Shown: positions 1 to 42,019 of the stretch, piece by piece
Layout: each line of letters opens with the position of its first letter
Numbering within the stretch: position 1 is the stretch's first letter
From: Syntrophales bacterium
GTDB taxonomy: Bacteria; Desulfobacterota; Syntrophia; Syntrophales; CG2-30-49-12
Reading direction: 5' to 3'
Assembly (NCBI GenBank): GCA_030018935.1
Contig: JASEGZ010000012.1
Span: 1-42,019 of the forward strand
DNA length: 42,019 nt
Translations under genes and position numbers: made by a program
The notes under the pieces: model-generated
Database searches by the model: none
Seen by the model: only the letters and a program-made list of their open reading frames with translations
Told to the model about the DNA's origin: nothing

Positions 1-36
1 CAAAATGCAGCGTAGCTGCATTTTGCTTATCGGGCG
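1..36. repeat. Perfect hairpin followed by TTATCGGGCG motif
   Basis: Two 11-bp arms, CAAAATGCAGC (1-11) and its exact reverse complement (15-25), enclose GTA and are followed by CTTATCGGGCG. The same right-hand motif, GCATTTTGC plus TRTCGGGC, recurs at 5162-5180 (with a full palindrome) and at 10920-10937 (right half only). All three copies lie at edges of accessory gene blocks. The left part may continue outside the window. Function unknown; it could be a cassette boundary or a REP-like transcription stop. Confidence 0.6.
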
Positions 37-90
37 CCATTGTTTTGCTTGCAGCGTATCAAACTGACTTTGGAAAACGAACCAAACAGA

Positions 91-3000
91 ATGACACACA
101 ACAATAATTCACTTCCGAGGGATGCCGCAGGTCTCGCATCCTGGTTTGCCGAAGGCGTGCGTAGTGAAGTGTCTGCACTTGAGAAAAACGGTAACGCTCA
201 AAGCTATGAGCTTCTTTCGGGCAAACTCATCCAGGTTGTGAGTGCTACCAAAGCTATCTATCATTTTATCATCGCAGATGGTACTCGAATACCAGAGGAC
301 TCTACAGGCAAACTCAAGACTGCAAGTGAGGAGTACGCAGCAGCGGTAACCGGACAACAGCTGAACCGAATTGACGTCTGCATAGAAGGTACACCGCTAC
401 CACCTGGAATCCATCGGGCTATGCTCGTTATTGACGATACGGCATTACTACGACGCCTTGCTGAGGTGCTTGAATCTCAATCGGCGAGACCGTCCAGTAT
501 TGGTTCACTAGCAACAACGGTCTTTCATCCTCAACACGCAAGCGTACGTTTTGCCACATTGCCCAGTTCAACTTCACTCGTCAAGCTATCAGGGCAGAAT
601 CGACGCATAGTTGAGCAAGCCTGCGGTTCATCCGTGACTTTCATCTGGGGCCCGCCGGGAACGGGCAAAACTTACACAATTGCCTATCTCGTCACAGCGC
701 TCATTGAGGCTGGAGAGAGGGTTCTCGTCTCTAGTCACACACATGCGGCGGTTGACCAATCCCTTTATGAGGCGGTCAAATCTGAGACGAACAAAGCTGG
801 CCCACTTGCAGCTCATCCTACCGTAACTGCTGGCAAGGTGCTTCGTATTGGGCTAACTCCCGACCGAAAAATTCCTGATAGTGTAAGACTCGATAAAGTA
901 GTGGACTGTAGGGCACGGAGCCTATTCTCGGAAATCGCTCGGCTGGAAGCCAAAGCTAAGCCGCTTGCTGATAGACGTGCCATGTATCAAGCACAGATTT
1001 CCGAGTGGGATATGCTTTCCGAGTTTACAACACGTTTGAACTCATCAAGAGAGACCATTAAGCAACTCGAAACGCAGATACTCCAGTCCGAGTCAGCACT
1101 CAGCGTATATAAAGAACTCCTAAACCAACGACGTGCAGAGCTTGAACGAGCACAACGTGCTTGGTTTCGCAGAACGATGAAAGTCGAACGTGCTACTCGA
1201 GCGTTACGTGATGCGGAAAGTCAACTTCAAAAGGCTGAGACGGACCGTACACTGTTGCAAAACGAGGTTGAGAAAAAAGTGCGATTGGCTAAAGAGATCG
1301 AATCTGCATTGCTCAGTCAGCAAGTTGTATGTGAAAAGCTTTTGCCGCGACCGATTATTGAAGGGGAACTGTCAACCCTCGCAGTCGAACTGAATCCACT
1401 TGAAGAGAGAATCCGCTCTCTTCAAGATGAGATTTCCCAACTTGAACAGAAGACCATTGCCGAAGCTCGTGCCATTTTCTGTACGCTGACAAAGGCTTAC
1501 ACTGGAAAAGAACTTGACGGACAAGTTTTCAACGCAGTGATTGTAGACGAAATCTCTATGGCTCTCCCGCCATTGATCTTTCTTGCGGCAGGGCGTGCGA
1601 CCTCTCGTGTAATCCTTGTTGGCGACTTCCTTCAACTTCCCCCAATCGTTCGAAGTGACACCGAAGTTAGTAATGTACGCCTTGGCAGAGATACCTTCTA
1701 CCACGCCGGGGTTGCGCGAGATTTGAAGCCCGCCGAGAATTGTCCCGTTCTGACGAAGCTTGAAGTTCAGCGGCGAATGGTTCCGGACATTGCTGAGGTT
1801 GCCCGTCATTTAGTCTACAGACAAGCTGGCCTGGTGTTAGATGATCATGACAAAGTCAAGAACCGGCCTACGCCACAGTGGCTGGATTTTCTTCCATTAA
1901 AACCTCTTCTCATTGTTGACACCGCTGATTTGCACTGTTGGTCTGGAAAGCAACCCGGAAGTCTCAGCCGCTTCAACTTCTACTCCGCAACTGTCGCAGT
2001 TGAAGTTGCGGCATTGGCTGCGGCAAAATTACCAAAGCCACCTGAACCACCACCAATTGGCATCGTCACACCGTTTGCCGCGCAACGTCGGCTTCTCTCA
2101 AAACTTGTAAAAGACATGGGATTGGAACAATGGGTCGTCGCAGGCACAGTCCACACATTCCAAGGTGGGCAAGCCGACCTAATCATCTTCGATTCAGTAT
2201 TAGATGAGCCATATTGGGCTGCCCGCCTTTGCACCCCGAGAGATATAAATCTCGTGAACGATGTAAAACGACTTCTAAATGTCGCTGTTACTCGGGCAAA
2301 AAACAAATTTGTCCTTATCGGTTCCTCCGAGTGGCTGAACAAGCATGCCATGCCTGCGAGCGGTCTCGGCCAATTGTGGGAGTTCTTAAAAGACCACGCA
2401 GACCTAATTTCGGCAGTCCAATTAGTTAAACTTGAAGCATTTCAACGCATATTTGATCGTTTCGTTCATGAAACAGGATGGAACGTCCCGCCGATTGAGA
2501 GAGGGTATGCATTCGAACACCTCGATGAGGAGTCATTCTTCCCGCGCTTCTCAATGGATCTCAATGCCGCATCAGACTCCATTTTTGCCTTGGCACCCTA
2601 TTTCGGCGAATATCGCTGGCCAAGAATCGAGCCACTATTCGCTGCAGCACTTGCCCGAGGTGTAAAGGTAACGATTGTGACACCACCCTTGACTGAGGTT
2701 CATAACAGAGGATATGTCGAAGGGGTTATCAAGCACCTTCGAAGCCGCGGCGCTGTTGTTGTAACAGCAAGTGGAGTTCACGGGAAGGATGTGATAATCG
2801 ACGAACGTATTGTGTATACTGGCAGTATGAATTGGTCGAGCAACCGCGGTCGCTCTGAGGAAATTCACAGGCTACTTGCCCCTGAATACGCAGAGATTTG
2901 TCTGAATCTCATGCAGGCAAAACATATCCGTCAGGCAGCAGTCCATGAGGACGGAGCTTCTCGTTCCTGCCCGATATGCGGCCATCCGACCCAAGTTGTT

Positions 3001-3246
3001 AATCAACGTCAGCAACACGGTATGTGGGATCATCAAGCAATGAAAGTTGGGTGTACAAATCCTAACTGTGAAGGTTATCTGAGAGATATAGATGAACGAC
3101 CACCTTTTCGGAAAGCTCCTTTGTGTCAAGTTGACGGTCGAACCAGTTACCGAATAGTTCAACGAGGGAGAGGTAAGGTATGGCAATGCCCAAAGCATCC
3201 AAGAGATTGTAACACTAAAAAGGTTGTGCCTGGCGACCCAGAATAG
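91..3246 (+). CDS. SF1 (UPF1-like) helicase fused to PLD nuclease, C-terminal zinc finger
   Basis: Large multidomain protein of about 1051 residues, probably acting on nucleic acid in the cytoplasm. Visible: Walker A GPPGTGKT (187-194), motif Ia VSSHTHAAVD, a long coiled-coil insertion (about 285-460), Walker B VDEIS (D486, E487) with GDFLQLPP (motif III), TPFAAQ (IV), GTVHTFQGGQ (V) and NVAVTRAKN (VI). A single HxKx4D motif follows (H897, K899, D904) with GSMNWSSN, typical of PLD-family phosphodiesterases, which often dimerise to form the active site. Near the C terminus CPICG and CTNPNCEG form a topoisomerase-type C4 zinc finger. The frame is open from a TTG at 40, but that part runs out of the upstream hairpin, so ATG 91 is preferred although no clear ribosome site is seen. 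An attC-like hairpin follows. A role in phage or plasmid defence is inferred from the domain combination only. Confidence 0.85.
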   Translation: MTHNNNSLPRDAAGLASWFAEGVRSEVSALEKNGNAQSYELLSGKLIQVVSATKAIYHFIIADGTRIPEDSTGKLKTASEEYAAAVTGQQLNRIDVCIEGTPLPPGIHRAMLVIDDTALLRRLAEVLESQSARPSSIGSLATTVFHPQHASVRFATLPSSTSLVKLSGQNRRIVEQACGSSVTFIWGPPGTGKTYTIAYLVTALIEAGERVLVSSHTHAAVDQSLYEAVKSETNKAGPLAAHPTVTAGKVLRIGLTPDRKIPDSVRLDKVVDCRARSLFSEIARLEAKAKPLADRRAMYQAQISEWDMLSEFTTRLNSSRETIKQLETQILQSESALSVYKELLNQRRAELERAQRAWFRRTMKVERATRALRDAESQLQKAETDRTLLQNEVEKKVRLAKEIESALLSQQVVCEKLLPRPIIEGELSTLAVELNPLEERIRSLQDEISQLEQKTIAEARAIFCTLTKAYTGKELDGQVFNAVIVDEISMALPPLIFLAAGRATSRVILVGDFLQLPPIVRSDTEVSNVRLGRDTFYHAGVARDLKPAENCPVLTKLEVQRRMVPDIAEVARHLVYRQAGLVLDDHDKVKNRPTPQWLDFLPLKPLLIVDTADLHCWSGKQPGSLSRFNFYSATVAVEVAALAAAKLPKPPEPPPIGIVTPFAAQRRLLSKLVKDMGLEQWVVAGTVHTFQGGQADLIIFDSVLDEPYWAARLCTPRDINLVNDVKRLLNVAVTRAKNKFVLIGSSEWLNKHAMPASGLGQLWEFLKDHADLISAVQLVKLEAFQRIFDRFVHETGWNVPPIERGYAFEHLDEESFFPRFSMDLNAASDSIFALAPYFGEYRWPRIEPLFAAALARGVKVTIVTPPLTEVHNRGYVEGVIKHLRSRGAVVVTASGVHGKDVIIDERIVYTGSMNWSSNRGRSEEIHRLLAPEYAEICLNLMQAKHIRQAAVHEDGASRSCPICGHPTQVVNQRQQHGMWDHQAMKVGCTNPNCEGYLRDIDERPPFRKAPLCQVDGRTSYRIVQRGRGKVWQCPKHPRDCNTKKVVPGDPE

Positions 3247-3334
3247 TCTCTTTACCCGATAGGCTAAGACCCAACTGAATGTCCGAGGCAGATAGACATA
3301 GGGACGGTCATCAATCGAATCGCAAAACAACGGC

Positions 3335-3398
3335 AGCTAACACAGGCTAAAAGATTGACATCCAAATGCTTCACACTTCTTTTAGCCTTGAACGAGGG
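3335..3398 (+). repeat. attC-like hairpin, right end degenerate
   Basis: AGCTAAC (3335-3341) is followed by AGGCTAAAAG (3344-3353), whose exact reverse complement CTTTTAGCCT lies at 3379-3388. Sequence and spacing closely match the attC-like sites at 32274 and 33048, including the loop text GACATCCAAATGCTTC. Unlike those, GAACGTTAGCC is replaced here by GAACGAGGGGC, so the right recombination box is lost and the site is probably inactive. It sits just 3' of the helicase gene, as an attC does after a cassette gene. Confidence 0.55.
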
Positions 3399-3427
3399 GC
3401 AGGAAATTGTGGTTAAATGAGGGAAAA

Positions 3428-5011
3428 ATGAAAGAAAAACAGAACCGTTCCCTTTATTCACTTTTGAGTATTGTTGTATATCTTCTTCGTAAATTGGGAA
3501 CGGGTATTGTGGTAATGGCTGTTGCGTTTGCTATTGGTCTCTGGAGCAGCGGGCCCAAAATTGCCCTATCTTCAGAGGACAGGGAAGTTCAGGGCGTCTT
3601 CCCCATGCCCTCTGTTCAGATAGAGCATAAGGAAGACAATAATTACCAGAAAAAAACCTCTCCATCAATTAAGAGACATAAATGGCAGACCTATAAAAAT
3701 GAAAAATGCGGCTATGAAATAAAATATCCTGAAGGCTGGGAAGTAGTAGAGGCAAAACCATGGGTCAAAACCGGTTGGGCTGGAGATGTCCTATTTGATA
3801 ATGAGATGCAGAAGGTAACCTTTCTGGAGAAAGACTATGGTAGTTGGCAGGGGGAATTTCAGATAGCAGTTATATCAAATCCTGAAAACGTAAGCCTTGC
3901 GCAATGGATTGGGAAGAACGAACCAACGGACATTTCAGGTGGAAGTTTAATACAGAAAATATCGGCGGTAAGGCTAAATGGGAAGCCCGCAAAAAGGCTC
4001 TCTATCTTTGGATTTGACCACGAGGGGATTAACATTGTCGCACTTTATAGGGGATACATCTATTCCATCGATTTTACAGGAAACAATCCCAGTGATCGAG
4101 AGTTAAAGAGGCATAAGCAGATTTATGCGCAGATACTAAGGTCTTTCCGCTTTATTAAAGTCAGTGCACAAAAGGTAAAGGATTCCGAGGATAAGGTATA
4201 CACGGTCGGGGAATTAAGCGAGATTATAAATAAAAATCCCGAGAACCCAAAAAATAGAGAAATCAGGCTTAAGGCTTTTGTTATGGAAGATATGCGTGCC
4301 AGAACATCCAATCCCGAAATAACCAAATGTGCCAACTACTTTATCCTGATTGATTACGATAAAGACCTTGTGAAAAAATATGACGAGGCAGCCTATCATG
4401 AAAAACAGGAGATGCTGAAAAACATCCCTGTAATATTGAGCGGTGAAGTGCCACTGTCGCCGAGGACTACCAGAATCTATCCCACGCAGTACGGTATTTA
4501 TATCGGACATTTTTATGACAAAAAGGCTATGGAATGCAAAGAGGGGCTTAAAAGATTCTTAATTACAGACAAGATGGAAGAGCTGCCGATTCAATGGTAC
4601 ATGACATCAAAATCAGAGACGATAAACAGTGGGGCGGTCATTGCCTATGGAAGATATATAAAACCGCTGTATAGTGTAGAAATGAAAAATTATCAAATCA
4701 CAATTAACGGCGTTTTATATGGTCTCCGGACGTCGCCGGAATTTAGAAATCGCTGGACCGACAAACAGACCGTTCAGTATTATGACACCCTCGTGAATGT
4801 ACTGAAACAAAGCAAAACGGTTAGATTCGGTAGAAATTTCGCAAGGTTTTATCTCTTTCAACTTTCCAACAGAGATATTGAACAAATCAGCAAGATACTC
4901 AGAAGTACTAACCCTGACAGTTTAAAGAAGGCTGAACTAGCAAAAGCCCTCCAGGAAAGCCATTTATCGGATGAAGAATTCAGGGGATTCATTGAAAACT
5001 GGGAGAGGTGA
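3428..5011 (+). CDS. Membrane-anchored protein with PsbP-like domain
   Basis: Protein of 527 residues, function not recognised. One N-terminal hydrophobic segment (about residues 18-42, LLSIVVYLLRKLG...GLWSSG) looks like an uncleaved signal anchor, putting the rest outside the cytoplasmic membrane. A segment beginning YKNEKCGYEIKYPEGWEVVE and running about 140 residues resembles the PsbP-like fold (YPxGW start). The remaining 300 residues match nothing I know. ATG 3428 has GAGGGAAAA just upstream and is preferred over an in-frame TTG at 3407, which overlaps the end of the repeat. It lies between two attC-like hairpins and may be cargo of the same accessory block as the helicase. It is A+T-richer than the metabolic genes to the right. 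Confidence 0.65.
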   Translation: MKEKQNRSLYSLLSIVVYLLRKLGTGIVVMAVAFAIGLWSSGPKIALSSEDREVQGVFPMPSVQIEHKEDNNYQKKTSPSIKRHKWQTYKNEKCGYEIKYPEGWEVVEAKPWVKTGWAGDVLFDNEMQKVTFLEKDYGSWQGEFQIAVISNPENVSLAQWIGKNEPTDISGGSLIQKISAVRLNGKPAKRLSIFGFDHEGINIVALYRGYIYSIDFTGNNPSDRELKRHKQIYAQILRSFRFIKVSAQKVKDSEDKVYTVGELSEIINKNPENPKNREIRLKAFVMEDMRARTSNPEITKCANYFILIDYDKDLVKKYDEAAYHEKQEMLKNIPVILSGEVPLSPRTTRIYPTQYGIYIGHFYDKKAMECKEGLKRFLITDKMEELPIQWYMTSKSETINSGAVIAYGRYIKPLYSVEMKNYQITINGVLYGLRTSPEFRNRWTDKQTVQYYDTLVNVLKQSKTVRFGRNFARFYLFQLSNRDIEQISKILRSTNPDSLKKAELAKALQESHLSDEEFRGFIENWER

Positions 5012-5077
5012 CTAAATTAGGAAAAACTGAAAATGGTGAAAAGGGGACGGTTCTATTTATTGATTGCCCGCAACGGC

Positions 5078-5130
5078 AGATAACATGACACAAAAGGCTA
5101 ACGTCCAAACCCTATGGGGCTTCTCTTGTG
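5078..5130 (+). repeat. Degenerate attC-like hairpin
   Basis: CAACGGCAGATAACA matches the left end of the other attC-like sites (AACGGCGGCTAACA at 33042). CACAAAAG (5089-5096) pairs with CTCTTGTG (5123-5130) at 7 of 8 positions. No GTTRRRY right box follows; the GCATTTTGC palindrome starts nine bases later. Best read as a decayed member of the same family. Confidence 0.4.
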
Positions 5131-5138
5131 CCAAAAAT

Positions 5139-5205
5139 GACAAGCAAAATGCCGCTATGCCGCATTTTGCTTGTCGGGCGCGGGCTACGCCCGTGATCGC
5201 CCGAC
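5139..5205. repeat. Two nested palindromes (REP-like)
   Basis: GACAAGCAAAATGC (5139-5152) pairs exactly with 5162-5175. It runs into a second, GC-rich hairpin in which GTCGGGCG (5173-5180) pairs with 5198-5205 and CGGGC (5181-5185) with GCCCG (5189-5193). The block fills most of the 281-bp gap before ubiE. It could stop transcription from the accessory genes. No T-run follows, so it is not a classical intrinsic terminator. Confidence 0.6.
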
Positions 5206-5292
5206 TACTTCCAGATGGCTTCTGGCCATAATTAGAGAACATCTTATCAAATGATGCAGGATATTCGGGAGCGTATTACGGAGTACAGGTGA

Positions 5293-6033
5293 ATGAAAAG
5301 AACATATCCTTCAGTATCGGAAGCAACGGAAGACGAACATATAGTCATGGTTAAGGATATCTTCAGTACCGTTACCGGTAAATACGACTTCCTCAATCAT
5401 TTCTTAAGCCTTCGGCGCGATATCGCATGGCGTCGTTTTACCGTAAAGCAGATGCGCTTCTTTGAGACCAGTCGTTTCCTTGATGTGGCGTGTGGAACCG
5501 GTGATCTTGCTATCGCTGCCGCCTCCCTCTATCCGCACATCCACGTGACAGGGCTTGACTTTGTAAAGGAGATGATCGGCCAGGCATGCCGGAAGGTTGA
5601 AAAAAGACACCTCTCTCAAAATATCCGGTTTATTAAAGGTGACGCCCTCAGCCTCCCTTTTGTTGCGTGCAGTTTTGATGTCGCCGGAATTGTTTTTGGC
5701 ATCAGGAATATTCCAGACAAGATGCAAGCACTCAGGGAAATGACCAGGGTCGTGGTACCCGGCGGTCAGGTAATGGTACTGGAAATGATACTCCCCCGCC
5801 ATACACTGTTACGTTGTGTTTACCGTATTTACCTCCGTAAAATACTTCCCTCGCTTGCGCGGTTATTTTCCTCAAACCCTGCTGCCTACTATTACTTAGC
5901 TGACTCCATTATGAATTTCCCCACGCCGGATAATTTTTCCGTACTCATGGAGGAAACCGGTCTCACAAAGGTAAAGACATGCTCCCTTACTATGGGCATT
6001 ACTTATCTTTTCATCGGAATCAAAGCGAAATAG
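5293..6033 (+). CDS. ubiE: Demethylmenaquinone / ubiquinone methyltransferase UbiE (MenG)
   Basis: SAM-dependent C-methyltransferase of 246 residues, normal for the family, acting in the last steps of menaquinone synthesis on the inner face of the membrane. The N-terminal family signature is clear: VKDIFSTVTGKYDFLNHFLSL followed by RRDIAWRR. SAM-binding motif I reads FLDVACGTGDLAIAA, and a later GGQVMVLEMILP is motif III-like. GGAG lies about nine bases before the ATG. In an anaerobe the likely substrate is demethylmenaquinone rather than a ubiquinone precursor. The gene is followed 89 bp later by another plus-strand gene; no other menaquinone genes are in the window. Confidence 0.9.
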   Translation: MKRTYPSVSEATEDEHIVMVKDIFSTVTGKYDFLNHFLSLRRDIAWRRFTVKQMRFFETSRFLDVACGTGDLAIAAASLYPHIHVTGLDFVKEMIGQACRKVEKRHLSQNIRFIKGDALSLPFVACSFDVAGIVFGIRNIPDKMQALREMTRVVVPGGQVMVLEMILPRHTLLRCVYRIYLRKILPSLARLFSSNPAAYYYLADSIMNFPTPDNFSVLMEETGLTKVKTCSLTMGITYLFIGIKAK

Positions 6034-6122
6034 GGACAATTTGCCGTCTGTTCCCTGCGAAAATTTCGAAGAAACCGGTACCATGATTATTACAGATTAA
6101 GACCATAGAAAAGGAAAGCCCT

Positions 6123-6623
6123 ATGCCAAAAATTTTAGTTTCCAGAAAACCATTTATTATCGGGGTAATGGGAAGTCATGAAGATGACAATGCTGTTGTG
6201 AACGAAGCCCGGCATCTCGGAGAAGCCATTGCCAGGCGGGGTTATGTTTTGCTTACAGGCGGAGGGCCCGGTTTAATGAAGGCAGTTTCTGAAGGAGCCT
6301 ACCGGGCCGGTGGCCTCGTTCTCGGTATCCTTCCCAATGAGAGAAGCACCCCTCTTCATGAGTACCCGAACGAATTTGTTGACATCGCCATCTATACGGG
6401 GATGAATGATGCCAGAAATGTAATCAATGCAAAGACACCTCATATCTTAGTAGCCTTAAGCGGTGGTGCAGGCACCCTATCGGAAATCGCTCTTGCCTTA
6501 CGAGCCGGAACGCCGGTGATCGGACTCCATTGCCCTTCTTTTGCAGTTCCGTCAGATTCCGATTTTACCGCCGTTAACACAGTTGAGGAGGTTCTTGAGA
6601 AAATTGATAATATTCTGGGGTAA
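6123..6623 (+). CDS. TIGR00725-type LOG/SLOG-fold protein
   Basis: Cytoplasmic Rossmann-like protein of 166 residues. IGVMGSHEDD at the N terminus, LLTGGGPGLMKAVSEGA with the GGGxGLM loop, and LSGGAGTLSEIALAL are the nucleotide-binding features of the LOG/TIGR00725 group (putative lysine decarboxylase fold, related to cytokinin riboside phosphoribohydrolases). The full PGGxGTxxE catalytic signature of true LOG enzymes is changed to SGGAGTLSE, so phosphoribohydrolase activity is uncertain. AAGGAAAG precedes the ATG. The last codons and the stop (GGGG TAA) coincide with the left end of the 133-bp inverted-repeat element, so the present C terminus may have been set by that insertion. Confidence 0.8.
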   Translation: MPKILVSRKPFIIGVMGSHEDDNAVVNEARHLGEAIARRGYVLLTGGGPGLMKAVSEGAYRAGGLVLGILPNERSTPLHEYPNEFVDIAIYTGMNDARNVINAKTPHILVALSGGAGTLSEIALALRAGTPVIGLHCPSFAVPSDSDFTAVNTVEEVLEKIDNILG

Positions 6624-6749
6624 TTACAAAAGTCTTGAAATTAAAATGTAGCCGCAAACTTTAGTTTGCGTGTTCTCTTTGTTTTCAATATGTTACAAAA
6701 CGCAGGCTAAAGCCTGCGGCTACCAGAATTAGACTTTTGCAATTACCCC
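6617..6749. mobile_element. MITE-like element, 133 bp, 19-bp terminal inverted repeats, TTCT duplication
   Basis: GGGGTAATTACAAAAGTCT at the left end matches the reverse complement of the right end at 18 of 19 positions. The element is flanked by TTCT on both sides (6613-6616 and 6750-6753), consistent with a 4-bp target-site duplication. Inside, GTAGCCGCAAAC... pairs loosely with ...GCCTGCGGCTAC. No ORF is present. The left terminus supplies the stop codon of the upstream gene. Confidence 0.75.
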
Positions 6750-6796
6750 TTCTGACAAGAGAAAGGGAAGATTGAATTTTTTAGCGAGGTCAGGCA

Positions 6797-7285
6797 ATGC
6801 CAATCTATGAATTTTACTGTAAAAAATGCAACACAGTTTACAACTTTTTCTCCAGGTCCGTCAACACCCAAAAGGTCCCCCACTGTCCGAAATGCAGAGC
6901 AGTCAGCTTAAAACGCCAGATGTCTGTATTTGCCAGGGTTTCAGGAAAAAAAGATGAGGTAAGCGATGACCTTCCCCCCATTGACGAAGCGAAGATGGAA
7001 AGAGCAATGGCCATGCTGGCCGGTGAGGCAGAGAAAATCGTCGAAGGCGACCCCCGTCAGGCAGCCATGCTGCTCAGGAAACTCTCTGACGCCACGGGTC
7101 TTAATCTGGGGCCGGGAATGGAGGATGCCCTCTCCCGTATGGAAAGGGGGGAAGACCCTGAGAAGATCGAAGAGGAAATGGGAGATTTACTGGGAGAGGA
7201 AGAACCTTTTCTCCTGGAGGCCAGGACAAGAAAGGGGAAGAAACGACCAGAGCCACGTGTTAACGAAACTCTTTATGACCTATAG
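6797..7285 (+). CDS. FmdB-family zinc-ribbon regulatory protein
   Basis: Small cytoplasmic protein of 162 residues. The N terminus MPIYEFYCKKCNTVYNFF with a second pair in HCPKCRA is the four-cysteine zinc ribbon of the FmdB family, first noted beside methanogen formylmethanofuran dehydrogenase genes. The C-terminal 110 residues are acidic and helical (PPIDEAKMERAMAMLAGEAEKI and a run of Glu near the end) and longer than in minimal FmdB proteins. GAGGTCAGGCA upstream of the ATG can serve as ribosome site. The next gene on the opposite strand is the formate dehydrogenase catalytic subunit, but no functional link is shown. Confidence 0.8.
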   Translation: MPIYEFYCKKCNTVYNFFSRSVNTQKVPHCPKCRAVSLKRQMSVFARVSGKKDEVSDDLPPIDEAKMERAMAMLAGEAEKIVEGDPRQAAMLLRKLSDATGLNLGPGMEDALSRMERGEDPEKIEEEMGDLLGEEEPFLLEARTRKGKKRPEPRVNETLYDL

Positions 7286-7292
7286 TATACTT

Positions 7293-7356
7293 AGGAGTCA
7301 GAAGTCAGAAGTCAGAAGAAAATTATTTTCATTCTGACCCCTGACTTCTGACTCCT
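7293..7356. repeat. Inverted repeat of GTCAGAA units between convergent genes
   Basis: AGGAGTCAGAAGTCAG (7293-7308) pairs exactly with 7341-7356. The arms are built of tandem AGTCAGA units and flank an A/T-rich centre. Related text recurs at 15805-15850 and, weakly, near 35030-35065. It lies between the stops of the FmdB and formate dehydrogenase genes and may act as a bidirectional terminator. Confidence 0.6.
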
Positions 7357-7376
7357 GACTCCTGATATGCATGTCT

Positions 7377-10046
7377 TCACGCCTTTTCCACCTTAACTGC
7401 ACACACCTTGTACTCGGGAATCTTCGCCACCGGGTCAAGGGCATTTATCGTGAGCATGTTTGCCGGCGATTCACTGAAATGAAAGGGAACAAAGATAACC
7501 CCCCTGCCTGGTCGTTCACTTATCAAGGACTTTACTTTGATATCCCCGCGGCGGGATGCGATACGGACAAACTCACCGGAGCCGATACCCAGATGCACGG
7601 CATCATCCGTGTTTATCTCCGCGAGAAGCTCAGGATAAAGCATATTGAGTCCTCTCCCTTTACGGGTCATTGTGCCGGTATGGTAATGCTGCAATACCCT
7701 TCCTGTGGTAAGCAAGAATGGGTACTCCTTATCCGGCAGTTCAGCGGGTGGTTTGTAATCAATGGCAAAGAATAGCCCTTTCCCCCTCACAAATTTTTCT
7801 GTATGGAGGATCGGTGTTCCCGGATGGTCTTCATCGGGACAGGGCCAGAAAATACCATCCCCTTCAACACGCCGGTAAGTTATACCGGCATAGCTCGGAG
7901 TTACCCTGCGGATCTCGTCCATTATATCCTCTGGACATTTATAACCCATCGGGTACCCCATCCTTCCGGACAACTCAGAGATTATCCGGTAGTCTTCTCT
8001 CGCCTCCCCCGGTGGAGAGATAACCTTCCTTACACGCTGGACCCTTCTTTCAGAATTTGTGAAGGTCCCTTCCTTCTCGGCGAAGGATGCGGCAGGAAGG
8101 ACAACATCGGCGTATTTCGCCGTCTCTGTGAGAAATATATCCTGGACCACGAGAAACTCCAGCGATTTTAGGCAATGTTCTATATGATTCATATCCGGGT
8201 CAGACAGGAGCGGGTTCTCACCCATGATATATATCGCCTTTACCTTCCCCTCTTCGGCAGCGCTAAACATCTCGGTAACTGTAAGTCCTGGTGCGCGGGG
8301 GAGATTATTCACACCCCATGCCTTTTCAAACTTTTCCCTCGCTTCCTCACTGCTAACCGGTTGATAGCTTGTAAAAACATTGGGCAGGGCGCCAAGGTCA
8401 CATGCCCCCTGAACATTGTTCTGTCCCCGGAGGGGATTGACCCCTCCCCCTTCAACGCCGACATTGCCGCAGAGCATGGCCAGATTTGCCAGGGATTTGA
8501 CAGTGTCCGTCCCCGTTATATGCTGGGTAATGCCCATCGTATACAAGATTGACGCCGGTTTTGCCTTCCCGTATGTGCGGGCTGCCTCCATTAAATCTGA
8601 AGCTGGTATACCTGTAATATCGGAAACATACTGGGGGGTATATTTTTCGACAGCGGCCTTGAACTCGTCAAAACCTTCTGTTCTCTCCTTTATATATTCA
8701 GATGCCTGCAAATTCTCTTTAATAATAATATGCATAAACCCGTTGATCCAGGCAATATCGGTACCCGGTTTCTGTCTGAGCCAGATATCTGCATAGTCAA
8801 CTAAATCTATCTTTCTTGGATCTACAACGATTAACTTTGCCCCTTTTCTTAGAACCGCCTCTTTTATGTAGTTGGCAAAGATCGGGTGACATTCCGTGGT
8901 ATTGCTTCCCGTTACTAATATGACCTCCGATTTCAGGACATCGGCGATGGGATTTGTCATCGCCCCACTGCCAAATGATGCGGCAAGACCTGCCACCGTA
9001 GAGGAGTGTCAAAGCCGGGCACAGTGGTCTATGTTGTTTGTTCCGATAACCGCCCGGAGGAACTTCTGCATGAGATAGTTCTCTTCATTGGTACACCGGG
9101 CGGAAGAGAGACCGGCAATTGCATCCCCTCCATTCGCGGCTTTAATCTTACTCAATCTTTCTGCAACCAGATCCAATGCCTCGTCCCAGGTAGTCTCGTG
9201 AAATTTCCCCTCCCGTTTAATAAGAGGCTTTGTAAGACGCTCCTCGCTCCCGATGAATTCATACCCGAAACGCCCCTTGACACATAAACTACCCTTATTT
9301 ATTCCGTCACCATCTTTTGTCGTGATACCGATAATCTTGTTATTCATCACATTAAGTTCAAGCTGACAACCGCATCCACAGTAGGCACATGTGGTCTTCA
9401 CACGATTTACCATCCAGGTGCGCCCCTTGTACCGGCTCAGATTTTCCGTCAAGGCCCCGGTGGGACAAACCTTGATACATTCACCACAGGACTCACACTT
9501 CTCCTTATTTATCGGAGATATACCTGCTTCATAGCCTGAGCCGACAATATCAATAGCTCCTAACGCCTTTATATCCCGGCAGGCGGCGACGCAGCGCAGA
9601 CACATGATACACCTGTCCGGCCAGTAGCGGATGAGAGGGGTGGCATAAATCGCCTCCCGCACCTTTTTCTCCGCCTGGTAGTCTGCGGTCTCTATCTCAA
9701 ACTCATATACCAGATCCTGGAGCGAGCATTCTCCACCCTTGTCACAGACGGGACAGTCAAGGGGGTGGTTGACCAGCATCAATTTGAGGGTCTCCCTTCT
9801 CATCTGTTGCAGACGTTCGGAATTTGTGACCACCTTGATGCCTTCTACAACAGGCGTCGTGCATGCCGTCATGGGATGAGGCAATCCCTCGATTTCTACC
9901 ACGCACATCCTGCATGAGCCTATGGGGTTTAATCGTTTATGATAACAAAGGGTCGGAATCTTGATCCCTGCCAGTTTTGCCGCATTCAGGATTGTAGTAC
10001 CTTCCTTTACTGTAATCTCCCTTTCATCAATGGTTAGATTAACCAT
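7377..10046 (-). CDS. fdhA: Formate dehydrogenase catalytic subunit, selenocysteine-containing
   Basis: Molybdenum/tungsten bis-MGD formate dehydrogenase of 889 residues, read through an in-frame TGA at 9009-9011 as Sec346. The context DHCARL[11 protein letters not shown] matches the family active site (NVDCCARV-Sec-HGPSVAG in E. coli FdhF), and a SECIS hairpin follows at the correct spacing. Domains in order: 2Fe-2S domain ([15 protein letters not shown]), NuoG-like His-Cys cluster region ([14 protein letters not shown]), two 4Fe-4S clusters ([26 protein letters not shown]), 4Fe-4S of the Mo domain (CAYCGCGCQ), the molybdopterin core and C-terminal dinucleotide-binding domain. There is no Tat signal, so the enzyme is cytoplasmic, fitting an NAD(P)- or ferredoxin-linked type. 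GAGGGG precedes the ATG. Its partner flavoprotein lies upstream at 11022-12974, but a toxin-antitoxin cassette separates them. Confidence 0.95.
8982..9011 (-). promoter_or_regulatory. UGA Sec codon with bacterial SECIS hairpin
   Basis: Downstream of the UGA (9011-9009) the mRNA reads GGCA-GGUCU-UGCC (8994-8982), a 4-bp stem with the GGUCU apical loop recognised by SelB. The loop starts 18 nt after the UGA, the same distance as in E. coli fdhF. This explains the split reading frame as recoding, not a mutation. Confidence 0.93.
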
Positions 10047-10182
10047 CTTTACCCCTCTTTTATATTAAGATTTTTTTTTGACAAAACGATATAAAAACAC
10101 TCCTGCTACAATCAAAAAGATAATAGGAAAGTGAGCACTATTAAGTCTTTCCCCTTTCTTCTTTTTTAAGGCAATTAATTTT

Positions 10183-10257
10183 ACCTAACGTGTGCGGCAC
10201 AGACGACGCCAATGGTTCCGAGTCCTCCGTTTGTGCCGTTGTTATCTGAAGTTGGGC
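10183..10257. repeat. attC-like integron recombination site
   Basis: ACCTAAC (10183-10189) fits the RYYYAAC box and GTTGGGC (10251-10257) fits GTTRRRY. Between them CGGCACA (10195-10201) pairs with TGTGCCG (10232-10238), giving the R-L-loop-L-R layout of attC sites. It lies just 3' of the minus-strand toxin gene and separates it from fdhA. It is the best consensus match of all the sites in the window, although its sequence is unlike the 32-33 kb family. Confidence 0.55.
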
Positions 10258-10272
10258 TCATACCATTTCCGT

Positions 10273-10584
10273 CTATTTTTCAAATATTTTTAAACTCAAC
10301 AACCGAGCGCCGTAAATGACTCGCATAATAACTACCCTTAACCCGTCAATTCTAAAGATAGTTCTGTAATTGCCATAGATAATATGCCGATATTCTTTTC
10401 CTAATTCCCGTGATTCAGGGATAACCGGACACCGCAAAGGAAATTGTTCTAATGAATCAATTTGACGTTCTATTTCCTTAACTAATTTAGCTGCCGCAGC
10501 CTTGTTGTCAGATGCGATGTATTGGAAAATCTCCTGTATGTCCGATTCAGCAATTGCAGTAATCTCAACCCGATATTTTTGCAC
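10273..10584 (-). CDS. RelE/ParE-family toxin
   Basis: Toxin of a type II pair, 103 residues. YRVEITAIAESDIQEIFQYIASDN, then QIDSLEQFPLRCPVIPESRELGKEYRHIIYGNYRTIFRIDG and VIMRVIYGARLL, is the classic ParE/RelE-fold pattern (N-terminal helical hairpin, FPxRCP, YR.IIYGNYRxIFR). ParE members poison gyrase and RelE members cut mRNA at the ribosome; which applies here cannot be read from sequence. The start overlaps the antitoxin end by 20 bp, so the two are translationally coupled. The pair sits inside the formate dehydrogenase operon in the same direction, next to an attC-like site, suggesting arrival as a gene cassette. Confidence 0.88.
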   Translation of the reverse strand: MQKYRVEITAIAESDIQEIFQYIASDNKAAAAKLVKEIERQIDSLEQFPLRCPVIPESRELGKEYRHIIYGNYRTIFRIDGLRVVIMRVIYGARLLSLKIFEK

Positions 10585-10849
10585 TATCTTTAAACTCTTT
10601 CAAAAAGTCCCGTGCTTCTCGGACTCGACCCTCCTTCAGATCGGCTTCTGCTTCAGCCAACAGCATACCAAGATTCAACGATTTTAACTTTTTCTCAAAA
10701 ACCTCTACGTCCAGTAAAACAGCATCAGGCTTGCCATTGACAGTAACAATAATGGGGCGGCCAGTATGGTGCATTTGTCTAAAAATTTCATTCGTCTTTT
10801 TTTTCAGGTCCGAAACCGATTTTATGTCTTCGGAAATACTTAGAGACAT
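10565..10849 (-). CDS. Phd/YefM-family antitoxin
   Basis: Antitoxin of 94 residues for the overlapping ParE/RelE toxin. SISEDIKSVSDLKKKTNEIFRQMHHTGRPIIVTVNGKPDAVLLDVEVFEKK is the Phd/YefM DNA-binding domain (helix, then the RPIIVTVNGKPDAVLLD strand motif). The C-terminal 40 residues, rich in Ala, Glu and Arg, would wrap the toxin. AAAGGA lies 11 bases before the ATG. The family normally represses its own promoter; a good sigma-70 promoter is present directly upstream. Confidence 0.88.
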   Translation of the reverse strand: MSLSISEDIKSVSDLKKKTNEIFRQMHHTGRPIIVTVNGKPDAVLLDVEVFEKKLKSLNLGMLLAEAEADLKEGRVREARDFLKEFKDSAKISG

Positions 10850-10890
10850 TATAAATCACATCCTTTCTAATATTATATTTGATATTTAGT

Positions 10891-10918
10891 ATGATACCAT
10901 AAAAGAATTTAAAGTCAA
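10891..10918 (-). promoter_or_regulatory. Sigma-70 promoter of the toxin-antitoxin pair
   Basis: On the minus strand TTGACT (10918-10913), a 16-bp spacer and TATCAT (10896-10891) stand about 40 bp before the antitoxin ATG. The A/T-rich, partly palindromic stretch after the -10 (AATATTATATTTGATATT on the plus strand) could be the antitoxin operator. This gives the inserted pair its own transcription inside the fdh operon. Confidence 0.6.
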
Positions 10919-10919
10919 A

Positions 10920-10937
10920 GCATTTTGCGTATCGGGC
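10920..10937. repeat. GCATTTTGC-GTATCGGGC half palindrome
   Basis: This is the right half of the palindromes found at 1-36 and 5139-5180, without a left arm. It lies just outside the toxin-antitoxin promoter, on the side opposite the attC-like site. It may therefore mark the other boundary of the inserted cassette. Confidence 0.45.
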
Positions 10938-11021
10938 TCACATCCTCACCTGGTGCGGATATTCTACCTTCTCCACCATTGACAATTTTTGTCATATATC
11001 ATTCCCTACAGATTTTTTGTG

Positions 11022-12974
11022 TTAAACTGCTACCATCCCCACCCGGTAACATCTCAGGCAACGATCTGCCTCGGCTCTTGCTTCGAGAAAATGGTATCCT
11101 TTTTCTACTTCGGCAAATGTTTGCTTTCTCTCTTCCGGGGGAAGCATCGGGAGGTGTAATCTCTTTCTTCCCCCTAAAAATCCTATCTCCTCCGTGGGAT
11201 CGAAAACTTTGACCTCCGCCAGGAGCCTGTCAAAATAATCGTCATCAGTAGTCTCTAATTCCTTACCATTTATAAAACGGTCTATATTAGCCGCTGCTCT
11301 TCTCCCGCCTGCACAGGCACTGACAAGTGCGGAAGGACCGGTTACACAGTCACCGGCAGAAAATATCCTGGGATTGCTTGTCTGCATGGTAAACTCATCT
11401 GCCACCAGTGTGCCTTTTCTCGTTGTTTTTACGTCATCTTTACCTTCCAGAAAGGTAAGATCAATAGCTTGCCCTATCGCGGGAACCAGAATATCACAAT
11501 CTATCATGAATTCTGATCCCTCCACAGGAACGGGGCGTCTCCGCCCGCTTTCGTCCGGTTCACCCAACTCCATGCGGATACACTCGACACCGATTACCTT
11601 TCCCTCTCTGGTGAGCATCTTTTTAGGATTGGTCAAATAATGAAATTTTACGTTTTCCTCCTCGGCATCTTTGATCTCCACATGATCTGCCGGCATTTCT
11701 CTCTTCGTTCTTCGATAAACAAGATTGACGTCGTCTTTCCCGATGCGGAACGAAGAGCGCACACAGTCTATGGCCACATTCCCACCGCCTACCACAACCA
11801 CCTTTTTCCCCTCCGGGTAAGGATCAATCCCCATGTTAATTTCCTGAAGATACTGAATACCGGGAATGAATCCCCTGTATCCCTTATCCTCTCCCTCCAC
11901 TCCCATGGCAGTACCGGCTTGCGCCCCGATACCGATGAATATTGCATCACTTTCCTTTTCTATCTCAGAAAATTTAATGTCCTTTCCCACCACTGTATTG
12001 TATTTTATGGTAACACCCATCTTTTGAATCTGTTCCGCCTCTAAGCCGAGGATATCCCTCGGGAGACGATAATCAGGAATACCCATTGCCGCCATCCCGC
12101 CTGGTTCCCCAAATCTCTCATAAATCGTGACCGCATGCCCCCTGAGCGCCAAATGATAGGCACAGGTCAGTCCCGCAGGTCCCGCCCCAATAATGGCAAC
12201 TTTACCCGTTTTCTCCGACGGTGTTTGTTTAAACGACAACTTTTTCTTCTTTTCCAAGTTATCGTCCGCCACAAAGCGCTTGAGATGTTTTATGGAGATC
12301 GGTTCATCCAGAATCGTTCGACGACAATGCGTCTCACATGGTCTTACACAAACTCTCCCCACCACGCCGGGAAGGGGGAGCTTCTCCACAATAGTGTTCA
12401 GTGACTCCTCGAATTTTCCTTCCTTTATACATTCTACATAGCGAGGGATATCCAAATGGATAGGACAGGCATCCATGCAGGGGGCGGTAAGTTTATAGTG
12501 ATAGCTGCCTTCTGGAATGGGATTCTTGTCCCGTATTGCCCTCTTAAAATCTTCAGCAAATAATTTTACCGCATCTAAAAGGGGAACTGTTCCGGTTTGT
12601 CCCAGGTTACATTTTGAACCTTCCCGAATAACTTCCGCGACCCGGACAAGGGCATCAATATCCCCATCCTCGCCGTTTCCCTTACAGATCTTTGTCAGGG
12701 TATCTGCCAGGACCATGGTGCCGACACGACAGGTAAAACATTTACCGCAGGATTCACTCTGCACCGCTGTTATGTACGCCTTGCACAGGTCAACAATATT
12801 CACGTCCCGGGATCTCAATATAATGCCGTACCAGCCAATCAATGCCCGAATGTCTTCCTTCCCTGCAAATTGCGAGGGTAGTGAAATCCCTTTAATTTCT
12901 TCATAGTTCTCAGGTTCCTTACCCCTGTTATCTACAATTTCTCCCCCCCACGAGCTGAAAAAAACATCCGTCAT
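11022..12974 (-). CDS. Formate dehydrogenase flavoprotein subunit: NuoF C-terminal domain fused to GltD-like oxidoreductase
   Basis: Electron-transfer partner of FdhA, 650 residues, cytoplasmic. Residues about 40-145 are the C-terminal part of NuoF (SESCGKCFTCRVGT and SKCNLGQTGT carry the four cysteines of a 4Fe-4S cluster), but the FMN/NADH-binding and SLBB parts of NuoF are absent. A GltD-type Fer4 domain follows (CMDACPIHLD, GRVCVRPCETHCRR), then a two-dinucleotide flavoprotein with GAGPAGLTCAYHL for FAD, VVVGGGNVAIDCVRS for NAD(P) and a C-terminal FSAGDCVTGPS motif, ending in DRCLRC. Such GltD-like subunits accompany formate dehydrogenases and hydrogenases and carry electrons to NAD(P)+. 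GGGGGGAAG precedes the ATG. It should be co-transcribed with fdhA, 975 bp away across the toxin-antitoxin cassette. Confidence 0.85.
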   Translation of the reverse strand: MTDVFFSSWGGEIVDNRGKEPENYEEIKGISLPSQFAGKEDIRALIGWYGIILRSRDVNIVDLCKAYITAVQSESCGKCFTCRVGTMVLADTLTKICKGNGEDGDIDALVRVAEVIREGSKCNLGQTGTVPLLDAVKLFAEDFKRAIRDKNPIPEGSYHYKLTAPCMDACPIHLDIPRYVECIKEGKFEESLNTIVEKLPLPGVVGRVCVRPCETHCRRTILDEPISIKHLKRFVADDNLEKKKKLSFKQTPSEKTGKVAIIGAGPAGLTCAYHLALRGHAVTIYERFGEPGGMAAMGIPDYRLPRDILGLEAEQIQKMGVTIKYNTVVGKDIKFSEIEKESDAIFIGIGAQAGTAMGVEGEDKGYRGFIPGIQYLQEINMGIDPYPEGKKVVVVGGGNVAIDCVRSSFRIGKDDVNLVYRRTKREMPADHVEIKDAEEENVKFHYLTNPKKMLTREGKVIGVECIRMELGEPDESGRRRPVPVEGSEFMIDCDILVPAIGQAIDLTFLEGKDDVKTTRKGTLVADEFTMQTSNPRIFSAGDCVTGPSALVSACAGGRRAAANIDRFINGKELETTDDDYFDRLLAEVKVFDPTEEIGFLGGRKRLHLPMLPPEERKQTFAEVEKGYHFLEARAEADRCLRCYRVGMVAV

Positions 12975-13013
12975 TATCTTCCCCCCATTTAACTTTCAAA
13001 GTTTTAATCTCTC

Positions 13014-13101
13014 AGGGTCTAATTCTCCGAAGCAAGCTTCGTTATGAGGAATGCAGTGTACCTTGAGATACCCCGCAGCTTGCTGCGGGGAGGTTCATTA
13101 A
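13014..13101. repeat. Palindromic repeat in the leader of the fdh operon
   Basis: CCCCGCAGC (13071-13079) pairs exactly with GCTGCGGGG (13082-13090), and GAAGC-AA-GCTTC forms a smaller hairpin near 13030. It lies between the fdh promoter and its first gene, hence in the 5' leader. It resembles dispersed palindromic repeats common in this bacterial group (from memory, not searched). Confidence 0.5.
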
Positions 13102-13111
13102 ATGACAGTTT

Positions 13112-13139
13112 TTTATATTAGAGATGAAATAATTGTCAA
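13112..13139 (-). promoter_or_regulatory. Sigma-70-like promoter for the formate dehydrogenase operon
   Basis: On the minus strand TTGACA (13139-13134), a 16-bp spacer and TATAAA (13117-13112). Transcription would start near 13105 and leave a leader of about 130 nt containing the palindromic repeat. Confidence 0.55.
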
Positions 13140-13177
13140 GGAAAATATGGAGATTGCAGGGACGACCCTATTTTGGC

Positions 13178-13206
13178 TTGACATTTTCTGAGGGTTTTAA
13201 TAAAAT
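13178..13206 (+). promoter_or_regulatory. Sigma-70-like promoter for the GNAT/DUF2156 pair
   Basis: TTGACA (13178-13183), a 17-bp spacer and TAAAAT (13201-13206), about 130 bp before the GNAT start. It is divergent from the fdh promoter 39 bp away. Confidence 0.55.
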
Positions 13207-13334
13207 TAATCCACACTCAGGATAGCAAGGATAATAGCTCAGAATTACCCTCACCATGTAACCCAGAGAGGAACAAAAAGGGGCTTTCATAATGGACAGA
13301 TGTTAGCATGGACAGATCTTAGCATCACTGTCAA

Positions 13335-13757
13335 ATGGGCAGTATGGTAACTTATACATTTATCGTAGACCCGAGTCCAGATCAGATCAGGCAGATTACC
13401 GCTATGTACCGCATGGAGGGGTGGTGGTCGAAGGATACCGACGACCATGACCTGGTTGCACGTATCACCGCAGGCAGCCATTGCTTCCTTGTGGCCATGG
13501 AAGGAGGTGAAATTATCGGCATGGGCAGGGCCATCAGCGACAGGGCAAGCGATGCCTATATTCAGGACATAACCGTTCATCGCTCCCGCAGAGGTCAGGG
13601 AATAGGCACAAATATCCTGAAAAAGATAGTCACACGTCTGCATGCAGACGGCCTGCGATGGATAGGCCTGATTGCAGAGAAAGGTTCGTTTGATTTTTAT
13701 CACCGCCTTGGATTTAACCAGATGCCGGATGCAACTCCCATGCTCTTAAAAAAATGA
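13335..13757 (+). CDS. GNAT-family N-acetyltransferase
   Basis: Acetyl-CoA-dependent acyltransferase of 140 residues, substrate unknown. GAT-fold motifs are plain: FLVAMEGGEIIGMGRAISD (strand 4 region), AYIQDITVHRSRRGQGIGTNILKKIV with the RRGQGIG acetyl-CoA pyrophosphate loop, and GSFDFYHRLGFNQMP near the C terminus. ATG 13335 is the longest choice; ATG 13344 (MVTYTF) is equally possible, and neither has a strong ribosome site. The stop overlaps the start of the next gene by four bases (ATGA), so the two are coupled and may act on a shared substrate. Confidence 0.85.
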   Translation: MGSMVTYTFIVDPSPDQIRQITAMYRMEGWWSKDTDDHDLVARITAGSHCFLVAMEGGEIIGMGRAISDRASDAYIQDITVHRSRRGQGIGTNILKKIVTRLHADGLRWIGLIAEKGSFDFYHRLGFNQMPDATPMLLKK

Positions 13758-14683
13758 CCACAAAATTGAAACCTTTAGAACCCTTCGATTATCATAACCT
13801 GAAACGATTTGTTAAAGGACAGACTAACAAACTGGCCGCTTATTCCCTTCCTTCCATCATCGTATGGAATAACGATATATGTCAGCCGTTTTATGCTATT
13901 GAAGATAACACCCTCATCTTCTGCACCGAATCAGCCAAACGCCCCGAGAATCGCCATCTGATCCTTCCCATCTCCCCTGGTCGGGAGTTTTCACCAGGGG
14001 ATCTCCATAACCTTGCCCGCCAATTAGGATTTACAGAATACTGGTTTATACCGGAAGACTACATGGAATATCATGGCCGTCCCGAGGTTGAATCATACTT
14101 CGAAATGATTGAGCAGACGGAATATGAAGATTACGTATTTCTTACAAGAGACCTTGTCCAGCTCAAAGGCCGGCAGTACGCGAAGAAGAGAAATCTCATC
14201 CACCAGTTCACAAGGGAGTACCTTGAAACCGGCAGGGTAGAGATGGGAAAAATTTCTTCGTCCAATATCGGGAATTGTCTCGATTTCCTCGAAAAATGGT
14301 GTGAAGATTACCCCTGTGACAGCAGCGATGAGGAGGAGAATTTGGCCTGTGAAAAAAAGGCGGCGATCAATATGTTAAACAACATAGAAGTCCTCGAAGT
14401 GGATGGGCTTCTCATCCGTATTGATGGTATCGTAAGCGCCTTCGGTATATGTACCCATCTGAATGATAACACAGGTGTCCTGATCTTTGAGAAGGCATTT
14501 TCCCACATCAAAGGACTCTATCAGTTCCTGGACCGTGAATGTGCCAGACAACTTTTTACAGGATATGAATACCTTAACAAGGAAAGCGATATGGGAATTG
14601 CCGGTCTTGCCCAGGCTAAACAGTCCTACCACCCTATCATGCGGGTAAAGTCCTATCGCCTTAAAATGAGAGTAAGCGTTTAG
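13754..14683 (+). CDS. DUF2156 / phosphatidylglycerol lysyltransferase C-terminal-like protein
   Basis: Cytoplasmic protein of 309 residues with the DUF2156 double-GNAT fold seen in the C-terminal half of MprF-type aminoacyltransferases. Typical segments are YSLPSIIVWNNDICQPFYAIEDNTLIF, ENRHLILPISPG, YEDYVFLTRDLVQLKGRQYAKKRNLIHQF (the conserved LxGKKxxxKRN-like motif) and GVLIFEKAFSHIKGLYQFLDRE. No transmembrane part is present, unlike full MprF, so it is a stand-alone member whose substrate is unknown. Coupled by ATGA overlap to the GNAT gene. Confidence 0.85.
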   Translation: MTTKLKPLEPFDYHNLKRFVKGQTNKLAAYSLPSIIVWNNDICQPFYAIEDNTLIFCTESAKRPENRHLILPISPGREFSPGDLHNLARQLGFTEYWFIPEDYMEYHGRPEVESYFEMIEQTEYEDYVFLTRDLVQLKGRQYAKKRNLIHQFTREYLETGRVEMGKISSSNIGNCLDFLEKWCEDYPCDSSDEEENLACEKKAAINMLNNIEVLEVDGLLIRIDGIVSAFGICTHLNDNTGVLIFEKAFSHIKGLYQFLDRECARQLFTGYEYLNKESDMGIAGLAQAKQSYHPIMRVKSYRLKMRVSV

Positions 14684-14686
14684 CGG

Positions 14687-14750
14687 TCAACTATCAGCGG
14701 TCAGCGGTCAGGAAGGAGCCGAAAGCTGATAGCTGACCGCTGATAGTTGA
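14687..14750. terminator. Long inverted repeat between convergent genes
   Basis: TCAACTATCAGCGGTCAGC (14687-14705) pairs exactly with 14732-14750, a 19-bp stem. It lies between the stops of the DUF2156 gene (plus) and the DUF362 gene (minus). A bidirectional terminator is likely, though no long T-run follows. The arms contain the tandem unit GCGGTCA. Confidence 0.55.
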
Positions 14751-14759
14751 TAGAGTACT

Positions 14760-15794
14760 TTATCCGCCTCTGGCAAAGAAGCCGGTTTCCCTGGCGTAAT
14801 CGAACTGCCTTTGCCAGGGGATATGCGGATGGGCTTTATTAAAGACTTCCGCTCCTACAAGTCTTAGCGATTCCGCATCAACAGTCACCGGGTGGTACCC
14901 CCCGACAAAACCTACATCCGGAAATATCACAGGATTTTCTCCGCTGAGACAGTCACAGTCCGCGGTTATGTTGAGCAGGGCGCTGATGAGGGCACTCTTG
15001 TCCTTGATGAGTTTCCATACTGCCGCCGCTGTCTCAACCAGTTTCTCCTGAAAAACCGTATCATCAGTATCCCATAAGATTTTGAGTGCAACTTCAGGAC
15101 AGAGGGCGATACACTGAGCACAGCCGATACATTTTTTAAGATCATAGGTCGGGTACCCGTCATCGGCCAGCTGTGCCGCGCCGGCAGGACAGGAATCGTA
15201 GCAGACTCCACACCGGACGCATTTGTCCCGCATAAGAACGGGATGGACGTCTGAGTGCATCCGCTGTTTCTGGGCGCGTGATGCAAAGCCCATGGAAATA
15301 TTCTTGACGGCGCCTCCAAAACCGGCTGCCAGATGCCCCTTGAAGTGAGAAAAGATCACAAATCCATCAATCTTTTCCACGAGCGAAGCGACCTGGACTG
15401 TTTCAAAATGCTTGAATCCCGCCGTTATATCCACCACGTCCCTGCCATCCATGCCATCGGCAATCAGAACAGGGCAGCCGAAATATTCTTCCGTATAGCC
15501 ATGTTCTTCTGCCGTTTTTAATGCATCTTTCCCTGTACGTCGCCCACCTGAATAGAGAACCGTCGTGTCAAAAACAAAGGGCTTCGTTCCCTGTTTCCGA
15601 AGCCAGCGCACAATTTCCCTGGCATAGACCGGCGGCAGGAAACTCCGATTCCCCCGCTCCCCCCAGTGCAGTTTGATCCCTACCCTATCTCCTCTGGCAA
15701 AAGGTGGTTTTAATTGACCGAGAAGAACACGGAGAGATGCTACATATCCCTCCGGTGAACCGCCGATCTTCTGAAACAGAACATCAGTCATCAT
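14760..15794 (-). CDS. DUF362 family protein with two 4Fe-4S clusters
   Basis: Iron-sulfur protein of 345 residues, cytoplasmic. The N-terminal two thirds are the DUF362 domain (GDRVGIKLHWGERGNRSFLPP, HFKGHLAAGFGGAVKNISMGFASR). Two ferredoxin motifs follow, CVRCGVCYDSCPAGA and CIGCAQCIALCPEVA. Function is unknown; members are common in anaerobes and presumed to be redox proteins. The frame is open further upstream, but those residues translate the GTCAGAA intergenic repeat, so the ATG at 15794 (MMTDVLFQK) is chosen. It stands alone between convergent and divergent neighbours. Confidence 0.85.
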   Translation of the reverse strand: MMTDVLFQKIGGSPEGYVASLRVLLGQLKPPFARGDRVGIKLHWGERGNRSFLPPVYAREIVRWLRKQGTKPFVFDTTVLYSGGRRTGKDALKTAEEHGYTEEYFGCPVLIADGMDGRDVVDITAGFKHFETVQVASLVEKIDGFVIFSHFKGHLAAGFGGAVKNISMGFASRAQKQRMHSDVHPVLMRDKCVRCGVCYDSCPAGAAQLADDGYPTYDLKKCIGCAQCIALCPEVALKILWDTDDTVFQEKLVETAAAVWKLIKDKSALISALLNITADCDCLSGENPVIFPDVGFVGGYHPVTVDAESLRLVGAEVFNKAHPHIPWQRQFDYARETGFFARGG

Positions 15795-16216
15795 GGAAAT
15801 AATTTTCTTCTGGCTCCTGGATTCTGACTTCTGGCTTCTGACTCCTGAGTAGTTGCACAGCCATAATAAATATATTACAGCATTTGTCTCATGGCGAGAA
15901 ATTCCTCCCCTCATGACTGTTTCATTGACGAATGTTTCCGTAACGGCTATATATATAAAAAATGTTCCCCCATTACCACCAATTAATGCTTTTATACGAT
16001 ATGAGACCTTTAAAAACTGAAAATTGGCTTCGTGAAGGGCGAATCAAAGATTTTTTCGGGGAGGGGGGCTCTGCCATCGCAGCGAAGCGCCCGCCAGGGC
16101 AACTGTTTGAAGGCGAAGCCTGAGTTTTGCCCTAACAGCGAAACTAAATGATGCATAATCGTCAAAAGATTTTGAGCCCTTGTGAAGTCAATTTTCAAAG
16201 GTCTCGATATGAAAAG
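15795..16216. other. Intergenic region with GTCAGAA repeats and a MITE
   Basis: The 422 bp between the DUF362 gene (minus) and recC (plus) contain degenerate CTTCTGACTCC units (15805-15850) and the MITE at 16003-16205. No RNA gene or ORF is convincing here. Confidence 0.5.
16003..16205. mobile_element. MITE-like element (203 bp) with GATAT target-site duplication
   Basis: The ends are GAGACCTTT and AAAGGTCTC, extended inward by imperfect inverted repeats with the shared core GAAAATTG. GATAT flanks both sides (15998-16002 and 16206-16210). A second, shorter and inverted copy at 39123-39264 shares a 24-bp identical block centred on CGAATCAAAGATTTTTTC and the block TGCCATCGCAGCGAAGCG. There is no coding capacity. 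It sits 12 bp before the recC start and must have displaced its original upstream region. Confidence 0.8.
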
Positions 16217-19200
16217 ATGGAAATGCCAATGGCGGGTTTAAGACTTTTTATCAGCAACCGCCTGGAGATGCTGGCGGAAAAACTGGCTGAGACTCTCAGG
16301 ATACCCCTTTCATCTCCCTTTGAGAAAGAAGTGATTGTGGTTCAGAGCAAAGGAATGGAGCGCTGGATTTCCCTGGAACTTGCCCGGCATCATGGTGTCT
16401 GTGCGAATTACAGATTTCCCTTTCCCAGAACAGCGGTGAATGAAATCTTTAGCGCCGTCATTCCGGAATTTCGGGAGGATTCGTCCTTTGTACCCGAGAT
16501 TATGAGATGGAAAGTGATGAAGCTCCTCCCCTCCTGTATCACGAAGCAGGGTTTTGAAAACCTCAAGAATTATCTCGAAGGTGACGGGACAAATCTGAAG
16601 CGATTCCAGCTTGCAGAGCGGATTGCTGCTGTCTTTGATCAGTATCTGATCTTTCGTCCGGAGATGATAATTGAATGGGAAAAGGGAAAGATTGGAAAAA
16701 ACGATGAGCGCTGGCAGGCTGAACTCTGGCGAGAGCTGGTAAGTCCCAAAGAAGTCTCTCACCCTGCGGCACACAGAGAGTCCTTCCTCCAGAAGATTCA
16801 GGAATCATCCACGACAATAACGAATCTTCCTCAGCGGATTTCTCTCTTCGGCATATCATTTCTGCCCTATTTTCACCTAGAGATATTTGAGGAAATATCC
16901 CGGCACATTGAGGTCAACCTCTTCCTCATAAACCCTTCCCGTGAGTTCTGGGGGTATATCCGATCAGACCGGGAGATGGTCAGGAGATTAGAAAGGGGCA
17001 GAGCCGGGAAGGGGCAGGAAAAATTTTTCCCGGAAGAGTTATACCTCGAAAAGGGAAATAGCCTCCTGGCCTCCCTGGGAACGATGGGCCGGGGGTTTTT
17101 TGCCTTCATCTTAGACTTCCATGCCGAGGAAGAAGACCTCTTTTGGGAACCGGGGGAGGAGAACATTCTTACCTCCATCCAGTCCGATATTCTAAACCTC
17201 CGGGACAGGGGCCAGGAGGGAGACAATAAAACTACTATCGCCCCAAACGACAGATCAATACAGATACACTCCTGTCACAGTCCCATGCGTGAGGTCGAGG
17301 CGCTCTACGACAACCTCCTCGCGATGTTTGAGGAGGACCAACAACTGCTACCCGGAGATATCCTCGTCATGGCGCCGGATATTGAGACGTATGCCCCCTT
17401 TATCCAGGCGGTCTTCGACATGCCCGGGGAGGTCCCTTCGATGAGAGGCGAATCCCGGCGGATACCCTTCAGCATTGCTGACAGGAGTACCAGAAGAGAA
17501 AGCACGATAATTGACGCTTTTCTCGAAATCCTTGATCTCTACGGGAGCCGCTTCGGGGCATCGCAAGTCCTTTCAGTTCTTGAAATATCGTCGGTACGGG
17601 AAAAATTCGGCCTAGCGGAAGAGGATCTGGAACTGATACGGCGCTGGGTAGCAGAAATCAGGATACGGTGGGGTCTTGACGGGGAAAACCGCCGTCAGAT
17701 GGGACTCCCTGAGTTTTCGGAAAACACATGGAGAGCCGGTCTAAATCGGCTCCTCCTCGGCTATGCCATGCCCGGAAAGAACGAGCATCTGTTCAACGGA
17801 ATCCTCCCTTACGATCATATTGAGGGGAGTGAGACCCTTGTTCTGGGAAAGTTCATCGCATATACGGATCAGCTCTTTTATCATGTCACCTCACTCGGCC
17901 GCTCGCGTACCCTCGACGAATGGTCGCAAACCCTTACCGGCCTCCTCAACAGCTTCTTCCTCACCGATGAAACGACAGAAAGAGAAATGCAGGTGCTACG
18001 GGGGGCCATCCGGAATCTCGCGGATCAACAGGTGGTGTCTGGTTTCGATGAGGTGGTGGGAGTGGAAGTCATCAAGTCGCACCTGAGAAATCATGTGGAA
18101 AAAGAGGGTTTTGGCTTTGGTTTCATGACCGGTGGCGTCCAATTCTGCACCATGCTTCCCATGCGGAGCATACCCTTCAAGATAATCTACCTTCTCGGGA
18201 TGAATAACGAAGATTATCCACGACGGTCAAAGGCCCTCGGATTTGATTTAATGGCAAGATATCCCAGACCAGGGGATCGGTCACGACGAATGGACGACCG
18301 TTACCTCTTCCTCGAAGCGATTCTCTCCGCCAGAAAGAGGTTAGTGGTAAGTTACATCGGACAGAGTATTGAAGACAACAGCCTCATCCCGCCGTCCGTC
18401 CTAATAAGTGAACTTCTCGATTACATTGAACAGGGCTTTGCACTGCCCGGGGAGAAGATTTCGGACTATCTGGTAACGATGCATCGCCTCCAGGCCTTCA
18501 ACCCGGAATATTTCAGAGGGAATGACAAACTGTTCAGCTATTCCGATGAGAACTTCAGGGCAGCCCGCTGCTGCCTGGAACCACGTGAGGAAACAACAAA
18601 ATTCATCACCACAAAGCTTTCTGAACCCTCTGAAGAATGGAAGACCGTTGAGGTGGTTAATTTAGTCAACTTCTTCAGAAACCCGGTCAGATTTTTCCTG
18701 AAAAGACGTTTGCAAATGAGCCTTGAGGAGGAGTACTCGACCCTCCTCGAGGAACGGGAATCTTTTGATGTAAAGGGCCTCGAAAAATACACCCTTGAAC
18801 AAATCCTTGTGGAAAAAGGGCTTTCCGAAAGTGCAATGAGGGGAGGGGACTTATTCCCCATCATTAGGGCATCAGGACAACTTCCCCACGGTAAAGTTGG
18901 CGAATACCGCTACAACAGCCTGACCGAGGGGGTACGTGAATTTGTCAACAGGGTACAACGATACCTTGCGGGAGGCAGGCTTTGCCCTCTCGATGTCAAT
19001 CTGAATATTGCCAGATTCAAGCTGAGGGGACAGATAGACTCCATCTTTGCTGACGGGTTGATCCACTGGCGCTATGGAAAGTTAAATGTCAGAGATCACC
19101 TGAGGATATGGATCCATCACTTAGTTCTGAGCAGTATGGCGCCCCGGGAATATCCCCTGCGAAGTATCCTCCTGGGACAGGATGGGGCATGGGAGTATGC

Positions 19201-19522
19201 ACCGGTGGAAAAATATAAAGAAACACTTGAAGTTCTCATGCATAAGTACTGGGATGGATTGTCAAATCCTCTCAAATTTTTCCCTGAGACCTCCTGGGCG
19301 TATGCCTGGCAGATCTTCAAAAGGGGGAAAAACCGAGAGGATGGGATGCGTTCTGCAAGAAAGGTCTGGATGGGTTCCGCAGATGAACGCGGGAAACCAG
19401 GCGAATGCGAGGATCCCGGTTACCAGGTTTGCTTTGGGAAGACCAATCCTATTGATGCAGAATTTCAACAGTTAGCAGAAGAGATTTTCGGAACACTCTT
19501 TATGTACCAGGAGAAACTCTGA
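16217..19522 (+). CDS. recC: Exodeoxyribonuclease V gamma subunit RecC
   Basis: Chi-recognition and scaffold subunit of the RecBCD helicase-nuclease, about 1101 residues, as in E. coli (1122). The start LRLFISNRLEMLAEKLAE, then VVQSKGMERWISLELARHHGVCANYRFPFP, is the RecC signature. LFGISFLPYFHLEIFEEISRHIEVNLFLINPSREFWG and SCHSPMREVEALYDNLL are further conserved blocks of the helicase-like domains, and YLLGMNNEDYPRR follows in the second half. The ORF is open from 16148, but that stretch lies in the MITE, so ATG 16217, 16223 or 16229 is the real start. recB and recD, usually adjacent, are absent: the upstream gene is DUF362 on the other strand and the downstream gene is unrelated. Confidence 0.92.
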   Translation: MEMPMAGLRLFISNRLEMLAEKLAETLRIPLSSPFEKEVIVVQSKGMERWISLELARHHGVCANYRFPFPRTAVNEIFSAVIPEFREDSSFVPEIMRWKVMKLLPSCITKQGFENLKNYLEGDGTNLKRFQLAERIAAVFDQYLIFRPEMIIEWEKGKIGKNDERWQAELWRELVSPKEVSHPAAHRESFLQKIQESSTTITNLPQRISLFGISFLPYFHLEIFEEISRHIEVNLFLINPSREFWGYIRSDREMVRRLERGRAGKGQEKFFPEELYLEKGNSLLASLGTMGRGFFAFILDFHAEEEDLFWEPGEENILTSIQSDILNLRDRGQEGDNKTTIAPNDRSIQIHSCHSPMREVEALYDNLLAMFEEDQQLLPGDILVMAPDIETYAPFIQAVFDMPGEVPSMRGESRRIPFSIADRSTRRESTIIDAFLEILDLYGSRFGASQVLSVLEISSVREKFGLAEEDLELIRRWVAEIRIRWGLDGENRRQMGLPEFSENTWRAGLNRLLLGYAMPGKNEHLFNGILPYDHIEGSETLVLGKFIAYTDQLFYHVTSLGRSRTLDEWSQTLTGLLNSFFLTDETTEREMQVLRGAIRNLADQQVVSGFDEVVGVEVIKSHLRNHVEKEGFGFGFMTGGVQFCTMLPMRSIPFKIIYLLGMNNEDYPRRSKALGFDLMARYPRPGDRSRRMDDRYLFLEAILSARKRLVVSYIGQSIEDNSLIPPSVLISELLDYIEQGFALPGEKISDYLVTMHRLQAFNPEYFRGNDKLFSYSDENFRAARCCLEPREETTKFITTKLSEPSEEWKTVEVVNLVNFFRNPVRFFLKRRLQMSLEEEYSTLLEERESFDVKGLEKYTLEQILVEKGLSESAMRGGDLFPIIRASGQLPHGKVGEYRYNSLTEGVREFVNRVQRYLAGGRLCPLDVNLNIARFKLRGQIDSIFADGLIHWRYGKLNVRDHLRIWIHHLVLSSMAPREYPLRSILLGQDGAWEYAPVEKYKETLEVLMHKYWDGLSNPLKFFPETSWAYAWQIFKRGKNREDGMRSARKVWMGSADERGKPGECEDPGYQVCFGKTNPIDAEFQQLAEEIFGTLFMYQEKL

Positions 19523-19575
19523 GGTTTCTCTGCACAGTTAAAGGTCACCATTTACTGTTCACTTAAGGAGTTACT

Positions 19576-21312
19576 ATGGGCAGGAGATTTTACATTACAA
19601 CCATTATCATATCCATTCTAACCTTACTAATGGTAAACCGTCTCTCGGGTCAGGGGGATTTAATGGCTAAAATCAGAGAGATGAGAAGAGGTGATCTCAT
19701 TGATTTAGCCCGGGCAGACATTAAAGAAAGTATTCCCCCACCGGTGTTGCTGGTTACACCCAGAGAAATAGATTTAGGTACCGTTGGTCCCGGTGAGAGT
19801 GCAAAGGGTTCGTTTACCCTGAAAAATATTGGTTCGGGAATTTTGCCCTGGTCAGCCCGTGGACCAGAGGGATGGTCTTTACGGGAAAAAGAAGAACTAT
19901 CAGGCACTCTAAGAGATGTTCCCGATTTTCTTTGGATTCATCTCAAATCTCTAAGCAACCTTGAGGAAATGAGGACTGATACTAAGAATTCACTCTATCC
20001 AATCCAGTTAACCCTGGAAGCGAACAATGATTTCATCACTTGCAGGAGAGATCTGCCACTGGGAACCCACAGAGAGACAATTAAGACGATTTCAACCGGT
20101 GGGACAAGGAATGTTTTTCTCACCTTTACGGTGGTTAAGGAAAAAAATGCTCCTCTGATGGAAGTAAAGCCTACCAGATTAGACTTCGGGATTGTCGGAC
20201 AGGGTGAACAGGTCACCAGGAACATCAAGATAACTAATAAGGGGCGGGACAACCTCAAATGGAAGGCAACTATCCAGGAAGATCGTAACATGGAACTGAG
20301 GGGAACACCAAAGCCGGGACGATATGTATCCTTCTTGAATGAGGAAATTAAGGGAACGGGAATTTTCTATACAATAACAGGCCGTCTGAAGGATATCGTG
20401 AGCATCTCCGGCAGATTGTTGGAGGAAAACGGTTATCCTTCTCTTTATAACAGGAATGATACACTGAGATACAAATTTTCGGGGACGGATATCGCCGTAT
20501 TATTCTGGAAGAATCCGGACGGCGGAAATTTAATGGCCTATATAGACAATAAATTTATGAATATGGATGATTGTTATGCCGAACAGAAAGAGTCAGTGGA
20601 GTTTCCCATTGCCGATGGCCTGCCGGATGGCCCTCACATCCTGACTCTCGTTAATAGTGACGGCCATGTCACCATTGAGGGGGTAAAAATTTATAAAAGG
20701 AACATAATGAAGGGAACCCCCGGATGGATAAAGGTGCTTCCCAATACCGGGATGACAAGCAAAGAAACGGACTATCTCAGCATTCTCATAAACGCGCAAC
20801 AACTGGATCCTGGCTACTACGGCGAGAATATCGCTATCAGTTCCGATGGGGGAGAAGCCGTTGTTGAAGTATCACTTGAAGTATCGGCGGATAATATACC
20901 GAGAATATTAGATGTTTATCGCTATGCAAAAGGCTTTTACTATCTGTACACGACCAACCCACAGGCCGAGGCCGAGAGAATCAGAGTCGGCGGATACAAG
21001 AAACAGGGGATAGCCTTTAGACTATTCAGCAGCGGGACACCGGGAACCACCGAATTCTACAGATGGTATAACCCCCAGAAAGGGGATTACTTTTATTCTT
21101 ACGAGCAAAGCGGAGGGGGCAAGTCTCTGAAAGGCTATTTTTTTGAGGGAACCATAGGGAACATAGCAACTTCCAGGCTCACCAATACGAGAGAATTGTA
21201 CCGCTGGTTCAATCCATCTACAGGCTGTCACTTTTATACCACCGATCCCAAAGGGGAAGGAAATACAAAAAAGGGCTATCGCTTTGAGGGGATAGCCGGC
21301 TATGTGAGATGA
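19576..21312 (+). CDS. Exported protein with ASH-like and DUF5648 domains
   Basis: Extracytoplasmic protein of 578 residues. An N-terminal hydrophobic segment (about 4-22) acts as signal or anchor. Two HYDIN/ASH-type immunoglobulin-like domains start at about 57 and 195 (PREIDLGTVGPGESAKGSFTLKN and PTRLDFGIVGQGEQVTRNIKITN). A middle beta-rich part (about 280-375, FSGTDIAVLFWKN to VTIEGVKIYKR) looks like a carbohydrate-binding-type jelly roll. The C-terminal 125 residues are DUF5648 repeats (EFYRWYNPQKGDYFYSY, ELYRWFNPSTGCHFYTTDP), thought to be a beta-propeller-like surface domain. AAGGAG precedes the ATG. It follows recC by 53 bp without functional relation. Role perhaps adhesion or polysaccharide binding. 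Confidence 0.7.
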   Translation: MGRRFYITTIIISILTLLMVNRLSGQGDLMAKIREMRRGDLIDLARADIKESIPPPVLLVTPREIDLGTVGPGESAKGSFTLKNIGSGILPWSARGPEGWSLREKEELSGTLRDVPDFLWIHLKSLSNLEEMRTDTKNSLYPIQLTLEANNDFITCRRDLPLGTHRETIKTISTGGTRNVFLTFTVVKEKNAPLMEVKPTRLDFGIVGQGEQVTRNIKITNKGRDNLKWKATIQEDRNMELRGTPKPGRYVSFLNEEIKGTGIFYTITGRLKDIVSISGRLLEENGYPSLYNRNDTLRYKFSGTDIAVLFWKNPDGGNLMAYIDNKFMNMDDCYAEQKESVEFPIADGLPDGPHILTLVNSDGHVTIEGVKIYKRNIMKGTPGWIKVLPNTGMTSKETDYLSILINAQQLDPGYYGENIAISSDGGEAVVEVSLEVSADNIPRILDVYRYAKGFYYLYTTNPQAEAERIRVGGYKKQGIAFRLFSSGTPGTTEFYRWYNPQKGDYFYSYEQSGGGKSLKGYFFEGTIGNIATSRLTNTRELYRWFNPSTGCHFYTTDPKGEGNTKKGYRFEGIAGYVR

Positions 21313-21354
21313 AACATTCATGTCGCATGGCGACACAAAGAACAATGAAAAAGG

Positions 21355-22118
21355 TTAAAAGAAGATCTTCCCCGGGTTCATTATCCCATTCGGGTCACAG
21401 AGTTGAAGTTCACCAGTACGGCGGTAAAATGCAGAGGAAGGGGGGCGAGACGGAGGGTTATCTGGGTGATTACTCCGAGGGTCCCCTCTGACCCGGTGAA
21501 GAGGCGGCACAGGTCATAGCCTGAAGAGCTCTTAACGGCATTGGAACCAACACTGATTATTTCTCCCGTGGGAAGGACAACCTCCAACCTCATTACATAG
21601 TCCTTTGTCGCCCCGTACTTAAGGGTCTGGATACCGCTGGCGTTATTGGCAACCATCCCCCCGATGGTGGCTCCCGCACCGGGATCAGGGGGAAAGAAAA
21701 GCCCCTTTTTGGCAAATTTTTTGTTTAGCTCCTTATATACCACCCCTGGTTCAACTACTACCTGGAAATCCCCCTCCCTTTCTTCGAGGATCCTGTTCAT
21801 TTCCTGCATATCCAGGACAATACCACCCATACACGGCATGGGATTCCCTTCCAGGCTTGTCCCCGCCCCCCAGGGGGTAACGGGCATCCTTTTTTCATTC
21901 GCCACCTTGAGGATCCCGCTTATCTCTTTGCTGGAGCTGGGAAAGATGACGACCTCCGGTCTGCATCTCTTATGAAATGACTCATCCCTGGAATGGAGTT
22001 CTATTACGGATTCTCCCGCAGAAACCCTTTCAGGGGCAACAATGGATTTAAAAAGAGATACTTCCTGTGCAGTAACCCTTCCGTAGGCCATATTCACATC
22101 CCTCTGTCTCGCATACAC
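21355..22118 (-). pseudogene. GlcD-type FAD-linked oxidase, internal deletion
   Basis: The remaining 245-residue frame is the FAD-binding domain of a glycolate/lactate-type oxidase: RPEVVIFPSSSKEISGILKVANE, VTPWGAGTSLEGN, VVVEPGVVYKELN, PPDPGAGATIGGMVANNASG and GSEGTLGVITQITLRLAPLP. It stops at 21381, after the first residues of the cap domain. In a second frame the family C terminus is still readable just beyond: QLCDPNGIMNPGKIFF-stop (21405-21355). About 200 residues of cap domain are therefore missing, with a frame change at about 21400-21410. The product cannot be active as a normal oxidase. It lies 26 bp after the acyl-CoA dehydrogenase gene, in the same direction. Confidence 0.85.
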
Positions 22119-22144
22119 TCAAAATTCAGGATTGGTTTTATTTC

Positions 22145-23290
22145 CTAAGACCTCTTCAGTAAAAAACGGGCAATATTCAGGCGTTGAATCTCGCCTGTCC
22201 CCTCCAGGAACAGGCAGGAGATCGCGTCTCGCATCCTCCTTTCCTGGGGATAGTCCTTCATATACCCGTAGCCTCCCAGGATCTTAACCGCATCGAGGGT
22301 AACATTCACACTTACATCCACAGCAAGACATTTTGCCATGGAGGATAAACCTTCAACATCCGGCATACCCTGATCTGACATAAAAGCAACTCTGTACACC
22401 AATGATCGAGCTGCCTCCAGTTGCATCGCCATATCGGCTATTTTGAATTGTATACCCTGAAATGCAGCGATAGGTTTTCCAAACTGAACCCTCTGTTTTG
22501 CATATTCTATGGCATAGTCCAGCGCTCCCTGAGCAATTCCAAGGGCATGACTGCCTACCGTCAGACGGGTCAGATTGATTGCATCGAGGGCTATCTTTAA
22601 ACCCTCTCCTTCTTTCCCCAGTAAATTCTCTATTGGTATTTGCGCATCTTCCAGAACAAGCTCCGAAGCCGGCACCCCCCTTGATCCCATCTTTTCTTCT
22701 GTTTTTCCGATGTTAAACCCGGGGGTATCTTTTTCTAAAACGAAGGCGGATACGCCGCCCTTTAGGCCTTTTGCCGGATCGGTCATGGCAAAAAGGGGAA
22801 GGAGATCAGCCACTCCCCCGCAGGAGATAAAACACTTAGTGCCATTTAATATATACGTATCCCCGCGCCGGACCGCCCTTGTTTTCATCGCCCCCACATC
22901 GGAACCTGCCCCCGGTTCAGTGAGAGCAAAGGCGGTGATCTGGTCTCCCTTCGCCAGTCTCTGGAAAAATCTGTCCCTCTGGTTTTCATTTCCCCCCCAG
23001 GAAATAATCTTAATGTTTGACCCTTGAATACATACCAGATTAGAAGATGTGGTACAAAACCTTGCCAACTCTTCTGAAACCATACAGAGGGTCGTGGTAT
23101 CGGCTTCTATCCCTCCGTACTTTTCCGGCAACGGCAGTTGAAGGATGCCGTTATCTCCGAGAATCTTCACAATATCCCAGGGAAATTCCCCGCTTTTATC
23201 CACTTCAGCGGCCCGCGGCCCGAGCTTCTCCACCCCCAATTTCCTGACCGTTTCCCTTATCATCCTCTGTTCTTCTGTAAATTCAAACAT
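22145..23290 (-). CDS. Acyl-CoA dehydrogenase
   Basis: FAD-dependent dehydrogenase of 381 residues that introduces a 2,3-double bond into an acyl-CoA, in fatty or aromatic acid degradation; soluble tetramer, electrons to ETF. FTEEQRMIRETVRKL, ITAFALTEPGAGSDVGAMKT (FAD-binding), CFISCGG, RVQFGKPIAAFQGIQFKIADMA and ILGGYGYMKDYPQERRMRDA are diagnostic. The C-terminal FLEGTGEIQRLNIAR keeps the catalytic glutamate (E363). Chain-length preference cannot be told. It is followed by the remains of a GlcD-type oxidase; no ETF genes are in the window. Confidence 0.92.
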   Translation of the reverse strand: MFEFTEEQRMIRETVRKLGVEKLGPRAAEVDKSGEFPWDIVKILGDNGILQLPLPEKYGGIEADTTTLCMVSEELARFCTTSSNLVCIQGSNIKIISWGGNENQRDRFFQRLAKGDQITAFALTEPGAGSDVGAMKTRAVRRGDTYILNGTKCFISCGGVADLLPLFAMTDPAKGLKGGVSAFVLEKDTPGFNIGKTEEKMGSRGVPASELVLEDAQIPIENLLGKEGEGLKIALDAINLTRLTVGSHALGIAQGALDYAIEYAKQRVQFGKPIAAFQGIQFKIADMAMQLEAARSLVYRVAFMSDQGMPDVEGLSSMAKCLAVDVSVNVTLDAVKILGGYGYMKDYPQERRMRDAISCLFLEGTGEIQRLNIARFLLKRS

Positions 23291-23450
23291 TTCTCCCCCT
23301 TGACATATCCATGCTAATTAAAAGAAAGGCAATCCCCACCTGGCACCTGTGACAACTCCACTTCTCCTCCCCATCTCTGACTCAAATTTCGAGTCACTTA
23401 TACCCTTTCCCCCTTTTCCCTCAGGCTGATAGCCGATGACTTACGTTCTC

Positions 23451-26400
23451 TCACGTCTTTAGAATTGCCACCATGGGAACTATTACCTCCCACGGGCTTG
23501 CCCCGCCGTGGAGGTATCGGGGCTCCTCCTTGCCCTTCCTGAATCCCGGGTTTTCTAAGAAACCATGGTCGGAGAAGAGGAAGATGAGGGAACCTCTGGG
23601 GATTCTGTCCAGATAGTTTTTCACGGAGACTTCTATGTTTACACATATCTCTCTAAAGAGTGTGATAAGGTCATCCTTTGATTGGTGGAGTTTATTGTCT
23701 ATAAAGCCGAATTTCACTATCTTTACATCTTTTTCTAATTCGATCTCTTCATAAGCGTCGGCAAGGGAAGACCCCGCATCCCTGATATTGCTGTATGAGG
23801 CCCTTCTCTCAGAGACCAGATCTAACATGGCGGTAGAGGCAAGTAGAGACCCAATCTGAATCTCTGTTGTCGTGGGAAGGAGCGCCCAGAGGGGTATCTC
23901 TTCCAGTATTCTGTAATTGAGGGATTTAGTGATAAAGGTATTCTCTTTAATGTACTCCCACAGGTCCCACCGCATTCCATCGAGGAGGATGAAGTATCCC
24001 CTGCCCTTCCCCAGTGAGTCTTTGAACCTCTGAAAGAGAGTATCAGGGATATCTCTGATGTGGAGAGGATGCTTCCCCCTTTTTTCCTTCTTTTCCTCCA
24101 TGGCTTCCCCCAGGGGAAGATAGAACTTTTCAAAGGCGCCTCCCCACCTTAAGGAGATATCTTTCAGTGCCTTTTTCTTCCGCTGGAGGTTTACATCATC
24201 CAGCAGCCCCAGTTGATTCAAGGAGTGAGAGGTACAATGGTAATCGTAAAAGATACCCCAGAGGGAAGAGCGGTAGGCATCCTCCCAGAAGAGAAAATCT
24301 CCATCTTCCCGGGGCATACCGGAAAGATTCCTCAGGGAGGTCTCCAGGCCGATGAGATGTCTCAATGTCTGGAAAATTTCCTCTTTTTTCATCCTCTTGG
24401 GACTTTTGGTCTCCCTCTGGCGAAGGATAAGATCTTCCATCACCTTCCTCCCTATCCTGGATGGTTCCCTCTCCACCCTTTTGATGAGGTCTCTCAGCGC
24501 CCGGACCGCCAGAGAGGGGAAGACCACCTCCTTTTCGAGGAACCTTAAGTAATCCAGTGGTTCTCTTTTATCAATAAGCCCGAAGAGGGCAAGGTCTTTC
24601 TTTTTCTCCTGCAAAAACTTCTCTGCATCCTCTAACAAGCCGCCGGCCTCTTCCTCCCTGTTGACCATGACACATTCCGCCGCCTGACAGAGGAGTTCGT
24701 GGTGGGATGCTATCTCCCTTGCAATCCTTGCCATCTCGCCGGCTTCTCTCCCCAGGACGCTGCCGATGAAGGGGAGAAGCTCTTTCTCCTCTGTCTCCTG
24801 GGTCTTTCCCCAGAGGGAGAGGAAGAGAACGCAATTAAACTCCCGCTCACCCAATTCTTTAAAGAGACCGGTAAGCTCCGGATACCTCTCCTGAATAACC
24901 TCCCAAAGGGCGGGAAATGAAGAGGGGTAGCCGGCAGCCCTTAGAGGGCCCCTTTTTGCACTCGTAACCCTGATGTAGGTCTCTTCCCTGAGATCCTCCC
25001 CACCCTGGAGCCATTCAAGAAAGATATTAAAAAGCCTCTCCTTAAGAAAACTCCTTTCCACCGTATTCTCATAGAACTCATCTATATCCCTCGAGACCAT
25101 GATCACCTTTCCAGAAAAGGCATCGTTGATGGCCCTGATGGAATCACCACCTGAGAGATTCTCCAACTCCTTCAGAGATGCCTCAGGGTTATCTGTCAGC
25201 CGGGATATAGGAAAATCGAGTAAGCGGTTTATCTTCTCTGCCACCCCGGCCTTTCCGGTCTCCTTTAAACCCGCGGCATACGAGACAAGTCTTTCCCTGT
25301 TCGCCCCCTCCTTAAATGCCAGGAGGTACTCTCTTATCCCCTGATCAATGGTGGATTCGATGGCATGGAGTCCCGGTAGTTCCCGCCTGTCTCCGAGGTG
25401 AAATCCACACCCGCATATCGGCCTCCTGTGAAGGCCCTCCATGGTGAAATCTGAACATCTCGTGGAAAAAACCTCCGCCAGCATCCTTTCTACCTTTACC
25501 CTGTCGTTCTTTACCGAGACGTATTCCACCCTCGAGAAATTAGAGAGAATCGTGTATCTCAGGGATTCTTTCACCCTGCTGTAGGGGTGAATCCCTTCCG
25601 GTGAGGTGGCCCTCTGGTGTTCCTTTTGATACTGCAGGACATACCCCTGAAGGAAGTTATGGAAAAGCCTCCCTAAATTTTCCATATAACCTTCTTCCAG
25701 ATACGGGCAACGGGCAATGAGATATTCTCTTATATCGGAGAGTTGAAGTCTGATGGTTTCGTATTCCTTTCCCTCAGGTATCGCCAGCTCCGTGTGGTTG
25801 ACGTAACTATACATGAACAGATATCGCTCCAGATCATCCGTGAAAAAACTCTTGGCGGCCTCAAACCTAAAAAAGCTCTTCCCTATAAAGGGGTGGTTCC
25901 TGCTCTCCCTTAAAAACCTCTCTATCCCTTCCCTGGGCGGATATGAAGTCTTAACCTCCTCAAAGAGGAGCCTCAGGTCGTCCAGGTTCTTCTTCAGTCC
26001 TATTAGGTCAAAGCTTGCCAGGGCCTTATATTCTGAAGCCCGGCCGATTTTTTCCTGGAGATTTTCGATCTCTTCTATCATCCCCCCCTTCATCGCCACA
26101 AGCTCCCCCCATAGTTCCCTCTGGGTGAGAAGGTTAAGCTCCCTGTTTTTGTACTTCTTAGGGATAAAGGGGAGTGAGACCAGCTCTTTCTGATACTCCA
26201 GGGGAAGGACCTCACCCTTCGATACCTCGTCTATCTTTTGGAGGTTGTAGATACCGATCTCCTCCGGGTTCTTCCTCTTTCCCCCGGCATAGGGGATAAT
26301 ATGGCCGGAGAAGATCAGGGTAAGGGTCAGGAGTTCAAACTGGATTCGGGAGAGCCCCAGATCCCCCTTCCTGAGCCTCCGGTAGATATCTTCGAGGGGG

Positions 26401-28748
26401 CGCCTCCCTTCCCCGGATACCTCGACCAGTTCCCGGAACCTCTCCACCGGGACACTCTTGGAAGGGTCAACAACAACCTCAAAGCCCTTGGGAGTGCCCT
26501 TTGCCACCTTCATCGGAAGGAGAAACCCCTCCACTATCCTCTTAAGCCCGTGGCGGCCCCCCTTATCTATAACTATCTCTCCCTTCTTCAGAAAGTCCTC
26601 CACCACCTCCTCGAGTTGATCCCTTGTAGTAAAGGAGGTATAGGGGGCTATCTCTGTATGCCTGGGGTACCTTGCCTCCAGCAGAGATTCGGCAAAGCTG
26701 GCCAGAAGATCCTGAAGTGCATTAAATTTCAGGGATTCCCGGAGATGTTCCTCACCAGAGGGGATGGAAAAGAGGGTCCCCGTCTGGTATGCCTCCAGGA
26801 ATCTCTCCTTTACCAGCCTCTTTTCATGAGAGAGGAGTCCCTGGATGAATGCACTGATCTCCTTACCCCTTTCCGTGGCATCTTCCCTGTATTTCTCCAG
26901 GAGGAGGAGGTGGGCAAGGGCCTCCTTGAGCGCCTCTTTTTCGGGGGTCTGGGGAAGCCAGAAGAGGCAATAGAAGGCGTTCTTTTCCCTGAGATGGGGC
27001 AGGATGACATTCTGAAGATGCGATCTCTCATCATCCAGACGATGGGTAGTTCCGGTAACGACGGCAAAATCGGCTTCCGTCTCCTGAAGCTCCCGGATCA
27101 TCTCCTCCAACCGCTCAGGCGTTATTCTGTCTATCTGTTCCAGGAGAAAGATCCCCTCCCTCGGGGTGGACTGCCAGAGAAGTTTTACCTTCGTTTTTTC
27201 AGATACTTGATACTCTTTGAGGGGAAGGCGGGGGTCATCCAACAACTCTTTTAGTTTCGTGAAGAGCCTCAGATCATCCTCAAAGAATGACCCCACCATA
27301 TACTCTGTAGATCTCCTGACGAGGAGACTTATATCCGCTTCCAGGCTGATGTAGAAGTGATCGGCAAGGGGGTCGGCTCCTCTCTCCACCGAGATGTATG
27401 CCCCTTCTCTGAGAAGCCTTTCCGCAATATCCCTGACGTAGTGGTAATTTATCGAGGACTCCAGTTCCGTTATCCTGTGCAGCAGCATCTCCGCTATATC
27501 CCTGATGGTTCTCTTCTTCTTAACAGGAGAGATGGCCATCAGGATCAGGACCTTCAGTACTCTGAAGGCGAGGTCTAAGTCTTCCCTGTTGGTAAAGATA
27601 TTCCCCATCTCATCTTCGTAATACTTATAGACCACCTCGGTGAAGGGATTGAGTTCAACCCTCTCTTTTATCCTCACCCGGAAGTGATCAAATATCCGCT
27701 CCGGGGTGAGGAGGTGATCACAGGATAGATGGAGCATTCCTTCAATATTCCGGCCCGGGTCCCCCTTGAGCTGGTAATGGATAAAATCAACGACACCCCG
27801 GTGCTGTGAAAAGATGGGTTTCAGATTGTCGAGGAAGGATACGGTGGCGGGATGTACCGGGTATAAGGAGAGAAACCTCTCCTCTGTGATCCCGAGATGG
27901 GGGAAGTACTTCTTAAATGTGCGGTAGAGCCCGGAGATTCCCTCCCTTTTCGCGGCCTTTATCCTGATGAGCCTTCTTCCGATCAACTCTTCTATGTGGG
28001 TACCGGTAAGAAAAAGCCTTAGAGGGTAACGGTCTTTGATCTTGTTGAATGCCTCCTGGGTGGTCTCACCGGTATCCTCGATGCTCTCCTGGAGGGTGGC
28101 AATAACCCACATCGGCAACGATGAGGCCCTCTCGCCCAGGTATTGAAGGAAGCGGATGTCCTCATTGAAACTCCTGCTTTCAGGCTTTGATCTCAAGAAC
28201 TCGGATAACTCATCTATCAGGAGAATAAGGCCGGGTGCTCCGTTGACCTTGAGTTTCTCCTCGATCTTTCCGTAAAACTCCTTCCTCTCAGGGATTCCCT
28301 CTTCCGGGTCAAAGGGGGGATGGTTGTATCTCCTCTGGTAGGAGCTGATGATTGACCTCGCGATGATTTCTTCCAGGTTGGTCCTGCTGCTGTATTCCAC
28401 CAGGGATACCTCTGTCGTGAGATATCCTCTGGGGCAGAGGACCTCATATAACCCCGTTAAATCCGGTTCCTGGGCGAGGAGGGGCTGCCATGCCTCACGG
28501 TAGTTAAAAAGGAGGCTGATAATCGTGAGGAAGTGGGACTTACCCGTACCAAAATTCCCCTCAAGGAAGACACCTCCCCCCTCCCCCTCCCTGATCTTAC
28601 CCATGATGGCCTTAAGGTTGGCATGGGCCTCCGAGGTAAGGATAAAGTCCTCCGCCAGTTTCGTCTTTAAGTTCTGATCATAGATATCAGAGAGCTGGAT
28701 TACGGTTTTAACCTCAGGAAGATCTATTATATCCCTTAGAGACTCCAT
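23451..28748 (-). CDS. Giant BREX-like ATPase (DUF6079/BrxC/PglY-type) fused to C-terminal PglZ domain
   Basis: A 1765-residue cytoplasmic protein. The N-terminal P-loop ATPase has Walker A GNFGTGKS (64-71) and Walker B LLIDELSE (D179, E180), with the VKTVIQLSD start and architecture of the DUF6079/BrxC/PglY ATPases of BREX and Pgl phage-defence systems. The middle part is helical, with a CGCG pair near residue 1113. The last 180 residues carry the alkaline-phosphatase-superfamily motifs of PglZ: ILLDGMRWD (D1590), LPTTTEI, IDNKLHQ, FLFSDHGF (D1727, H1728) and LHGGASPWEVIVP (H1747). In known BREX loci ATPase and PglZ are separate genes. The start overlaps the TPR stop (TAATG), so the two genes are coupled. 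No PglX methyltransferase, BrxL, BrxA or BrxB is present in the window. Defence function is inference. Confidence 0.82.
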   Translation of the reverse strand: MESLRDIIDLPEVKTVIQLSDIYDQNLKTKLAEDFILTSEAHANLKAIMGKIREGEGGGVFLEGNFGTGKSHFLTIISLLFNYREAWQPLLAQEPDLTGLYEVLCPRGYLTTEVSLVEYSSRTNLEEIIARSIISSYQRRYNHPPFDPEEGIPERKEFYGKIEEKLKVNGAPGLILLIDELSEFLRSKPESRSFNEDIRFLQYLGERASSLPMWVIATLQESIEDTGETTQEAFNKIKDRYPLRLFLTGTHIEELIGRRLIRIKAAKREGISGLYRTFKKYFPHLGITEERFLSLYPVHPATVSFLDNLKPIFSQHRGVVDFIHYQLKGDPGRNIEGMLHLSCDHLLTPERIFDHFRVRIKERVELNPFTEVVYKYYEDEMGNIFTNREDLDLAFRVLKVLILMAISPVKKKRTIRDIAEMLLHRITELESSINYHYVRDIAERLLREGAYISVERGADPLADHFYISLEADISLLVRRSTEYMVGSFFEDDLRLFTKLKELLDDPRLPLKEYQVSEKTKVKLLWQSTPREGIFLLEQIDRITPERLEEMIRELQETEADFAVVTGTTHRLDDERSHLQNVILPHLREKNAFYCLFWLPQTPEKEALKEALAHLLLLEKYREDATERGKEISAFIQGLLSHEKRLVKERFLEAYQTGTLFSIPSGEEHLRESLKFNALQDLLASFAESLLEARYPRHTEIAPYTSFTTRDQLEEVVEDFLKKGEIVIDKGGRHGLKRIVEGFLLPMKVAKGTPKGFEVVVDPSKSVPVERFRELVEVSGEGRRPLEDIYRRLRKGDLGLSRIQFELLTLTLIFSGHIIPYAGGKRKNPEEIGIYNLQKIDEVSKGEVLPLEYQKELVSLPFIPKKYKNRELNLLTQRELWGELVAMKGGMIEEIENLQEKIGRASEYKALASFDLIGLKKNLDDLRLLFEEVKTSYPPREGIERFLRESRNHPFIGKSFFRFEAAKSFFTDDLERYLFMYSYVNHTELAIPEGKEYETIRLQLSDIREYLIARCPYLEEGYMENLGRLFHNFLQGYVLQYQKEHQRATSPEGIHPYSRVKESLRYTILSNFSRVEYVSVKNDRVKVERMLAEVFSTRCSDFTMEGLHRRPICGCGFHLGDRRELPGLHAIESTIDQGIREYLLAFKEGANRERLVSYAAGLKETGKAGVAEKINRLLDFPISRLTDNPEASLKELENLSGGDSIRAINDAFSGKVIMVSRDIDEFYENTVERSFLKERLFNIFLEWLQGGEDLREETYIRVTSAKRGPLRAAGYPSSFPALWEVIQERYPELTGLFKELGEREFNCVLFLSLWGKTQETEEKELLPFIGSVLGREAGEMARIAREIASHHELLCQAAECVMVNREEEAGGLLEDAEKFLQEKKKDLALFGLIDKREPLDYLRFLEKEVVFPSLAVRALRDLIKRVEREPSRIGRKVMEDLILRQRETKSPKRMKKEEIFQTLRHLIGLETSLRNLSGMPREDGDFLFWEDAYRSSLWGIFYDYHCTSHSLNQLGLLDDVNLQRKKKALKDISLRWGGAFEKFYLPLGEAMEEKKEKRGKHPLHIRDIPDTLFQRFKDSLGKGRGYFILLDGMRWDLWEYIKENTFITKSLNYRILEEIPLWALLPTTTEIQIGSLLASTAMLDLVSERRASYSNIRDAGSSLADAYEEIELEKDVKIVKFGFIDNKLHQSKDDLITLFREICVNIEVSVKNYLDRIPRGSLIFLFSDHGFLENPGFRKGKEEPRYLHGGASPWEVIVPMVAILKT

Positions 28749-29752
28749 TACCCTTCCCTCTTCTCAAGTTCCTTTTCGGTCTTTTTCAGAAGTCCCCAGA
28801 GGGATTTCTCCCCGGGGTGCCTCTCTATGGCCTTCTTTAAGACCCTCTTGAACTCCTCCCAGTGCCCCCCTTTCTTAACGGCAGCTACAAGGGAAGACCT
28901 GATGTAAAAGTCCTTCGGTTCCTCTGTGAATGGGCCCGCGAGGGTTTCCACTACCTTTGACGGCATATCGAGTTTTGCATAGCAGTAACCGAGGTGGCTG
29001 AGGATGAAGCTATTATTGGGAGAGAGCGCGAGGGCCTTCTCAAATTCAGCTATTGCCTCTCCATACTTACCTGCCCTCTTGAGATTTAAACCGATCTCGG
29101 AATGGAGATGGGGGTTATTGGCAGCGGTGGATACCTTCATCATAGCCTTCATTTCCCTTTCGACCTCCGCAGGTTCCCTGTTCTTTGACCTCAACCTCAA
29201 AAGCTCCTTGTAAATGAAGGCATCCCCAGGGGCGAGATCGTGGATCCTCTGGTAGACATTGGCCGCCTCCTGGTACTCTCCTTCCCTTTCCAGTATCTGA
29301 GCCCTGTACCTGAGGATGATAACATTGGCAGGGTTCTCTATTAACTCCTCCCTGATGAGGTCTCTGGCCTCATCAAACCTTTCAAGGCCGATCAATGTTT
29401 TAATGACCCTGGAGGTTACGTATCCTGTCCTCTTTATCCGAGATGCCGCCTCAAAATGCTCGAGGGCATTACCGTATTCCCTCTTATCCAGATAGATCTC
29501 TCCCATCACTTTATGGGCATTCATGTTAGTAGGCACCTTTTTTAGGGCATCTAATACCAGGGTCTTTGCCTCTTCTAATTTTCCATCAAGACGCAGGCAG
29601 TCTGCAAGCTCTATGGTAAGAAGGGGCTCATGAGGGAAATCCTCCATAGCCCTTGTCAGTTCTTCCATGGCCTCCTTCAGATTCTTTCCCTTCTTCAGGT
29701 TACCTACGATCCTGAGTTTTGTCCTTAGGTATTGATCCTCGTCTCTTCCCAT
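28748..29752 (-). CDS. Tetratricopeptide repeat protein
   Basis: Soluble TPR protein of 334 residues, probably a protein-protein adaptor. Repeating 34-residue units are visible along its length: KNLKEAMEELTRAMEDFPHEPLLTIELADCLRLDGKLEEAKTLV, then ...AHKVMGEIYLDKREYGNALEHFEAASRI, YRAQILEREGEYQEAANVYQRIHDLAPGD, SEIGLNLKRAGKYGEAIAEFEKALALSPNN. AAAGGAG abuts an ATG at 29770 with no spacer, so the ATG at 29752 with TAGAGG nine bases away is the more normal start. The stop codon shares one base with the start of the ATPase-PglZ gene, so the two products are made together and probably bind each other. TPR genes are not standard BREX components. Confidence 0.85.
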   Translation of the reverse strand: MGRDEDQYLRTKLRIVGNLKKGKNLKEAMEELTRAMEDFPHEPLLTIELADCLRLDGKLEEAKTLVLDALKKVPTNMNAHKVMGEIYLDKREYGNALEHFEAASRIKRTGYVTSRVIKTLIGLERFDEARDLIREELIENPANVIILRYRAQILEREGEYQEAANVYQRIHDLAPGDAFIYKELLRLRSKNREPAEVEREMKAMMKVSTAANNPHLHSEIGLNLKRAGKYGEAIAEFEKALALSPNNSFILSHLGYCYAKLDMPSKVVETLAGPFTEEPKDFYIRSSLVAAVKKGGHWEEFKRVLKKAIERHPGEKSLWGLLKKTEKELEKREG

Positions 29753-29916
29753 ATTTACAGCCTCTACCATCTCCTTTCAGAAAAATCAAGATTATTGGGA
29801 GGTTAAGATAAGGAGATATAGATCTTCCTACCCTGGGGAAATAGGTAATTGAAAAATGCAAAATGAAACCCATTATGACGATGGGAAAATAAGGGGGAAA
29901 TAGGGGACGTCCATTT

Positions 29917-31287
29917 CTATTTTTCTGTAACCGCACGAATTGATTCGTAGGTAATCTCACAGAGCCTGTCAATTTCATCCGTGGTAACACAAAGTGGAGG
30001 CATAAGAACAATCACATCACCGAGGGGTCTGATGATAAGGCCGCGCCTTCTTGCCTCTAATATCACCTGATGACCGGTTTTGACCTTAAGGGGGAAGGGT
30101 TCCTTTGACTCCTTCTCGGCCACCAGTTCTATACCGACCATGAATCCACACTGTCGTACCTCCCCCACATGAGCAAGGAAGGCAAACGGTTGCAACCTCT
30201 TTTTGAAATGTTCGATCTTCCCCTGAAGCCTGACGATGATACGTTCCTCTTCAAAAACCTCGAGATTGGCAATGGCCGCAGTGCAGGCCAGAGGGTTTCC
30301 CGTGTAGGTGTGTCCATGAAAGAAGGTTTTAAGCTTTTCGTATTCACCAAGGAATCCCTCATAAATTTTCTCGCTCGTAAGCGTGGCCGCCAGGGGGAGG
30401 TAACCTCCTGAAATACCCTTGGCAAGGGCCATGATGTCAGGAACCACTCCCTCATGCTCGCAGGCAAACATCTTTCCCGTTTTACCAAACCCTACGGCAA
30501 CCTCATCGGCAATCATAATGATGTTGTATCTTGTGCAAAGCTCCCTGACCTTCTTTAAGTAGTTAGGGGGCTGGACCAACATCCCCGCTGCCCCCTGAAC
30601 CAGAGGCTCAATTACCATGGCTGCCACCTCGTGTGCATGGGATTTCATAAGTTCTTCCATCTGGTTTAAGCATGCAAAATCACAGGAAGGATACGATTTT
30701 CCAAAGGTGCAGCGATAACAGTACGGTGATTCAGCCTTGAACGATTCAAAGAGTAGCGTTTTATAAGTGGCGTGAAAGAGATCAATACCCCCGACACTTA
30801 CCGCACCAATGGTGTCTCCGTGATACGCATTCTTCAGGGAAATAAATTTCGTCTTACGGGGATCTCCCTCCGGGGCCTGCTGTTGATACTGGAAGGCCAT
30901 CTTAAGGGCTACCTCAACAGCAGTGGAACCATTGTCGGAATAAAATACCCTGGTCAGTCCTTTCGGTGCAATCGCTATCAGTTTTTTAGCGCATCCGATG
31001 GCAGGAATATTGGACAGTCCCAGCAGAGTTGAATGGGCAATCCTTTCCAGTTGTTTTTTAATAGCACGATCCAGCTTTTCCTTTCTGTGCCCGTGTACAT
31101 TTGTCCAGAGAGAGGAAACTCCATCTAAATACTCATTCCCGTAAACATCCTTTAAGATACATCCTCTCCCCTCTTCAATGATGAGCGGTTTTTCCCTTAT
31201 GTAATCCTGCATCTGGGTAAAGGGGCGCCAGATATATTTCTTATCGTCCATCTCCAATTGTTTATTCCGCTCTTCAATCGTTTCCAT
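29917..31287 (-). CDS. bioA: Adenosylmethionine-8-amino-7-oxononanoate aminotransferase BioA
   Basis: PLP enzyme of the biotin pathway, 456 residues, converting KAPA to DAPA with SAM as amino donor. [92 protein letters not shown] (PLP lysine in ALAKG) and [17 protein letters not shown] are BioA hallmarks. The frame is open to 31392, but ATG 31287 has AAGGA eight bases upstream and fits the family N terminus. No other biotin gene is in the window. It lies 147 bp upstream of the TPR gene in the same direction. Confidence 0.92.
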
Positions 31288-31580
31288 TTTGCACGTCCTT
31301 AATTTCCCCCTAAAGAAACGCCCCCCTGTCTTGCGGCCATTGCTATCAAAGGGGAGAATCATTGTCAAACATAATTTAAATCTCCTCTGCACAGAACCGA
31401 TCAGAAGGCTTTTTTACTGAATTGATTGCAATTTTGTGCACAATGAGCTAAAACTTTTCCCACAAAGGTTGTCGCTTCTCCTCTCGTGGCATTCCGAACT
31501 TAAGGATTTCGCATTAAAAGTTAAGCCTGACAAAAAAGGGGGGTGATGAGTAATAAACTTTGTCAAAGGTAAGGGTTTCT
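31288..31580. other. Upstream region of bioA, no gene seen
   Basis: On the minus strand TTGACA (31368-31363), 17 bp and TAGCAA (31345-31340) could be a weak promoter for bioA. The rest, up to the repeat at 31581, shows no ORF or structured RNA that I can support. Confidence 0.35.
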
Positions 31581-31690
31581 GGCTATTCAGCCAGATTTGG
31601 GATATACGAAACAGGTTCGTTTATACCCCCAAAATTGGGGGGATAGACGAAGTAAGTGCATCAACAACGAAGTTAGCCGCTCAATGGTCA
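31581..31690 (+). repeat. Dispersed repeat, copy A, ending in GTTAGCC
   Basis: Begins with the small hairpin GGCT-ATTC-AGCC, followed by a larger one in which TTGGGATATACGAA pairs with TTCGTTTATACCCCCAA. It ends AACGAAGTTAGCCGCTCAATGG. Copy B at 41852-41960 has the same order and ends GAACAAGTTATACGCTCATTGC. GTTAGCC (31672-31678) is the same heptamer that closes the attC-like sites downstream, so this element sits where an attI or the first cassette junction would be. Confidence 0.6.
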
Positions 31691-31780
31691 CCAAAGTAAT
31701 ATGACAAGAGCAAAGATATAGAAACAGAGGGGGTTAGAGTTAAAATAGACAGAGGAGAGTATCGATTTTCCGATCATGCT

Positions 31781-32026
31781 TTGAAAAGAATGATCAAACG
31801 GTCTATTGATCGAATTGAAATCGAGGAAGCAGTTTTATCAGGAGAGATTATCGAAGAATATCCCGATGACAAGTATTCTCCGAGTTGTCTCATTTATGGA
31901 AAGACTAAAGCTGGTAGAAATCTTCATGTTCAAGTTTCACTCCCTCCGTCAGTTATCGTTATTACAGCATATGAACCGGATGAGACTGAATGGATAGATT
32001 ATAGAATTAGGAGGAAAAAGGGATGA
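31781..32026 (+). CDS. DUF4258 family protein (toxin-like), start uncertain
   Basis: Small protein, 81 residues from a TTG. IEIEEAVLSGEIIEEYPDDKYSPSCLIYGKTKAGRNLHVQVSLPPSVIVITAYEPDETEW is DUF4258, often paired with YgiT/MqsA-type or HTH antitoxins and presumed to be a RelE-like RNase. Family similarity continues upstream in frame (GEYRFSDHALKRM, from about 31754), and the frame is open back to 31700, but it contains no ATG, GTG or TTG before 31781. GAGGAG at 31752-31757 is not placed for any good start. Either an unusual start is used or the start codon has been lost. The stop overlaps the antitoxin start (ATGA). Confidence 0.7.
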   Translation: MKRMIKRSIDRIEIEEAVLSGEIIEEYPDDKYSPSCLIYGKTKAGRNLHVQVSLPPSVIVITAYEPDETEWIDYRIRRKKG

Positions 32027-32256
32027 AATGTGTTTTTTGTGGCGGTGAAACAAAGCCCATGTTGGTGACTTTTAGCTATGAAGAGGGAAACAGGTATTTT
32101 TTTGTGGAGCATGTCCCGGCTGAGGTTTGCGCTCGCTGCGGAGAAAAGACCTATTCTCCTGATGTTACCGATGAGTTATTGGAATTTGCAAAAAACAAAT
32201 TTAAGCCTGTTAAAAAACTGGAAGTCCCTGTATTTGATTTTGCTGAAAGTTGTTGA
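32023..32256 (+). CDS. YgiT-type (MqsA-like) zinc-finger antitoxin
   Basis: Protein of 77 residues with CVFCGG and CARCGE, the zinc-binding pairs of the YgiT/MqsA N-terminal domain (MKCVFCGGETKP...FFVEHVPAEVCARCGEKTYSPDVTDELLEFA). The C-terminal HTH of full MqsA is missing, as in the short YgiT group. Translationally coupled to the DUF4258 gene. First toxin-antitoxin-like cassette of the array; an attC-like hairpin follows 17 bp after the stop. Confidence 0.85.
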   Translation: MKCVFCGGETKPMLVTFSYEEGNRYFFVEHVPAEVCARCGEKTYSPDVTDELLEFAKNKFKPVKKLEVPVFDFAESC

Positions 32257-32273
32257 TGTTGGCGACCATCGGC

Positions 32274-32339
32274 GCATAACACAGGCCAAAAGACTACCAT
32301 CCAAATGCTTCGCACTTCTTTTGGCCTTGAACGTTAGCC
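32274..32339 (+). repeat. attC-like site 1 of the array
   Basis: GCATAAC (32274-32280), then AGGCCAAAAG (32283-32292) pairing exactly with CTTTTGGCCT (32318-32327), then GTTAGCC (32333-32339). Box order and length (66 bp) agree with short attC sites. The loop text is nearly the same as in sites at 3335 and 33048. Confidence 0.65.
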
Positions 32340-32406
32340 GCCATTGTCGTTAAACCCTAGACTCAGAAGTGTAGTTAGACAAGCATAGGAAGGAGGAAAG
32401 ACAAAG

Positions 32407-32649
32407 ATGAATCCGCTTTTGCAACGTATTTCCGTTAACCCAAATGTTTGCTTTGGCAAACCTTGCATTCGTGGCACACGAATATGGGTGTCGCTACTTC
32501 TTGATTTCTTAGCAAACGGGATGAGCATTGAGGCGATTCTTGCAGAATATCCTCATCTGACGGAGGAGGATATTCGGGCTGCCATTGCTTACGGAGCGGA
32601 AATGGCCCGAGAGCGATATGTTGAGATCCCTGTCGAGGCAACAGGATGA
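32407..32649 (+). CDS. DUF433 family antitoxin
   Basis: Protein of 80 residues of the DUF433 family: RISVNPNVCFGKPCIRGTRIWVSLLLDFLANGMSIEAILAEYPHLTEEDIRAAIAYGAEMARER, with the typical GKPCIRGTRI motif and helix-turn-helix-like second half. AAGGAGG lies 13 bases before the ATG. Members pair with DUF5615 PIN-like toxins, and the toxin gene follows with a four-base overlap. Confidence 0.9.
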   Translation: MNPLLQRISVNPNVCFGKPCIRGTRIWVSLLLDFLANGMSIEAILAEYPHLTEEDIRAAIAYGAEMARERYVEIPVEATG

Positions 32650-33053
32650 AGTTCAAACTCGATGAGAACCTTGGAACCAGAACTCAGCATCTTTTTCTTG
32701 AGACAGGACATGATATTCAAACAATCCGTGACGAAAATCTACAAGGATGTTCAGACCAGCATATCTATGAAGTGTGTTGTGCTGAACAACGTTGTCTGGT
32801 GACTCTGGACTTGGATTTTTCGGATGTGACGTGTTTCCCACCAGCTCAAGCGAACGGTATAGTTGTCATTCGAGTTCCCCGTAATCCAAGTCTTGCTTTG
32901 TTGGAACAACTGGTCCGTCAGTTTCTGCAAACACTTACCCAAATGCCGGTAGAGAAAAAGCTGTGGATTGTCGAAATTGCTCGAATTCGTGTGCGTCAAT
33001 TAGAAGATGACGAAGAGTCAGGGGTTAAAGAAAAGGCAGACAACGGCGGCTAA
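32646..33053 (+). CDS. DUF5615 PIN-like toxin
   Basis: Putative RNase toxin of 135 residues. MKFKLDENLGTRTQHLFLETGHDI carries the first acidic residues (DEN), and LVTLDLDFSDV the second cluster (DxDF) of the PIN-like active site; GIVVIRVPR follows. The ATG overlaps the antitoxin stop (ATGA). The stop codon TAA lies inside the left box of the next attC-like site (GGCTAAC), as often seen in integron cassettes. Confidence 0.9.
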   Translation: MKFKLDENLGTRTQHLFLETGHDIQTIRDENLQGCSDQHIYEVCCAEQRCLVTLDLDFSDVTCFPPAQANGIVVIRVPRNPSLALLEQLVRQFLQTLTQMPVEKKLWIVEIARIRVRQLEDDEESGVKEKADNGG

Positions 33054-33113
33054 CACCGGCCAAAAGGTAGACATGCAAATGCTTCGCACTTCTTTTAGCC
33101 TTAAACGTTAGCC
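33048..33113 (+). repeat. attC-like site 2 of the array
   Basis: GGCTAAC (33048-33054) and GTTAGCC (33107-33113) are exact inverted repeats. Inside, GGCCAAAAG (33058-33066) pairs with CTTTTAGCC (33092-33100) with one G-T type mismatch. Length 66 bp, as in site 1, with almost the same loop (GACATGCAAATGCTTCGCAC). Confidence 0.7.
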
Positions 33114-33144
33114 AAAATAGCAAACCGGAAGGGGGAAAATTCTT

Positions 33145-33354
33145 ATGAAAACACTCTCTGGAACATACAAAGGGAAGCGGGTTGTCGAATTGTTCGAGGA
33201 CATCGACCTTCCCAAAGACATAGGGGTACTGGTCGTAATTCCGGAAGAAGATGATGAAAGGGAATTACGCAACCAGCTTCAGATCGCTGCAGAAGGTGTC
33301 TTCGCAAAACTTTGGGATACCAAGGAGGACGAGGTGTGGAATGAGTATTTATAG
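33145..33354 (+). CDS. Small antitoxin-like protein upstream of MazF
   Basis: Protein of 69 residues: SGTYKGKRVVELFEDIDLPKDIGVLVVIPEEDD, then a charged C-terminal helix. The N-terminal beta-rich half resembles AbrB-like or DUF104-type antitoxins. I do not recognise the exact family. AAGGGGG lies about nine bases before the ATG. Its end overlaps the MazF start by 14 bp, the usual antitoxin-toxin order. Confidence 0.7.
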   Translation: MKTLSGTYKGKRVVELFEDIDLPKDIGVLVVIPEEDDERELRNQLQIAAEGVFAKLWDTKEDEVWNEYL

Positions 33355-33690
33355 GCAACGAGACATTGTCCTAGTACCCTTCCCGTTCTCTGACCTTTCT
33401 ATGCAGAAGGTCCGCCCTGTCCTTATTCTGTCGAACGATGCGTATAACCAGCAATCGTCCGATATTGTGGTTTGTGGCCTGACACCAATCTCAGACCAGC
33501 ACCTTATTCGATCATTGTTGATGTCGCAGATGTTGAACAGCCAGGAACACTGAGACATAAGAGCAGGATTAAGGCCGATGCGATTGCTTCGCTGGAGCAG
33601 TCGATCATCGTCAAACAGATTGCTCGCCTGAAACTCTCGGTCTTCAGGAAGATTGTCACAGAGATCGAAGATTTGATCAAGACGTCTTGA
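33341..33690 (+). pseudogene. MazF/PemK-family toxin, frameshifted
   Basis: Endoribonuclease toxin broken by an apparent 1-base loss. Frame 1 from ATG 33341 reads MSIYRQRDIVLVPFPFSDL, then KVRPVLILSNDAYN and DIVVCGLT, the MazF core. After about 33485 the family sequence goes on in another frame as NLRPAPYSIIVDVADVEQPG, HKSRIKADAIASLEQSIIVKQIARL, ending at 33690. Frame 1 ends early at about 33551. Together the two pieces give a normal length of about 116 residues. It may be a true inactivation or a sequencing error. Confidence 0.85.
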
Positions 33691-33760
33691 ACTTCGATCA
33701 CCACGCCAACGAGGCTATCAGTGGAACACCAAATATGAGAAAAAGGTGGCTTGCTACTTC

Positions 33761-33841
33761 GGCTAACACTGTGTATGCGGTTCGCTATTACTCACCCGCA
33801 TTGCCCTCCAGACAACTTCGCATACACCGAAGACGTTATGT
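33761..33841 (+). repeat. attC-like site 3 of the array
   Basis: GGCTAAC (33761-33767), then GTGTATGCG (33771-33779) pairing exactly with CGCATACAC (33819-33827), then GTTATGT (33835-33841). The layout matches sites 1 and 2, but the stems are different in sequence, as expected of attC sites from different cassettes. Confidence 0.55.
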
Positions 33842-33875
33842 ACCACTTCCCATTAATAAAGAAAGGAGGCATACA

Positions 33876-34100
33876 ATGACACGGGAAAATATCAGCATCA
33901 TTGTTGTGGTTATAGGAACGATTTTTATGGCCCTGTCCGTGGATACTGACTCTTTTCTTCGTGATGGTATAAAGAAACTCTGTAGAGAGCTAAAAGACGA
34001 AGGTGTAATGACCCCCGCTAAAAGTCTGGTTCGCAAATGGCCGTACTGGGGAGGTCTCTTTCTCATTGGTCTGGGAACAGCCCTTAAATGGGATTTTTAG
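33876..34100 (+). CDS. Small membrane protein, two hydrophobic segments
   Basis: Hypothetical protein of 74 residues. Segment 1 (ISIIVVVIGTIFMALSV, about residues 6-22) and segment 2 (WGGLFLIGLGTALKW, about 57-71) flank a basic cytoplasm-type loop (GIKKLCRELKDEGVMTPAKSLVRKWP). GAAAGGAGG nine bases before ATG 33876 decides the start; the frame is open further upstream, but that part is the attC-like repeat. It directly follows site 3 and may be the last cassette of the array or the first resident gene. Function unknown. Confidence 0.7.
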   Translation: MTRENISIIVVVIGTIFMALSVDTDSFLRDGIKKLCRELKDEGVMTPAKSLVRKWPYWGGLFLIGLGTALKWDF

Positions 34101-34170
34101 TAATAAGTATAGGACATTAAAGGAGGAATTTTACCTGGATTTTAACAAGGTTGAGAAGAGGAGTACAGGT

Positions 34171-35010
34171 ATGGTCATTGATGTCCATGTACACATCTGT
34201 CCTCCCGAGGTACGAAACGAAAGGGAGAGATTTCTCGATGGTGAGGCGGAGTTTGCCGCTCTATATAAAGGCCCGCAGTCCAGGCTTGCGGGCGCGGGAG
34301 AGGTCGTCGCCATGATGGACAGGGAGGGTGTTGATAAGGCCGTTGTCTTCGGTTTTCCCTGGGATCACGAGGAATTTTTAAGATTTAACAACGACTATGT
34401 GTTACAGGCCGCGGCCCGTTTTCAGGGGCGTCTTATCCCCTTCGTTTGCGTAAAAGCGGACCACCCCGGAGCATCCTCGGAAGTTGAACGATGCCTCGGA
34501 TCAGGGGCCAGGGGAGTAGGCGAGCTGGCTTTTTATACGAACGGGTTGGATGAGGCAGCGGTAGAGGCATTAAAGCCTCTAACCGATATTTGTCATGAAG
34601 CACAATGTCCGATACTGTTGCACACCAATGAGCCTGTCGGCCACCACTATCCAGGCAAAAGCCCCATGACCCTTGCCCAACTCTACCGGCTCCTGAAAAT
34701 ATACGACAAAACCACCTGGATTTTGGCTCACCTGGGTGGTGGCCTGCCCTTCTACTGCTATATGAAGAAGGAAGTGCGGGAGGTAGTATCCAGGTGCTGG
34801 TTTGACACGGCGGCCCTCCCTTATCTGTACCGCCCTCAGGTATTGAAAGTTTTTGCGGATGCCATAGGGGCAGAGAAGCTGCTGTTCGGCTCAGACTTTC
34901 CCCTCATCCTCTTTTCAAGATATAAAAACGAATTCTTACAGGCCGGATTAAACCAGGAAGAACTGGAGATGATCCTGGGCAAGAATGCCCAATCATTATT
35001 ATCAATATAG
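34171..35010 (+). CDS. Amidohydrolase family metal-dependent hydrolase
   Basis: TIM-barrel hydrolase (Amidohydro_2 type) of 279 residues. It starts MVIDVHVHICPPE with the HxH metal motif; HTNEPVGHHYPGK, ILAHLGGGLPF and LLFGSDFPL give the further metal ligands (His, His, Asp). DREGVDKAVVFGFPW is typical of decarboxylase-like members. Substrate unknown. GAGGAG eight bases before ATG 34171 decides the start over an upstream TTG at 34066. It stands 85 bp before the histidine kinase in the same direction. Confidence 0.85.
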   Translation: MVIDVHVHICPPEVRNERERFLDGEAEFAALYKGPQSRLAGAGEVVAMMDREGVDKAVVFGFPWDHEEFLRFNNDYVLQAAARFQGRLIPFVCVKADHPGASSEVERCLGSGARGVGELAFYTNGLDEAAVEALKPLTDICHEAQCPILLHTNEPVGHHYPGKSPMTLAQLYRLLKIYDKTTWILAHLGGGLPFYCYMKKEVREVVSRCWFDTAALPYLYRPQVLKVFADAIGAEKLLFGSDFPLILFSRYKNEFLQAGLNQEELEMILGKNAQSLLSI

Positions 35011-35095
35011 GGGTCGGGGGGTATAGGAGCCAGAATTTTCCCTTAATCCTGAATCCTGACTGAGTCGTTACGCGACAATTTGTAAGGGGTTTTAT

Positions 35096-36640
35096 ATGAC
35101 CGTTCGTACTCGCCTGATGATCGTTACCATCCTCGGACTGGCCGTCACCATGGCCATCTGGGGTTGGATTCAGCTAAGGGCGCTGGATAATATATTGACT
35201 GACCAGCAGGTCAAGAGGCTCGATGATGTTGCAGAAACAGTCAGTACGTACTATCAACATTTTCCCACCCGTCGTGGTTTGTCAGTCCTGGACAGAACTT
35301 TAAAAGAACAGGTACAGATGGATATCCGTTTAGCCAGGATAGATATTTTTTCCGTTGTCAGTGACGATATCGAATATATCGCCGGCGCCAGCCGTGTTCA
35401 CTATAACTGGTCCGAGACTTTAGTGGGTTCAGTTGCTGAGGAACTAAAAGCCCGGTATATTAAATTAAATATTGAGGGCGGTCCGGCGCTGGGCATGTTA
35501 TATCCCGCACTCCTATCAGAGAAAGATAAGAAAAATCGAGTGGTCGTCGGCGTGATTGCCTTTTCTCAGTCCAGTACAGAGATCTTGAACAGAGCTCAGC
35601 GCCTTCTCATGCTCAGTAGCGCAGGGCTTTTATTTTTCATTTTGCTCGTTTTGTTCATAAGTTACGGCTGGATTATCGGACATCCCCTGAGAAGCATCAT
35701 TAGTGCAATTGATGAATTCCAGACAGGAAAGTATGACAGGCGGATTCGCCTGGCCCGGAGGGATGAATGGGGACAACTGGCGGATCATTTCAATTCAATG
35801 GCCGATAAAATTGAACAGGTGCTTGCCCGGGATCAGGAACTTAACCTCTCCCTGGAAGAGAGGGTACAGGAAGCCACTCATAATGTTGTACAGTTGCAAA
35901 AGGAGGTCAACCAGCTCCAGCAGCTTACGGCGCTTGGATATTTAACGGCTACCCTGGCGCACGATCTTGGCACACCCCTTCATTCCATTGCCGGAATGGC
36001 GAGGCTCCTGTTAGAGGGCGATGAATGGCCTCCTGATGTAGGTCGTAAATTGGAACTTATTGTTCAGCAGACACAGCGGTTGGACACGGTGATCCAGAAT
36101 GTACGCCGTGCCACGCGTCTGCCGGAACCGCATTTCGAAACCATCTCCATTTCCAAACTTTTAAATGAGACCCTGCCTCTCGTTGAACCCCTGACACAGA
36201 AGTCAGGTATCTGTCTCAGCGTGGATGTGGAGGTAGACACTCCCCTTCTCTACGTGGACCGGTATCGTTTCCAGATAGCCATGTTAAATCTTATCGAGAA
36301 TGCAGTGGAAGCGCTGCCCCAGGAAGGAGAAATAACTGTTTCAGCCTCTGCCCTGCCAGGTGGCAGGTTCGTTGCCACCTCTGTTCAGGATAACGGTCCC
36401 GGTATCCCTTCCGAATTGATAGAAAAAGTCTGCGAGCCCTTTTTCAGTACTCATGCCGACGAAGGGATGCGCGGTCTGGGACTGGCCATAGTAGAGGGTA
36501 TTGTCAAGGTACACGGCGGCCATCTTGAGATAAAGAGCCATCCCGATAAGGGTACAGAAGTTATTCTCTATTTTCCCGTCGTTGACGTCATGTCCGGGGA
36601 GGCGGCTCCTGACAACGTGTCCTCTTTGAGTAATCCGTAA
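35096..36640 (+). CDS. Membrane sensor histidine kinase
   Basis: Two-component sensor of 514 residues. TM1 (about 8-26), a periplasmic sensing part of about 150 residues, TM2 (about 176-197), a HAMP domain (HPLRSIISAIDEFQTGKYDRRI), then a coiled coil. HisKA has LAHDLGTPLHS with H289 as the phosphorylated residue. The ATPase domain has NLIENAVEAL (N box), DNGPGIP (G1), EPFFST and GLGLAIV (G2). AAGGGG precedes the ATG. The likely partner is the NtrC-type regulator on the opposite strand, whose gene overlaps this one tail to tail by 73 bp. Confidence 0.93.
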   Translation: MTVRTRLMIVTILGLAVTMAIWGWIQLRALDNILTDQQVKRLDDVAETVSTYYQHFPTRRGLSVLDRTLKEQVQMDIRLARIDIFSVVSDDIEYIAGASRVHYNWSETLVGSVAEELKARYIKLNIEGGPALGMLYPALLSEKDKKNRVVVGVIAFSQSSTEILNRAQRLLMLSSAGLLFFILLVLFISYGWIIGHPLRSIISAIDEFQTGKYDRRIRLARRDEWGQLADHFNSMADKIEQVLARDQELNLSLEERVQEATHNVVQLQKEVNQLQQLTALGYLTATLAHDLGTPLHSIAGMARLLLEGDEWPPDVGRKLELIVQQTQRLDTVIQNVRRATRLPEPHFETISISKLLNETLPLVEPLTQKSGICLSVDVEVDTPLLYVDRYRFQIAMLNLIENAVEALPQEGEITVSASALPGGRFVATSVQDNGPGIPSELIEKVCEPFFSTHADEGMRGLGLAIVEGIVKVHGGHLEIKSHPDKGTEVILYFPVVDVMSGEAAPDNVSSLSNP

Positions 36641-37935
36641 CGCTGGATTTTGGTTCGCAGCGTCTTGCGATCAATCCCCAGTAAGTGGGAAGTACGCGTT
36701 TGATTCCATGACGTTTTTTTTAATGTCTGAAGTATCTGCTCTCGTTCCGCTTCCTCAAGAGGCGTCAAATGTGGGTGTGTTGTCTCCCGTCCTGGACGGA
36801 ATCTCTCTGGTAGATTTTCCGGGAAAATCACCGCAAAGGGTGACATCAACAGGGTTTGCTGGAGGACATTTTCCAGTTCACGGACGTTGCCGGGCCAGTC
36901 GTATGCCAGCATACGTTCCATGGCCTCATCGGAAATACGAATAGAAGTATAACCCCATTTTTTCAGAAGATACTCGACGAGTTGCGGCAAGTCTTCCTTG
37001 TGTTGCCTCAGCGGCGGCGCATGCAGCCGCACTACAAAGCGATAGAGCAAATCAGACCGGAAGCGGCCTTTTTTTATCTCCTCATCAACATCCCGATTCG
37101 CCGCGGCGACCACCCGGACAGCAACATGCCGCACCTCGTGACCGCCGAGTCGTCGCACCTCTCCGCTCTGCATGAAGCGTAAGAGCTTCCCCTGGAGGGC
37201 AGGGGACATCTCGGTGATTTCATCTAAAAAGAAGGTGCCTCCCTGGGCAGAGGCCAGCAAACCCTCATGGGAATGATCCGCCCCTGTAAAGGCGCCCTTT
37301 TCATAGCCGAATAGTTCCGATTCCAGCAGATTCTCAGGAATAGCGCCGCAGTTTACAATCACAAAGGGGCTTTCGCGGCGGGAACTCAGTTGGTGAAGGG
37401 CTCGAGCCGCCAGCTCTTTCCCCGTACCGCTCTCGCCTTCAATCAGGACGCTGGCCCAGACATTGGTTACCCGTGCGAGTTGCTTGTAAAATTCTACCAT
37501 AACAGAGGAGGAACCGATAAAATGGGGTTCCTCTGCGGTTTTCGGCTGTCCTAGCATACGTCGCTGCCGCAGATCCCGCACCTCGAGGACCTTTTTTACC
37601 TTGGAGCGGATGGCCTCCGGTGAGAATGGTTTACTGATGTAATCCCAGGCGCCCAACCGCAGGGCTTCCATGGTGGTCTCCAGAGAACCATAGGCGGTCA
37701 CCAGGATCACAGGCAGTTCCGGCCACCGTTCCTGAACCTGGCGGAGGAAATGAAGACCATCAATCTCCGGCATCCGGATATCGCTAATCAGAAGATTGTA
37801 CGAAGACAACTCCTTTCCGAGGGCATCTTTGGCGGATGTACAGGCATCAACATCATATCCCGCACGCAACAGGGTCTCCTGTAAAACCTCGCAGGCCACA
37901 GAATCGTCATCAATTACGAGAATCCGGCAATGCAT
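36568..37935 (-). CDS. Sigma-54-dependent response regulator, NtrC family
   Basis: Transcription activator of 455 residues with receiver, AAA+ and Fis-type HTH domains. The receiver starts RILVIDDD and has D52 (LLISDIRMPEIDG) as phospho-acceptor. The AAA+ part shows GESGTGKE, ELFGYEKGAFTGADHS (GAFTGA loop that contacts sigma-54), GGTFFLDEI and the second-region arginine motifs. The C terminus TRTSHLLGIDRKTLRTKIQRY is the DNA-binding helix pair. The 3' end overlaps the histidine kinase gene on the opposite strand by 73 bp. No -24/-12 promoter in the window could be named with confidence. Confidence 0.95.
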   Translation of the reverse strand: MHCRILVIDDDSVACEVLQETLLRAGYDVDACTSAKDALGKELSSYNLLISDIRMPEIDGLHFLRQVQERWPELPVILVTAYGSLETTMEALRLGAWDYISKPFSPEAIRSKVKKVLEVRDLRQRRMLGQPKTAEEPHFIGSSSVMVEFYKQLARVTNVWASVLIEGESGTGKELAARALHQLSSRRESPFVIVNCGAIPENLLESELFGYEKGAFTGADHSHEGLLASAQGGTFFLDEITEMSPALQGKLLRFMQSGEVRRLGGHEVRHVAVRVVAAANRDVDEEIKKGRFRSDLLYRFVVRLHAPPLRQHKEDLPQLVEYLLKKWGYTSIRISDEAMERMLAYDWPGNVRELENVLQQTLLMSPFAVIFPENLPERFRPGRETTHPHLTPLEEAEREQILQTLKKTSWNQTRTSHLLGIDRKTLRTKIQRYGLLKEDTLSGAASPDMTSTTGK

Positions 37936-38143
37936 AGAGTCTTCCGTTACAGCTCCTCCTATGTTACATCGGATAAAAGCATTTTGATGGTAACAGATAA
38001 CTCGAAGTCACGGAAAAGTCAAAGGGGGAAAACACCTTTTGAGATAAAATTACCTTGACAAAAATACCATAAATTGCTACGGGGAGAACCCGGACGGAAG
38101 CTTATTACATACAAAAACATTTTAAATCATTTCGTGAATATCC

Positions 38144-39115
38144 TTGAATAATAATTCCTTTTCCCAACAATCAGAGAGCAGCAAATTTACCAGAAGACTA
38201 TTTCTCAAATGCGCTGGTTTTCTTGGTTTTTTTGCATGTACTTACACCACCTTCGGCTGGAAAAATGTCCTTGCCAAGCCTCTTCCCGGTTCCAGTAATG
38301 GTTTCACGAGAAATGGCCTTGGCGCTCCTTTTGGTATCTCCTTAGATTCAGCAGGTAACATATACGTGACAGATCCTGCCCGCTATCAGGTCCGTGTCTA
38401 TGACGGAACCGGATCCTTCCGATATTCCTTCGGGCACCCGGGAAAGGCCAGGGGAAATCTGAATTATCCCAAGGGTATCGCCGTTGACGGACAGGACCGC
38501 ATCTTCGTTGTTGATGCTAACAATGGAAGAGTTCAGGTCTTTGACAGGGAAGGTAAGGTTATTTACGTAATCGGCAGTCTCGGCGCCGCTGCGGGGTTTT
38601 TCTATACACCTCAAGGGATCGCCGTAGATCAGGAAGGGAAAGTATACATTGCAGATACCAGGAACCATAGAGTTCAGGTCTTCCGGGGCATGGCAGTCGA
38701 GATGGTCATCGGAAAATTGGGAGACAGGGAAGAGGAGTTCAGGTTGCCCACCGCGGTTGCAGTGAGTGAGGACGGAAGGATCTGGGTGGTTGACAGCAAG
38801 CATGGCAAGGTCAAGCTCTTTGATCGGCAGGGGAAGTTTCTCGGCAGCATCGGACGTCAGGGGAGCGGAAAAGGAGAATTTAACAATCCCCAGGGCATTG
38901 CCATGGATAAGGCAGGCAATCTTTATGTCTCAGATACGGGAAATAATCGTATTCAGAAGTTTACAAGAGATGGAAATTTCGTTGCATCCTACGGTAGAAA
39001 GGGGAGTAAAGAGGGAGAATTCAACAAGCCGGCGGGTATCTATGCCGGTGATACGAAAATATACGTAGCTGATACTTTTAACCGGCGGATTCAGATACTA
39101 AAGATTGTCTCTTAG
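38144..39115 (+). CDS. Exported NHL-repeat beta-propeller protein with Tat signal
   Basis: Protein of 323 residues. TRRLFLKCAGFLGFFACTYTTFG (about 17-39) is a twin-arginine signal, so the folded protein is sent to the periplasm. Six NHL repeats follow, each like PKGIAVDGQDRIFVVDANNGRVQVFDREG, giving a six-bladed propeller; the last blade ends at the C terminus. Such proteins bind ligands or partners or may be lyases; no catalytic residues are evident. The only in-frame start before the signal is TTG 38144, with no clear ribosome site. It diverges from the response-regulator gene across a 208-bp gap, in which TTGACA at 38055 may belong to its promoter. Confidence 0.85.
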   Translation: MNNNSFSQQSESSKFTRRLFLKCAGFLGFFACTYTTFGWKNVLAKPLPGSSNGFTRNGLGAPFGISLDSAGNIYVTDPARYQVRVYDGTGSFRYSFGHPGKARGNLNYPKGIAVDGQDRIFVVDANNGRVQVFDREGKVIYVIGSLGAAAGFFYTPQGIAVDQEGKVYIADTRNHRVQVFRGMAVEMVIGKLGDREEEFRLPTAVAVSEDGRIWVVDSKHGKVKLFDRQGKFLGSIGRQGSGKGEFNNPQGIAMDKAGNLYVSDTGNNRIQKFTRDGNFVASYGRKGSKEGEFNKPAGIYAGDTKIYVADTFNRRIQILKIVS

Positions 39116-39122
39116 TCCAGAG

Positions 39123-39264
39123 GAGAACTTTGAAAATTGTCTTCGCACGTGCTCAAAACATTCTTTCGACCATGCACCATCTCGCTTCGCTGCGATGGCA
39201 TGGTACCCGAAAAAATCTTTGATTCGCCCGGAACGTCGCCAATTTTCAGTTTTTCAAAGGTCTC
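39123..39264. mobile_element. MITE-like element, second copy (inverted)
   Basis: The ends GAGAACTTT and AAAGGTCTC match the element at 16003-16205, which it shares in inverse orientation with a 24-bp identical block. At 142 bp it lacks part of the interior. No target-site duplication is visible, so it is probably older or trimmed. Confidence 0.65.
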
Positions 39265-39294
39265 CATAAGAGCTTATCGAAAGGAATAAGCAAA

Positions 39295-39678
39295 ATGGCT
39301 TATGGGTTCATGGAGTGGTTTACCCTCCTTTTTCTGATAGTTTTTTATTTCAGCATCGAGATCTACCAGGCACGGAGGCGGCAGGGGGGCAGGATTATCT
39401 CTTTTCATGATTCCCCTCTTCCCCTAAGAGAATTGCTGGGAGTCAGGGCGAGGGTTGAGCTGGAAAGCGGAGAGATCGTTGATGCGGATATCTCCGGTTG
39501 CAACCTTTGTATGGAAAGATTTGAGGTGGGGGACAGCGTGTATCTGTGCCGGGGAAAGGACGGATACGTAGTCAATCTCCCGTTATTGGCGGGAACCAGA
39601 CGGAAGAAAGGTGGTTTCTGCGCTACTTCCCCTCGTAGGGAAGAAAAGACCATAAGCTCAAAAATGACAGCATCGTAA
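39295..39678 (+). CDS. Small membrane-anchored protein
   Basis: Hypothetical protein of 127 residues with one N-terminal transmembrane helix (MEWFTLLFLIVFYFSIEIY, about 6-24), a basic junction (QARRRQGGR) and a cytoplasmic beta-rich part (VRARVELESGEIVDADISG and VGDSVYLCRGKDGYVVNLP) that recalls NfeD-like or OB-type domains, not certain. The Ser/Lys-rich tail and the stop codon (TCG TAA) run into the terminal repeat of the element at 39673. AAAGGA upstream of the ATG supports the start. Function unknown. Confidence 0.6.
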   Translation: MAYGFMEWFTLLFLIVFYFSIEIYQARRRQGGRIISFHDSPLPLRELLGVRARVELESGEIVDADISGCNLCMERFEVGDSVYLCRGKDGYVVNLPLLAGTRRKKGGFCATSPRREEKTISSKMTAS

Positions 39679-39811
39679 AAAGTAAATTTTCCCCTCCCCC
39701 GGCGGGAGGGGATTAAGGGGAGGGGGAAATAACATCTGGAAATACGGCCCATTATCACCCCCACCCTAACCCTCCCCCATCAAGGGGGAGGAGGTTTTGG
39801 ACTTTTTACGA
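39673..39811. mobile_element. MITE-like element with 11-bp terminal repeats
   Basis: TCGTAAAAAGT (39673-39683) and ACTTTTTACGA (39801-39811) are exact inverted repeats. Inside are two G/C hairpins, CCCCTCCCCC...GGGAGGGG near 39690-39710 and CCTCCCCC...GGGGGAGG near 39770-39792. No target duplication is seen and there is no ORF. Its left end supplies the stop codon of the preceding gene. Confidence 0.5.
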
Positions 39812-39840
39812 GTTCATCAAAAATAGACGGCAGATAAAAA

Positions 39841-41520
39841 ATGGAAATTTTAGGCTACATTAACCTCGCCATCTTCATCACGGCTATGCTCCTGATGCTC
39901 TTCAGGAAACTTAACTTCCCCGTGCAGACAGTGCTTATCGCCGTTTCTCTGGTCTGTCTTGTTGTCGGCGCCGTATTCAGATCATTTACAGAAGGCTGGG
40001 TCGGGGTGATACTCTTGCCCAACGAAATGATCGGAGGGATCATCCTCCATCCGATAACGGCACTCCTGGCAGGTCTCTTCCTCGCCGGGGCATTGACCGC
40101 CTCCGGCGGATTCGGCGCGTTAAAGATACTTATAAACAAGCTCCGCAAAACCCCCATCGGTCTGGCCGGAACTCTGGTCATACTGATTCAGCTTCCCGTG
40201 ATCGCCTCTTTGCCCTGTGGCAGGATTATAGGGGCCGCTCTCCTTCCCCTTCTTTTTGCCTTTGGCTTTGAAGGGGGGATGGGGTTGTTGACCAGGGCTC
40301 AGTTAATTGTCCTGATCGGTTCCTTCGCGAGGAACGCCTTTGGCTCATGTGGGCCGTCGCCAATTGGCGGTGTCGGCCAGATCGGGGAAGGATTTCTTGG
40401 CGCCTTTTTCCCCACCGCGGCAGAGGGAATTCTCCGGGCGCCGCAGGCATTTTCCCTGATGTTGGGCACGGCGATAACCGCCCTTTTTCTCAAGTTCATC
40501 TCCATGAAACTCTACCCGAACGATGTTTCCTTGAGAGACCTTCCGGAGGGAGGAATGGAAAAGAAGGAAGAAAGCGAGGCCAGGGGTTCCTTCCGGGGAT
40601 ATCTTTCTTTAATGATCTTTCTTGCCTCCTTGCTTATCAGTATCTTCCAGCCCTTCGGTAAGATGCCCGTACAAACCGTCCTTGTAGCCGGGGGGATCCT
40701 GATGATTATCCTCTGCCGGATCACGATCCGGGACCTGATGGGCGGCATTATCCTGCTGCCCGTTTCGGCGATGGCGGCAGGTTTTCTGGCCGCAGGAGCT
40801 CTGGCCGCTACCGGTGGATTCAACGCCCTGGGCAATATCCTGAAGGGCTTTTCCAATATCCCATTCCTCGGCATTGCCGGGATGCTGGCGATATTCGTGC
40901 AGATTCAAACCATTCTGCCCCTATCCTGCAGTCGTATATTGACCGCCGCTTTGGTCCCTGTGCTCTATCTCTTTGGGCCGGCGAAGTTCGATCTCATTAC
41001 CTGGCCCCAACTGGCGATCGTAATGGCTGCCTACATGATAAACGCCACTACCTCCTGCGGGCCTTCCCCCCTGGGTGGAGCAGGGATGATGGCCGAGGGA
41101 ACCATGCGCGCCGAAACCGGTTATATCAAGGGCGCCTTCACCTTCTCCTCCATGGCTGTCATGGCCCCTCTGGCGGCTATCTACATGAAATTTCTGACTC
41201 TCTCTTCCTTTCCCGTCTCCGGCTTACAATTTGAGAGAAATGTCTGGATGATCATAGGGTTTACCGTTATCATCTTTGCTGCTAACGCTGTTATGGTTAA
41301 ATTTACCAATATCTTTCTGTCCGGTAATGTTAATAGAAACTGGTGGTATCAATTACTGGGCTTTGTGATCCCCGGGGCTATAGGAGGGGCGATCCTTGCT
41401 TTTTGTTTATACGAAACGGCTTTTCTTCCTATTATTCAGGGGACTATCGGCGGGATCATTGCTGCACTGCTGATCGGCCTGATGGTTCCAAAACGTCTCG
41501 GTCCGACGGAAACATTGTAG
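39841..41520 (+). CDS. Polytopic membrane permease-like protein with internal duplication
   Basis: Inner-membrane protein of 559 residues with about 14 hydrophobic segments. The two halves are similar: FPVQTVLIAVSLVCLVVG...GGIILHPITALLAGLFLAGALTASGGFGAL (about 26-100) corresponds to MPVQTVLVAGGILMIIL...GGIILLPVSAMAAGFLAAGALAATGGFNAL (about 275-345). Each half ends in the same loop, SCGPSPIGGVG and SCGPSPLGGAG, a likely substrate-site pair as in ion-transporter-superfamily carriers. LPCGRIIGAALLP and LSCSRILTAALVP form a second matched pair. After the second half, two extra helices follow (GAIGGAILAF, QGTIGGIIAALLIGLMVP). The substrate is unknown. The ATG follows the MITE-like element with little ribosome site. 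Confidence 0.75.
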   Translation: MEILGYINLAIFITAMLLMLFRKLNFPVQTVLIAVSLVCLVVGAVFRSFTEGWVGVILLPNEMIGGIILHPITALLAGLFLAGALTASGGFGALKILINKLRKTPIGLAGTLVILIQLPVIASLPCGRIIGAALLPLLFAFGFEGGMGLLTRAQLIVLIGSFARNAFGSCGPSPIGGVGQIGEGFLGAFFPTAAEGILRAPQAFSLMLGTAITALFLKFISMKLYPNDVSLRDLPEGGMEKKEESEARGSFRGYLSLMIFLASLLISIFQPFGKMPVQTVLVAGGILMIILCRITIRDLMGGIILLPVSAMAAGFLAAGALAATGGFNALGNILKGFSNIPFLGIAGMLAIFVQIQTILPLSCSRILTAALVPVLYLFGPAKFDLITWPQLAIVMAAYMINATTSCGPSPLGGAGMMAEGTMRAETGYIKGAFTFSSMAVMAPLAAIYMKFLTLSSFPVSGLQFERNVWMIIGFTVIIFAANAVMVKFTNIFLSGNVNRNWWYQLLGFVIPGAIGGAILAFCLYETAFLPIIQGTIGGIIAALLIGLMVPKRLGPTETL

Positions 41521-41600
41521 AAGTTGGAAGTTGGAAGTGCCTAAAATTGGAAGTTATTTAACTTTAGGCACTTTAGGCAATTCTAACTTTAGGCACTTTT
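41521..41600. repeat. Short tandem and inverted repeats
   Basis: GAAGTTG units in tandem (41520-41536) are followed by AGTGCCTAAA and two copies of CTTTAGGCACTTT (41569-41600), which can pair with AGTGCCTAAA. A possible terminator or attenuator between the permease and the mini-protein. Confidence 0.45.
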
Positions 41601-41608
41601 AAAAAATT

Positions 41609-41761
41609 ATGCTTACCTTTCTCACATTTACATTTGTAGGCGGTTTATCGGGGGCGATAATAGCTTTTGCCCTGGATATGAAGAGTCCCAAAGAAATCTT
41701 CCAGGGGGCGGTGGGGGGAATAATCGCCGGTTTCTTAATGTCTTTAATGCTACCCCATTAG
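41609..41761 (+). CDS. 50-residue membrane mini-protein like the permease C terminus
   Basis: ATG 41609 to TAG 41761. The product FVGGLSGAIIAFALDMKSP, then FQGAVGGIIAGFLMSLMLPH, has two helices. It aligns with the last 50 residues of the permease (PGAIGGAILAFCLYET...IIQGTIGGIIAALLIGLMVP), including spacing between the helices. It is thus probably a stand-alone copy of that helix pair. A ribosome site is not obvious (AAAAAATT upstream). Coding status rests on this similarity. Confidence 0.6.
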   Translation: MLTFLTFTFVGGLSGAIIAFALDMKSPKEIFQGAVGGIIAGFLMSLMLPH

Positions 41762-41851
41762 TTAATCCCGAAAGTAAGTCTTTCCTTAATTCGGGAATTT
41801 GAAGACAAGATGGAGTTCAGGTAAAGGTAATGCAAAAAGAAAGGGAAATTT

Positions 41852-41960
41852 GGCTATTCAGCCAGAATTGGGATAAACGAAATGGTTCGTCTATAATCCC
41901 AAAACGGGACAAAAAGCGAAGTATTTCGCTTGTGAACAAGTTATACGCTCATTGCGGGCG
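41852..41960 (+). repeat. Dispersed repeat, copy B, ending in GTTATAC
   Basis: Matches copy A (31581-31690): GGCTATTCAGCCAGAATTGG, then ACGAA/TTCGT hairpin, then AGCGAAGTATTTCGCT hairpin, ending GAACAAGTTATACGCTCATTGC. GTTATAC (41940-41946) is where copy A has GTTAGCC. The 60 bp after it run off the window; another cassette array could start there. Confidence 0.55.
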
Positions 41961-42019
41961 GGAAAGGGGAATTACGGCAAATGGCAGAAAATAGAACAGT
42001 GCTATTTTTACATTTTTAC

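Follow-up and report, generated by a model that had tools for sequence, protein, structure and literature searches.

Profile comparisons and predicted structures establish that a single 1765-residue chain unites a complete BrxC-like ATPase with a PglZ phosphodiesterase/nuclease domain that has an intact active site. We propose, giving the proposal an even chance of being right, that this chain and the TPR protein encoded next to it make up a two-protein DNA-processing machine, in which an ATP-controlled nuclease would operate free of methylation and would lean toward genome maintenance. The two genes lie in a 42,019-nucleotide stretch (hereafter, the window) of contig C12, from a 2.07-Mb draft genome in which the fusion ORF is single copy. 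A preliminary description of the window had placed the ATPase and PglZ in one chain, and we confirm the ORF and find both domains in it. The locus comprises the following features, numbered by residues of the fusion.

23451-28748, minus strand: BrxC-PglZ fusion gene, an open 1765-aa ORF with a 1-base overlap with the TPR gene (TAATG)
27759-28748, minus strand: AAA+ (ORC/Cdc6-type) ATPase domain, residues ~1-330, with Walker A GNFGTGKS at residues 64-71, Walker B LLIDE (D179, E180), and R240
25299-27758, minus strand: remaining BrxC-like part, residues ~331-1150, with winged-helix, alpha+beta, winged-helix, and helical segments whose boundaries are taken from predicted secondary structure
25407-25619, minus strand: H1044, C1098, C1112, and C1114, invariant in 62/62 fusions
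24009-25298, minus strand: mostly helical linker, residues ~1151-1580
23454-24008, minus strand: PglZ domain, residues ~1581-1765, with D1590, T1628, D1684, H1688, D1727, H1728, and H1747
28748-29752, minus strand: TPR protein gene, 334 aa from the ATG at 29752, with TPR Pfam matches to 2e-25

The TPR gene precedes the fusion gene, and their junction reads ...gggTAATGgag. The first ATG of the TPR ORF is at 29770 (28748-29770(-), 340 aa), and the next, at 29752 (MGRDEDQ...), is probably the true start, since it has the better Shine-Dalgarno spacing and gives a length in agreement with that of a 67% homolog (333 aa). Promoter and terminator scans at the locus returned scores under the shuffled mean.

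The supposed kinship of the N terminus with DUF6079 and BrxC is borne out by a Pfam DUF6079 match over residues 4-327 (E = 3e-39), by the PADLOC BrxC models (5e-29), and by a profile search that found the BrxC structure 9zdx (6e-15). The best PDB match of the predicted N-terminal model (pLDDT 88) is Acinetobacter BrxC (9zll, 2.4e-12), followed by ORC/Cdc6. The Walker motifs, described beforehand as intact, are so throughout the family, with K70 of Walker A invariant in 59/59 aligned fusions and D179, E180, and R240 invariant in 62/62. Within the same phylum, DUF6079 proteins that are not fused can be aligned with the fusion profile over its first ~1149 positions, and on this alignment the N-terminal two thirds of the fusion is a complete BrxC-like protein, extending beyond the ATPase alone. 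H1044, C1098, C1112, and C1114 form a possible metal (zinc) site. Its CxC motif was sought in a set of unfused DUF6079 ORFs, of which two are near full length and the others are cut short at ~610-850 aa, and none of them contains it.

At the C terminus, the Pfam PglZ model reaches 16.6 bits, under its cut-off of 25 (E = 0.0081), and the NCBIfam cut-off is also missed. Such single-sequence searches by themselves leave the domain in doubt. A profile from 35 homologs matches the PglZ structures of PorX (7pv7, 1.6e-8) and of BREX (9nv3, 2.4e-5), and the predicted C-terminal fold (pLDDT 89) has PorX as its best PDB match (7e-9), followed by BREX PglZ (2e-6 and 7e-4). Since the profile and fold searches agree independently, we accept the predicted PglZ domain as real despite the weak Pfam score. 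The PorX profile match starts inside the helical part of the fusion. Just two strands are predicted in the linker (1217-1221 and 1258-1262), and the multi-stranded N-terminal domain by which BREX PglZ binds BrxB has no equivalent in the predicted secondary structure of residues 1151-1580.

The metal residues first reported (D1590, D1727, H1728, and H1747) hold as stated, but the list was incomplete, because T1628, D1684, and H1688 are equally invariant. All seven are invariant wherever aligned in 62 fusions, a set picked via profile matches at both ends and thereby biased toward conserved motifs. The metal ligands (D, D/H, D/H, H) and the nucleophilic Thr by which a PglZ domain is recognized are both present, and the resulting D-T-D-H-D-H-H set is the one known from nucleotide pyrophosphatases. 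Given that the proteins are mostly 24-36% identical to that of the window, the strict invariance of the active site indicates selection for catalysis. After a correction of 5 positions in the alignment's chain numbering, T1628 and H1747 align with T272 and H500 of PorX, and these two PorX residues have been equated with T538 and H741 of the E. fergusonii PglZ, where the T538A substitution abolishes and H741A reduces metal-dependent DNA cleavage (PMC12205998).

The fusion extends beyond the window locus, in a family spread over >10 phyla. A family-profile scan of GTDB genomes found 115 relatives, the best 80 of which were kept; the scan used ATPase motifs and retained the best full-length matches, so that fused forms were favored. 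These relatives come from Bacillota, Desulfobacterota/Deltaproteobacteria, Nitrospirota, Spirochaetota, Acidobacteriota, and Planctomycetes, as well as from Fibrobacter, WOR-3, Stahlbacteria, Poribacteria, Riflebacteria, Bacteroidota, and Actinomycetota. Homologs with the same fusion are common, both domains being present in 59/64 complete ORFs, and at one locus (L120) the ATPase and PglZ are encoded by two adjacent ORFs. In sequence comparisons the fusion tree largely follows phyla, with 16 label changes for a minimum of 10 and a shuffled mean of 34.8, the NCBI labels of its "Deltaproteobacteria" bins being unreliable. Retention reaches 4/4 good genomes in one family and 6/8 in another, as estimated from 5 and 8 genomes, with contamination or incompleteness affecting most bins among the 8.

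As the two components universal to BREX are BrxC and PglZ, the locus might be what an ordinary BREX system leaves behind after decay, with PglX and its other components lost. We rejected this explanation, which is contradicted by the conservation pattern and which we now regard as hardly credible: the fusion and its pairing with the TPR protein are old and conserved over all these phyla, the active sites are invariant, and the family possesses its own invariant His/Cys set, with a CxC motif missing in the unfused relatives examined. Furthermore, PglX does not accompany the homologs, being absent from the 25 commonest neighbor families of the fusion loci.

The same TPR family is found upstream of the fusion, on the same strand, at 54 of the 68 loci with sufficient upstream DNA, and 35/45 directly adjoining TPR genes overlap the fusion gene. 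Moorella stamsii DSM 26217 is one named strain that has both genes. All upstream copies match their own family profile with E <= 1.2e-39, compared with a background of 4/483 genes, two of these 4 being true partners encoded away from their fusion; a chance neighborhood was rejected on this background. The TPR tree agrees with the fusion tree (r 0.95; 0/2000 permutations), which shows co-inheritance of the two sequences and by itself is no proof of binding. In G226 and G259, no TPR gene lies beside the fusion and a single ortholog is encoded elsewhere (52% and 56% identical to that of G191, respectively), directly downstream of ispG-, proS-, and relA-like genes in G226 and adjoining hrcA/grpE-like genes in G259, all names coming from reading the sequences. 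Adjacency of the TPR gene is thus the usual arrangement but not an invariable one, the partner being in trans in these two genomes. From its sequence record, the TPR protein is a candidate obligate partner of the fusion.

Apart from the TPR gene, the recurrent neighbors of the fusion loci are the DNA helicases RecQ, SNF2, and RecD2, the others being ordinary metabolic genes. RecQ is encoded at 13 loci, mostly between the TPR and fusion genes, SNF2 in a 7-member cluster of loci, and RecD2 directly downstream of the fusion in 5 spirochaete loci. The TPR protein is the only coupled partner at the window locus, as originally noted, but elsewhere RecQ (in one clade) and RecD2 (in spirochaetes) are coupled as well. 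Since helicase type tracks clade, the sequences point to few independent recruitments. No DNA methyltransferase is among the 25 commonest neighbor families, where one seen once or twice would go unlisted, and none of the genes in 21 fusion genomes scores above the threshold set for the type 1 BREX methyltransferase model.

Recurrent coupling to DNA helicases argues against a regulatory phosphodiesterase, in which PglZ would degrade cyclic or linear signaling oligonucleotides, the ATPase and TPR protein would form a signaling scaffold, and the substrate would not be DNA. This idea draws on PorX being the best structural and profile match, and on the fact that PorX and BREX PglZ both cleave cyclic oligonucleotides (PMC12205998). 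In BREX, however, the BrxC part, winged-helix and alpha+beta region included, serves as a DNA-binding scaffold, and no oligonucleotide cyclase is among the recurrent neighbor families listed, so we consider a signaling function improbable.

A minimal anti-phage or anti-plasmid system without a methylation mark has a real, if less than even, chance of being the correct explanation. The BrxC part would sense infection-specific DNA (replication or packaging intermediates, damaged ends), PglZ would cut it, and the TPR protein would act as a sensor or safety catch. Both enzymes are homologous to BREX effectors and, to our knowledge, every BrxC and PglZ combination studied so far is defensive. The distribution in the window's class is also patchy. 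The fusion is present there in 4/155 genomes and absent from the congener G001, and the nearest relative of the window fusion (67% identical) is from another class; on these grounds, the window copy was probably acquired horizontally. Compared with G001, synteny breaks at the locus, where the upstream aminotransferase gene has its 3' end; the genes that come directly after it in G001, for an amidohydrolase and a histidine kinase, are inverted in the window (34170-36578). The stretch at 31.8-33.6 kb, close by, has toxin-antitoxin-like genes, while a Mokosh-like gene (40-3246) is 20 kb away. SNF2 neighbors adjoining several loci match defense helicases such as DpdE and ZorD with good scores. However, the loci of homologs do not form defense islands, showing helicases and metabolic genes with no enrichment in other defense genes. 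A defensive role also sits poorly with the presence of the fusion in nearly all genomes of some families, with a partner kept in trans amid housekeeping genes, and with a fusion tree that follows phyla.

Viral contigs and phages yielded no fusion, plasmids yielded merely the ATPase domain of DUF6079-type proteins, and a viral structure library contained nothing that matched at E <= 0.001. A phage- or plasmid-borne origin is unsupported by the viral-contig, phage, and plasmid collections searched.

The preliminary description had left the choice between defense and non-defense undecided. Vertical retention in some families, near complete there, together with housekeeping neighborhoods and the conservation of the partner when unlinked, makes us lean slightly toward non-defense, namely, chromosomal genome maintenance or quality control over a mobile restriction system. 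The phylum-following tree and the lack of any fusion in the phages, viral contigs, and plasmids searched were also counted for maintenance. Counted against it were the patchiness in the window's class and the probable horizontal gain, as expected of a defense system, as well as the SNF2 neighbors resembling DpdE/ZorD, the few helicase recruitments, and the small retention samples.

In BREX, BrxC binds double-stranded DNA with ATP and dimerizes, and BrxB bridges it to PglZ in BrxC:BrxB:PglZ complexes (PMC13326643). A natural BrxC-PglZ fusion fits this known interaction. Past the domain assignments, we infer every step of the mechanism that we propose for the maintenance machine. The BrxC part, probably dimeric, would bind duplex DNA in an ATP-dependent manner, and the ATP state together with the TPR partner (as a scaffold, sensor, or brake) would control the tethered PglZ domain, the TPR protein being the natural candidate for a control or targeting subunit. 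The PglZ domain would nick or cut DNA at a two-metal site with T1628 as the nucleophile. The covalent link would substitute for the BrxB bridge between BrxC and PglZ, since the fusion lacks BrxB and, by its predicted secondary structure, the strand-rich BrxB-binding PglZ domain. Unwinding or moving the DNA would in many lineages fall to a helicase (RecQ, SNF2, or RecD2). A methylation mark would play no part.

We raise, tentatively and with more doubt than conviction, a broader hypothesis. The BREX core and the fusion machine would go back to a common DNA-processing engine for which methylation-dependent defense is not intrinsic, and the fusion would be an old, vertically kept, single-chain nuclease of genome maintenance that requires a TPR regulator and can exchange one helicase for another (RecQ, RecD2, SNF2). 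On the question of how the separate BREX parts jointly stop phages, a BrxC-PglZ that occurs naturally as one chain, with no methyltransferase, reduces the ATPase-nuclease engine to two proteins that are easily purified and mutated. It also offers evidence from evolution that the two enzymes work as a unit. Were the genome-maintenance role true, the core, widely seen as an immune module, would gain a non-defense relative.

Because no PglX, BrxA, BrxB, or BrxL is encoded at the locus, it is not BREX by definition, and the label "BREX-like" that it was first given is valid for homology and not for membership. The fusion provides a BrxC/PglY-type ATPase and, as a domain of the same chain that falls under the NCBIfam and Pfam cut-offs, a PglZ. 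As had been noted for the 42 kb, Pfam and PADLOC scans found no DNA methyltransferase or BREX gene, PglX/BrxX and the phosphorothioation genes of type 4 included, among the scanned window ORFs, where the sole methyltransferase is UbiE-like (5293-6033). Genome-wide, the best match to the type 1 BREX PglX model is an N6-methyltransferase on another contig, with 59 bits for a cut-off of 500, in a search that covered the type 1 methyltransferase. No BrxA/BrxB-like gene appears in the window scans or in the listed neighbor families, where divergent inactive STAND forms could escape, and neither the scanned window ORFs nor the listed recurrent neighbor families include a HerA/FtsK translocase, which all members of the HerA/FtsK capture systems possess. 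The locus also differs from DUF499 BREX-related systems, in that its ATPase matches DUF6079 and not DUF499, it has no methyltransferase, and a helicase is present in some clades only.

The BREX type 1 core shares with the fusion a homologous ATPase and a PglZ nuclease with the same catalytic residues (PMC12205998), and its BrxC and PglZ associate physically (PMC13326643). The fusion differs from it in being one chain, in having a TPR partner and an extra invariant His/Cys set, and in lacking BrxB, the BrxB-binding N-terminal domain of PglZ, PglX/BrxX, BrxA, and BrxL. BREX type 3, the DUF499-centered BR types 1-3, and Hma likewise combine a BrxC-like/DUF499 ATPase with a helicase, and BR type 3 has PglZ; these systems, however, use an N6-methyltransferase and a separate PglZ, whereas here a DUF6079/BrxC-type ATPase is fused to PglZ. 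According to the main text of a 2026 BREX survey, BrxC and PglZ co-occur outside BREX, unassigned hits having been discarded, and no BrxC-PglZ fusion is described there (PMC12839542). The HerA/FtsK BREX-related capture systems presented in that text also possess a DUF6079 ATPase and PglZ, without PglX and outside BREX, but as seven separate components with HerA/FtsK, DUF4007, and STAND proteins, with no fusion and no TPR protein (PMC12839542). An open-access literature search returned no description of a BrxC-PglZ fusion, and the NCBIfam and PADLOC collections include no model for the fusion as a whole. As in the fusion, the PglZ domain of PorX comes after a helical region and has these same Thr and His residues (T272 and H500), but PorX is a regulator of type IX secretion with a receiver domain and no ATPase. 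We class the fusion as a variant of the BrxC/PglZ kind, unnamed in the models and open-access papers searched.

Relatives of the BrxC-PglZ fusion in other genomes include three variant loci:

L120, 9995-15513: split ATPase and PglZ form, two neighbouring ORFs
L067, 3169-4413: tyrosine recombinase gene, replacing the TPR gene upstream of the fusion
L010, 4993-9606: short fusion, 1537 aa

At L120, the TPR gene is followed by the ATPase part (1352 aa) and the PglZ part (469 aa) as separate adjacent ORFs, an arrangement that could reflect either a true split or a frameshift. The recombinase gene of L067 lies 27 nt from the downstream fusion gene. No TPR gene lies upstream of the L010 fusion. Toxin-antitoxin-like ORFs precede it instead, and downstream come one SEC-C-like and one RecQ-like ORF, all named from a reading of the sequences.

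In the window, the following genes accompany the fusion:

16148-19522 (+): RecC gene (Exonuc_V_gamma, 6.8e-101)
10273-10849 (-): paired ParE toxin and Phd/YefM antitoxin
31781-33553 (+): cluster of small toxin-antitoxin-like genes (DUF4258; DUF433 overlapping DUF5615/PIN-like; PemK/MazF)
40-3246 (+): PLD-domain-containing helicase of the SF1 type (AAA_11/AAA_12), 1068 aa

The RecC gene, 4 kb from the fusion and on the opposite strand, is shared with the congener G001, a genome that lacks the fusion. Synteny with G001 is broken at 29920 and 34170. The aminotransferase gene of G001 is directly followed by amidohydrolase and histidine-kinase genes, and the latter two are inverted in the window.

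Because the 1068-aa helicase matches MkoA (3.6e-60) and MkoC (9e-35) in PADLOC, we assign its gene as a Mokosh-like defence gene.
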